Below, piece by piece: positions 1-47,286 of a stretch of 47,286 nucleotides of DNA. The stretch is from Bryobacterales bacterium. Lineage in GTDB: Bacteria; Acidobacteriota; Terriglobia; Bryobacterales; Bryobacteraceae. The stretch is from contig PLOR01000033.1 in assembly GCA_003142185.1 (NCBI GenBank), forward strand, positions 1 through 47,286. Direction: 5' to 3'. The notes below the pieces were generated by a model. It was given only the letters and a program-made list of their open reading frames with translations, was not told the origin of the DNA and did not search any database. The first letter of the stretch is position 1, and every line of letters starts with the position of its first letter. The position numbers and the translations under genes were made by a program.

Positions 1-4
1 ATGG

Positions 5-190
5 AAGCCACTGAGGCTTTCCGGCGGGCACAGGGGCTGAAGCCCAGACCTTTCTTTCGATCTTTCGGCACGGATGAATCCGTGCCCTGATACAAAGCCT
101 ACTGAGAGAGAAGCCTTGCGTACCTCTACGCTCGGATACGAGCGAATTCATTAACAATGGATGGTTTCGCCATTCCTGTGTCGCGCGCCC
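5..190. repeat. Dispersed repeat, family A copy 1
   Basis: An intergenic element with a short hairpin (ggcacggatgaatccgtgcc, about 67-86) followed by ccctgatacaaag and roughly 100 bases that match 16009-16109 at about three bases in four. Its first 45 bases match the reverse complement of about 47206-47250. It ends about 95 bases before the isomerase start. No open reading frame in it is convincing. Confidence 0.75.
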
Positions 191-285
191 TTCCGAACCC
201 GAAAAGCCCCGAGTTCGCCCGAATGGGGTTAGAATGCTGTCTTAGTTTGAGCGGATTGTTGCTGCGGTTCCTGTGGAGGCGCTTC

Positions 286-969
286 ATGTCGAAAATACTG
301 TTATCGATGATCGTGACGGGCGTTGCCGCGTTGGCGCAAACGGCTCCGGCGCCGCCAGCGCCGCCGGCGAATCCTCCCGCGGCGGCGCGGCCGGACGGGC
401 TGTACGCCCACTTCAAGACCTCCATGGGCGACATCACCATCCAGCTTTACGAGAAGGACACGCCGATTACGGTGCGCAACTTCGTGGGGCTGGCCAAGGG
501 CACCAAGCCGTGGAAGGATGCGAAGGGCGTCATGGTGCGGCGGCCTATGTACAACAACACGATCTTTCATCGCATCATGATGGACGGCATGATTCAGGGC
601 GGCGACCCGACCGGCACCGGCGAGCACGAGTGCGGCGTCACGATTCGCGACGAATTCCTCCCCGGACTCAGGTTCGACCGGCCGGGCCGGCTCGCTATGG
701 CCAATGAGGACAAGCCCAACTCGGGCGGTTGCCAGTGGTTCATCACGGTAGCATCGCGGATCACGAGTTACGACGGCAGCTACACCGTCTTCGGCCAGGT
801 GGTGGAAGGGCAGGACGTGGTGAAGGCGATTTCCCGCGTACCGGGCAAGCATCTGGCGAATGGCGGCGTCCGTCCCAGCGTGGACGTCAAGCTGGTCAGC
901 GTCACCATCGAGCGCGTGGGACCAGAGCCCGCAGCGCCGCCAGTGAAGAAGGCGCCGGCGAAGAAGTAG
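286..969 (+). CDS. Secreted cyclophilin-type peptidyl-prolyl cis-trans isomerase
   Basis: A 227-residue cyclophilin that should catalyse cis-trans isomerisation of Xaa-Pro bonds, probably outside the cytoplasm. The first 18 residues (MSKILLSMIVTGVAALAQ) look like a signal peptide and are followed by a Pro/Ala-rich linker. The cyclophilin fold then runs from about residue 40 to 210, with the conserved FHRIMMDGMIQGGDPTGTG core, the MANEDKPNSGGCQWFIT strand and a VFGQVVEG segment. The ATG at 286 is chosen because a GGAGG lies 9 bases upstream and the signal peptide begins there. A longer open frame from 157 runs back through the family A repeat and has no ribosome site. The C-terminus is a Lys/Ala/Pro tail. 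It converges on the malic enzyme gene, with a family B palindrome between them. Confidence 0.93.
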   Translation: MSKILLSMIVTGVAALAQTAPAPPAPPANPPAAARPDGLYAHFKTSMGDITIQLYEKDTPITVRNFVGLAKGTKPWKDAKGVMVRRPMYNNTIFHRIMMDGMIQGGDPTGTGEHECGVTIRDEFLPGLRFDRPGRLAMANEDKPNSGGCQWFITVASRITSYDGSYTVFGQVVEGQDVVKAISRVPGKHLANGGVRPSVDVKLVSVTIERVGPEPAAPPVKKAPAKK

Positions 970-971
970 GA

Positions 972-1063
972 AGGTAGGACAGACGATCGGTTTTTGTCGT
1001 CTGTCGAGGTGCCGCGCAATCGCGAAAGATGACAGACCACGAAAGGCGATAGTCTGTCCTACC
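972..1063. repeat. Palindromic repeat, family B copy 1
   Basis: A 92-base element with outer arms gtaggacagac and gtctgtcctac enclosing two smaller hairpins, the first being gacagacga/tcgtctgtc around a T-run. A second copy is at 5694-5783. It lies between two convergent genes, and the malic enzyme stop codon (1059-1061) falls inside the right arm. It could act as a two-way terminator, which is inference. Confidence 0.85.
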
Positions 1064-3347
1064 GCGCGACGGCGGTGATGGAACGGTAGGGCTTGCCGAC
1101 TTCCTGCGCGTCGACTACGGCGACGGCGGCCACGTGGACGATGTCGTTGACCTCCGAGCCGCGCTGCAAAACGTGGACCGGCTTGGAGAGGCCGGTGAGC
1201 AGCGGGCCGATGGCTTCGGCGCCGCCGATGCGCTGCAGCAGCTTGTAGGCGATATTGCCGGCCTCGAGGGTGGGAAACACCAGCACGTTGGCGCCGCCCT
1301 TGAGCGTGCTGAACGGGTAGGTTTCGTCGATGATCTGGGGCGTCACCGCGGTGTCGGCCTGCATTTCGCCATCGATCATGAGACCCGGCGCCCGCTGGCG
1401 CACCAGCTCGACGGCGCGGCGCACTTTTTCCGCCAGCGGATGGCGCGTGCTGCCAAAGTTGGAGAACGAGAGCATGGCGATGCGCGGCTCGACGTTGAAG
1501 CGGCGCGCCTTTTCGGCGGCCATGATGGCGATTTCGGCAAGCTGCTCGGCGGAAGGTTCGATGTTGACGGTGGCGTCGGCCAGGAAGTACAGATCGCCCT
1601 TGGCGGTGATCAGCAGGTAGACGCCCGCCACCTCGCTCACTTCCGGGCGCACGTCGATCACCTGCAAGGCGGGACGGATGGTATCGGGATAGTGAGTCGT
1701 CAGGCCGCCGATCAAGCCGTCGGCGTCGCCCAGCCGCACCATCATGCTGCCGAAGGTAACCGGATTGAGGATAGTCTGGGCGGCTTCGGTGCGGGTGATG
1801 CCCTTGCGCTGGCGCAACTGGTAAAACTCTTCGAGGTACTCTTCCAAGCGCGGGAAAGTGGCCGGTTCGACCACCTGCGCGCCGGTCAGATTGAGCCGCA
1901 ACTCAGCGGTGAGCGCCTGGATCTTCTGTGGATTGCCGAGCAGGATGGGGTAGGCGATTTTCTCATCGAGCAGGATCTGGCAGGCGCGCAGGATCTTGGG
2001 CTGCTCGCCTTCGGCGAACACGATCCGTTTGGGCTGCTTGCGCGCCTTGTGGATCATGGCGCGCATCACTTCGTTAGCGCGGCCCAGGCGGCGCTCCAGT
2101 TCCTCGCGATACTGGCCGAGATCGACCGGCCGCCGCGCCACGCCGGTTTCCATGGCCGCCTGCGCCACCGCGGAGGCCTCCCAGATGAGCACGCGCGGAT
2201 CGAAGGGCGTGGGAATGATGTACTCGCGGCCGAATTCCATCCGCTCCACGCCATAGGCGCGTAGCACCGAATCGGGCACGTCCTGTTTCGCCAGCGAGGC
2301 CAGGGCGAGCGTGGCGGCGCGCTTCATCTCGTCGTTGATGGTAGTGGCGCGCACGTCCAGGGCGCCGCGGAAAATGAAGGGGAAGCCGAGGACGTTGTTG
2401 ATCTGGTTGGGAAAGTCGGACCGGCCGGTGGCCACGATGGCATCCGGACGCGCGGCCAGCGCCACGTCGTAGGCGATCTCCGGATCCGGGTTGGCGAGGG
2501 CGAAGATGATCGGGTTGGGCGCCATCGTCATCACCATATCCGGCGTCACCGCGCCGCCGCTCGAAAGGCCGAAAAACACGTCCGCGCCCACCAGCGCTTC
2601 GGCCAGCGTGCGGGCCTCGGTCTTGGCGGCGTAGCGGGCCTTGTAGACATTCATGTGCTCGGTGCGCCCTTCATAGATCACACCCTTGGTGTCGCACATC
2701 AAAATGTTTTCGCGGCGAACGCCCAGGTTGCAGTAGTGGGCGGCGCAGGAGATGGCGCTGGCGCCGGCGCCGTTGAACACCACCTTGATTTCACCGATCT
2801 TTTTGCCGGTGATCTCGAGCGCGTTCAGCAGACCGGCGGCGGAGATGATGGCGGTGCCGTGTTGATCGTCGTGGAAGACCGGGATGTTCATGGTCTTCCG
2901 CAGCTCTTCCTCGATCATGAAGCACTCCGGCGCCTTGATGTCCTCGAGGTTGATGCCGCCGAAGGTCGGTTCGAGTATCTGGCAGGTGCGGATGATCTCG
3001 CGTGGGTCTTCGGTATTGAGCTCGATATCGAACACGTCGATATCGGCGAAGCGTTTGAACAGCACCGCTTTGCCTTCCATCACCGGCTTGCCGGCCAAGG
3101 CGCCGATATTACCCAGGCCCAGTACCGCGGTGCCATTGCTGACCACCCCCACCAGGTTGCCCTTGCCGGTGTAGGTGTAGGCAAGGGATGGGTCGCGCTC
3201 GATTTCGAGACAGGGGACGGCAACTCCGGGCGAATACGCCAGGCTCAGATCCCGCTGCGTGCGGCAAGGCTTGGTGGGAGTCACCGCCAGCTTGCCGGCA
3301 GGGGGTCTTGAATGGTATTCGAGAGCGTCTTCAGGTCGAATTTTCAT
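1059..3347 (-). CDS. maeB: NADP-dependent malic enzyme fused to a phosphotransacetylase-like domain (MaeB type)
   Basis: Oxidative decarboxylation of malate to pyruvate with NADP reduction, in the cytoplasm. At 762 residues it has the length of the large bacterial MaeB class. The malic domain occupies roughly residues 1-420, with [20 protein letters not shown] at 158-166 and the nucleotide-binding GAGASA at 193-198. From about 430 to the end is a PTA_PTB domain ([19 protein letters not shown] onward). In MaeB proteins that domain is generally regulatory, responding to acetyl-CoA, and lacks transacetylase activity; this is family knowledge. The ATG at 3347 gives the normal [12 protein letters not shown] start. 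It is the last gene of a minus-strand run after rsmA, with a 15-base gap, and its stop codon lies in a family B repeat. Confidence 0.95.
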
Positions 3348-3355
3348 AAAGCAAC

Positions 3356-3379
3356 GGGCAAGCTAAAGCATGCCCCACC
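3356..3379. repeat. Short repeat, family C copy 1
   Basis: gggcaagctaaagcatgcccc plus acc. The reverse complement recurs at 47063-47086 with one mismatch. It overlaps the last codons and stop of rsmA, so it supplies that protein's C-terminus. Confidence 0.7.
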
Positions 3380-4106
3380 TCGTCCACATCTCTTCCAATT
3401 GCAGCAGGCTAAGTTGTTCGGCGCGCAGGGCAGCTTCCGGCCAGCTTTCAATTACACCCTTACCATACATCACGGCGAGGTTGTTGCGTATGGTTTTGCG
3501 TTTGTGGCGGAAGCACTGGGCGGCGAATTTGAGGAAGGCTTCCGGATCGGGCATGGCAGGGGCGCAGGGGGAAAACCCGACCACCGCGGAATCCACTTTT
3601 GGCGGAGGGCGAAAGGCGGAGGGCGGAACTTCGCACAGCAGCTTGGCGGTGGCGAACAAAGCGGTGGCGACGGTCAGGTAGCCATAGTCGCGCGATCCCG
3701 GTTGGGCCACCAGGCGGTGGGCGACTTCCTTTTGCAGCAGAAACACGGCGCGCGGCGGAAAGAGGCGGAGCGCGCGTTCCAGGATGGGCGAGGCGATGTA
3801 GTAAGGCAGGTTGCCGGCGATAGGCGCCGGTCCCCACTGCGCGAGGTCGACCGAGAGGACATCGGCTTCGATCACTTCCAGGCGGGCGTCCCCGGCGAAC
3901 CGGTGGCGCAGATAACCGGCGAGATCGCGATCGATCTCGATGGCGACGACGCGCGCGGCGCGCTCGACCAACTTGGCGGTAAGCGCGCCGCGGCCGGGAC
4001 CGATTTCAATGACTAAAGGTTGGGGATCGGGACACGCGGCGCTGGCAATGCGCTCCAGCACGGAGCCCTGGATCAGAAAATGTTGTCCCAGCCGTTGCCG
4101 CGCCAC
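3363..4106 (-). CDS. rsmA: 16S rRNA (adenine-N6,N6)-dimethyltransferase RsmA/KsgA
   Basis: Dimethylates two adjacent adenines in the 3'-terminal hairpin of 16S rRNA using S-adenosylmethionine, late in small-subunit assembly. The 247 residues show the family hallmarks in order: an LGQHFL N-terminus, the SAM motif VIEIGPGRGALT, the acidic VVAIEIDRDL and the catalytic NLPYYIASPI. The C-terminal RNA-binding part includes FRPPPKVDSAVV and CFRHKRKTIRNNL. The start codon is GTG at 4106, because an in-frame TGA lies three codons upstream. It begins 9 bases after the anti-sigma stop and is probably co-transcribed with it. The last residues (WGML) come from a family C repeat, so the natural end may have been altered by repeat insertion. 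Confidence 0.96.
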   Translation of the reverse strand: MARQRLGQHFLIQGSVLERIASAACPDPQPLVIEIGPGRGALTAKLVERAARVVAIEIDRDLAGYLRHRFAGDARLEVIEADVLSVDLAQWGPAPIAGNLPYYIASPILERALRLFPPRAVFLLQKEVAHRLVAQPGSRDYGYLTVATALFATAKLLCEVPPSAFRPPPKVDSAVVGFSPCAPAMPDPEAFLKFAAQCFRHKRKTIRNNLAVMYGKGVIESWPEAALRAEQLSLLQLEEMWTRWGML

Positions 4107-4115
4107 GCGAGGCGG

Positions 4116-4874
4116 TCAGCTCCGCGCCGCGCCGGGGACCGAATGCAGCGACACCAATACCTTGCTCTCGGTGGGAAGGCCGAAATAAGTGCCCGGATCG
4201 AAAGTGGAAAACAGGATGACGCTCTTGACCTCGGGCGTCAATTCGCCCTGCAGCATTTTCCAGTTGAGGACGTGGCCGTAACGGTCGACCGTTAGTTCCA
4301 GAAGCGGGCTGTCAGTCGACCGGGGAATCGAGCAGACCGACTCCACGCTGACGAAGCCGGCCATCTCCACACTGACGACTTCACCGGGCGCACCTACCGG
4401 CCTGCCCGGTGCTGGAAGTTGCCGAAGACTTCCCTGCGGGAGGGTGACCATCGAGACGACCGAAGGATCGAAGTCCAGACTGCGTGTAGAGCTCAGACCG
4501 GGGGCCAGAATGCCGAATAGAAGCAGGGCGGAAATCAGGCCGCCGCCGACCGGGAGTGCCACCGGCCGCATCATATTGTCCCGGAAGAGCCGGGCGTTGT
4601 CCGCCATGTTCCGCAGACGCGCGGAAACGCTGGCCCGCGCCATCTGCCGCGAGCGCTCGTGGGAGGCGAGCACGCGCAGCCGGTGGGTCACCAGCGGCGG
4701 CACCGCCAGCTCCTCCATGGACCGCATCCCCAGACGCTGTTTCTCGAAGGCCTGGTACTCATCGTGACACCGGCCACAGGATCCCAGGTGCGCCAGTGTG
4801 TCGCGGCGCTCCTGGTCCTCCAGCCCGTGGTCGAGGAGTGAAGAGATTCTTGCTCGGGCGTAGTCGCAGCTCAT
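4116..4874 (-). CDS. Zinc-finger anti-sigma factor with membrane segment
   Basis: Probably the membrane-bound inhibitor of the ECF sigma factor encoded just upstream. Of 252 residues, the N-terminus carries a ZAS/zf-HC2 motif, H29-x3-C33-x2-C36. A hydrophobic segment near residues 106-128 (VGGGLISALLLFGILAPG) would anchor it in the inner membrane. The remaining extracytoplasmic part ends in LTVDRYGHVLNWKMLQG, which loosely resembles TonB C-terminal-like folds; that resemblance is weak. The start at 4874 is preferred over a longer frame because AAAGGT sits directly before it and the stop of the sigma gene lies 4 bases upstream, implying translational coupling. The longer frame would overlap the sigma gene by 44 bases. 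Confidence 0.82.
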   Translation of the reverse strand: MSCDYARARISSLLDHGLEDQERRDTLAHLGSCGRCHDEYQAFEKQRLGMRSMEELAVPPLVTHRLRVLASHERSRQMARASVSARLRNMADNARLFRDNMMRPVALPVGGGLISALLLFGILAPGLSSTRSLDFDPSVVSMVTLPQGSLRQLPAPGRPVGAPGEVVSVEMAGFVSVESVCSIPRSTDSPLLELTVDRYGHVLNWKMLQGELTPEVKSVILFSTFDPGTYFGLPTESKVLVSLHSVPGAARS

Positions 4875-4878
4875 ACCT

Positions 4879-5559
4879 TTACTCTGCCGTCTTCGGCACC
4901 AATCGCAGGACCGGCCTCTCATCGAGACTGCCCGCGAGTTCCAACCGCAGGGCTTCCCTGCCCCGCAGAATTCGTGACTTCACGGTTCCGAGGGAGACAT
5001 CCAGCACCTCGGCGATTTCCTCGTAGCTGAGGTCCGCGATATCCCTCAGCACAACGGCCTCCTTAAAATGAGGATTCAAGCGCAGCAGGGCAGCTTCGAT
5101 GATGCGATGCTGCTCCTGGCTGCAGGCCTCCTCGAACGGGGAACGGCCATGGTCCGCCACCGTCTCCCGCCAATGGTGGTTGGTTTCCTCGACCGGCCCA
5201 TCCAACTCCGTCTCGCGGCGGCGATGACGGAAAAACCAGCGGCGCGCATTGTGCGCCTCATTGACGGTAATGCGGTAGAGCCAGGTCTTGAGGCTGCTCT
5301 GGCCGCGGAAATGACCGATCGAGCGGAAGACCTTGAGAAACACCTCCTGCACCACGTCGGCGGCTTCGGCCGGATCGTTCAACAAGCGGCTGGCGAGCGT
5401 GAAGACCGGCTGCTGAAAGCGCGCGATCAATTCTTCGTACGCCCGTTCATCGCCCTGGCGCAGATTCTCGGCCAGGCACAGATCCTCGCTGGCCGCCGCT
5501 CGCGCGGCGGGGCGTTCGGTGAAATCCAGGATCGCTGTGGCCACCGGGTAGCCTCTCAT
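4879..5559 (-). CDS. ECF-family RNA polymerase sigma factor (RpoE-like), pair 1
   Basis: An extracytoplasmic-function sigma factor of 226 residues. Region 2 runs from about residue 40 to 105, with LIARFQQPVFTLASRLL, the DVVQEVFLKVF core-binding helix and SSLKTWLYRITVNEAHN. Region 4 covers about 150-210, with the LRDIADLSYEEIAEVL and LGTVKSRILRGREALR helix-turn-helix. The N-terminal 25 residues are a poorly conserved lead-in, and the C-terminal tail DERPVLRLVPKTAE is short. The next gene, 4 bases downstream, is its likely anti-sigma factor. rsmA and maeB follow closely, so the pair may head a four-gene transcript. The target regulon cannot be deduced from the sequence. Confidence 0.93.
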   Translation of the reverse strand: MRGYPVATAILDFTERPAARAAASEDLCLAENLRQGDERAYEELIARFQQPVFTLASRLLNDPAEAADVVQEVFLKVFRSIGHFRGQSSLKTWLYRITVNEAHNARRWFFRHRRRETELDGPVEETNHHWRETVADHGRSPFEEACSQEQHRIIEAALLRLNPHFKEAVVLRDIADLSYEEIAEVLDVSLGTVKSRILRGREALRLELAGSLDERPVLRLVPKTAE

Positions 5560-5693
5560 TCTCGGGATCGCTTCCTGATTTCACGCTATCAGGAAAGTCC
5601 GGGCTCTGTAAAGGTATAGACACCGTCATTTAAGAGAAAGTTCCGGCGGGCCAAGGAGCTGACCTGGGTACTACGGGGGTGACCCGGTACCAG

Positions 5694-5783
5694 AGGTAGG
5701 ACGGACGATCGCTTTTTGTCGTCTGTCAAGTTGCGCTTCCGGGGGCCTGACAGACCACGCAGGGCGATGGTCTGTTCCTACCT
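5694..5783. repeat. Palindromic repeat, family B copy 2
   Basis: Matches 972-1063 along its full length: an outer aggtaggac...ctacct pair, an inner hairpin around ctttttg, and gacagaccacg in the right half. It fills most of the gap between the citrate synthase stop and the sigma gene promoter region. About 130 bases remain for a promoter (5560-5693), where I see no clear consensus. Confidence 0.85.
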
Positions 5784-5784
5784 G

Positions 5785-7098
5785 TCAGGCCAGGACCAGG
5801 GGCGTCTTCGGCACGCGCAGCTCGATTGGCACGACGTCCCGCTTGTCCTCTCCGGTATACACCTGGCGCGGGCGGGCGATCTTGCGCTCCGGATCCTCCA
5901 TCATCTCCTGCCATTGGGCCAGCCAGCCCACCGTGCGCGGGATGCCGAACAGCACCGTGAACTGGTCGGGAGTGAAGCCCATGGCCTCGTAGATGATGCC
6001 GGAGTAGAAGTCGACGTTGGGATACAGCTTGCGGCTAATGAAGTAGTCGTCGGAGAGCGCGATGCGCTCCAGTTCGATGGCGGTGTCGATCTTCGGATTG
6101 CGGCCTGTCACTTCAAACACTTCCTCGGCCACCCGCTTGATGATGCGGGCGCGCGGGTCGTAGTTCTTATACACGCGATGGCCGAAGCCCATCAGCTTGC
6201 GGTGGCCGGTTTTCACCTGCTGGATGAAACCGGGGATCTGATCCTTAGATCCGATTTCGGCCAGCATGCGCAGCACTTCTTCGTTGGCGCCGCCGTGCAG
6301 GGGGCCGGAAAGGGCGGCGATGGCCGCGGCGGTGGTGGAATACGGGTCGGCGTTGGAGCTGCCGACGGCGCGCATGGTGCTGGTGCTGCAATTCTGTTCG
6401 TGGTCGGCATGGAGGATGAACAGCACGTCCAGGGCGTGCGCCAGCACCGGATTGGCCACGTATTTCGGCTCCAGCCGCTTCCACAGCATGTTCATGTAAT
6501 TCTTGGCGTAGCCCAGATCTGGATCGGGCGCCACGTAGGGAAGGCCCAGGCGATGCCGGTAGGCGTAGGCGGCCAGGGTCGGCATTTTGCCGATTAGCCG
6601 CACGATCTGCTTCCGCCGGATCTTGGGGTCATGCACGTTGCGCGATTCCGAATAGAAGGTGGAAAGCGCCGCCACGGTGCTGATGAGAATGCCCATCGGG
6701 TGAGCGTCGTAATTGAACCCCTCCATGAACTTCTTCACGCTCTCGTGGGTCAGCGAGTGGGCCATGATTTCCTGGCTCCAGCAGTCCAGATCCACCGCGT
6801 TCGGCAGCTCGCCGTACAAGAGGAGGTAGGCGACCTCGAGGAAAGTGCAGTGCTCGGCGAGCTGTTCAATGGGGTAGCCGCGGTAGCGCAAAATGCCACG
6901 GTCGCCATCCAAATAGGTAACGGCGCTATGGCATGCGGCGGTGTTCATGTAGGCGGGGTCATAGGTCATCAGGCCGAAATCGTCGGGACCTGTCTTGATC
7001 TGGCGGAGGTCCATGGCGCGAATCGTGCCATGGTAGATTGGCAGCGTGTAACTCTGATTCGTCCGGTTATCGACGATAGTGATGGTCTCGTTGGCCAT
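5785..7098 (-). CDS. gltA: Citrate synthase (type II, hexameric class)
   Basis: Condenses oxaloacetate with acetyl-CoA to citrate, the entry step of the TCA cycle. The 437 residues carry the catalytic triad: H268 in GPLHGGANEEV, H307 in MGFGHRVYKNYDPR and D363 in NVDFYSG. The FGIPRTVGWLAQW signature lies close to the C-terminus. The N-terminal small beta domain (IVDNRTNQSYTLPIYHG) is typical of Gram-negative type II enzymes. The start at 7098 has a strong AAGGAGG upstream and gives the normal MANETITIVD beginning. A longer open frame to 7275 adds 59 residues of no recognisable kind and is rejected. Confidence 0.97.
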   Translation of the reverse strand: MANETITIVDNRTNQSYTLPIYHGTIRAMDLRQIKTGPDDFGLMTYDPAYMNTAACHSAVTYLDGDRGILRYRGYPIEQLAEHCTFLEVAYLLLYGELPNAVDLDCWSQEIMAHSLTHESVKKFMEGFNYDAHPMGILISTVAALSTFYSESRNVHDPKIRRKQIVRLIGKMPTLAAYAYRHRLGLPYVAPDPDLGYAKNYMNMLWKRLEPKYVANPVLAHALDVLFILHADHEQNCSTSTMRAVGSSNADPYSTTAAAIAALSGPLHGGANEEVLRMLAEIGSKDQIPGFIQQVKTGHRKLMGFGHRVYKNYDPRARIIKRVAEEVFEVTGRNPKIDTAIELERIALSDDYFISRKLYPNVDFYSGIIYEAMGFTPDQFTVLFGIPRTVGWLAQWQEMMEDPERKIARPRQVYTGEDKRDVVPIELRVPKTPLVLA

Positions 7099-7354
7099 AG
7101 GCTCAGCCTCCTTGCGGTCACGGTTGGCAGTTCGGCGCATGCAAACGGCATTCCACGACGAACTGTCTAAAATCTCTTCAATTTGAGTATAGTTGAGGCG
7201 GGTGGCGACGGTCATCCGGGGCTTATCGCGCAAGGCGCTGGGTGTGGTCATCCAACCTCGGGTGTTGCGCCGCACAGCGTGACGTTTTGGACACGGGCGC
7301 GTCGAATGGCATAGGGGAAAGAACGGGAGTTAGCAGCGCGGCAGCAGCCGGTTT

Positions 7355-7963
7355 ATGCAGGACGCAGCCGGAACGGCCGGAGCCCGGGTGAATTCCGAGA
7401 TGGATTCGCTGGTTCGGGCAGCGCAGCGCGGGGACCAGGACGCTTTCGAGCAACTGGTTCGCGCCTACGACCAGAGTGTGCTCCGGCTCGCCATGAACCT
7501 GTTGCGGTCGCCCGAAGACGCGCGCGACGTGTATCAGGAGGCGTTCCTGCGGGTATACCGGAACCTGCACACGTTTCGGTTCGACTGCAGCTTCCACACC
7601 TGGCTGTACCGCATCGTGACGAACATTTGCCTGGACCAGTTGCGCAAGCGGAAGGTGCGGAAAGAGGAACCGGCGGTGGTGGAAACCTCGGAAGGCGCGA
7701 TTGACCGGACCGAGGGGTTTGAGGAAGTATCGGCGGCGGCGAATCCGGAGCGCGTGACGTGGAACCGGCAGTTAGGGCAACGGATCGGCGACGCGCTGGA
7801 GGAACTGACACCGCGCGAGCGGATGGTTTTTGAGCTGCGCCATTACCAGGGTTTGCGATTGCGCAATATCGGCGAGATTCTGGGTACCAGCGAGGAAGCG
7901 GCGAAAAACTGCTTCTTCCGCGCCACGCAGAAGATGCGCACGATGTTGGGAGACTTAGTATGA
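7355..7963 (+). CDS. ECF-family RNA polymerase sigma factor, pair 2
   Basis: A 202-residue ECF sigma factor. Region 2 includes FEQLVRAYDQSVLRLAMNLL, DVYQEAFLRVYRNLHTF and FHTWLYRIVTNICLDQLRKR. Region 4 includes LTPRERMVFELRHYQGLRLR followed by IGEILGTSEEAAKNCFFRAT. The GAIDRTEGFEEVSA linker between them is acidic. An internal ATG at residue 16 (MDSLVRAAQRGD, position 7400) is a possible alternative start and is closer to the usual family beginning. The gene overlaps its anti-sigma partner by four bases (ATGA), a classic coupling arrangement. It is the first gene of a plus-strand operon reaching 11134. Confidence 0.92.
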   Translation: MQDAAGTAGARVNSEMDSLVRAAQRGDQDAFEQLVRAYDQSVLRLAMNLLRSPEDARDVYQEAFLRVYRNLHTFRFDCSFHTWLYRIVTNICLDQLRKRKVRKEEPAVVETSEGAIDRTEGFEEVSAAANPERVTWNRQLGQRIGDALEELTPRERMVFELRHYQGLRLRNIGEILGTSEEAAKNCFFRATQKMRTMLGDLV

Positions 7964-8880
7964 CTTGCGATGCGGTGCGGAAGCTGATTCCGCTGTATTA
8001 CTACGGCGAGTTGACGCCGGAGGAAGAAGACCAGGCCGAGGCGCACATCCACGAGTGCGGCGCATGCGCGCGCCAGATGGAAGCGGCGCGGGCGCTGGCG
8101 GCGGCGCTGGACCGGCGCCGGATGGAAGCGCCGGCTTCCCTGCTGGCCGATTGCCGGACGGATCTCGCGGCGGCGGTGCGCGGCGCGCCGGCGGAACCGG
8201 CGTGGAGGCTGTGGCTGGGGGCGGCGGGCGCGACGCTGGCCGGCTTCACCCGCTGGCGGCAGCCGCTGGGCGCAGTGGCGCTGATCGCGATTGGCTTCTT
8301 CGCCGCCAGGCTGGTTCCGGCACCGGCGGGCTCCCAAGTTTCCACGGCCTCCTTGGCCCCATCGGAGGGAGTGTTCGTCAATGTGCGATCGGCGCAGCCG
8401 GACAGCTCCGGCCGGGTACGGATCGCCTACGACGAAACCAGGCGGCGCGAGATCTCCGGAGCCATCGACAACCCGGAGATTCAGAAGCTGGTGTTGGCGG
8501 GGGCGCACGAAGAGGACGATCCGGGAGTGCGGGTGGAATCGGTCGGCCTGCTCAAGGACCGCGCCGGCTCGGGCGAAGTGCGCGAGGCGCTGATGAACGC
8601 GCTGCTGCACGATACCAACCCCGGCGTGCGGCTGAAGGCGCTGGAAGGCTTGAAACCGCTCGCAGCGGAACCGCCGGTGCGCGGAGCGCTATCCCAGGCG
8701 CTGCAGTTCGACGACAATGACGCGGTGCGCATGCAGGCGGTGGACCTGCTGACGTTGCGCCGCGACGAGGCCATGGTGGGCGTGCTGCAGAATCTGGTGC
8801 AGAAGGAAGACAACAGCTACGTGCGTTCGAAGTGCACCAAGGCTCTGAAGGAAATGAATGCGTCGATCGGCACTTTCTGA
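7960..8880 (+). CDS. Zinc-finger anti-sigma factor with C-terminal HEAT-like repeats
   Basis: A 306-residue candidate inhibitor of the preceding sigma factor. The N-terminus has a ZAS motif, H29-x3-C33-x2-C36, in the cytoplasmic part. A single membrane segment (LGAVALIAIGFFAARLV, about residues 103-120) follows. Past the membrane, from about 180 to 300, are three or four alpha-helical HEAT-like units (DPGVRVESVGLLKD, NPGVRLKALEGLK, NDAVRMQAVDLLT, NSYVRSKCTKALKE). In other proteins such repeats serve as protein-binding scaffolds. Here they would face the periplasm and might sense envelope proteins, which is inference. The start overlaps the sigma stop by four bases. Confidence 0.88.
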   Translation: MTCDAVRKLIPLYYYGELTPEEEDQAEAHIHECGACARQMEAARALAAALDRRRMEAPASLLADCRTDLAAAVRGAPAEPAWRLWLGAAGATLAGFTRWRQPLGAVALIAIGFFAARLVPAPAGSQVSTASLAPSEGVFVNVRSAQPDSSGRVRIAYDETRRREISGAIDNPEIQKLVLAGAHEEDDPGVRVESVGLLKDRAGSGEVREALMNALLHDTNPGVRLKALEGLKPLAAEPPVRGALSQALQFDDNDAVRMQAVDLLTLRRDEAMVGVLQNLVQKEDNSYVRSKCTKALKEMNASIGTF

Positions 8881-8970
8881 GCCGCGACCATAGGGAGCGG
8901 TTTCTTCGCAAGAGGACTGAATTCAACGCCGCAAATTTCAAACGGCAAAACGGAATGGCCACGGATGAAC

Positions 8971-9029
8971 ACAGATGAACACGGATAAGCAAAAGACGCT
9001 TTTATCTGTGTTTATCCGTGTTCATCTGT
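8971..9029. repeat. Extragenic hairpin repeat, family F
   Basis: acagatgaacacggataa at 8971-8988 pairs perfectly with ttatccgtgttcatctgt at 9012-9029, an 18-base stem with a 23-base loop. A degenerate extra copy of the motif (cacggatgaacac) lies just upstream. It sits between the anti-sigma stop and the next gene, and it creates a spurious upstream ATG at 8975. Confidence 0.85.
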
Positions 9030-9070
9030 GGCTCAAGAGAGCTTTTGGAGGAGTTCCCGGACGACCTTCG

Positions 9071-10246
9071 ATGGACAGAACTAAGACGGCAGGATTTCGG
9101 AAGAACTTGACTGTGGCGGCCTTGCTGGCGCTGTTGCCGGCGGGCGGAGCGTGCCAGGAGGCGCAGAAAGCTCCGCTGGAGCGGGAACCCGGCGGCTGGG
9201 CGCTGACCTACCGGGGAAGCGTGCCTGCGGCTCGAACGCTGCGCATCAATGGTCATGGACCGGTGACTTTGGAGGGCGGGACTGCGCTGACCTTCGAATA
9301 CACCGTGCGGTTGAGCGTGGCCGCGCGCTCCGAGGCCGAAGCGCGGAGCATCCTGGTCCGCGCGCCGCTCGAAGTGAAGCGCGGCGAGAGCGTGATTCTG
9401 ACGGCACCGGGCGGGCCGGTTCGGGCGCGGATTCTGGTGAAAGCGCCGGCTCTCGGCATGGCCAGGATCGTCGACTCCGATGGCGTCGTCGATGCCAGTG
9501 GAATCGAGGGCGAGCTGGACGTGGCATCGCGCAGCGGCGAAGTGACCGTCGACCGGATCGGCGGCCCTTGCACGGTGACGACGGGCGGCGGCGATGTTCG
9601 CGTGGGCGAGGTGCGCGGAAATCTGCGGTGCCTGACCGGCGGCGGCAAGATCACGCTCCAGACGGCGCATGGCGAAGCCGTGCTTGAAACATACGGCGGC
9701 GATATTGTGGTGGGCGAGGTGGCGGGCGGCGTGCGCGCGCAGACCGCGGCGGGCAACATACGCGTCCATGCGGCGGGAGGTTCGGTCACCGCCATCACCG
9801 GCGGCGGCGAAGTGGCCATTGAGAAGGCCGGCGGAACGGTCACCGTGCGCAACCTGGCAGGGCCGGTGCAACTGGGCGCGGCGCGGGGCGGATTCGAGTG
9901 CCAGTCCGCTTCGGGCGGCATCCGTTTGAGCAGCGTGACGGGGACGATGCGGGTTTCCACTTCGCTCGGCAGCATTGTGGCCGACCTGACCGGCGCTCAT
10001 TTGGCCGATTCGTTTCTGGCGACAACGGGCGGTGACATTACCGTGCTCATCCCGTCTAACCTGGGTGTGACGATTCACGCGGAGAACCGGATGGCGGACA
10101 CGCTGCGGCGCATCGTATCCGAGTTTCCGGCGATTCCGGTATCGCGCGTGGGCAGCCGCGTGGTGGCGCAAGGCGCCGCCAACGGCGGTGGACCGCTGCT
10201 GCGCATTTCCGGCGCGGGCGGCACGATATTCATCAAACGGCGGTAG
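9071..10246 (+). CDS. DUF4097-like secreted repetitive beta-strand protein
   Basis: A 391-residue exported protein of unknown role. The N-terminus has a hydrophobic signal (NLTVAALLALLPAGGACQ); the Cys could mark a lipoprotein, but the lipobox is not canonical. The rest is short Gly-rich beta units of about 18-20 residues (GGDVRVGEVRGNL, GGKITLQTAHGEA, GGDIVVGEVAGGV, GGEVAIEKAGGTV), as in DUF4097/DUF4098 proteins predicted to form a right-handed beta helix. In many bacteria these lie next to sigma/anti-sigma or PspC-like genes and are linked to envelope stress; that is family context. The ATG at 9071 is preferred to 8975, which lies inside a repeat hairpin, although the nearest GGAGG is about 20 bases upstream. 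Confidence 0.82.
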   Translation: MDRTKTAGFRKNLTVAALLALLPAGGACQEAQKAPLEREPGGWALTYRGSVPAARTLRINGHGPVTLEGGTALTFEYTVRLSVAARSEAEARSILVRAPLEVKRGESVILTAPGGPVRARILVKAPALGMARIVDSDGVVDASGIEGELDVASRSGEVTVDRIGGPCTVTTGGGDVRVGEVRGNLRCLTGGGKITLQTAHGEAVLETYGGDIVVGEVAGGVRAQTAAGNIRVHAAGGSVTAITGGGEVAIEKAGGTVTVRNLAGPVQLGAARGGFECQSASGGIRLSSVTGTMRVSTSLGSIVADLTGAHLADSFLATTGGDITVLIPSNLGVTIHAENRMADTLRRIVSEFPAIPVSRVGSRVVAQGAANGGGPLLRISGAGGTIFIKRR

Positions 10247-10285
10247 AGACGATAGGCGATTGAGGCAATAGACGCGAGGTGGAGC

Positions 10286-11134
10286 ATGACGACGAAATGG
10301 GTGTGGGCGGTTGCGTTGGTGGCGGCTGGCGCGGTGGCGCCGGGCACGTGGGCGCAGAATCCGGCGCCTCGGGCGCACACGGCCACGATTTTAATGACGG
10401 GCGGCACCTATCTCGGGGTGGGCGTCGTGGATGTGGATTCCGAGCGCGCCAAGACGCTGAAGCTCAAGGAAGACCGCGGCGTGGAAATCAGCAGCGTGAC
10501 CGAAGGCGGCCCGGCCGACAAGGCCGGCATCAAGCAAGGCGACATAGTGCTGGAATACAACGGCCAGCCGGTGGAAGGCTTGACGCAATTTCAACGGCTG
10601 GTGCATGAGACGCCTGCCGGGCGCCAGGTGAAGGTCGAAGTATGGCGCAACGGCGCCCCACTCACCTTGACGGCAACCGTGGAGACGCGAAAGGGCCTCT
10701 CGATAGAATCGCCCGACCTGGACATTAACGTATTCGGCAATCCGCCCACATTTGAAATGCCGGCCATTTCCGAGTTCGACATGCCGCACATCATGGCCCT
10801 GATGCCGTCGCGCCGGCTGGGAATTGAGGGCGAAGGGCTGGGAGAAGAGCCGCAGTTCGCCGAATTCCTGGGCGTGAAAGAGGGCGTACTGGTGAAATCG
10901 GTAGTGAAGAATTCAGCCGCCGAAAAGGCCGGCATCAAAGCCGGCGACGTGATCACCAGGATCGGCGACACGCGAGTCTTCAGCTCGCACGATATCACTG
11001 GCACGTTGCGCGCCAACCACCAGAACCAAACCTTCACCGTCACCGTGGTGCGGAACAAGAAGGAGATGCAGATAACGGTGACGATCGAAGACCGCACCGG
11101 CCAGAACGCCATGAGCGCCGTGGCGCAGTGCTGA
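10286..11134 (+). CDS. Secreted protein with two PDZ domains, no protease domain
   Basis: A 282-residue exported protein. The signal peptide is MTTKWVWAVALVAAGAVAPGTWA. The first PDZ domain (about residues 43-130) contains YLGVGVVDV, the SVTEGGPADKAGIKQGDIVLEYNGQPV loop and VWRNGAPLTLTATV. The second (about 195-272) has FLGVKEGVLVKSVVKNSA and AGIKAGDVITRIGDTRV. There is no trypsin-like or site-2 protease domain, so it is unlikely to be a DegP or RseP enzyme. A peptide-binding adaptor for the extracytoplasmic side is the simplest reading. GAGGTGGAGC precedes the ATG. It is the last gene of the sigma-led operon, which suggests its targets relate to that envelope response. Confidence 0.88.
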   Translation: MTTKWVWAVALVAAGAVAPGTWAQNPAPRAHTATILMTGGTYLGVGVVDVDSERAKTLKLKEDRGVEISSVTEGGPADKAGIKQGDIVLEYNGQPVEGLTQFQRLVHETPAGRQVKVEVWRNGAPLTLTATVETRKGLSIESPDLDINVFGNPPTFEMPAISEFDMPHIMALMPSRRLGIEGEGLGEEPQFAEFLGVKEGVLVKSVVKNSAAEKAGIKAGDVITRIGDTRVFSSHDITGTLRANHQNQTFTVTVVRNKKEMQITVTIEDRTGQNAMSAVAQC

Positions 11135-11180
11135 AGCGAGGGCGGCGCTAGCTGAGCCTGAATTCCGAAGTTGGACGCCT

Positions 11181-11317
11181 TGTATCAGGGCACGGCTTGA
11201 GCCGTGCCGCCGACAGCGCGTATTCTGAGGGCTTTAGCCCCTGCCTGCTGACCAGGGGCTAAAGCCCATCAGGCTCATCCCGTTCCGGCACGGCTGAAGC
11301 CGTGCCCTGATACAAAG
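11181..11317. repeat. Nested palindrome, family A copy 2
   Basis: The outer arms tgtatcagggcacggc (11181-11196) and gccgtgccctgataca (11299-11314) are perfect inverted repeats. Inside lies a second perfect hairpin, gggctttagcccctg (11229-11243) with caggggctaaagccc (11253-11267). Each arm also folds on itself (ggcacggcttgagccgtgcc). No gene occupies 11135-11584; this element and the family E element fill much of it. Confidence 0.85.
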
Positions 11318-11402
11318 CTCTGGAATCAAGTTGCGAACTTGTGAGACAGGACACTACGGGAGAGCATTGGGCCTCGGCGCGCAGTGCTCACACTGACGGC
11401 CA

Positions 11403-11471
11403 GCGTGGCGCGGCCAGTCCTGGCTGCTGTGTCGAGAGTCATCTCGACGTTTCTTAATGCCCGCGCCACGC
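11403..11471. repeat. Palindromic repeat, family E copy 1
   Basis: Arms gcgtggcgcgg (11403-11413) and ccgcgccacgc (11461-11471) enclose an inner hairpin tcgaga/tctcga. Related elements are at 38371-38490 and 39343-39478, with a partial one near 24556. It is non-coding. Confidence 0.75.
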
Positions 11472-11567
11472 CATGGAACCAGGGATCCGAAAAATGCCAA
11501 GCTGCCGTCAGTTGACGCCGAAAGTTTCCTGGATGTTTTCCGAACCCAGCAGCCGGCACGCTTACGG

Positions 11568-11573
11568 TATACT
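11568..11573 (+). promoter_or_regulatory. Possible -10 element (TATACT) just before the FHA-sigma54 gene
   Basis: TATACT ends 11 bases before the ATG at 11585. A start site about seven bases downstream would give a very short leader. There is no good -35 and no ribosome site, so this is a weak prediction. Confidence 0.3.
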
Positions 11574-11584
11574 GGCTCTCTCGC

Positions 11585-13468
<1,884 letters not shown>

Positions 13469-14042
13469 GGCGTTCCGGTCGGCTTCTACCAGGAAGAGCG
13501 ACGGACGGCAGGTCCGGAATTCGTATTTCTGGATTTGCAGGGCCGCCTGTCCCGGCTCCACGCGCACGATCTTGCCTACCACAACAAGGCTCAGGTTCAC
13601 CGAGTCGAGCAGTCGCACCGGCCATTTGACGATCAACTTCGCCTCCGAATGCAACACCAACGGCCGCTCGGTCGTGAACAACGCGCCGCCACTGCTGATG
13701 TTCAGAATCTGGCCGCAACCTGCATCGTCCGCAGTCTTGTAATGGACCGGAAGGGCCAGTTGAAAGCGTACCGCTTTGCGGTTTCGTCCGCCGTACACCG
13801 AATCGTCGGGCGAAGGTGTCGAACAGTACCTGCGGGCGGCGGCGAGCGGTTTGATCAAAGCTGCTGAGGTATGCATATGCGTCTCCAAGGGCAATCGCGG
13901 GGCCACCCGCCTCGCCGATATCAACGCATTGAAAACGCGTGATTTGTGCGGTCACTCGCGCGTCGCCGGTGCCCGCTCAGGCGAACCGAAGTGTTTCGAC
14001 TCTAACCCGATGGTTAGCCTGCGACCTCGCTGGCTCGCCGGG

Positions 14043-15419
14043 CTATCCCTGCTTAACGGTTTTCGCCGCCGGCAGGAAGCGGTTGATGAAGCTGGTATCG
14101 AAGCGGCCGGCCTGGAAATCGGGGTCGGCTAGGATCCGCTGGTGCAGCGGAATCGAGGTGTGAATGCCCTCGATGACGAACATGTCGAGTGCGCGGCGCA
14201 TACGCGCGATGGCCTCGGCGCGGTCGTTCCCATAAACGATCAGCTTGGCCACCAGCGAATCGTAATAAGGCGGAATCACGCAGTCCGTATAGGCCCAAGT
14301 GTCGACGCGCACGCCGATACCGCCGGGGAGGTGGAAGCCGGTGATCCGGCCGGGCGAGGGCGCAAACGTTTCCGGGTTCTCCGCGTTGATGCGGCACTCG
14401 ATGGAGTGGCCGCGCAGTTCGATCGGACCGCACAAAATCTGCGGCAGCGTTTCGCCCTGCGCGATGCGGATCTGGCTTTTCACGATGTCCACGCCGGTGA
14501 CGAACTCGCTGACCGGGTGCTCCACCTGGACGCGGGCATTCACCTCGATGAAGTACAGCTTGCCGGTCTCGTCCATCAGGAACTCGACGGTGCCCGCGTT
14601 GGTATAGCCGGCCGCCTGAATCGCTTTGCGCAGCGCCGCCGAAATCTCCGCGCGCTGCGCGTCGGTCACCACCGGCGAAGGCGATTCCTCGATCAGCTTC
14701 TGATGACGGCGCTGGATGCTGCACTCGCGCTCGCCCAGGATCTCCACGTTGCCTTGTTGATCGGCCAGAATCTGAAACTCGATGTGGCGCGGCGCGGCGA
14801 TGAACTTTTCGAGGTACAGATCGGCCGAGCTGAACGCAGCGCCTGCTTCGTGCTGCGCCTGGGCGAATAGCGCGGGCAGATCCTCGGCGCTATTCACGAC
14901 GCGCATGCCGCGTCCGCCGCCGCCCGCCGAAGCCTTCAAAATCACCGGGTAGCCGATTTGCTCCGCCAGCAGGAGCGCCTCTTCCGGGCTGGCCAGCACG
15001 CCCGGCGAACCGGGCAGCACGGGAACACCCATCTCGCGCATGAAGGCGCGCGCCTGCTCCTTGACGCCCATCAGCCGGATTACCCGGGGCTGTGGGCCGA
15101 TGAACCGGATGCCCGACGTCTCGCAGACTTCGGCAAACCCGGCGTTCTCGCTCAGAAAACCGTAGCCGGGATGGATGGCGTCCACGTTGGTGACTTCGGC
15201 CGCGCTGATGATCGCCGATACGTCCAGGTAGCTGCGCGCGCTCTTGGCGGGGCCGATGCAGATGGCCTGGTCGGCGTAACGCACATGCGAGCTGTAACGG
15301 TCCGCTTCCGAATACACGGCGACCGTGTGGATGCCCAGCTCCTTGCACGCCATGATGACCCGGACCGCTATTTCGCCGCGGTTGGCGATGAGTATTTTCT
15401 TAAACGGTACGGATGGCAA
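14043..15419 (-). CDS. accC: Biotin carboxylase subunit of acetyl-CoA carboxylase
   Basis: ATP-dependent carboxylation of the biotin on BCCP, the first half-reaction of acetyl-CoA carboxylase and the committed step of fatty acid synthesis. The 458 residues match the family: [15 protein letters not shown] at the start, the ATP-grasp glycine loop [12 protein letters not shown], the [12 protein letters not shown] segment and the catalytic [16 protein letters not shown]. The start is a TTG at 15419, inside the end of accB: GGAGG lies six bases before it and no in-frame ATG gives a complete N-terminus. The 20-base overlap with accB implies coupled translation. The carboxyltransferase genes accA and accD are not in this window. 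Confidence 0.97.
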
Positions 15420-15876
15420 ACAACGCCTCCCCGTACTCCACCGGCTGCCCGTTCATCACCAACTTGCTTTCCACGATGCCCGAGGTCTCGCATTCGATCT
15501 CGTTCATCAGCTTCATGGATTCGATGATACAGAGCACCTTGCCCGGCTGCACCTTCTCGCCCAGGCGCACGAAAGGCGGCGTGCCTGGCGACGGACACTC
15601 ATAAAAGGTGCCGACAATGGGCGATTTCACCAGCGTCAGGTGGGCGTCGATGGCTTTGTCGCGCTCTTGGGGCGCCGACGGATCGGCTGGAGCCCCGGGT
15701 GTCACCGCATGGACCGACGCCGGTGCCGCGTAAGATGGCGGCGCCAGCACGATCTCCTGCGGCGCAAACGCGGCGCGGCGGATGCGCACGCGGTTGTCGC
15801 CGCGCTGCACTTCGAGTTCGGCGATCCCGGTTTCCGACGCCAGCTTGATCAGCTCTCGTATTTCGTCAACAGTCAT
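15400..15876 (-). CDS. accB: Biotin carboxyl carrier protein of acetyl-CoA carboxylase
   Basis: Carries the biotin prosthetic group between biotin carboxylase and carboxyltransferase. About 158 residues: an N-terminal helix ([20 protein letters not shown]), a Pro/Ala-rich mobile linker in the middle ([20 protein letters not shown]) and a C-terminal biotinyl domain. That domain has the lysine in the [13 protein letters not shown] motif and the thumb-bearing sequence [20 protein letters not shown], as in classic AccB. An alternative ATG at 15894 adds six residues (MLSYRK); MTVDEIRE fits the family better, but neither start has a strong ribosome site. It is followed directly by accC. Confidence 0.95.
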
Positions 15877-15970
15877 CTTTCGATAGCTTAGCATCCCCGC
15901 CGGCTCCCCCTGCGAGCGGCGACCGGAGTTGGCAGGGGGTGTGCGACATGGAAGTGGAAACTTCGCGGCT

Positions 15971-16109
15971 GGCTTTGTATCAGGGCACGGCTTCAGCCGT
16001 GCCGCAATACAAAGCCTCCTGGCAGAGAAAAGCCGTACGTACCCCTACGTTCGGATTCGTGCGAATTCGCTGGGAATGGAGAGTTTCGCCATTTCTGTGT
16101 TGCACACCC
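15971..16109. repeat. Dispersed repeat, family A copy 3
   Basis: A palindrome at 15971-16015 (ggctttgtat ... atacaaagcc) around ggcacggcttcagccgtgcc. About 95 further bases resemble 91-190, including gcgaattc and gtttcgccat. It sits in the gap between divergent accB and the aldolase gene. Confidence 0.8.
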
Positions 16110-16148
16110 GCAGAGACTTGCATCACATCGTCATGCCAAACGATTTGC

Positions 16149-16154
16149 TACAAT
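16149..16154 (+). promoter_or_regulatory. Possible -10 element (TACAAT) before the microcompartment operon
   Basis: TACAAT ends 13 bases before the aldolase ATG. TTGCAT at 16118-16123 resembles a -35, but the 25-base spacing is too long for a normal sigma-70 promoter. No Shine-Dalgarno precedes the ATG, so a short-leader or leaderless mRNA is possible. Confidence 0.35.
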
Positions 16155-16167
16155 CGAAGATCCCGCA

Positions 16168-16947
16168 ATGGTTAAGACAGAACGCGAATACCGCGAGGAC
16201 ATTGTCCAGATCGGCAAGCTCGTCTTTCAAAAAGGCTGGGTAGCCGCCAACGACGGAAACATCAGCCTGCGCATGGATGCCGAGCGGATTCTGGCCACGC
16301 CCACTGGCGTCTGCAAGGGCATGCTGAGCGTGGACGATCTGATCATCGTCGATAACCAGGGCAACAAGATCTCGGGGCGCCTGGAGCGCACCAGCGAGAT
16401 CGCCATGCACTTGAAGATCTATGAGATGCGGCCTGATATTCGCGGCGTGCTCCACGCGCATCCTCCTGTCGCCACCGGGTTCGCCACCGCCGGTAGGCCG
16501 CTCAACCTGGGGCTGCTGCCGGAGGTGGTGATCAGCCTCGGTTGCGTTCCGATTGCCGACTACGGGTTGCCCGGAACTCCGGCGCTGACCGAGCCGATGC
16601 TGCCGCTCATCCCCAAGTACGACGCGATCCTGATGGCCAACCACGGAGCTGTCTGTTACGGTGAGGACGTTTTCAAAGCCTATTTCCGCATGGAAACCAT
16701 GGAGCACTTCGCGCGCATCCAACTGGTGGCGGAGTTGCTGGGCGGCCCGAAAGTGTTGCCGCGCGAGGAAGTGGACAAGCTGCTCGATTCCCGCACCCGC
16801 TATGGCGTCAAGGCGCGCAGTGCCGGCCAAGCGGGTTGCCCGTTGGCCGCCGAGGACCTGCCTGGCGGCGAAGAGAGATTCTATGTAACGCGCTCCGAAC
16901 TGATCGGCCTGGTTGACGAGGCCCTACGGACGCGCGGTATGGCTTAA
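16168..16947 (+). CDS. Class II (zinc) aldolase, L-fuculose-phosphate aldolase-like, microcompartment-linked
   Basis: Probably cleaves a sugar 1-phosphate such as fuculose- or rhamnulose-phosphate to DHAP and lactaldehyde; the exact substrate is inferred. Of 259 residues, about 1-215 are the FucA-like fold, with NDGNISLR, the catalytic glutamate E77 and zinc ligands H96 and H98 (HAHPP) and H159 (NHG). These have the same spacings as E. coli FucA residues 73, 92, 94 and 155. The extra 45 residues form a linker (CPLAAEDLPGGEE) and an amphipathic helix (SELIGLVDEALRTRG), which looks like an encapsulation peptide for packing into a microcompartment. Shell genes follow 22 bases downstream. The start has no ribosome site; GATCCCGCA precedes the ATG. 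Confidence 0.92.
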   Translation: MVKTEREYREDIVQIGKLVFQKGWVAANDGNISLRMDAERILATPTGVCKGMLSVDDLIIVDNQGNKISGRLERTSEIAMHLKIYEMRPDIRGVLHAHPPVATGFATAGRPLNLGLLPEVVISLGCVPIADYGLPGTPALTEPMLPLIPKYDAILMANHGAVCYGEDVFKAYFRMETMEHFARIQLVAELLGGPKVLPREEVDKLLDSRTRYGVKARSAGQAGCPLAAEDLPGGEERFYVTRSELIGLVDEALRTRGMA

Positions 16948-16969
16948 AGTGGATCGTGGAGAGATATAG

Positions 16970-17266
16970 ATGGGTGAAGCCTTAGGAATGATCGAAACGC
17001 GCGGGCTGGTGGCCATGATTGAGGCCGCCGACGCGATGGTCAAGGCCGCCAAGGTAGACTTGGTCGGCTGGGAGAAAATCGGCTCGGGCTACGTTACCGC
17101 GATGGTGCGCGGCGACGTCGCCGCGGTCCGCGCGGCCACCGATGCCGGTGCCGCCGCGGCCCGGCGCGTGGGCGAGTTGATCTCGGTCCACGTGATCCCG
17201 CGTCCGCACCAGAGTCTGGAAGACGTGCTGCCGATCGGCAAGTCCCAGGCCGCCAACAGCAAGTAG
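16970..17266 (+). CDS. Microcompartment shell hexamer protein (BMC-H)
   Basis: A 98-residue single-domain Pfam00936-type protein that forms the hexagonal facets of a bacterial microcompartment shell. Typical features are [20 protein letters not shown] at the start, the pore loop KIGSG at 36-40, [19 protein letters not shown] and [10 protein letters not shown] near the end. The GSG pore is the common type that passes small polar metabolites. It is the only hexamer gene in the window. GGAGAG lies upstream of the ATG, and the next gene starts 19 bases after the stop. Confidence 0.97.
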
Positions 17267-17285
17267 CCGGAAGCCGGAGCGACAA

Positions 17286-17552
17286 ATGATTCTCGCCCGC
17301 GTGGTGGGTACCGTCGTGGCCACCCGGAAGGACCCGCGCCTGGAAGGCAAGACGCTGCTGGTCCTCAAGCCGGTTTCGCCGGAGGGCAAGGACGAGGCCG
17401 GTTACGTGGTCGCCGTCGACACCGTCGGCGCCGGCTACCGCGAACGCGTCATCGCCGTCTCCGGCAGCTCCGCGCGCATGGCCGAGGGCTGCAAGGACGT
17501 TCCGGTCGATACCGCCATCGTTGGCATCGTCGACGACGTAAGCCTGGATTAG
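17286..17552 (+). CDS. Microcompartment shell pentamer protein 1 (BMC-P, EutN/CcmL family)
   Basis: An 88-residue vertex protein of the EutN/CcmL/CsoS4 family, expected to form pentamers capping the shell corners. It shows MILARVVGTVVATRKDPRLEGKTLL, VAVDTVGAGYRERV and the closing DTAIVGIVDDV motif. It is preceded by GGAG and forms a tight array with the next two paralogues. Its core is the most compact of the three and has no C-terminal extension. Confidence 0.96.
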   Translation: MILARVVGTVVATRKDPRLEGKTLLVLKPVSPEGKDEAGYVVAVDTVGAGYRERVIAVSGSSARMAEGCKDVPVDTAIVGIVDDVSLD

Positions 17553-17555
17553 ATT

Positions 17556-17864
17556 ATGCAATTGGGGCGCGTAGTCGGTTGCGTCTGGGCTACGGTGAAG
17601 AATGCCAGCCTGGAAGGCTACCGGCTGTTGCTGGTACAACCGCTCGCCGCCGATCTCCGCGACACAGGTAAGCGGCTGGTGTGTACGGACTGGACCGGCG
17701 CCGGGGCAGGCGAAACGATCTATTGGGTGCGGGGCAGGGAAGCCAGCATCGCTTTTTTCCCCGATCAGCCGGCGTCGGACGCCACCATCGTCGGCATCGT
17801 CGATTCCGTCCACTGCGCGGCGACGAAGTCCAAGCCGGCGCGCCGGCAGGCGGAACGGCATTAA
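17556..17864 (+). CDS. Microcompartment shell pentamer protein 2 (BMC-P, EutN/CcmL family)
   Basis: A 102-residue paralogue of its neighbours. It has LGRVVGCVWATVKNASLEGYRLL, the VCTDWTGAGAGETIYWVRG strand pair and ATIVGIVDSVH. It differs from the others in a basic C-terminal tail (TKSKPARRQAERH) and in bulky aromatics at the substrate-facing turn (DWTGAG, IYWVRG). Such differences fit a mixed or specialised vertex. Three bases separate it from the preceding stop. Confidence 0.95.
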   Translation: MQLGRVVGCVWATVKNASLEGYRLLLVQPLAADLRDTGKRLVCTDWTGAGAGETIYWVRGREASIAFFPDQPASDATIVGIVDSVHCAATKSKPARRQAERH

Positions 17865-17867
17865 GCC

Positions 17868-18149
17868 ATGCTGATTGCGCGCGTCATCGGCGAGCTGGTT
17901 GCGACCCACAAACACCCGAGCCACGAGGGCGCGAAGATCCTCTTGGTCCAGCCGCTGAACCTGGACGGCTCCAACCGCGGCGATGCCGTGGTGGCGCTGG
18001 ACGCGGTGGATGCCGGTGTGGGCGACCAGGTGCTGGTTACCACCGAGGGCTTCAGTGCGATGACCGCGGTGGGCCGAACTCAGTCACCGATTGACATGGC
18101 CGTAATCGGATTTATCGACCATGTGGAACTGGTCCCCGGCGTCGCCTGA
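17868..18149 (+). CDS. Microcompartment shell pentamer protein 3 (BMC-P, EutN/CcmL family)
   Basis: A 93-residue third pentamer protein: MLIARVIGELVATHKHPSHE, the central VALDAVDAGVGDQVLV and a closing IDMAVIGFIDHVELV. It starts three bases after the preceding stop, so the three vertex genes are probably translated together. Its last 66 bases overlap, tail to tail, the convergent membrane protein gene. No further shell or enzyme genes follow. Confidence 0.95.
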   Translation: MLIARVIGELVATHKHPSHEGAKILLVQPLNLDGSNRGDAVVALDAVDAGVGDQVLVTTEGFSAMTAVGRTQSPIDMAVIGFIDHVELVPGVA

Positions 18150-18674
18150 CCGGTGGTTGCGCCTTAGCACCAGCACCGCTGCCAGCGCCGCCTCGACGAG
18201 CCACTTGACGATCTCAAAACCTTCGTGGGTGGAGCTCAGGACCATCCTCCGGATCGCTTCGGCCGAAGCTGCGCGGCCGGTAGCGAAGCTCGCAATCCGC
18301 GCCAGCGACAGCGCTTCCGGCGTCAGCAGAAACCGTTCCAGCAGCACCATCCCCACCAGCAGCAGGGCCATCGCCAGCGGTAGCTTGCCTTCGCGCGTGC
18401 CGAACAGCAAGAAGAAGAAAAACCCGAGGCCCAAAACCAACTGGACGTCCTCCCAGCTCCGGATCGTCCGTTGCCGCTGCTCCGACGCCACGTGCCCCAT
18501 TAGCAGATACGCTTCGTGCGCGCCCAGCGCTTTCACCCGCTCCGCCACCGCGGGGTCGGGCTGCGACAGCACGTCCTGAATGGTTTGGAAGTCTGCCCTT
18601 TCCAGCCAGGCCACCGTGATGCCAGCGGCCAGCCACATTCCCAGGATGAAACAAGCCAATCGGCGAGCGTGCAT
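18084..18674 (-). CDS. Small four-helix membrane protein of unknown function
   Basis: About 196 residues with four hydrophobic stretches: LACFILGMWLAAGITVAWL, VQLVLGLGFFFFLLFG, LAMALLLVGMVLLERFLL and IVKWLVEAALAAVLVLRR. Between the first and second is a charged extramembrane loop (VAERVKALGAHEAYLLMGHV) and EQRQRTIRSWEDVQ. I do not recognise the family. The start at 18674 (MHARRL) leads straight into the first helix; a longer frame to 18776 adds an unlikely basic lead. A decayed fragment of a paralogue lies at about 20070-20152. The 3' end overlaps the third pentamer gene by 66 bases. Confidence 0.75.
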   Translation of the reverse strand: MHARRLACFILGMWLAAGITVAWLERADFQTIQDVLSQPDPAVAERVKALGAHEAYLLMGHVASEQRQRTIRSWEDVQLVLGLGFFFFLLFGTREGKLPLAMALLLVGMVLLERFLLTPEALSLARIASFATGRAASAEAIRRMVLSSTHEGFEIVKWLVEAALAAVLVLRRNHRSGDAGDQFHMVDKSDYGHVNR

Positions 18675-18890
18675 GGAAGCGATCCCTGATTCTACCGCAC
18701 GGCGACGGGGACGGACTGTTTGTCCATTAACGCGCATTCTGTCGAACCCAGTGATTAGACCACGACTCGCAGACATGTCAGGACGAACGATGCGTCAAGC
18801 GGTTCCGCCAGTTTCCGACGGGCGACAACGCATACCGCTCGTCCGGTTGTGCAGGGCACAGCACCTAGCCGCGTGCGGCTTGGATATTCT

Positions 18891-19859
18891 TCACCACTTG
18901 ACCAGTTCGACGCGACGATTTTTCGCCTGGCCGTCCTCATCGGCATTCGATGCCACCGGCGCGTACGGGCCGCAGCCGAAGGAATCCAAACGAGCGGGGG
19001 CAATGTTGTAATGCGAGGTCAATGCGTGCACAACGGTGGCTGCGCGGCGCCGGCTCAGGTCCAGGTTGTGGTCTGGAGTACCCTGACTGTCGGTGTGCCC
19101 AACCACGTGAAGGCGGACTTGCGGATTCGAGGTAAGCAAGTGGCTGATTTCGTCGAGCATGGCGTTCGAATCAGCCCGTAGTGTGTCCTTGTCGGTATCG
19201 AAGTGAATGCCGTAGAGCGCGATCTTGCCGGAGTCTTTCAAAGCGCGAGCCATGTCGGCCGCATTGACGAACTCCATATTGTGTTCCAATTTCTCCGGGG
19301 CCATGATCGCGATGTGGATCAGGGTACGATCCTTTTTCACCACGCGCTGCAAGCGGTCCGGGATCAAGCCGTCTTTGTATGCCGTTATGAATACGAAATA
19401 CCATACCGGCTGCGAATCCTTGGATTTGCCCGTAAGCACACGTTCCTGCGCCTGGTTGTAAGTCAGGATCTGTTTGAGTCCGTCTTCATCGTCCGCCCGG
19501 CCCAACGTGGGACCAAACCAACCGGGCGCATCGGCGCCCTTCTCATACATCGTGACAAGATTCATTCGTTGGAACTCGAGCTGATAATTGCGAAAGACTT
19601 CTGCCGGCGTGCGGCCCTCCGGTGCAACGTAGGTGTAGCGGCTTAGGAGGCCTTCCACTTTCTGGCTCTTCTTATATGCGGGCGGGTCCTGGGATGTGGG
19701 CTCTCCCAAGGGCATGAGATACTCGTCGAACTTGGGAGCGCGGTAACCGATGATTTCACTGCCGGCATAGCGCTTCATGAGCGGCGGGTCCTGGGACCCC
19801 GGCAGGTCCGCGGCAATCGCTGGCAACACGAGGAAGAACAGCAAACCCTTGAATTTCAT
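18891..19859 (-). CDS. Secreted OmpA-family protein with DUF4892-like N-terminal region
   Basis: A 322-residue envelope protein. The signal peptide is MKFKGLLFFLVLPAIAA. The middle region (LPGSQDPPLMKRYAGSEII and onward to about residue 190) resembles DUF4892-type domains, though that match is from memory and not certain. The C-terminal OmpA domain has GIHFDTDKDTLR, HVVGHTDSQGT, NLDLSRRRAATVV, FGCGPYAPVASN and KNRRVELV. This fold normally binds peptidoglycan non-covalently, so the protein probably links outer envelope and wall. GGAGG lies upstream of the ATG at 19859; the in-frame ATG four codons earlier has no better site. Confidence 0.9.
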   Translation of the reverse strand: MKFKGLLFFLVLPAIAADLPGSQDPPLMKRYAGSEIIGYRAPKFDEYLMPLGEPTSQDPPAYKKSQKVEGLLSRYTYVAPEGRTPAEVFRNYQLEFQRMNLVTMYEKGADAPGWFGPTLGRADDEDGLKQILTYNQAQERVLTGKSKDSQPVWYFVFITAYKDGLIPDRLQRVVKKDRTLIHIAIMAPEKLEHNMEFVNAADMARALKDSGKIALYGIHFDTDKDTLRADSNAMLDEISHLLTSNPQVRLHVVGHTDSQGTPDHNLDLSRRRAATVVHALTSHYNIAPARLDSFGCGPYAPVASNADEDGQAKNRRVELVKW

Positions 19860-19898
19860 ATGAGCCTCCACAATAGGGAAGATATCACGTTCAGTCTG

Positions 19899-19994
19899 GG
19901 GAAGATACAGGAAGATACAGGGACGGAAGATACAGGAGATACGGGGAGATACGGGGAGATACGGGGGGAGATACGGGGACAGGGGAGATACGGG
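19899..19994. repeat. Tandem microsatellite-like repeat, unit about GGGGAGATAC
   Basis: About eight degenerate copies of a 10-11 base unit, first as gaagatacag and then as ggggagatac, with unit lengths varying by one or two bases. It lies upstream of the OmpA-family gene (minus strand), close to its start at 19859, and could vary in copy number. Confidence 0.85.
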
Positions 19995-20069
19995 CCACGA
20001 GACTCCGGACTATGAGGGCGTCGAATTTCGGTGTTTCGTAGCCTGAAATGCCCTGCCCTGAAACGCCCC

Positions 20070-20152
20070 GCAAGCGATGAAGAATCCGAAGCCCAGGACC
20101 AACTGGAGGTCCCCGCAGCTCCGAATTGTCCGCTACCGCTGTTCCGCCGCCA
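20070..20152 (-). pseudogene. Fragment of a paralogue of the small membrane protein
   Basis: Read on the minus strand this gives EQR, a stop, then RTIRSCGDLQLVLGFGFF. That matches EQRQRTIRSWEDVQLVLGLGFF of the gene at 18084-18674. The stop codon and the missing flanks show it is a remnant. Immediately downstream (about 20055-20000) GYETPKFD recalls GYRAPKFD of the adjacent OmpA-family protein, which is weaker. Confidence 0.7.
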
Positions 20153-20211
20153 CCCCCACCCGCCATAAAGTTTCGGCCAAAACCGCCGATATCCAATCTG
20201 GGATGGATTGC

Positions 20212-20670
20212 ATGCCGTCATTCGACACCAAGAGTTTTGGACGCATCGCATTTGAAACGCGGGACACGATTGAGTTTCCGCGCGGCCTGCCGGGGTTCGA
20301 AGACCGCCGGAGGTTTGTGGCGATTCGCCAGGAACGCGCCCGCCCGCTGGTGTTTCTGCAGAGCCTGGAGGATCCGGGGCTGTGCTTCATCACCGCGCCG
20401 GTGCTGGCGGTGGACCCGCGGTTCCGCCTGAAAATGTCGGAGGAAGACCGGGAGGCGGCGGATCTTTCGTCGGTTCGGCGGCCGCGCATCGGGAAGGATG
20501 TCTGGGCGCTCGGCGTGATCTCGGTGCGCGAAACCGGCCCCACCGTGAACCTGCTGGCGCCGCTGGTGATCAATCTTCGCTCGCTGCGGGCGGTGCAGGC
20601 GGTGATGCGGGATTCGGCGTACTCGCATCGGCACGCCCTGCCGGAGCCGGCGGAGGCCGTATGCTCATGA
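20212..20670 (+). CDS. fliW: Flagellar assembly factor FliW
   Basis: A 152-residue protein that binds flagellin in the cytoplasm and, when flagellin is exported, is freed to sequester CsrA. Family features are MPSFDTKSFGRIAFETRDTIEFPRGLPGFED at the start (split here only by residue count), PLVFLQSLEDPGLCFI and WALGVISVRETGPTVNLLAPLVIN. The ATG at 20212 is preferred; another ATG nine bases earlier and a much longer frame reaching back through the pseudogene are less likely. The stop overlaps the start of csrA by ten bases, a usual fliW-csrA coupling. Confidence 0.93.
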   Translation: MPSFDTKSFGRIAFETRDTIEFPRGLPGFEDRRRFVAIRQERARPLVFLQSLEDPGLCFITAPVLAVDPRFRLKMSEEDREAADLSSVRRPRIGKDVWALGVISVRETGPTVNLLAPLVINLRSLRAVQAVMRDSAYSHRHALPEPAEAVCS

Positions 20671-20954
20671 TGTCGCGCCGCGCGGGAGAGACTATCCTCA
20701 TCGGCGACCGGATCGAGATTGTGATTGCCCACATCGGCCGCTCGCGAGTGAAGGTGGGAATCCGCGCGCCGCGCGACACGCCGGTGATCGCGCGCGAGCT
20801 GAAACTGGTGCGCGAGGAAAACCGGGCTGCCGCCGGGGCGGGGCCGGTGGCGGATTGGGGCGGCCTGCTGGCCCGCCTGGAGACTTCCCCTCAAGTTTCC
20901 GCGGCCCTCACCGATAAGGATATTGCGCGGCAAGAAGCCGCACCCAAAAACTGA
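20661..20954 (+). CDS. csrA: Translational regulator CsrA
   Basis: A 97-residue RNA-binding regulator that binds GGA motifs in mRNA leaders. The core MLMMSRRAGETILIGDRIEIV, IAHIGRSRVKVGIRAPRD and PVIARELKLVREEN is complete. After residue 60 comes a 37-residue extension, longer than in E. coli CsrA (61 residues). The ATG at 20661 has GGAGG six bases upstream, inside fliW. The flagellin gene starts 12 bases after its stop; its ribosome site AAAGGA overlaps a GGA motif, so CsrA may repress it. Confidence 0.93.
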   Translation: MLMMSRRAGETILIGDRIEIVIAHIGRSRVKVGIRAPRDTPVIARELKLVREENRAAAGAGPVADWGGLLARLETSPQVSAALTDKDIARQEAAPKN

Positions 20955-20959
20955 AAGGA
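20954..20959 (+). promoter_or_regulatory. Flagellin ribosome site overlapping a candidate CsrA site
   Basis: AAAGGA sits seven bases before the flagellin ATG at 20967. A second GGA is at 20918-20920, inside csrA. CsrA dimers typically bridge two GGA sites in flagellin leaders; here the idea is inference from the fliW-csrA-flagellin order. Confidence 0.5.
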
Positions 20960-20966
20960 TTTCCCA

Positions 20967-22688
20967 ATGTCTCTCTCGATCCAAACCAACACCGATTCTC
21001 TTATTGCGCAGGAAAACCTGCTCACCAACAGCATCTTCCAGAGCAACACCATCCAGCAGTTGACGTCCGGCTATCGCATCAATACGGCCGGCGACGACCC
21101 GGCGGGTCTGGCGGTTGCCAACCAGTATGCGAGCGCGATTTCCGAGCTCACGCAAGGTTACGCGAACGGCAACGATGCTACCGCCCAGTTGCAGATCATG
21201 GACGGCGGCATGAGCAACATCAGCCAGATCGTCAACACGCTGCAAACCCTGGCCACGGAATCGGCCTCGGGCAGCTTCACCGGTAATCGCAACACGTTGA
21301 ACCTCCAGTTCCAGAATGACTTGGGCGAAATCGACCGCCAGGCGCAGTCGATCGGCCTGAATACCGGCGGCACGTTCGCCAAGCTGATGAGCGTGTACTT
21401 CGGCGCCGGCACCGGCAGCCAGAGCACCGCCAACGGCATCGTGAACATCAATTTGAGCAACGCAACCGTGGATACGCAGAGCCTAGGACTGGCGGGCGTG
21501 CAGGCGGTCAACACGGTCGCCAACGTAGGCAATGACTACGACCTGGGCGCTTCCAGCGCGAACAGCGTGAACGCCATTGCCACCAACGCGGCCAACATAG
21601 CTGCAATACCCACAGGCGACACCTCTTTCACCTTCACCGGCCCGGGATTCGGCGACGTCGGCGGTACCCAGAACGGCGTGACAATTAAGGTCAATATGAG
21701 CGGCGTGGATGATACGGCCAGCCTGGTGCAGGCCGTCAACGCTGCCATTCAATCCGCCGACACCACTGCCGGCGCCAGCAACGGTGCCTTCGCGGCGGCC
21801 AACGTCACGGCTTCCATCCACACCGATTCCGCCGGCAAAGAGCAGCTTTCCTTCAACTCCAGCAACACCGCTTTCCAGGTCACCGCCGATGACCTCATGT
21901 CCAACGCCCTGATCGGGAACTTCAACGGCTCACCGCAAGGGAATATTGCGGGGAGCACGGGAAGCAGCCTGATCGCGGGAGGGGCCTACATGCTGGCAAC
22001 GAAGGCCAGCCCGAACACCGAAAACGACCTGGGGTTCGTTCCCATTACGGCCGCCAGCGGCGAGACCCAGGCGATTACGCTTTCCGCCAACGATGCTTCC
22101 GGCGCGGCTCACACCCTGACGGTGACGTTAAACGACAGCACCACCGGCGACTCCATAACGGACGCGCTCAACACGATTAACAACGCCCTGCAGAATTCCG
22201 ACGACTCGACCCTGAAACAGATCACGGCCGTCCAGAACCCCGCCGGCACGGCGCTGAATTTCGTCAGCACGATTCCTGGCTTCCAGATCTCGCTCGGCAC
22301 CACGACGGATAATACGGGTCTGGGAACGGCCCTCCAACAAGGCACCACCCTCACTGCGCTCCAGGTCGGCACCGGTGGCACGGCCGACATCAGCACCATG
22401 GCCGGCGCACAGGCAGCCGTCACCGCCATCACTAGCGCCGTCTCTTTGCTCGGCACCGCGCAAGCCGCGGTCGGCACTGGCGAAGATCAGCTCGGCTTCG
22501 CCGCCAGCCTGGCGCAATCGCAGATCACCAACTTCAGCTCCGCCGAATCGCAGATTCGCGATGCCGACGTGGCGCAGCAAGCGGCCAATTTGAGCAAAGC
22601 CCAGGTCCTGCAGCAGTCTTCGATTGCCGCCATGGCCCAGGCCAACGCCGAGCCGCAAGCGCTGCTCACCCTGTTGAAGGGCGCGTAG
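20967..22688 (+). CDS. fliC: Flagellin
   Basis: The flagellar filament subunit, 573 residues. The conserved N-terminal D0/D1 region (about 1-140) has MSLSIQTNTDSLIAQENL, TSGYRINTAGDDPAGLAVAN and MDGGMSNISQIVNTLQTLA. The conserved C-terminal D1/D0 region (about 490-573) has QITNFSSAESQIRDADVAQQ and ends in QALLTLLKGA. The 350-residue middle is a variable surface domain, rich in Ser, Thr, Asn and Ala, exposed on the filament. A good AAAGGA lies before the ATG. The region is preceded by csrA and followed by fliD, which is usual; most other flagellar genes are elsewhere. Confidence 0.95.
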   Translation: MSLSIQTNTDSLIAQENLLTNSIFQSNTIQQLTSGYRINTAGDDPAGLAVANQYASAISELTQGYANGNDATAQLQIMDGGMSNISQIVNTLQTLATESASGSFTGNRNTLNLQFQNDLGEIDRQAQSIGLNTGGTFAKLMSVYFGAGTGSQSTANGIVNINLSNATVDTQSLGLAGVQAVNTVANVGNDYDLGASSANSVNAIATNAANIAAIPTGDTSFTFTGPGFGDVGGTQNGVTIKVNMSGVDDTASLVQAVNAAIQSADTTAGASNGAFAAANVTASIHTDSAGKEQLSFNSSNTAFQVTADDLMSNALIGNFNGSPQGNIAGSTGSSLIAGGAYMLATKASPNTENDLGFVPITAASGETQAITLSANDASGAAHTLTVTLNDSTTGDSITDALNTINNALQNSDDSTLKQITAVQNPAGTALNFVSTIPGFQISLGTTTDNTGLGTALQQGTTLTALQVGTGGTADISTMAGAQAAVTAITSAVSLLGTAQAAVGTGEDQLGFAASLAQSQITNFSSAESQIRDADVAQQAANLSKAQVLQQSSIAAMAQANAEPQALLTLLKGA

Positions 22689-22778
22689 CCAACGTCGTAA
22701 CCGCCGGCGGGCGAGACCGCCGGCCATGAACCGCGGTCCGGGCCGGACCCCACTTCGGCCCGGACCGCTTGAGCATTT

Positions 22779-24245
22779 ATGAGCACCATCAGCAGCGCGT
22801 TGTCCACCATTCTCGATCCCGTCACGGTCGATGGATCCAACAGCTCCTCATCGAGCTCCGGCACCGGTTCCAGCGGCAGCGGCAGCACCGGCGGCACGAG
22901 CAGCAGTTCGGGAACGTTCACCGGCGCGAGCGACTATTCACAAGACCTGCAGGACGTGATTAGCCGGGCGGTGGCCATTGCCGAGTTGCCGGTCACCCAA
23001 CTGACCAATCAGGAATCCGTGCTGCAGAGCCAATCCACCGAGCTTTCCACTATCGCCAACGATCTGACCGCGCTGCAAACCGCCGTCGAGGGAGTTGGCA
23101 CGGCCATGAGCGGCTCGTACCAGGCCGAGGTTTCCAATCCCGACGTGGTCAGCGCCTCCGTCGGTGCCGGTGCTGTCGCGGGCACCTATTCGATTGAGGT
23201 GGATTCGGCGGGCGCTTACGCCTCCAGCTTGAGCGCCAGCACCTGGACCGGAACCAGCAGCGATCCGGGCGGAACCTACAGTCTCGTCATCGGCGGCACG
23301 CCGTACAGTATTCAGTCCACCGATGGCAGCGCCACCAGCGTCGTCGCGGCCATCAACCAGCAGTACGGCGACCAGGTGCAAGCTACGGTGGTAAACGTAG
23401 GGTCCGCTGCTAGTCCCGACCAGCGCATTTCCCTGCAAGCCATCACGCTCGGCGCGCAAACGCTCGATATCCAGGATTCCAGTGGCGACAGCCTGCAAAC
23501 CCAGGGTTCGGCCGGCAGCCTGGCGAGTTACATCGTCGACGGTTCCGGCAACACGGTCACCAGCGACTCGCCATCGGTGACCATCGCCACCGGCCTCACC
23601 GTCAATCTGCTGTCGGCCGATCCCGGCAATCCGGTGGCGGTGACGGTCAGCGGCACCGACGAAGCCCTCAGTAGCGCGCTCTCTTCTTTCACCTCGGCGT
23701 ATAACAAGGTGGTGACGGATGTGCAATCGCAGCGCGGCCAATCCGCCGGCCCCCTCCAGGGCAAGCCCATCCTCTCCGAGATCACCGAGGTGGTCGATAA
23801 CATGGCTACCTACTTCACATCGTCGGGGAGTGGAGTGAACGGTCTGGCGTCGCTGGGGCTCCAACTGGGCGAAAACGGCCAGTTGACGTTCAATTCCCAG
23901 ACACTGGATAGCGCCTATAGCAACAGCTCCGGCGCGGTCGCGTCGTTCCTCGGTTCAGCCACCGGCGGAGGGTGGCTCGCAAGCGCCACCAACGCGCTCA
24001 CCGACCTGGTAGACCCAAACGTGGGACTGGTGACGAACGAGGAAACCAGTCTGCAGAGGCAGACGACCTCCATCGCCAACCAGATTACGACCAAGAATGA
24101 CCAGATCACTACCCTGCAGAGCAACCTGACGCAGCAGATGGCGGCGGCCGATACGCTGATCTCGACGATCGAGCAGCAGGATACCTTTCTGACCCAGATG
24201 TTGCAGGCCGAGCAGATCGACACCCAATCGATCATAAATGAATGA
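22779..24245 (+). CDS. fliD: Flagellar hook-associated protein 2 (filament cap FliD)
   Basis: The filament cap that promotes flagellin polymerisation, 488 residues. Family features include TQLTNQESVLQSQSTELSTI near residues 75-95 and VSASVGAGAVAGTYSIEVD in the N-terminal D0-D1 part. The C-terminal part has NGLASLGLQLGENGQLTF and a closing coiled coil, NDQITTLQSNLTQQMAAAD, typical of FliD_C. Odd is a 30-residue Ser/Gly/Thr-rich insertion at about residues 19-49, between the N-terminal start and the first helix. The ribosome site is poor. It overlaps the next ORF by eight bases. Confidence 0.93.
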   Translation: MSTISSALSTILDPVTVDGSNSSSSSSGTGSSGSGSTGGTSSSSGTFTGASDYSQDLQDVISRAVAIAELPVTQLTNQESVLQSQSTELSTIANDLTALQTAVEGVGTAMSGSYQAEVSNPDVVSASVGAGAVAGTYSIEVDSAGAYASSLSASTWTGTSSDPGGTYSLVIGGTPYSIQSTDGSATSVVAAINQQYGDQVQATVVNVGSAASPDQRISLQAITLGAQTLDIQDSSGDSLQTQGSAGSLASYIVDGSGNTVTSDSPSVTIATGLTVNLLSADPGNPVAVTVSGTDEALSSALSSFTSAYNKVVTDVQSQRGQSAGPLQGKPILSEITEVVDNMATYFTSSGSGVNGLASLGLQLGENGQLTFNSQTLDSAYSNSSGAVASFLGSATGGGWLASATNALTDLVDPNVGLVTNEETSLQRQTTSIANQITTKNDQITTLQSNLTQQMAAADTLISTIEQQDTFLTQMLQAEQIDTQSIINE

Positions 24246-24552
24246 TCGGGAAAAAATGAACGATCGGGAAAAACCGCTGGAAGATCGCATCCGGAACGCC
24301 GTTGCCTCCGGCGAATTCGCCAAAGCCAATGCGCTGTGGGTGGAATTGGGCGACCGGCTGCGGTGCGAGATGGCTGGCCGTCCAGCCCCGGCGGCGCGCC
24401 TGCGGCAGGTGCGCGAATTGATCGCGTGGTGCCGAACCATGGCAATCGTCGACCGCGCCCGCTGCCAGCAGCGGGTCAACCAACTCGCCATTTCCAGCCG
24501 CTACATGCCCCCGCCTGCCGCCCCCCGACAGCGCCTATTGGCGCGCTTTTGA
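24238..24552 (+). CDS. Small hypothetical protein after fliD, possible export chaperone
   Basis: A 104-residue protein I do not recognise. The N-terminus is MNDREK repeated twice, caused by an 18-base tandem duplication (24238-24273) with one mismatch. The rest is predicted helical and Arg-rich (RLRQVRELIAWCRTMAIVDRARCQQRVNQLA). It starts inside fliD, and fliS/fliT-like chaperones often occupy this place, so a flagellar chaperone role is possible; nothing in the sequence proves it. The second ATG (24256) is an equally plausible start. Confidence 0.6.
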   Translation: MNDREKMNDREKPLEDRIRNAVASGEFAKANALWVELGDRLRCEMAGRPAPAARLRQVRELIAWCRTMAIVDRARCQQRVNQLAISSRYMPPPAAPRQRLLARF

Positions 24553-24555
24553 CGC

Positions 24556-24610
24556 TCGTGGCGCAGGCTGTCCAGCCTGAAGAGCCGAGATTCGTTTCGG
24601 CTTTTCTTGG
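24556..24610. repeat. Partial repeat, family E
   Basis: cgtggcgcaggctgtccagc followed by ctgaagag and cggcttttcttgg. It resembles both ends of the full element at 39343-39478 (cgtggcgcgggctg, ggctggacagcc, cggcttttcttg) but has no long second arm. No gene is seen in 24553-24731. Confidence 0.6.
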
Positions 24611-24731
24611 CCACTATTCTCTTCTGGCCCCTATTTCAGTGAACGGGATTGGGATCAGAACGCCTGCCCGAGTTGCAAGAATGCGCTCGGAAAAGCCGGC
24701 AAGAGCCGAGCCGAGCTAAGCGCACCGGCCG

Positions 24732-26081
24732 CTACGCTTCCAGGCCCATCTGGGTGAGGCGGTATCGCAAGGCGTTGCGCGTGAGGCCGAGCAGTCTGGC
24801 GGCATGGCTCTTGTTGCCATCGGCGCGGCGCAGGGCCTCGCGGATGATCTCCTGCTCGTAGGCATCGAGCGTCAGCCCCTCGGGCAGGAAATGCGTGTCG
24901 GCCTGCGGGCGTGGCCGGCGGTCGGCTTCGAGCTTAATATCGGCGGCATCGAGAGCGGTGCCGGTCGACATCACCAGGCTGCGCTCGATCACGTTTTCGA
25001 GCTCGCGCACATTGCCGGGCCAGTAATAGGCGATCAGCTTTTCCATGCCGGCATCGGTGATTCGCTCCACCTGGCAGCCGTTTTCCGGCGCCAGCTTGTG
25101 TACGAAGTGGTTGGCCAGGAAGGGAATGTCCTGCTTGCGCTCGCGCAGCGGAGGAATATTGAGCGGCACCACGTTGAGGCGGTAATACAGGTCCTCGCGA
25201 AAGGTGCCCTGCTCGAGCGCGGCGCGCAGGTCCTGATTGGTGGCGGCCACCACGCGCACATCGATGCGGCGCGTCACGTTGCTGCCCAGCCGCTCGAACT
25301 CGCGCTCCTGCAGGATGCGCAGCAGCTTCACTTGAACGGCGGCCGGCACGTCGCCGATCTCGTCCAGAAACACGGTGCCCGTGTCGGCCTGTTCGAACTT
25401 GCCGGGCTTGGAGGTTTGCGCGCCGGTGAAGGCACCTTTCTCGTAGCCGAACAATTCGCTTTCCATCAGGTTTTCGGGCAGCGCGCTGCAGTTGATCTTG
25501 ACCAGCGGGCGGTCGCGCCGCGGCGAATGGAAATGGATGGCGCGGGCAATCAAATCCTTGCCGACACCGCTCTCGCCGGCCAGCAGCACGGTGGCGCGGG
25601 TGGGCGCCACGCGCTCGATCGAGGCGAAAATTTCCTGCATCGCCGGGCTGCGGCCGATGATGTTGTCGAACTCATAGCGGCGGCCGAGCTCCGCCTTCAG
25701 CTCGCGGTTCTCCTCGCGCAACGCGCGCACTTCGAGCGCCTTCGACACCACCTGCATCAGGTGATCGAGGCCGAACGGCTTGAGCAGAAAATCGGTGGCG
25801 CCGGCCTTCATGGCTTCCACCGCGGTTTCGACGCTGCCAAACGCGGTCATCATGATCACCGGGACGTGTGCGTTCTGGCGGCGGATGACGCCGAGAAATG
25901 CCAGGCCGTCCATGGAAGGCAGCCGCAAGTCGGTGAGCACCAGGTCCGCGCGATCGACCACTTTGAGCGCCTCTTCGGCGGTGGCGGCTTTGTCGACGTC
26001 GAACCCGCCGGAGACGAGTTGCAACTCGATCACGCGGCGGAGTTTCTCTTCGTCTTCCACCACCAGAATGCGTTTCTTCAT
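24732..26081 (-). CDS. NtrC-family sigma54-dependent response regulator
   Basis: A 449-residue activator: receiver domain (1-120) with phospho-acceptor D51 and conserved K101 (LLKPFG), an AAA+ domain with Walker A GESGVGKD at 169-176, GAFTGA at 216-221 and VFLDEIGD, and a Fis-type helix-turn-helix at the end (NKSHAARLLGLTRNALRYRL). It lacks a ribosome site; the repeat at 26086-26116 lies immediately before the start. The kinase gene is 63 bases upstream on the same strand, so the two form a two-component system. The target genes are unknown. NtrC-like regulators of this type (PrsR) control PEP-CTERM genes in other bacteria, but no sigma-54 site is seen before the PEP-CTERM genes here. Confidence 0.95.
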   Translation of the reverse strand: MKKRILVVEDEEKLRRVIELQLVSGGFDVDKAATAEEALKVVDRADLVLTDLRLPSMDGLAFLGVIRRQNAHVPVIMMTAFGSVETAVEAMKAGATDFLLKPFGLDHLMQVVSKALEVRALREENRELKAELGRRYEFDNIIGRSPAMQEIFASIERVAPTRATVLLAGESGVGKDLIARAIHFHSPRRDRPLVKINCSALPENLMESELFGYEKGAFTGAQTSKPGKFEQADTGTVFLDEIGDVPAAVQVKLLRILQEREFERLGSNVTRRIDVRVVAATNQDLRAALEQGTFREDLYYRLNVVPLNIPPLRERKQDIPFLANHFVHKLAPENGCQVERITDAGMEKLIAYYWPGNVRELENVIERSLVMSTGTALDAADIKLEADRRPRPQADTHFLPEGLTLDAYEQEIIREALRRADGNKSHAARLLGLTRNALRYRLTQMGLEA

Positions 26082-26085
26082 AGAT

Positions 26086-26116
26086 GTTGGTGGGGCAGGC
26101 GCTATCGCCTGCCAAC
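26086..26116. repeat. Palindromic repeat, family D copy 1
   Basis: gttggtggggcaggcg, a four-base loop region and cgcctgccaac. It recurs at 47173-47200 with a two-base difference in the loop. It occupies the kinase-regulator gap, five bases upstream of the regulator start. Confidence 0.75.
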
Positions 26117-26144
26117 CGTTCTCTTTCGCTTCTTCGCCCCGCTC

Positions 26145-27389
26145 CTACACCGCCGCTCGAACCTCCATCGGCAAATGCACGCGGAAAATGCTGCCTTTTC
26201 CCGGTTCGCTCTCCACCGTTATATTACCGCCGTGTTCGTCGACGATTTTGGAAACGATGGCCAGCCCGAGGCCAACGCCCTGCGGCTTGGTGGTGAAGAA
26301 TGGATTGAAAATGCTGTCGCGCTGGGCGGGATCGATGCCGCAGCCGCGGTCGATCACCGAAACTTCCGCATTGGCTCCGGCGGCGCGGGTTTTCACCGTG
26401 ACGGCTCCGCCCGGCGGGCTGGCCTGTGCGGCGTTGATCAGCAGGTTGTAAAAAACGCGCTCCAGCAGTTCGGCATCGAAAGCAAACGGCGGGATGCCGG
26501 GCTCATAATTGCGATAGAAGGCGATGCCGGACGCCTCGCGCTCGGCCAGCGCCACGGCGCGATCCAGCGTCTGCGCCAGGTCGGCTTGGGCGACCTGCAG
26601 TTGGAGCGGGCGGGCAAATTGCAGGAAGCGGGTGATCAGCGAGTTGCAGCGGTCCACCTCGGAGGCGATGAAGCCTGCCATTTCTTGCGCCACCTCGTTT
26701 TCCGCTGCCAGGCTGTGGGTGAGCATTTCCGAAGAAGCGCGAATGGTGCCGAGCGGGTTGCGCAGCTCATGGGCGAGGCCGGCGGAGAGTTGGCCGAGCG
26801 CGGCCAGGCGGTCGGCGCGCCGCTTCTCTTCCTCGGCTTGCTGGAGCTGGAGATTGGCTGCGGCGAGCTGGTCGGCGGTGGCGCGCGATTTGCGAGTCTG
26901 GCTCCGCAGGTCCTCGGCCACCGAGTTGGCCAGGTTGCCGATCATGGCCAACAGCACCAGACGCGGGACCGGGTTGACGGTGACCTCGGACGGATCTCGC
27001 ACCAAAGCCAGAAAAACCAGGTACGCCGCGCCGGCCAGCGCGGCGCACAGCGTGGTTCCCATCACGCCGAACATGGTGGCCGCCGAAACTACCGGCAACA
27101 GCAGGACCGGCCAATACACGCTGTTGATGCCGCTCGTATAACCAATCAGCATGAACCCCAGCGCCAGTTTGAGTGCGATCCAGAGCACGCGGCTGCGGGT
27201 GGTCGGCTCGGCGGGGATCTTCGGCTCCAGCACCTGAGCCACGCCCAATGCCACCAGGAAGACGATTTCCAGCGCTTCGTCCGGGTTCTGTGGCCACGCG
27301 ATCAGCACGCCGAACAACGCCAGCCACACGAAATCCCGCGGCCGGACCAGGCGAAAGCACCGGGCGAGGAATTGGGGGGGGCGCGACAT
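26145..27389 (-). CDS. Membrane-bound sensor histidine kinase
   Basis: The likely partner of the adjacent response regulator, 414 residues. The N-terminus has five or six membrane helices (about 18-160: VWLALFGVLIAWP, IVFLVALGVAQVL, VLLLPVVSAATMFGVMG, ALAGAAYLVFLALV), with no large periplasmic domain. A coiled coil (AANLQLQQAEEEKRRADRL) leads to the phosphorylated histidine H207 in GLAHELRNPLGTI. The catalytic domain shows the N box (YNLLINAAQ), G1 (DRGCGID) and G2 (GVGLGLAIV). The ATG at 27389 is chosen; the frame also extends to a TTG at 27413. It is divergent from rpsA with a 109-base gap. Confidence 0.93.
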   Translation of the reverse strand: MSRPPQFLARCFRLVRPRDFVWLALFGVLIAWPQNPDEALEIVFLVALGVAQVLEPKIPAEPTTRSRVLWIALKLALGFMLIGYTSGINSVYWPVLLLPVVSAATMFGVMGTTLCAALAGAAYLVFLALVRDPSEVTVNPVPRLVLLAMIGNLANSVAEDLRSQTRKSRATADQLAAANLQLQQAEEEKRRADRLAALGQLSAGLAHELRNPLGTIRASSEMLTHSLAAENEVAQEMAGFIASEVDRCNSLITRFLQFARPLQLQVAQADLAQTLDRAVALAEREASGIAFYRNYEPGIPPFAFDAELLERVFYNLLINAAQASPPGGAVTVKTRAAGANAEVSVIDRGCGIDPAQRDSIFNPFFTTKPQGVGLGLAIVSKIVDEHGGNITVESEPGKGSIFRVHLPMEVRAAV

Positions 27390-27498
27390 ATGGTGTGGAT
27401 GCGGGCGGCCCAAGGCGACTGCGTCAAGAATGCTGTAAATCGAAAAGCGAACAAGACTGTCGCCGCTACATTATGCCACAATGAGGTAGAAACGTCTC

Positions 27499-29211
27499 AT
27501 GCCCAAATCGAGTATCTTGGATCAGGACCCGTCTGCCGGTCCGGATTCTCAAATCAACAGCGAACCCGTCGAATCGTTTGCCGACATTCTTTCGCAGTAC
27601 GAGCAGACCAGCTCCCACGCCGGTGAGGAGCGCCGCGGGTTCAACGGCACGGTGGTGGCCGTGACGGCGGAGTCGGTCCTGGTGGATATCGGCTTCAAGA
27701 CGGAAGGCATCCTGCCGCTGGCGGACTTCACCAAAGCCGGAGAAACCGTGAAGCGGGGCGACAAGATCCCGGTTTCCATCAAGGGGCGCGATCCCGAAGG
27801 CTATTACGAACTGTCACGCATGAAGGTGGAGAGGCCGCGCGATTGGTCGGCGCTCGAGAAGGCGTTCGCCGATAAGGCGCCCATCGCCGGCGTGGTGACC
27901 GCGGTCGTCAAGGGCGGTTTGAGCGTGGACGTGGGCGTTCGCGCGTTCATGCCGGCCTCGCGTTCGGGCGCGCGAGAAGCGGCCGACGTGGAGAAACTGG
28001 TTGGGCAGGAGATCCGCTGCCGCATCATCAAACTGGATACGGCCGACGAAGACGTGGTGGTGGACCGCCGCGCCGTGCTGGAGGACGAGGAGCGCGAGGC
28101 TAAGGAAAAGCGCTACAGCCAGGTCAAAGAAGGCGAGACCGTAACCGGCACGGTGCGCAGCCTGACCGATTTTGGAGCGTTCGTCGATATCGGCGGCGTG
28201 GATGCGCTGCTGCATGTGGCGGATATTTCCTGGGGCCGCGTCAACAAGCCGGCCGACGTGCTGAAACCGGGCCAGGAAGTGGAAGCCAAAGTACTCAAGG
28301 TGGATGCCGCCAAGCGCCGCATCGCCATCGGCCTGAAACAGCTTCAGCCGCACCCGTGGGACCTCGTCGGCGAGAAGTACAAAGTCGGCGACCGGGTGCA
28401 GGGTACGGTCACGCGGCTGGCCGAATTCGGCGCGTTCGTCGAACTCGAGAAGGGCGTGGAAGGGCTGATCCACCTTTCCGAAATGTCGTGGTCGAAGAAG
28501 GTGCGCAAACCGGCCGATGCCGTCAAGGCCGGCGAGCAGGTGGAAGTGGCCGTGCTGGGCGTCAACCAGGCCGAGCGCCGAATTTCGCTGGGTCTCAAGC
28601 AGGTGCTGGGCGACCCGTGGGCTGAAGTGCCGCGCAAGTTTCCGGTGGATTCGCAGGTGGAAGGAATCGTCACCAGCCTGCAAAAGTTCGGCGCGTTCGT
28701 CGAACTCGCCGAGGGCGTGGAAGGCATGGTCCACGTGGGCGACATCAGCGCGGAGAAGCGCATCAACCATCCTCAGGAAGTGCTGAAGGTGGGGCAAACG
28801 GTGAAAGCGCTGGTGTTGGAGGCCGACGTCGCCAAGCGCCGGCTGCGGCTGGGCATGAAGCAGCTCGTTCCCACCGGCCTGGACGAATATATCGCCGAAC
28901 ACAAGGCCGGCGACGTGGTGACGGGGCGGATGACCGATGTTTCGGGCGGACGCGCGCGTGTCGAACTGGGCGAGGGGGTGCCGGCCACCTGCCGCATCCA
29001 GAGCGACCCGGCGGGCGGCGCCCAATCGGAACCGGCCAACGACAAGACGGACCTGTCTTCCTTGACGTCCATGCTGGAGGCCAAGTGGAAAAAAGGCGGG
29101 GCTTCCGCCGGCGCAACCAGGGACGAAGCTCCGCGCTCCGGCCAAATCCGCAGCTTCCGCATCGTGAAGCTGGATGCCGCACTAAAGCGAATTGAAGTGG
29201 AGCTGGCCTAG
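27499..29211 (+). CDS. rpsA: 30S ribosomal protein S1
   Basis: A 570-residue S1 protein that helps mRNA bind to the small subunit. Six S1-type OB folds can be traced: about 46-112, 130-195, 210-283, 297-372, 382-457 and 471-530. The third to fifth are the best conserved (SLTDFGAFVDIGGVDALLHV, RLAEFGAFVELEKGVEGLIH, SLQKFGAFVELAEGVEGMVH). The sixth is degenerate (GGRARVELGEGVPATCRI), followed by a linker and a short basic C-terminus. GAGGT lies about 15 bases before the ATG. Neighbours are unrelated; the usual cmk partner is not adjacent. Confidence 0.95.
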   Translation: MPKSSILDQDPSAGPDSQINSEPVESFADILSQYEQTSSHAGEERRGFNGTVVAVTAESVLVDIGFKTEGILPLADFTKAGETVKRGDKIPVSIKGRDPEGYYELSRMKVERPRDWSALEKAFADKAPIAGVVTAVVKGGLSVDVGVRAFMPASRSGAREAADVEKLVGQEIRCRIIKLDTADEDVVVDRRAVLEDEEREAKEKRYSQVKEGETVTGTVRSLTDFGAFVDIGGVDALLHVADISWGRVNKPADVLKPGQEVEAKVLKVDAAKRRIAIGLKQLQPHPWDLVGEKYKVGDRVQGTVTRLAEFGAFVELEKGVEGLIHLSEMSWSKKVRKPADAVKAGEQVEVAVLGVNQAERRISLGLKQVLGDPWAEVPRKFPVDSQVEGIVTSLQKFGAFVELAEGVEGMVHVGDISAEKRINHPQEVLKVGQTVKALVLEADVAKRRLRLGMKQLVPTGLDEYIAEHKAGDVVTGRMTDVSGGRARVELGEGVPATCRIQSDPAGGAQSEPANDKTDLSSLTSMLEAKWKKGGASAGATRDEAPRSGQIRSFRIVKLDAALKRIEVELA

Positions 29212-29306
29212 AAGTTGCACTATTACTCAAGCTCGGTCAGGCGGGATGATGATACCGCTTCATTCCGTCAGCGTACTGAGCAAACTAGGAAAGGCAAAAT
29301 CATAAA

Positions 29307-30557
29307 ATGCGTCGCGTGGCGATAACGGGAATTGGCGCGGTGAGCCCCAATGGAATCGGTCGTGAATCCTTTTGGCAGGCCAGCCGCAACGGTGTCAGCG
29401 GAGTGAGGCGCATCACGCGCTTCGACCCGACGCCGTTTCAGGTGCAAGTCGCCGGGCAAATACCCGACGAGTTCGACGAAACGCGTTATGTGGAGGTGAA
29501 GGACCGGCCCCACGTATCGCGCGCCGTGCCGCTCGCGATCGCCAGCGTGGGGGAAGCGCTGGAAGACGCCCACCTGGAGACGCAGCACATGACCCGCGAC
29601 GAACTGCGCGGCATCGGCGTCATGGTGGGCTCCGGCGGCGGTAGCCAGGATTTCAGCGAGGAGCAGTACCGGCTCTACTACACCGGCCACCAGAAGCAGT
29701 GCAGCGTGTATACGATTCCCACCGGCACCATCGGCACGCTGGCTAGCGAGGTATCGATGCGGTTCGGTTTCCGCGGCCTCAGCCACATCGTTTCCACCGG
29801 CTGCACGTCCTCCACCGACGCCATGGGTTACGCCTTCCGCCACATCCGCGGCGGGGTTCTCAATACCATCATCGCCGGTGGCGTGGATTCCCCGATTGCG
29901 CCGCTGATCCTGCGCGGGTTTCAGTTGATGCGCATCATGTCGACCCGCTGGAACCAGCAGCCGGAGCGCGCTTCACGGCCTTTTTCGCGCGACCGCGACG
30001 GGTTCGTCATCGCCGAAGGAGCGTGGTTCTTCGTTTTCGAGGAAATGGAGCAGGCGCGCGCCCGCGGCGCCAAGATCTACGGCGAAGTCACCGGCTACGG
30101 GTCCACCTGCGAGGCTTTCCATCGCGTGCGGCTGGAAGAGTGCGGCGAAGAGCCGGCGCGCGCCATCGGGCTGGCTCTGGAAGAATCCGGCATCGCCCCC
30201 TCCGACGTGCAGTACATCAATTATCACGGCACCTCCACCGAGCTGAACGACCGCATCGAAACGCGCGCCGTGAAACTGGCCTTCAACGGGCATGCTTACA
30301 AGCTCCCCGGGTCGTCGCTGAAGAGCCTCATCGGCCATCCGCAAGGAGCCTGCGGCGCAGCCGGCGTGGCGGCCACTCTGCTCGCCATGCGTGACGGCGT
30401 GGCGCCGCCCACCATCAACGTCGACGAACCCGATCCCGCTTGCGACCTCGACTACATCACCACTCCCGGCCGCAAAATCGCCATTGAGCACGCCGTGGCC
30501 AATTGCATCGCCTTCGGAAGCAAGAATTCCGCCATGGTGCTGCGCAAGGTCGAGTAG
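29307..30557 (+). CDS. Beta-ketoacyl-ACP synthase (FabF-like)
   Basis: Elongates acyl-ACP with malonyl-ACP, 416 residues, cytoplasmic. The thiolase-fold triad is complete: C166 in STGCTSSTDAMGY, H307 in NYHGTSTELND and H344 in SLIGHPQGACGAAG, with K339 nearby. The active-site context is GCTSS rather than the ACATS usual in FabF, and GHPQGA replaces GHLLGA. These features recall specialised KSII enzymes more than the housekeeping one. No acyl carrier protein, FabG or other fatty acid genes are next to it, so it could serve a lipid or polyketide side path. The start follows an AGGAAAGG at a long distance. Confidence 0.9.
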   Translation: MRRVAITGIGAVSPNGIGRESFWQASRNGVSGVRRITRFDPTPFQVQVAGQIPDEFDETRYVEVKDRPHVSRAVPLAIASVGEALEDAHLETQHMTRDELRGIGVMVGSGGGSQDFSEEQYRLYYTGHQKQCSVYTIPTGTIGTLASEVSMRFGFRGLSHIVSTGCTSSTDAMGYAFRHIRGGVLNTIIAGGVDSPIAPLILRGFQLMRIMSTRWNQQPERASRPFSRDRDGFVIAEGAWFFVFEEMEQARARGAKIYGEVTGYGSTCEAFHRVRLEECGEEPARAIGLALEESGIAPSDVQYINYHGTSTELNDRIETRAVKLAFNGHAYKLPGSSLKSLIGHPQGACGAAGVAATLLAMRDGVAPPTINVDEPDPACDLDYITTPGRKIAIEHAVANCIAFGSKNSAMVLRKVE

Positions 30558-30695
30558 GCGCACTGGCAGCGGTTAGGTAGGCGATACGTTCCCGTACTAC
30601 TATTCCGAATGCAGGCTGGGGTTGTACGCTCGTTGGAAGCTAAGCGCATAAAAGGAAATGCAGGCCTTTAACTGTGCGAGGAGGTTTGCCACGAT

Positions 30696-30746
30696 CCTAA
30701 ATCGCCAGGATTGACGCTGATTGGTGGCGGTCCCTCCGGGTATGAG
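30696..30746 (+). pseudogene. Possible remnant of a PEP-CTERM gene tail
   Basis: Translates as SPGLTLIGGGPSG, close to the sorting tail PASLTLIGGGLLG of the gene at 31632-32306. It lies 115 bases before the first intact PEP-CTERM gene. The upstream bases (aggcctttaactgtgcgag) also resemble those before the second gene. A third, deleted copy is possible; the match is short. Confidence 0.4.
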
Positions 30747-30860
30747 TACTGTCACTGCTATACCGCGCCGCCTAATCGAATATCCAGGAGGGAGCGTATA
30801 CTCATTGACAGCCGGAGCAAAATGGAAATCCCGGCATTCGATTTTACGGTTCGAGGAATT

Positions 30861-31517
30861 ATGGCTCGAAATATCCTGCTATTAGCGATTGCATTGGTTC
30901 TATTGGCGACGTGCGCTAGCGCTTCGGGTATCAATCTGGTTGCGAATGGCGGGTTTATAGACAGCTTCAACAACTGGACCGTCGACACCTGCTCCGTCGG
31001 GTGTTCGTATCCGGGATGGTCGGTGGTGACGGGGAGTAATCCCCCTAGTGGCTCGGGAACGACCGATGCCGCCTCAACCGGCTGCACGTTCTCGGGTTGC
31101 AGCAATCCCACTACCGGAGACACTATTTCCCAGACTCTCGCGACCGTGGCGGGGCAAGCCTATACGCTGACCTTCTACTATGACCCCGGCTCGCATGCAG
31201 GAGGGGTGGAAGGCATGACAACCGAACTGGATGTGTACTGGAGCGGCACATCCGTAGATACGATTACCGGTGCGGCGGTTGGCACATGGAACGAGTACAC
31301 TGTTACCGGTCTCACCGCCTCCAGCGTCTCGACGGCTTTGGAGTTCACCGGGCAGGCGGCTGAGAGTTACCTGTATCTCACCGATATTTCGGTGACTCCC
31401 GATGCGGACCCCCCGGCAGATCCACCCGTTCCCGAGCCGGCGTCTTTGACGCTGTTCGGCGGTGGACTGTTGGGCATGGGCGCCATCGGCATTGTGCGCC
31501 GCCGCCGCAAGTTTTGA
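30861..31517 (+). CDS. PEP-CTERM sorting domain protein, paralogue 1
   Basis: A 218-residue exported protein. A signal peptide (ARNILLLAIALVLLATCASA) is followed by a beta-rich body beginning INLVANGGF, common in proteins with choice-of-anchor or DUF642-type folds. The C-terminus has VPEPASLTLFGGGLLGMG, a hydrophobic helix and RRRRKF, the PEP-CTERM signal for exosortase-mediated anchoring. Four cysteines (TCSVGC, GCTFSGC) may form disulphides. The start at 30861 follows GAGGAATT; a longer frame from 30711 includes the remnant tail. No exosortase gene is in this window. It is paralogous to the next gene. Confidence 0.88.
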   Translation: MARNILLLAIALVLLATCASASGINLVANGGFIDSFNNWTVDTCSVGCSYPGWSVVTGSNPPSGSGTTDAASTGCTFSGCSNPTTGDTISQTLATVAGQAYTLTFYYDPGSHAGGVEGMTTELDVYWSGTSVDTITGAAVGTWNEYTVTGLTASSVSTALEFTGQAAESYLYLTDISVTPDADPPADPPVPEPASLTLFGGGLLGMGAIGIVRRRRKF

Positions 31518-31631
31518 ACGCGCTCATCGGAGCCGGCAGGCCGTATTTAGTGTATGCTTGCTAGAGGTCCTGAAGCGAAACAGTAATCCAGGCCGGTAAA
31601 TCTCTAATTGTACGAGCGAAGGGATTCGGGA

Positions 31632-32306
31632 ATGGTGACGCGAAAAATCTTGTTTCTTGGAATCTCGATGGCGCTTTGGGCGGCGTCCGCCAGCGCAGGG
31701 GGTATCGATCTCGTTGCCAACGGCGGATTCACTACCGGCGACTTCACAGGCTGGACCTCCTCATCCGACGAGAATTGGTACGTGAACGGGATCGACACCA
31801 ATCCGGGCGCACCTTCGGATACCAGTTACGCCGCCGAAAACGGATGCGTCGGCGCGTCTTGCAACGATCCCGTGAATGGGTCCTGGATTACCCAGTCTCT
31901 TGCCACCGAGGTTTCGCAAACCTACACGCTGACATTCTTCTTTGACCCCGGCGCGAGTAGCGAGGACGACGGAGGCGGTGGAATCGACGCGATTGCGGAC
32001 GCTTCGGTGATTACCACAACCGAACTGGATGTACTGTGGGACGGCAGTCTTGTGACCGGAGGTCAGATCGTCAATGCCACGTCTAGCACGTGGGAAGAAT
32101 ACACATTTACCGGTCTCACCGCCTCTACCACCTCGACGGTTTTGGAGTTCACCGGGCGCGAGGATCCGGACTACCTGCAGCTCACCGACATTTCGGTGAC
32201 TGCCGATGCAAGCCCAACGGTTCCCGAGCCGGCGTCGTTAACGCTGATCGGCGGCGGACTGCTGGGCATGATCTGCACTGTCCTGCGCCGCCGGCGCAAG
32301 GCCTGA
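31632..32306 (+). CDS. PEP-CTERM sorting domain protein, paralogue 2
   Basis: A 224-residue exported protein with the same plan: signal peptide (TRKILFLGISMALWAASASAG), IDLVANGGF, then YTLTFFFDPG, TTELDVLWDG and YTFTGLTASTTSTVLEFTG. The tail VPEPASLTLIGGGLLGM plus RRRRK is the exosortase signal. Comparison with the upstream paralogue gives about half identical residues, strongest in the last 90. An acidic Gly/Asp stretch (SSEDDGGGGIDAIAD) is unique to this copy. The start at 31632 is chosen as the first ATG; a TTG at 31608 also lies in frame. Confidence 0.88.
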   Translation: MVTRKILFLGISMALWAASASAGGIDLVANGGFTTGDFTGWTSSSDENWYVNGIDTNPGAPSDTSYAAENGCVGASCNDPVNGSWITQSLATEVSQTYTLTFFFDPGASSEDDGGGGIDAIADASVITTTELDVLWDGSLVTGGQIVNATSSTWEEYTFTGLTASTTSTVLEFTGREDPDYLQLTDISVTADASPTVPEPASLTLIGGGLLGMICTVLRRRRKA

Positions 32307-32364
32307 CCGGGTTTCCAGAGTCGGCCCCGTTCCATTCCTCCGGGACGATTGGCCAGTATCACCT

Positions 32365-32394
32365 AGAATTCCGTCAGCCAGAATTCCGTCAGCC
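32365..32394. repeat. 15-base perfect tandem duplication
   Basis: agaattccgtcagcc occurs twice in immediate succession. It is short and intergenic and may be a replication slip. Confidence 0.8.
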
Positions 32395-32435
32395 ACCCTT
32401 GCTTTCCGTTGCGCGGCGTTGTATGTATCGGCTAT

Positions 32436-33101
32436 ATGACGGCTCTGTGGACAGAGAACCACCGCCTTGCGGTCGGCTGGGCTGGACTCGATGCGCCGGC
32501 CGCGCGCGTCAAATTCGGCTGCCTGAAAGACCTGCGCCGCCTCAGCCAAGAAGCGCCGCAATCGCTCTACCCGGATTTCGACAGGTTCGCCCGCCTGTTG
32601 GACCACCCCAATAGCATTTTCCGCTGGAACGCGGCGCACATCCTGGCCAACCTTGCGCGCGTGGACCACACGCGCAAGATCGAGCCGCTGCTGGGAAAGT
32701 TCTTGCAGCCCGTCGGCGGCCCGCAGATGATCGCCGCGGCGAATGTCATGCAGGCGGCGGCCGTGATCGCCGCCGCCCAACCGCGCCTGGCGGACACGCT
32801 CGCGGCCGGCATTCTCACCGTCGGCCGGGCGAAGTACGAGACCGAAGAATGCCGCAACGTGGCGATCGGGCACGCGATTCAGGCGCTCGATCGATTCTTT
32901 GCGTCGATTCCACGCCAACGCGCGGTGGTCAGCTTCGTGCGCCGCCGACTGGACAACCCGCGCCCCGCCACTCGGAGCAAGGCGGAGAAGTTCCTGAAGA
33001 AATGGGTGGAGGCAGAAAAAAAAACGGCGGGCGCTCGGAGGATGTGCACCCGCCGTTGGGGGCCAGCGGGAATCCTGAAAATTCCCAGACCAACCCAGTA
33101 A
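32436..33101 (+). CDS. HEAT-like helical protein of unknown function
   Basis: About 221 residues. The central part contains helical pairs (SIFRWNAAHILANLARVD, KIEPLLGKFLQPV, MIAAANVMQAAAVIAAA), as in HEAT-type armadillo folds. There is no signal peptide. The 3' end carries nine consecutive A bases (33016-33024), after which the protein reads KKTAGARRMCTRRWGPAGIL. The frame there could slip, and the last 30 residues do not look like the rest. The ATG at 32436 is chosen over a TTG at 32409. A stem with a T-run on the opposite strand lies in the same spot. No partner is evident. Confidence 0.7.
   Translation: MTALWTENHRLAVGWAGLDAPAARVKFGCLKDLRRLSQEAPQSLYPDFDRFARLLDHPNSIFRWNAAHILANLARVDHTRKIEPLLGKFLQPVGGPQMIAAANVMQAAAVIAAAQPRLADTLAAGILTVGRAKYETEECRNVAIGHAIQALDRFFASIPRQRAVVSFVRRRLDNPRPATRSKAEKFLKKWVEAEKKTAGARRMCTRRWGPAGILKIPRPTQ
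33016..33057 (-). terminator. Intrinsic terminator on the minus strand
   Basis: Arms aacggcggg (33023-33031) and cccgccgtt (33049-33057) with a 17-base loop. Read on the minus strand the stem is followed by nine T bases, which is terminator form. It lies inside the end of a plus-strand gene, so it would stop antisense transcription; no minus-strand gene is seen upstream of it. Confidence 0.5.
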
Positions 33102-33200
33102 TAGTGACGCTTGCTTTTCAACGAGGGTTACAAGGCCGTGAACGGAGCACCGAGGACCGCAGTGCCGCGTCAAAGCCTATAATCTTAGGACGAGGCTCTC

Positions 33201-34868
33201 GTGAAAATCGCTGCCATTGTCGCCCTGGTCCTCTCCGCGTCCGCCCAAACCTACTCCCATAGCGGCTGGAGCTTCTCCGATACTTTGCAAACCGCCAGCG
33301 ATGTCCTGGTCGCGGACATCACCAGCGGCTCGGCAGCCGACAACGGCTCGCAGGTCACGGTGAAAGCCACGCTGCACGCCGTCCGCGTTCTGAGCGGCGA
33401 TATCAACGCCGGCGCGGACCTCGTTGTCGAATGGCATTATCGGCCCAACCCGGGAGAAAGCCCGGCCGTCACCACCAAGGTTCCGTACGTGCGGGGACTG
33501 TGGTTCCTGCGTAAGAAGCCGGGCGGCGGGCTGGAGCGTTTGCAGGCGGGTACGATGGGCCCGATGGGCAACTCCTTTCTTCCGCTCGGCACCAGCGCGC
33601 CCGCCTATGCCGATGGGGAACCCCTCGAAACCAAAGTCGCCCGCGAAATTGCGGCAGCTCTCGAAGATCTGGTGACCTATCATGCCGCGGACCTCCCGTA
33701 CCGCGCGGGACCGGATGGGCATTGGGTCTCGCTTTCGTGGACGAACCCGCACATGCAGTATCAATCGCTGACCATGGCGCTCCAGTCGATGAATCAGTCG
33801 GCGATTGCCGGAGTATACCAGTCCTTGTCGGCGCTTCCGGATCCGGACCTGAAAGCGCTCGGTATCTTCGGCCGGATCGAAGCCGGCGATGCCTCCGCGG
33901 TCTTCGAACTGGAGAAGAACCTGCCGACGGTCGTGTCCGCATACACCACGCTACGTTGTTTTCCGCTCCTCCTGGTTCGCCTCGACCTGAAAATGGACCT
34001 TCCCGCCGCCCACGCGCTGGCGCGAACTGCACTGAGCGATACGACCGTCGCGAGCCTGGAGGGCCAACTGGCGTTCGCGCTCGCCCGCACCCGCAGTCCG
34101 GAGATGCTGCCCTATCTGATGGTGATGCTCGGCAGCCCGGAGCCCGGTATTCGCGACAGCGCGCTGATGAGCTTCCGCTTTCTCCTCGGCCCGATGCCAG
34201 ATCCCAGCGCGCTCTGGAAACCCGAAATGGCCGGCTACTGCCCGATGGGATCGCCTGTCAACGATCGCGAAATCGAACAAAAGGACATCCAGTTCTGGAC
34301 GCAATGGTGGAAGTCGCATCGCGAGGAGATCGCCAAAACGGTCGCGCTGCCAACCGCGGCGGCGCCCGCCCGCTACGGCGCGGCGCGGCGCGAAGAGGGC
34401 GAGATTCCGATCGAAATACGCTTCGAGTTCCTGCTGCACATGGCAGCAGACAGGCAACCCGAGCACTATCACGCCGCCGATGGCACGATCGTCGAGGGTC
34501 CGCCGGACACGCCGAACGCCCCGCACGATCCGGTCAGCGGCCAACTGGAGCCGGCCGATCGCGAAATCTTCCATCAGGTGATCGAGTCGGTGAACGGCAA
34601 ACTCGCCGCCGTCCAGGAGCGGGGCCGGCAGATCGCGAACGCCGTGCGCATCACCGGAACCATGCCCACCCGCGAGCAATCAAGAGAGCTGGACGCCGGC
34701 CGCACGGCCGCGCTCCGAACTGGCCTTGCCGAACTGCAATCCAAGCTCTCTCCGGAAGGCTGGCAAACGGTGGAGCGGTTTCTCAAGCCCACGGGAGCCG
34801 CCGCAGTCGGCGCCGCCAGCAGCGTCATCATCACGTCGCCGCGCGAGACTTCGCCGCCTGAGAAGTAG
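33201..34868 (+). CDS. Secreted protein of unknown function with HEAT-like core
   Basis: A 555-residue exported protein. A GTG start at 33201 follows AGGACGAGG. The signal is MKIAAIVALVLSASAQ. Residues about 30-160 form a beta-rich domain (ASDVLVADITSG, VTVKATLHAVRVLSG, GLWFLRKK), and from 200 to 360 come helical repeats (SALPDPDLKALGIFG, SPEPGIRDSALMSFRFLL). The last 150 residues are Ala/Glu-rich with a conserved-looking FHQVIESVNGKLAAVQERGR helix. Such proteins occur in many acidobacteria without known role. It is not clearly linked to the upstream HEAT protein. Confidence 0.8.
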   Translation: MKIAAIVALVLSASAQTYSHSGWSFSDTLQTASDVLVADITSGSAADNGSQVTVKATLHAVRVLSGDINAGADLVVEWHYRPNPGESPAVTTKVPYVRGLWFLRKKPGGGLERLQAGTMGPMGNSFLPLGTSAPAYADGEPLETKVAREIAAALEDLVTYHAADLPYRAGPDGHWVSLSWTNPHMQYQSLTMALQSMNQSAIAGVYQSLSALPDPDLKALGIFGRIEAGDASAVFELEKNLPTVVSAYTTLRCFPLLLVRLDLKMDLPAAHALARTALSDTTVASLEGQLAFALARTRSPEMLPYLMVMLGSPEPGIRDSALMSFRFLLGPMPDPSALWKPEMAGYCPMGSPVNDREIEQKDIQFWTQWWKSHREEIAKTVALPTAAAPARYGAARREEGEIPIEIRFEFLLHMAADRQPEHYHAADGTIVEGPPDTPNAPHDPVSGQLEPADREIFHQVIESVNGKLAAVQERGRQIANAVRITGTMPTREQSRELDAGRTAALRTGLAELQSKLSPEGWQTVERFLKPTGAAAVGAASSVIITSPRETSPPEK

Positions 34869-34919
34869 CGTTCGGGCTGGTGAATCGAAGCCCGTTACAC
34901 TCGGGTTAAGGACCGGTGG

Positions 34920-36593
34920 CTATTGCGCCAGCAGCGTCTGGCAGCGGCCGAGGCCGGCCTTCAAGTCCGCCACGGCGGCCAGCACTTGCGAGGGCAAATC
35001 GCCAGCCGCGTTTTGGCCGGGCGTGACTCCCAGCAGGACCGAGAGCAGCACTTCGAGGCGCCGCGAAGCGCGGAAGGTGTCTTCGGCTGCCTGCTGCCAT
35101 GCGGCATCGGCACCAGCCGCGGATGGAACCGTAGTGGCCTTGCCACCTACGCCGGCCAGCACCGGATCGAGCGCGCCTTCCATCACCCGCACCTGAGTTT
35201 CCAGCGCCGCCACGTGATCGCGCGCGAGCCGATGGAGTTGCGCGCGATCCGGCGCGGCCATGGATTGTTCGTTTGCCGCCGGGAAGCGCTCCGCCACGCT
35301 GCGCAGCGCGTAAGCGTGCGCCATGGCGGCTTCATTGCCGTCGAGCACGTGGGTGCTGAAGCGCTCGAAGGCCGCGCGCCCGCCGAGTTGCTTCTCGAGA
35401 CGCGTCTGAATGCCCACGTTGGCCGTATCGCCGCCTGTAGCCGGCGCATCCGCGGGCGGCATTATCAGAGCCGCTTCCGGCTGGGAGAAACGCACCTCCA
35501 CGTTGGCAGCTCCATCCAGCAGTTCGTGGACCTGCCGCTGGCGCTCGGGCGAAACCCCGGCGCCAGACACCAGCACTTTGCCATCGGTCAAATTGACTTC
35601 CACAGGATCGCCCAGGTCGGCCCCGATTCGGTGCAGCAGAGTAACCACCTGCAATTCATCCGAAATCGAGGCCGATAACCTGGGCGCAACTGCAGCCGGC
35701 CGGCTTGGTACGACTGGCCGCAAGGGAGCCTCGTGAGTAGTCGCAACGGGAGAACCGTCGGGTTGGAATGGAGGCTCCATAACCTGGATAAATTCAATCC
35801 AATTCTGATCGCGAAACTCGAATTTGCTTTCCACCGGCGCCAGGTCCGCGACGCGCAGCAGCAGCGTGACGGACGCCAATTCGCCTTCCGGCGCCTGGGT
35901 GCGGATCTGGTAGCACGGCTCGTGGGGATCTTCCGCGGCGGGCTCGGTCTTGACATCGTCCGTCTTGCGCGGCAGGCTGTCGCGCCACGCCTGGAAGGCG
36001 CGCGCGCTGAGCGGGTCCGCATCGTCGTAGTGGGCAGCCTGGAACGCCATCCGGATCTCGGGCGGCAGGGGCAGCCAATTTCCCGCGGCGCCGCCCACCG
36101 TGTGCAGCGTCGGCAAGCCCGAGCGCATGTGGATACCGATGGTGCGAACCGGCGCCGGGTGTGCGCTGGCCGCGGCCACGGCTTTTTCGAGCAAGGATGC
36201 CGCCTGCACGCTGGGTGTCCGGCCGAATTGCACGATGGCCACGATCAGCAGCGCGGCCGCGGCCACTGCCGCCACTCCCCACTGCCAGGCAGGGGCCAGG
36301 CGCGGCAAACGCTTCCAAAGTGGCGCCGCGGCAAGTTCCGCATCCACCCGGTCGAAACCGCGATCCAGCGTCTGCCAGGCGTTCGGCGCTTCCGGCAGAA
36401 GACCCGCCAGCACCTGCTTGCGGTAGCGGATGCATTCGGCCACCGTGGCTTCGAGCGATTCCATTTCCGCGCGGCACTGCCAGCAGGCTTCCAGGTGCTT
36501 GCGGACCTGCCGCGCTTTGCGCGCCGGCAACTCGCCATCGAGCGAGCGCAGCAGCAGGCCTTCCTCGGGATGTCCGGACGGCCAGTTACTCAT
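34920..36593 (-). CDS. Large zinc-finger anti-sigma factor
   Basis: A 557-residue membrane protein. The N-terminal ZAS motif is H33-x3-C37-x2-C40 (RKHLEACWQCRAEM). One membrane helix is at about 104-125 (WGVAAVAAAALLIVAIVQFG). The 430-residue outer part is unusually large for an anti-sigma factor, with FEFRDQNWIEF, VEVNLTDGKVLVSGAG and a helical C-terminal third (AADVA-type repeats). The VEVNLTDGKVLVSG stretch followed by ERQRQVHELLDGAANVEVRF recalls a BON-like fold, with low certainty. It overlaps its sigma gene by eight bases. Confidence 0.85.
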   Translation of the reverse strand: MSNWPSGHPEEGLLLRSLDGELPARKARQVRKHLEACWQCRAEMESLEATVAECIRYRKQVLAGLLPEAPNAWQTLDRGFDRVDAELAAAPLWKRLPRLAPAWQWGVAAVAAAALLIVAIVQFGRTPSVQAASLLEKAVAAASAHPAPVRTIGIHMRSGLPTLHTVGGAAGNWLPLPPEIRMAFQAAHYDDADPLSARAFQAWRDSLPRKTDDVKTEPAAEDPHEPCYQIRTQAPEGELASVTLLLRVADLAPVESKFEFRDQNWIEFIQVMEPPFQPDGSPVATTHEAPLRPVVPSRPAAVAPRLSASISDELQVVTLLHRIGADLGDPVEVNLTDGKVLVSGAGVSPERQRQVHELLDGAANVEVRFSQPEAALIMPPADAPATGGDTANVGIQTRLEKQLGGRAAFERFSTHVLDGNEAAMAHAYALRSVAERFPAANEQSMAAPDRAQLHRLARDHVAALETQVRVMEGALDPVLAGVGGKATTVPSAAGADAAWQQAAEDTFRASRRLEVLLSVLLGVTPGQNAAGDLPSQVLAAVADLKAGLGRCQTLLAQ

Positions 36594-37140
36594 CCCGCAC
36601 CTTCTTCAGCCGCTCCATGGCCCGGCGCAGAAATTCGCCGACCGCCGAAGGACTGATGCCCATCGCCGCCGCGATCTCCGGATACCGCAGTCCCTCCATG
36701 CGCAGGAACAGGCACCGTTTCTGTTGCTCCGACAGAGCCTCCACGGCGCGGTGAAAGAGCAGCATGCGCTCGCGTTCCAGCAGGTCGTGTTCCGCGTCGT
36801 GTGCCGGTGCAGCCAGCTTGGCCTCCATGTCCGCGTCGAACGGGTTTTCCGAGGCGTGGCGGGCGCGCACTTTCAAACCCCAGTTGTGTGCAACCCGAAA
36901 TATCCAGCCTCGCGGGTTTTCGATCTCTTCACCACCCTTGAGCGCGGCATAGAGGCGGAGGAAGACTTCCTGGGTGGCGTCCTGCGCCCGCGAGGGCGTC
37001 AAACCGAGCGTCATCAGGTACCGGTAGACATCCTCGCGCGACTCCTCAAATAATTGAGCCACTTGAGTTTGCAGTTCCGACGCAGCGCGTTCCTGACGCA
37101 AGATGCCCACCAATTCCTCACTCATGTAGAACGCGGCCAT
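36586..37140 (-). CDS. ECF-family RNA polymerase sigma factor, pair 3
   Basis: A 184-residue ECF sigma factor. Region 2 has EDVYRYLMTLGLTPSRAQ, DATQEVFLRLYAALKGG and NPRGWIFRVAHNWGLKV. Region 4 has LSEQQKRCLFLRMEGLRYPE and IAAAMGISPSAVGEFLRRAM. A second ATG five codons in (37125) is an alternative. The anti-sigma gene follows with an eight-base overlap, the tightest of the three pairs. It is divergent from a glycosyltransferase, and the 140-base gap holds a 10-base inverted repeat. Confidence 0.93.
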   Translation of the reverse strand: MAAFYMSEELVGILRQERAASELQTQVAQLFEESREDVYRYLMTLGLTPSRAQDATQEVFLRLYAALKGGEEIENPRGWIFRVAHNWGLKVRARHASENPFDADMEAKLAAPAHDAEHDLLERERMLLFHRAVEALSEQQKRCLFLRMEGLRYPEIAAAMGISPSAVGEFLRRAMERLKKVRDE

Positions 37141-37178
37141 ACACGAAACTCACCACTAAGACCCCACACTACGCTTTT

Positions 37179-37243
37179 CAACTACACCCCAAGCTACTTT
37201 TTTTTCGATTTATTTTTGGAACTCCGGCGGTTTGGTGTAGTTG
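37179..37243. promoter_or_regulatory. Inverted repeat in the divergent sigma/glycosyltransferase gap
   Basis: caactacacc (37179-37188) and ggtgtagttg (37234-37243) are perfect inverted arms 45 bases apart, flanking T-rich sequence. The spacing would suit a looped operator. Two GGAAC motifs (37217 and 37243) resemble ECF -35 elements, but no matching -10 is clear. Confidence 0.4.
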
Positions 37244-37280
37244 GAACGGCGGGGTACCGGGTCTTTGTAGCAGACCTTCA

Positions 37281-38360
37281 ATGCCCGACCCAACCGTCTG
37301 TGCAGCCATCGTCACGTATAACAGCGCGCGGTACATCCGGCGCTGTCTGGAAGCGGTAATCCGCCAGGAGGGCGTGCCGATCGAAATCGTGGTGGTGGAT
37401 AACGGGTCCACCGATGGCACCGCGGCCGTGCTGCGCCAATTCCGCGGGCGGGTGCGGGTGATCCACTGCGGCCGGAACCTGGGTTTCGCCGAAGCGCAGA
37501 ACCGCGCCATCCGTGCCAGTTCGACCGAATGGGTATTGACGCTCAACCCCGACGTGTTGCTGCGCCCCGGCTTCGTTCGCGCCCTGGTGGAAGCCGGCCA
37601 GGCCGACCCGGAAGCGGGCGCCGTGTGCGGCAAACTGCTTTCCATCGGGCCGGGTTTTACGCCGCTGGATGAGGCGCGCATCGATTCGACCGGCATCTGT
37701 TTCACGCCCGCCCTGCGGCACTTCGATCGGGGCTGGCGCGAGCCGGATCGCGGCGGCTATGAGAACCTGGAATACGTCTTCGGCGCGTCGGCGGCGGCGG
37801 CGCTGTACCGGCGCAGCATGATCGACGACGTGGCCATCGACGGCGATTTCTTCGATCCCGATTTCTTTGTTTACCGCGAAGACGCCGACGTCGCCTGGCG
37901 GGCGCAGTTGTTGGGCTGGCGCACCCTCTATACCCCGGCGGCGGAGGCTTTCCACGTGCGCACCGTCACCCCGGCCAACCGGCGGTCGGTGCCTGCCGTC
38001 ATCAACATGCACTCGGTGAAGAACCGCTTCCTGATGCGCATCAAGAACGTCACCGCCGGCGTCTATGGCCGTTGCTGGCTTCGCGCCACGCTGCGCGACC
38101 TGCTGGTGGTCGGCGGGTCGATTCTGTGGGAGCCCACGTCTGCAGCCGCTTTCTGGCACATCGCGCGCTGCCTGCCCCGTGCGCTGGCCCGCCGCCACGT
38201 CATCATGGCCCGCCGCCGCGCCGGCGACGAGGAACTGGCGCAATGGTTCAACTTCCATCCAACCGCGCAACCGGCCGAGATGGCGGGATCCACCGCGGCG
38301 CCTCCGGCGTTTGCCACGCCCGCCTCGCCGATCCTGCTGCCGGCCGATCCGCACAGTTAG
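37281..38360 (+). CDS. Family 2 glycosyltransferase
   Basis: A 359-residue GT-A fold transferase, probably for polysaccharide or LPS assembly. The N-terminus VCAAIVTYNSARYIRRCLEAV, then VVVDNGSTDGT, RNLGFAEAQNRAI and WVLTLNPDVLL, follow the WbbL-like rhamnosyltransferase pattern. The acceptor-side FFVYREDADVAWRAQLLGWR is also conserved. It has no clear membrane helix. The C-terminal 50 residues are Ala/Pro-rich and poorly conserved. No Shine-Dalgarno is visible before the ATG. No other sugar genes are adjacent; its divergence from a sigma gene hints at stress-linked envelope change, which is inference. Confidence 0.9.
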   Translation: MPDPTVCAAIVTYNSARYIRRCLEAVIRQEGVPIEIVVVDNGSTDGTAAVLRQFRGRVRVIHCGRNLGFAEAQNRAIRASSTEWVLTLNPDVLLRPGFVRALVEAGQADPEAGAVCGKLLSIGPGFTPLDEARIDSTGICFTPALRHFDRGWREPDRGGYENLEYVFGASAAAALYRRSMIDDVAIDGDFFDPDFFVYREDADVAWRAQLLGWRTLYTPAAEAFHVRTVTPANRRSVPAVINMHSVKNRFLMRIKNVTAGVYGRCWLRATLRDLLVVGGSILWEPTSAAAFWHIARCLPRALARRHVIMARRRAGDEELAQWFNFHPTAQPAEMAGSTAAPPAFATPASPILLPADPHS

Positions 38361-38370
38361 GCGCATAAGC

Positions 38371-38490
38371 AACGTGGCGCACGCACTCCTGCGTGCAGCG
38401 TCGAGACTCTTCTCGACGCGTCTTCAACTCACATCGCCGGGCGTCGGCAAGGAGTGCCGACGCGGCACGCACGAGTGCGTGCGCCACGTT
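38371..38490. repeat. Cloverleaf-like palindrome, family E copy 2
   Basis: Outer arms aacgtggcgcacgcactc (38371-38388) and gagtgcgtgcgccacgtt (38473-38490) are perfect 18-base inverted repeats. Inside are two more perfect stems: gcgtcgaga/tctcgacgc (38398-38419) and gcgtcggca/tgccgacgc (38441-38463). Each outer arm can also fold on its own. Confidence 0.9.
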
Positions 38491-38523
38491 AAACGCGGTT
38501 TTGCGCTTCTCGTCGGCTGGCGG

Positions 38524-39312
38524 TTATTTTCCGGCCGGTTTCGGATGGATGGCAAAATCCCAAATCTGAATGTTCACCTCGTTGACCGTGTACTCGATTA
38601 CCGCGTACTCGCCCTCCGGCAGCGGATCTTTGGGCCAGATCTTGTATAGTCCCGCCGGGTCCAACTCCCGCTGCAAGGTCTCCACCAGCGTGGGCGTTTC
38701 CTCCACATCCTTATCCACCGGCAAATAAGTGAGGTTCTCCACGATCCGCAGATTGCCCTTACTGGTCAGTCTGGCGACGCCGAAGCGTTCCGGCTCGGAG
38801 AGCTGTATGTAGAATTCCTGTTCCGCGTTGCTGAAGACGTTGGCCGAATGCGCGCCTTCGATTTCGAGCGTGCCCTTGCCGCTCAGCGCCTGCCCGATCG
38901 GCGCCAGCACCTTCAGCACCTGCCGTTTCTTGTTGATGTGGACCGACGCCTCGGCGACTTGCATCGTCTTGGTCTGGTCGCCGTCCAGCCAGTACACGCC
39001 GGGAGCTTGCGGGATGCGCGAGGTTTCCTTTTCGAGGGCCTTCTCGGCCGCCGTCTCTTCGGAAAGCGCCTTGGTGTCCTTGGCCAGCTCCGCCTGCCGC
39101 TCGGCGGCCTCTTTTTCGGTGCGCTTCAGATCCACCAGATCGAGCGGGATCTCCTCCCAATCGCCGCGCTCCACACTGTAGTAGCGCACGCGATCCTCGA
39201 TCACCTGATATTCGCGCACCAGGTGGTAGCCGCCCTCCTTCAGATAGAGCCTGACGTTGGCCGCCCACATCGCCACTGCGAACAGCAACCCGACGATCAC
39301 GCTCCGCCGCAT
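38524..39312 (-). CDS. Secreted hypothetical protein
   Basis: A 262-residue exported protein I do not recognise. The N-terminus (RRSVIVGLLFAVAMWAANVR) is a likely signal peptide. A short beta unit follows (YLKEGGYHLVREYQVIEDRVRYY split at about 20-45), then a charged coiled coil (RTEKEAAERQAELAKDTKAL) at about 64-90. The C-terminal 150 residues are beta-rich, with GVYWLDGDQTKTMQVAEA and GEYAVIEYTVNEVNIQIWDF. Proteins of this shape are common in acidobacteria with no known role. It lies between two family E elements and is not in an operon. Confidence 0.82.
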   Translation of the reverse strand: MRRSVIVGLLFAVAMWAANVRLYLKEGGYHLVREYQVIEDRVRYYSVERGDWEEIPLDLVDLKRTEKEAAERQAELAKDTKALSEETAAEKALEKETSRIPQAPGVYWLDGDQTKTMQVAEASVHINKKRQVLKVLAPIGQALSGKGTLEIEGAHSANVFSNAEQEFYIQLSEPERFGVARLTSKGNLRIVENLTYLPVDKDVEETPTLVETLQRELDPAGLYKIWPKDPLPEGEYAVIEYTVNEVNIQIWDFAIHPKPAGK

Positions 39313-39342
39313 ATCCTCTGATCACTACTGTAACCCGTCCGG

Positions 39343-39478
39343 CGTGGCGCGGGCTGAGTCCTCTCGGCTTTTCTTGCGACGCTGGGCTGTCCGGCTGCGC
39401 TCCGTAGGGGAAATGACTCTTCCGAAGAAGAGTCGAGATGACTCTACCGACTCATCAGGCTGGACAGCCCGCGCCACG
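39343..39478. repeat. Palindromic repeat, family E copy 3
   Basis: Arms cgtggcgcgggctg (39343-39356) and cagcccgcgccacg (39465-39478) with an inner hairpin gactcttc-cgaa-gaagagtc (39415-39434). It resembles the partial copy near 24556. It fills the gap between the divergent hypothetical and ATPase genes. Confidence 0.9.
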
Positions 39479-39515
39479 GGCGTTGCCCATTATCTAAAGG
39501 AAAGGCATTGCCGTC

Positions 39516-39521
39516 TACAAT
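39516..39521 (+). promoter_or_regulatory. Possible -10 element (TACAAT) abutting the ATPase start
   Basis: TACAAT ends six bases before the ATG at 39528. Transcription would begin at or next to the start codon, giving a leaderless mRNA. No clear -35 is seen. Confidence 0.35.
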
Positions 39522-39527
39522 GAAACT

Positions 39528-40715
39528 ATGCGCATCCTTCTGTTCAGCGGCAAGGGAGGCGTGGGAAAAACCAGCCTGGCGGCCGCCACCGGCCTCGAGC
39601 TTTCGCGCCTGGGCTATCGCACGCTGGTGATGAGCGTGGACCCGGCGCACAGCCTGGCCGACGCCTTCGACCTCGAGACGGACCTCTTCCACGGTAAGAC
39701 CGGCGACCCGTACCCCATCAGCGACCGCCTGGCGATTCACGAAGTCAACATCCAGAAGGAGATCAAGCGCCACTGGAAAGAGATTTCCTCGTACGTGGTT
39801 TCGGTGCTGCGCACCACCGGCATCAGCGACGTGGAGGCGGAAGAACTGGCCATCCTGCCGGGCATGGAAGAGCTGAGCGCGATGATGTGGGTGAACCAGT
39901 TTCGCCGCGAGCAGCTTTACGACGTGATTGTGCTCGACTGCGCGCCCACCGCCGAATCCATGCGTTTCGTCAGCATGCCCACCACGCTCGAATGGTATAT
40001 GAAGCACATCTTCCCGTTCCAGCGCGGCATCATCCGGGCGGTGCGCCCCATCGCCAATCGCGTCTCGCCAGTGGAACTGCCGACGGAGGGCTACTTCTCC
40101 AATATCCAGCAACTGTTCGCCAAGCTGGATGGCATCGCCGAGCTGCTGGAGGACCCGGCCCAGACCAGCGTGCGCCTGGTGACGAATCCCGAGCGCATGG
40201 TGCTGCGCGAGACCCAGCGCGCGTTCGTTTACTTTTCGCTGCACGGCCTGACGGTGGATAGCATTATCGTCAACCGCGTGCTGCCGCAGGCGGTGACCGA
40301 CGCGTGGTTCGAGGAGTGGCGTGCCTCGCAGGCGCGCGTGCTGGAGGAAATCGACGCCTATTTCGCGCCCGTCGAAGTGACGCGCGTACCGCTGTTCACC
40401 CACGAGGTTTTGGGCCGGGAGCGGCTGGAAGAACTGGCGCGCGCTCTCTACGCGGCGGGCGAGGACCCGGCGCGCGTCGTCCGTACCGAGGCGCCTTACA
40501 CGTTCACCAAGCAGGACGGCCACTACGAGGTGAAACTGCGGTTGCCTTTCGCCGCCAAGGGCGAAGTGGGATTATTTAAGAAGGGTGATGAGCTGGTGGT
40601 GGAGATCGGCACGCTGCGGCGGCACATCGGCCTGCCGACTTCCATGGCCGGCCTGTCGCCCGCTCGGGCCAGGCTGGAAAACCGTATTCTGACCGTGGAA
40701 ATGAAGGAGAGCTGA
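39528..40715 (+). CDS. ArsA/GET3-family ATPase with C-terminal Hsp20-like domain
   Basis: A 395-residue ATPase. The deviant Walker A GKGGVGKT is at 8-15, the MSVDPAHSLADAF switch at 35-47 and the second switch DCAPTAESMRF at 137-147. The only cysteine is in DCAPT, so it lacks both the ArsA metal-site cysteines and the GET3 CxxC zinc motif. From about residue 322 a beta-rich tail (YTFTKQDGHYEVKLRLPF, GDELVVEIGTLRRHIGLP) resembles the Hsp20-like domain found in some bacterial ArsA/GET3 homologues. A role in handling hydrophobic client proteins is more likely than arsenite export; this is inference. A 77-residue CxxC protein follows two bases downstream. Confidence 0.93.
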   Translation: MRILLFSGKGGVGKTSLAAATGLELSRLGYRTLVMSVDPAHSLADAFDLETDLFHGKTGDPYPISDRLAIHEVNIQKEIKRHWKEISSYVVSVLRTTGISDVEAEELAILPGMEELSAMMWVNQFRREQLYDVIVLDCAPTAESMRFVSMPTTLEWYMKHIFPFQRGIIRAVRPIANRVSPVELPTEGYFSNIQQLFAKLDGIAELLEDPAQTSVRLVTNPERMVLRETQRAFVYFSLHGLTVDSIIVNRVLPQAVTDAWFEEWRASQARVLEEIDAYFAPVEVTRVPLFTHEVLGRERLEELARALYAAGEDPARVVRTEAPYTFTKQDGHYEVKLRLPFAAKGEVGLFKKGDELVVEIGTLRRHIGLPTSMAGLSPARARLENRILTVEMKES

Positions 40716-40717
40716 AG

Positions 40718-40951
40718 ATGGCTGAAAGCAACAACCAAACCGCCGGCGAGGGCGCACAGGCCGCCGCTCACGGCTGCTTCGTATGCAACGTGGCGATGCC
40801 GTTCCTGGAACAATTGTGGCCGGCTGACGCGGGCGATCACTTCCGCGCCTCGCGGGTCGAGTTTCTGAAGGGCATCCGCAGCCTGATCGACGACCGCATT
40901 GCGCACCTGTCCAAGCAGGAACACAAAGGCACCCACGTCCCCGTGGAGTGA
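40718..40951 (+). CDS. Small CxxC protein coupled to the ArsA/GET3-like ATPase
   Basis: A 77-residue soluble protein I do not recognise. It has one CxxC (C20-F-V-C23) in HGCFVCNVAMPFLEQLWP, then an amphipathic helix (SRVEFLKGIRSLIDDRIAHL). The first 18 residues are a flexible Ala/Gly/Gln-rich arm. GGAG precedes the ATG, inside the ATPase gene; only two bases separate stop and start. The tight coupling suggests a physical partner, perhaps supplying a zinc site that the ATPase lacks; this is inference. Confidence 0.78.
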   Translation: MAESNNQTAGEGAQAAAHGCFVCNVAMPFLEQLWPADAGDHFRASRVEFLKGIRSLIDDRIAHLSKQEHKGTHVPVE

Positions 40952-41094
40952 GTGGGGCAGGTTCCCCGACCTGCCTAGCGTTTTGCCTAGCGTCGGCACT
41001 CGTGCCGACGCAGGGCCGGGCATGCCCGGCCCCTAGGAGGCCATTGTAGGGGCGAGGCACGCCTCGCCCCACACCGGCGGCATGACCGCCGGTG
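40952..41094. repeat. String of hairpins, families D-like and E-like
   Basis: After gtggggcaggttccccgacc (40952-40971) come four perfect stems in 105 bases: gcgtcggcac/gtgccgacgc (40990-41011), gggccgggc/gcccggccc (41013-41032), ggggcgaggc/gcctcgcccc (41049-41070) and caccggcgg/ccgccggtg (41072-41094). It lies between convergent genes and has no coding potential I trust. Confidence 0.9.
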
Positions 41095-41112
41095 CTGCGG
41101 CACGGCTTGTTC

Positions 41113-44100
41113 CTACTGCACCCACACCGTCACGCCGTTTTGGCTGATCTGCTTGCCCACTTGCACCGTGATCGGGATCGCACCGGCGCCCGTTGTCGGG
41201 GGCACCACTGCGTCCACCTGCAAGACGCCGGCTACCAAGCCCGGCGCTTCGCCGACGAAGGCGATCTGCGCAGGCTGATTGCCGATCAGTACCGAAACCG
41301 CGAGTTGCGGCACTGGCGTAATCGGACCCACCCCGCTGAGGTTTGCCGGAGTCACTGCCCCGGTGGCTTGGGCGGGAGTGGTCAGCCCTTCTCCGGTCAT
41401 GAAAATCTGAATAATGCTCCCCGGGGCCGCCGGGTTCGTCTGCGTGTTGACGGAGCTGTTGCCGTTGAGAATGGCGGCCGGACCGGTGCCGCTGGAATTA
41501 TAGGTGAAGAGCCCTGGGGCGGAGGTCGTGAGCTGCAGGCCGAAATCGTTGGATGTCTGCCCGGCGAACTTCACCTCCACGAACGGCTCCTTGTTCCCCG
41601 CGAACTCATACGGCACGACGGCGTTGATTTGGGTTGAGCTGACGTAGGTCAGAGGGGCCGGATAGCCGCTGAAGCTGACCGTAACGTTGCCGATCGAAGT
41701 GGAAACCTTGCCCGCCGAGGTAAGGGTCAGGGTGGCAGGGTTGGTGGGACCGATCGAGGTTCCGAAGATGGATACGATCTCACCTGGCGAAACCGGCCCG
41801 CTCGCGTAGCTGCCCGCGTTCAGCACCGCCGTGATGGTGGGCAGCGGAGCGGTCACGGTCAGCGTAACATTCACCGTCGTCGAGCCCTCGGTGCCGCTCA
41901 CCCCGGTGATCGTAATGGTGCCTGTGTAAGGCGTCGTGTTGGCCGCCAGGCCCGCCGGATTCACCTGCACCGTCAGGACCTCCGAGGTGGACGTGGTCCC
42001 GGAGGTCGGTGTTACCGAAAGCCAGTTGCCCGAACTGCTGGCGCTAGCCTGGAAACTGGATGCGCCACCGGTCGCGCTCACCGTCAATTGCCCCGGCGTC
42101 ACGCTGCCGCCGCTGCCGGCCTGGAAACTGAAACTGAGCGATGCGGGGCTCGCCGTGACCTCCGGTTGGCTCAACACGTCGAGGGTTACCTGCACTACGA
42201 CGGCGTTGCCGCCGGTCGGCGAGATCGTGATACTGCCGCTGTGATTCCCGGCGGTCAGGTTCGCCTGATTGACGGAGACGATCAAGTTGGCTTGCGTCGT
42301 CCCCGAGGTGGGGCTGACCGACAACCAACTGCCGTTGCTCGAGGCCGCCGCCGTGAATGACACGCTCGCGGCCCCGGCCGCGCTCGACACCGTTAGCGTC
42401 TGCGTTGCCGGCGCGGCGCCCCCGGACATCGCCGAGTAATTCAGCGTGGAAGCGCTCACCGTGACGTTGCCGCCGGATGTGCCGGTGGTGTTGACCACCA
42501 GGTTCACCGGCACAGTCACCGTCGAGCCGTTAGCGGTCAGACCGATGTCGCCGTTGTAAGTTCCCGCCGCCAGCCCGGACTGGTTCACCGACACCGACAG
42601 TACCTGGTTGGTGGCCAGGTTGCCGGTGGGCGTAATCGTAAGCCACGTGCCGCCGACCGGCGAAGACACGGAAACCGCCGTCGAAAACGCCGTACCAGTT
42701 GGACTCGAGCTTACCGTCAGCGACTGAGCGGTTGGCGCACCGCCCCCCAACTGCGCGGCGAAGGTCAGCGACGGCGAGCTGAGGGTCAAGCCGCTCGGAT
42801 TGATCGCCCCCGACACAACCAGAACCACGGGCACATAGAGCGGCTGCTCGCTTCCTCCCGTCACCGTAACGTTGCCCGAGTATAAACCGTTGGTCAGCGA
42901 GATCGAGTTGGCCGTCACCAAGATCGTGGCCGGAGTGGTGGTGACACTGCCTTGGATCGCCGCGGTCAGCCATGTTTGGTCGGTTGTCACGTTAACCGGC
43001 AGCGCCGTGCTGCCGCTGGCCGTAATCTGAATCGTGGCGCTCTGCGATGTCGCGCCGCTATTGAGAATCACCGTGTCTACGCTGCTCGATAGCACCTCGC
43101 CCGAAGTGACGACGAAATTCACTTGCAGCGGTGGAGGGTTCACCGGCACCCCGTTTGCCTCGATTGCCAACGACACGCTCGCGGTGTACGTCCCGGGCGC
43201 CAGATTCCTGGGATTGGCGGAGATCGTGACCGGCGTTCCCTGTGCGCTCATGTTGCCGCCGATTTGCCCTGTTTCCAACCACGCCACGCTCCCGCTGTTG
43301 GTGCTGTAAACCGGGGAATTCGCGATCGTGAAGCTGCCGGAGCCCGCAAACACGATCTGCTGCGCCACGCCGGCGCCTCCCGATTGCGCCACGAGGTTCA
43401 TCGTGGTCGGCGCCACGTACCCCGAACTAGTCCCGCCGGCGCCGCTGCCGGCCGTCAGGTTCACGGTCACCTGCTGGCTCACCGACCCCACCTGCACCGT
43501 GATGCTGCCGGTGAACGTTCCCGATCCGCTCAAGTTGGTGTTGGCGGTCACCGTCAAATAGGCCGATCCGCCAGCCACGATGCTGTTCGCGCTCGGCGCC
43601 ACGCCCAGCCAATTGACCGAGGGCGTCGCTGTGAACGCGCCTCCAGCGGTGCTCGTCACCGTCACCAACTGCTCGTAACTGTCCGCGGAATTCAGGCCGA
43701 TCGGATTGGGCGAAATCGTCACACCACCGGAGGTCGAGCCCGACACCGTCAGGGTGACGTTGAGGATGGCGGAGATGGTGGAATTGATGGCGTCGGTGAC
43801 GGTTATTTTTCCGGTGTAAGAGCCGACCGCCAGGTTGGTGTAGTTAACCACCGAAACCGACAACGCACTGCCGTTGACAAGACCGCTCGCGCTGGCGCCG
43901 TTATCCACCTGTAGCCAGTTGGTCGCCGTCGCCCCGCTCGGGTAGGAGACCACGGCCGAGTACGCGTCGCTATTCGGCGTGCCCAAGGTTACGTTTTGCG
44001 CGCTGGCGGGGGACAGGGTGCTATTTGAGTACGTCCAGGCCAGCGTACTGGGAGTGAAACTGACCCCGCTCGTGGTCACGTTGAACGTTACGTTAATGAT

Positions 44101-44874
44101 CACCGACTGGTTGCTGCCGTAGCTGATCGTCGCGGTCGTGTTATAGGGGCCTGCCGCAAGGCCCCCCGCGCTGGCGGTAAAGGTCAGCATCGCAGGTGTC
44201 GTGTTGGTCACCTGGTTCGTGGTCGACGAGACTGCCAGCCAGCTCGCCCCGGTGGACGTGGTGAAGCCGACCGCCGTCGAACTGGTTGTTTGCAGCTCCA
44301 CGGTCGTCGAGACAGAGGCGCCCACTGCCGCGGTTATGGAGTTGGTGCCGGTCAGGGTGGATGGGGTCGGCACCAGCGTCACACCGCTGCTGCCATTGGT
44401 GTTGTATTGGACCGTGAATGCTACCGCGCTCACCCCCGCGGGCTCAGTCGGAATCAGCGTCACCGACGCGCTATGAAGGCCCGGCACCAGCGCCTGGGCG
44501 GAACAGTTGAGCCCCAACGATAAACTGAGCGACGACGGCGGGATGGAGGTCTGGTATGTCCAGTTGCTTCCGCTTCCGCCGTTGCAGAGGCCGCCGGGGC
44601 CGGCGGTGGGGTCGCTACCCACGCCAAGCCAGGGCCGGTCGCCGGATGAGTAACCCACAGACACCGCGAAGGTGATCAACTGCGGGGGATTGCCTGAATC
44701 CTGGGATCCGGTTACGATTACCGAACCACCTTCATTGGTCACCGTGTAAACGGCACCGCCGCCCGGGCTCGTGAAAGTCGGCGCGGTGGCCTGCGCCAGC
44801 CGCGGCATCGCAGCCAGCAGGGCGAGGGAGAGAACGATTGCGGTCTTCTTGAATACGGCAAAAACGGCGTCCAT
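41113..44874 (-). CDS. Giant secreted BACON/Ig-like repeat protein with TIGR03437 C-terminal domain
   Basis: A 1253-residue exported protein. The signal peptide (FKKTAIVLSLALLAAMPRLAQA) is followed by about ten BACON-like beta-sandwich repeats of roughly 85-95 residues, recognisable by WLSVSPTSGTT, WLTITPTGNLAT and GNHSGSITISPTGG. BACON modules often bind glycans or mucin, or act as spacers; here the role is inferred. The last about 240 residues (ITAVLNAGSYASGPVSPGEI to the end) match the TIGR03437 domain described from Solibacter. That domain has PGEIVSIFGTSIGP, TQINAVVPYE and IQIFMTGEGLTTPA. AGGAGA precedes the ATG at 44874. The protein is Ser/Thr-rich and almost free of Lys and Cys. Confidence 0.92.
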   Translation of the reverse strand: MDAVFAVFKKTAIVLSLALLAAMPRLAQATAPTFTSPGGGAVYTVTNEGGSVIVTGSQDSGNPPQLITFAVSVGYSSGDRPWLGVGSDPTAGPGGLCNGGSGSNWTYQTSIPPSSLSLSLGLNCSAQALVPGLHSASVTLIPTEPAGVSAVAFTVQYNTNGSSGVTLVPTPSTLTGTNSITAAVGASVSTTVELQTTSSTAVGFTTSTGASWLAVSSTTNQVTNTTPAMLTFTASAGGLAAGPYNTTATISYGSNQSVIINVTFNVTTSGVSFTPSTLAWTYSNSTLSPASAQNVTLGTPNSDAYSAVVSYPSGATATNWLQVDNGASASGLVNGSALSVSVVNYTNLAVGSYTGKITVTDAINSTISAILNVTLTVSGSTSGGVTISPNPIGLNSADSYEQLVTVTSTAGGAFTATPSVNWLGVAPSANSIVAGGSAYLTVTANTNLSGSGTFTGSITVQVGSVSQQVTVNLTAGSGAGGTSSGYVAPTTMNLVAQSGGAGVAQQIVFAGSGSFTIANSPVYSTNSGSVAWLETGQIGGNMSAQGTPVTISANPRNLAPGTYTASVSLAIEANGVPVNPPPLQVNFVVTSGEVLSSSVDTVILNSGATSQSATIQITASGSTALPVNVTTDQTWLTAAIQGSVTTTPATILVTANSISLTNGLYSGNVTVTGGSEQPLYVPVVLVVSGAINPSGLTLSSPSLTFAAQLGGGAPTAQSLTVSSSPTGTAFSTAVSVSSPVGGTWLTITPTGNLATNQVLSVSVNQSGLAAGTYNGDIGLTANGSTVTVPVNLVVNTTGTSGGNVTVSASTLNYSAMSGGAAPATQTLTVSSAAGAASVSFTAAASSNGSWLSVSPTSGTTQANLIVSVNQANLTAGNHSGSITISPTGGNAVVVQVTLDVLSQPEVTASPASLSFSFQAGSGGSVTPGQLTVSATGGASSFQASASSSGNWLSVTPTSGTTSTSEVLTVQVNPAGLAANTTPYTGTITITGVSGTEGSTTVNVTLTVTAPLPTITAVLNAGSYASGPVSPGEIVSIFGTSIGPTNPATLTLTSAGKVSTSIGNVTVSFSGYPAPLTYVSSTQINAVVPYEFAGNKEPFVEVKFAGQTSNDFGLQLTTSAPGLFTYNSSGTGPAAILNGNSSVNTQTNPAAPGSIIQIFMTGEGLTTPAQATGAVTPANLSGVGPITPVPQLAVSVLIGNQPAQIAFVGEAPGLVAGVLQVDAVVPPTTGAGAIPITVQVGKQISQNGVTVWVQ

Positions 44875-44995
44875 GATGTCTCCTGCGAACCTTATCGAAA
44901 GCGTAAAGCACAAGTTGTGCTGAAACATACTACTTGCAAATCTCAAAATCCGGAACTATGGGGAAGGGACGGACGCGGCACTTATCATTGTACGT

Positions 44996-47017
44996 CTATT
45001 TCAGGATTTGGAAAAGGTTACTGTAATCGTCGGTCCACAAGCGTACCCGCCGCGCCCGGGAAACGGGGTTCGAGTTGGCGCGGATCTCGTTGTCGAAATC
45101 GCCGGGCGGCGCAACCACCAGCACCCAGGTGGCTGCAAACACTCCCGCCGCGTCGTCATCCTCGGTGTCCACCACGCGCGCCCGCCGCCCGCTCGAGCGC
45201 GCCTCGCCCGCCAGCACCGGCAGCAGGTCCAGGTGGCGATTGGAAATGTGCACCGCCAGAATGCCGTCCGGGCGCAAATGCCGGAAGTAAAGATCCATCG
45301 CCTCGCGCGTCAGCAGGTGCACCGGAATGGCGTCGCCCGAAAACGCGTCCACCGCCAGCACATCGAAATTCTCCGGCTGCTCGCGCTCCAGGGTCAATCG
45401 CGCATCGCCCATCGCTATGTCCAGTTTGCCGTGGCAGTCCGCCAGAAAGGTGAATTCGCCGCGAGCCACCCGCACCACCAGGGGGTTGATCTCGTAATAC
45501 CGGTAATAATCGCCGAGCCGCGCGTAAGCCGCCAGCGTGCCGGTGCCGAGGCCAATCACGCCGACCCGCACCGCCCGCCCCTTGCCCCTGTCGCCAATGG
45601 CCAGTCCCACGCCGGTGGCTGGACCGTAGTAGGTGGTGGGCAGGTCGCGCTTAGCCAGGTTCAAGAATTGGTCGCCGTGGGTGATGGTGCCGTGCGTCAG
45701 CGTGCGCACGGCCATGATCGAAGTCGGCGGATCGCTGTCTTTCACCGTCAATTCGCCGTAAAAATTGCGCACCCGCAAACGGACGCCGCTCATCGACTGT
45801 TCGAGTGCGATGGCGACATACACCGCCAGCGCCAGCGTTAGCGCCACAGTGGCGATGGGCGCCGGCTGCGTCCAGCGCCGGAACCAGTCGAGCGCCGGGT
45901 CCGTCTTCAACACCGCCAGGATCAACCCCGCGCAGCCCACCAGCGCCAGCGGCATCTCATAATAACCGTTGAACACGTGCGGCGCTAGCAAGCCGACCGC
46001 CAGACCGCCCAGCGCACCTCCAGCCGCGATCATCAGGTAGAAATGCGTCAGCAGCCGTGGCGGCGGCTTCAACAAGGCCAGCTCGCCGTGGCACACCATC
46101 GAGCAGGTGAACAGCCCGAACAAAAACAGAACCACCACCGGCAGGATGGGCAGGTTGCCCGCGGCCGCCGCATACGCCATCGATCCCAGCGCCACCGCCA
46201 GCAATTGCAGGTAAGGATTGCGCCGGTACCAGCCGTCGCCGGCGAAGCACAGGATGAAACTCAGCAGATAGAGGCTGAGCGGCAGTATCCAGAGCAACGG
46301 CACCGCGGCCACATTCTGCGACATATGGTTGGTGACCGCCAGTAGCAACGCCGATGCGCACGCCGGCAGCGCCAGCCACAGCGCATACTGGCGCCGGCTG
46401 GGTTTCGATACTCCGGCTTCCTCCGGCGCCCGATCCCGCGCCGCCGGCGAGCCCAGCGCCGCCGCGGCGCACACCACCGCGAACGCCACGTATCCCCACG
46501 ACCACATGCGCGCCTGTTCCAGGGTAGTGAATACCGGCTCGATCAGGAACGGATAGCTCAGCAGCGCCAACATGGAACCTGCGTTGGAGAGCGCATATAG
46601 CCAGTAAGGTATCGACCCGGCGAAGCGGCGCGCGTACCACGCCTGCACCAGCGGCCCGGTGGTGGCCAGCAGGAAGAAGGGCAGCCCGATGGTGCGCCCC
46701 AGCAGCAGCAGAATGCTCCACGTCGGATCGCCCGCACTGTAAGGCTTCAGACTGGCGCTTGGGTACACCGCCAGCGTCAGCGCGCTCAAGGCGAGCAGAC
46801 CCACGTGCAGCGCCGCCTGCGCGCGAGGCTTCACGTAACGGATGAGCGCGTGGGCGTACAGATACCCGGCCAGCAGCGCCACCTGGAAGAACACCAAACA
46901 AGCCGTCCACACCGCCGCCGAGCCGCCGTACCAGGGCAGAATGATCTTGCCGATCACCGGCTCCACCTGGAACAGCAGAAAGGCGCCAACCAGGATTGTC
47001 AACGCGTAAATCAGCAT
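44996..47017 (-). CDS. Membrane protein fused to a spermidine-synthase-like domain
   Basis: A 673-residue fusion. The N-terminal two thirds are about 12 membrane helices (LIYALTILVGAFLLFQVEPVIG onward in segments), similar to the MFS-like half of this family. The last 220 residues are a Rossmann methyltransferase-like domain with the SAM-binding loop VIGLGTGTLAAYA, YEINPLVVRVA and the catalytic-type VDAFSGDAIPVHLL. These fused proteins are annotated as spermidine synthases but their real substrate is not established. No SAM decarboxylase gene is nearby, so polyamine synthesis cannot be asserted. GGAG lies six bases before the ATG. Confidence 0.9.
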   Translation of the reverse strand: MLIYALTILVGAFLLFQVEPVIGKIILPWYGGSAAVWTACLVFFQVALLAGYLYAHALIRYVKPRAQAALHVGLLALSALTLAVYPSASLKPYSAGDPTWSILLLLGRTIGLPFFLLATTGPLVQAWYARRFAGSIPYWLYALSNAGSMLALLSYPFLIEPVFTTLEQARMWSWGYVAFAVVCAAAALGSPAARDRAPEEAGVSKPSRRQYALWLALPACASALLLAVTNHMSQNVAAVPLLWILPLSLYLLSFILCFAGDGWYRRNPYLQLLAVALGSMAYAAAAGNLPILPVVVLFLFGLFTCSMVCHGELALLKPPPRLLTHFYLMIAAGGALGGLAVGLLAPHVFNGYYEMPLALVGCAGLILAVLKTDPALDWFRRWTQPAPIATVALTLALAVYVAIALEQSMSGVRLRVRNFYGELTVKDSDPPTSIMAVRTLTHGTITHGDQFLNLAKRDLPTTYYGPATGVGLAIGDRGKGRAVRVGVIGLGTGTLAAYARLGDYYRYYEINPLVVRVARGEFTFLADCHGKLDIAMGDARLTLEREQPENFDVLAVDAFSGDAIPVHLLTREAMDLYFRHLRPDGILAVHISNRHLDLLPVLAGEARSSGRRARVVDTEDDDAAGVFAATWVLVVAPPGDFDNEIRANSNPVSRARRVRLWTDDYSNLFQILK

Positions 47018-47062
47018 CTGCGCTCCGGCGGGCGCGCCAGCCGCTCGCGAATCCGGTTCCGT

Positions 47063-47100
47063 GGTGGGGCATGTTTTAGCTTGCCCACTTTAGCTTGCCC
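47063..47100. repeat. Short repeat, family C copy 2
   Basis: ggtggggcatgttttagc followed by ttgccc and then a second tagcttgccc. It is the reverse complement of 3356-3379 with one mismatch, upstream of the fused membrane protein gene. Confidence 0.8.
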
Positions 47101-47172
47101 ATATGACGCGCACCCGTCGAAATGGAGTTGAGCCAACCTCGCGGCGCGATTGCTACGATAACACGGTTGTAA

Positions 47173-47200
47173 GGTGGGGCAGGCGCTTCCGCCTGCCAAC
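47173..47200. repeat. Palindromic repeat, family D copy 2
   Basis: ggtggggcaggcg-cttc-cgcctgccaac, matching 26086-26116. No gene is visible from 47018 to the end of the window; the space is made of families C, D and A. Confidence 0.8.
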
Positions 47201-47286
47201 AGGTTTGGGCTTCAGCCCCTGCGCCCGGAGGAAAGCCTCAGTGGCTAAAGCCTTTGGCTACCTATGTATCAGGGCACGGCTTGAGC
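47201..47286. repeat. Dispersed repeat, family A copy 4 (truncated by the window end)
   Basis: Includes ttcagcccctgcgcccggag, gaaagcctcagtggc and tgtatcagggcacggc. Its first part is the reverse complement of about 5-46, so inverted copies lie at both ends of the window. Confidence 0.75.

Follow-up and report, generated by a model that had tools for sequence, protein, structure and literature searches.

A small gene conserved beside an ArsA/Get3-type ATPase with an alpha-crystallin domain in Acidobacteriota

Introduction

In the window, by which we mean the whole stretch of DNA analysed (47,286 nucleotides, contig PLOR01000033.1 of a Bryobacterales bacterium), the gene for an ArsA/Get3-type ATPase is followed, 2 bases past its stop codon, by a small ORF. 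The question raised by this locus is whether the small protein is a partner of the ATPase or merely its neighbour and, if a partner, which of its features would serve that role. The initial annotation, made from the sequence alone, proposed a two-part targeting or chaperone system in which the small protein might be a detachable zinc clamp or a client adaptor. Here, the pair was followed through close relatives and across the phylum. The features of the locus are listed in Table 1; in what follows, loci are numbered with the prefix L and genomes with the prefix G.

Table 1. Features of the ATPase and small gene locus (positions in the window)
Feature	Position	Strand	Basis
395-aa ATPase of the ArsA/Get3 type, with an alpha-crystallin (HSP20-like) domain at the C-terminus	39528..40715	+	PF02374, PF17886, TIGR00345
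P-loop GKGGVGKT, ATPase residues 8–15	39549..39572	+	Sequence
ArsA_HSP20 / alpha-crystallin domain	40515..40703	+	PF17886 residues 330–392; Foldseek of a relative's modelled domain; alignment
AAGGAG resembling a Shine-Dalgarno sequence, ahead of the small gene and at the end of the ATPase gene	40704..40709	+	Sequence
77-aa partner protein	40718..40951	+	Conservation and pairing; no Pfam/NCBIfam match
CFVC motif, small-protein residues 20–23	40775..40786	+	Cys at 20 and 23
Conserved helix HFRASRVEFLKGIRSLIDDRIAHLSK	40838..40915	+	H41, E48, R54, D58 and I61 invariant in 54 rows; helix in a relative's model
C-terminal V-P-V-E, matching the [VIL]-x-[VIL] motif	40937..40948	+	54/54 relatives

The ATPase

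The nucleotide motifs, Hsp20-like tail and single cysteine ascribed to the ATPase in the initial annotation were all recovered. A Pfam search placed PF02374 on residues 1–308 (E 5e-87) and PF17886 (ArsA_HSP20) on the C-terminal domain (E 2e-19), and TIGR00345 scored 229 bits, above the TRC40/GET3/ArsA subfamily cut-off of 135. The P-loop and switches are intact, with DPAHSL at residue 38 and DCAPT at residue 137. The sole cysteine is residue 138 and there is no CxxC. In the alignment the protein stops right past the last alpha-crystallin strand, with no tail of its own. As judged from these sequence features, the ATPase is Get3d-like, having an ArsA/Get3 domain and an alpha-crystallin domain and lacking the zinc CxxC. 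A search of its own genome gave no second match.

Other assignments were tried and rejected. With the NosAFP equivalog NF050088 the ATPase reached 138.7 bits, under the curated cut-off of 325. A zinc-holding Get3/TRC40 is not consistent with a protein that has one cysteine (residue 138) and no CxxC pair. The arsenite pump model TIGR04291 gave 83.4 bits against a cut-off of 650, and the one cysteine falls short of the metalloid cysteines that mark that pump.

Other features of the window were noted. A 1277-aa protein with BACON-type repeats is encoded on the minus strand (41113–44946) and terminates about 160 bases past the small gene, and GC-rich sequence with apparent inverted repeats, recognised by eye, lies on either side of the gene pair (39359–39480 and 40950–41100). 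Further away are a sigma-70-family factor in which only regions 2 and 4 were matched (36586–37140, minus strand), flagellin (20967–22688), FliD (22779–24245), an S1-domain protein (27499–29211), a ketoacyl synthase (29307–30557) and a PEP-CTERM protein (31608–32306).

The small gene

The downstream ORF is as first described, a 77-residue protein with cysteines at 20 and 23. When 54 close relatives were aligned, H41, E48, R54, D58, I61, G71 and V76 were invariant. The gene is under purifying selection, with a dN/dS of 0.23–0.59 against 13 relatives, though synonymous sites are partly near saturation. The helix noted in the initial annotation is predicted in the model of a relative (L050): an AlphaFold model of a short read-through chain contained seven strands and a 31-residue helix, with block means up to pLDDT 95.

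The protein belongs to no family that we could find. No Pfam or NCBIfam model matched the window copy (in Pfam, PF17230 included, none at E up to 1), eight relatives searched against Pfam and NCBIfam gave a best E of only 0.011, and two further relatives had no match in Pfam. A search of the PDB with the small-protein profile A1 had a best E of 0.94. There was no match to the small protein in plasmid sequences, and no confirmed relatives of either the ATPase or the small protein were found in viral contigs.

Pairing in Bryobacteraceae

A search with the ATPase yielded 40 loci, and four of these (L037, L065, L066 and L067), in which the sequence breaks off within the ATPase or right behind it, were dropped. 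Among the 36 readable close homologues, the small gene was found downstream in 34, by tblastn in 33 and by reading frames in L057; in six it stands behind an intervening gene. Neither tblastn nor inspection of reading frames found a small gene beside the ATPase at L028 and L058. In the reverse direction, a search with the small protein gave matches in 26 of 61 genomes (own included), and the ATPase was present at all 26 loci. The view of the two genes as a conserved pair was thus upheld, the small ORF being neither missing beside most close ATPase homologues nor unconserved in sequence. The ATPase gene and the small gene overlap by up to 8 bases or lie at most 3 bases apart in 41 of the 54 distinct rows.

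Intervening genes were named by reading the sequence; a NagA-like gene lies between the two in L059–L064 (about 7165–8360) and an OsmC-like gene in L023. In L021 (1453–1719) the partner has a tandem-duplicated CYCAGVGPRLSA segment, and the match to the adjoining ATPase ends at residue 284.

Absence was also shared. Among the negatives listed, 29 Bryobacteraceae genomes lacked a match to the small protein, and not one of them had the full ATPase; three of the 29 (G007, G017 and G022) are less than 90% complete. Six of them had ArsA matches (E 1e-10 to 1e-19), none of which extended into the HSP20 part. G001, from the same genus, has neither the ATPase nor the small protein.

Pairing across Acidobacteriota

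The survey was extended to genomes of the Acidobacteriota, with two outside cases (Nonomuraea and Fusobacterium) coming from records filed as plasmids. Profile A1 found matches in 51 of 250 genomes from the class and in 14 of the 199 in the phylum sample. The ATPase was present at all 42 loci read from this profile (L069–L110), a count that includes the own locus and some repeat loci; class matches in G228, G148, G280 and G113 were left out of the ATPase check. Starting instead from PF17886 in the 199-genome phylum sample, we examined 24 loci that have a long ATPase frame, own included. A partner with helix and tail adjoins the ATPase in 19 of them. Profile A1 identified 14 of these partners, and the other five (L114, L117, L118, L119 and L124) were picked out by eye, in part through the tail. 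At L125 the ORF beside the ATPase has the helix without the tail motif, and at L129–L132 the stretches read beside the ATPase held no partner. The last three of these loci (L130–L132, in G401, G377 and G438) belong to one genus with several HSP20-tailed ATPase frames, none of those read having a partner beside it.

PF17886 matches occurred in 170 of the 199 phylum genomes, compared with the 14 matched by profile A1. The domain is therefore far more widespread than the partner, which tracks this ATPase and not HSP20 domains generally.

Weaker class matches to the small protein were examined in the same way. Of 17, 13 adjoin an ATPase and carry the tail; L174 adjoins an ATPase and is broken, and three are tailless and away from an ATPase. 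A second profile, A7, had matches with E no higher than 0.01 in 45 of 396 genomes, but as it was built partly from those genomes only the new A7 genomes are independent. New A7 loci beside an ATPase were L186, L188, L190, L194, L195, L200, L204, L208, L212 and L213, and the weakest A7 matches (G298, G358, G450, G497, G506, G579, G624 and G630) were left out. Weak helix-only relatives, tailless and away from an ATPase, were seen at L172 (the same site as L199), L175, L176 and L226 and possibly belong to another family.

The partner persists beside ATPases of 37–56% identity, and in L111 and L113 the order is swapped, with the partner upstream. G576, G583 and G623 each carry the ATPase on one contig and a helix-plus-tail protein on another, with no partner adjoining those ATPases, which indicates that the link between the two does not depend on adjacency. 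The link is not strict: in G058 and G088 the ATPase relative has an identity of only 29%. Each gene was also found alone: L143 encodes an ATPase of 52% identity with no partner beside it, and G548, G633 and G466 have weak small-protein matches and no ATPase match. Such solitary occurrences, and the tendency of neighbouring genes to be kept together in a family, would be in keeping with an unrelated small gene held beside the ATPase by operon inertia. That explanation is rendered highly improbable by the joint absence from the 29 Bryobacteraceae genomes, among the negatives listed, and by a pairing that is kept at 37–56% ATPase identity, in swapped order and in unlinked genes. Mechanism aside, the small protein and the ATPase very probably form a dedicated partnership, and a two-part system made up of both is well supported.

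Conservation of the tail and the helix

A constant feature of the small protein is found at its C-terminus. In the 54 close rows, [VIL]-x-[VIL] occurs in strict register, one residue from the end, in every case, compared with 32 of 949 background ORFs; with the acidic end included ([VIL]-x-[VIL]-[ED]) the count is again 54 of 54, compared with 11 of 949. The background ORFs are stop-to-stop frames of at least 200 residues from the loci and the window, and not called genes. In more remote partners the motif lies no more than three residues from the end in 37 of the 39 listed tails, against 138 of 1101 in the background, a remote count that is biased upward because five phylum partners were picked partly by the tail and both profiles contain it. 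L106 and L204 are the two that deviate. More generally, the rows are related and the tail was used by the profiles and by eye, so the tail counts are not independent trials.

The 39 remote tails include that of Nonomuraea and the unlinked L202 and L205, with same-genome repeats left out. The list is without L125 (no motif), L174 (broken), L200 (cut off) and the helix-only L172/L199, L175, L176 and L226. Loci that bear the motif and stand outside the count are L057, L188, L194, L195 and the class members L069–L098.

Both the helix and the tail are more widely kept than the cysteine pair, and the helix is the longest conserved stretch of the partner. This length, and the weak tailless helix relatives found away from an ATPase (L172/L199, L175, L176 and L226), would suit an adaptor whose amphipathic helix binds a membrane, ribosome or client, with the tail of minor importance for contact with the ATPase. 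We consider this unlikely, as the tail is conserved equally and is kept where the rest of the protein has diverged, and the helix-only matches, at 22 to 44 bits, possibly represent a separate family.

On the ATPase side, V347, L349, A381 and L383, in what are presumed to be strands 4 and 8 of the alpha-crystallin domain, are hydrophobic in 37, 35, 37 and 36, respectively, of 37 aligned ATPases. The assignment of these strands in the window ATPase is our own, following the relative's model and known small heat-shock proteins. The IXI motif at the C-terminus of small heat-shock proteins binds the beta4–beta8 cleft of a neighbour (PMC4823740).

The cysteine pair

A cysteine pair is present in 50 of 54 distinct Bryobacteraceae partners (CxxC in 24 and CxC in 26) and four have neither form; L012 and L013 were scored as CxxC by pattern yet align with the CxC group. 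Among 14 remote A7 rows from outside the Bryobacteraceae, three have two cysteines within five residues and 11 have no pair. None of 37 aligned ATPases has a CxxC, regardless of the cysteine pair in the partner; the alignment took 37 of 39 sequences, L160 and L204 being left out.

These counts bear on the zinc clamp of the initial annotation, in which the cysteine pair of the partner would hold a Get3-type zinc and join or pivot the ATPase subunits. It draws on the pair retained in 50 of 54 close partners, on the cysteine pairs of some remote ones (CxxC in L110, CC in L107 and L108, C-x4-C in L117, L118 and L124) and on a cysteine cluster in the Nonomuraea DUF5304 protein described below. We regard it as distinctly improbable given the four close partners with neither CxxC nor CxC, the 11 of 14 remote rows without a pair and the 37 ATPases that lack CxxC whatever their partner carries. 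In addition, Get3d is without CxxC and the solved Get3d has no bound zinc and is closed without nucleotide, as stated in the Get3d paper (PMC10248533). What stood was therefore the retention of the cysteine pair in close relatives; a zinc clamp as the core function of the partner was weakened, and is possible only as a lineage-specific feature.

A possible mechanism

A reading to which we give slightly less than an even chance is that the small protein acts in trans as a tail-docked partner of the Get3d-like ATPase. The C-terminal [VIL]-x-[VIL] peptide of the partner would dock in the strand-4/strand-8 groove of the alpha-crystallin domain and so supply in trans the I-x-I tail that the domain lacks in cis. 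Once docked, the partner would hold its long amphipathic helix next to the ATPase, on or close to the face that corresponds to the Get4-binding face of eukaryotic Get3, where the helix may pass on hydrophobic clients or govern how the dimer opens. The client adaptor of the initial annotation may in this way form part of the present reading. The cysteine pair would be a redox or metal accessory, common in close relatives and dispensable in other lineages.

The models of L050 lend the docking step no help. The tail forms no strand in the short read-through model (last block pLDDT 70, pTM 0.47), nor in the full read-through model, which was poor (mean 64.9, residues 463–468 below 50). There are other explanations for a short hydrophobic ending, among them an ordinary strand, a signal for degradation and a contact within a homodimer.

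A small protein whose task is to cap or inhibit the ATPase, and which takes no part in client transfer, would be in keeping with the −8 to +3 base gap in 41 of 54 rows, which suggests balanced expression. It would also be in keeping with the position of the alpha-crystallin domain where yeast Get4 controls ATPase activity, as described in the Get3d paper (PMC10248533). Regulation and client transfer are indistinguishable from the present data, and we think a purely regulatory protein quite unlikely, a little more so than the helix adaptor. Tail docking, with client transfer or control of the dimer through the helix, is in our view the likeliest of these readings.

Relation to known systems

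The closest known relatives in architecture are the Get3d proteins (NosGet3d, 8egk/3igf, and Arabidopsis Get3d, 8elf), which likewise combine the ArsA fold and a C-terminal alpha-crystallin domain and have no CxxC. NosGet3d was the best structural match of the full read-through model; it was also nearest to the relative's modelled domain in Foldseek, followed closely by small heat-shock proteins and Arabidopsis Get3d. The ArsA arsenite pump ATPase has the fold in common, the window protein being a single ATPase half with one cysteine. The window ATPase keeps a region that can be aligned with archaeal Get3 over the stretch where the A-loop lies. NosGet3d and AtGet3d, by contrast, are without the A-loop (PMC10248533).

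Of the 199 Acidobacteriota genomes, at least 24 contain long ArsA_HSP20 ATPase frames; one such ATPase was found in an actinomycete, and two more were recognised by eye in Fusobacterium. This distribution is relevant to the suggestion that ATPases of this type are linked to photosynthesis. In Fusobacterium vincentii (L142, 2980–5345) the two ArsA ATPases are in tandem, both with HSP20-like ends by eye; no partner-like ORF was found among plus-strand frames of at least 60 residues or in two stretches read on both strands.

In the actinomycete, Nonomuraea, a DUF5304 (PF17230) protein is encoded downstream of an ArsA_HSP20 ATPase and has a helix-like stretch (HLMAAGGELFAAVKGALDA), the end EHIDLN and a cysteine cluster. 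It has no significant sequence link to the small protein; the helices align, with an hhalign probability of 6.5% and a P of 0.0057. A search with PF17230 matched none of 21 related genomes, and the control genomes gave no match either. At the level of sequence the resemblance is a lead and not homology. A wider scheme, tentative and in our estimate possible rather than probable, would have a split chaperone-targeting machine in which the ATPase provides the alpha-crystallin core and the partner provides the helix and the I-x-I tail and is the missing bacterial Get3d co-factor at the Get4 face, with DUF5304 as its actinobacterial counterpart.

Get4 and Get5 are larger than the partner protein and no relation to it was seen. 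Judging by the Get3d paper, the partner would act at the corresponding face of Get3 (PMC10248533). Searches of one open-access literature collection found no description of the partner protein; on ArsA_HSP20 or bacterial Get3 only that paper (PMC10248533) came up, and there was nothing on DUF5304 or on ArsA family ATPases together with Acidobacteria.

The passages on Get3d in that paper describe its alpha-crystallin domain as occupying the Get4 site, state that new partners would be needed, call the role of the domain unclear, and make no mention of a partner gene such as that of the window ATPase (PMC10248533). Both questions, that of the Get3d partner and that of the role of the alpha-crystallin domain, would become testable in bacteria through a conserved partner gene whose tail suits the domain. 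The tail likewise recalls the I-x-I extension of small heat-shock proteins in its hydrophobic-x-hydrophobic motif near the C-terminus and in having an alpha-crystallin domain as presumed receptor; unlike in those proteins, the motif in the window system sits on a separate protein.
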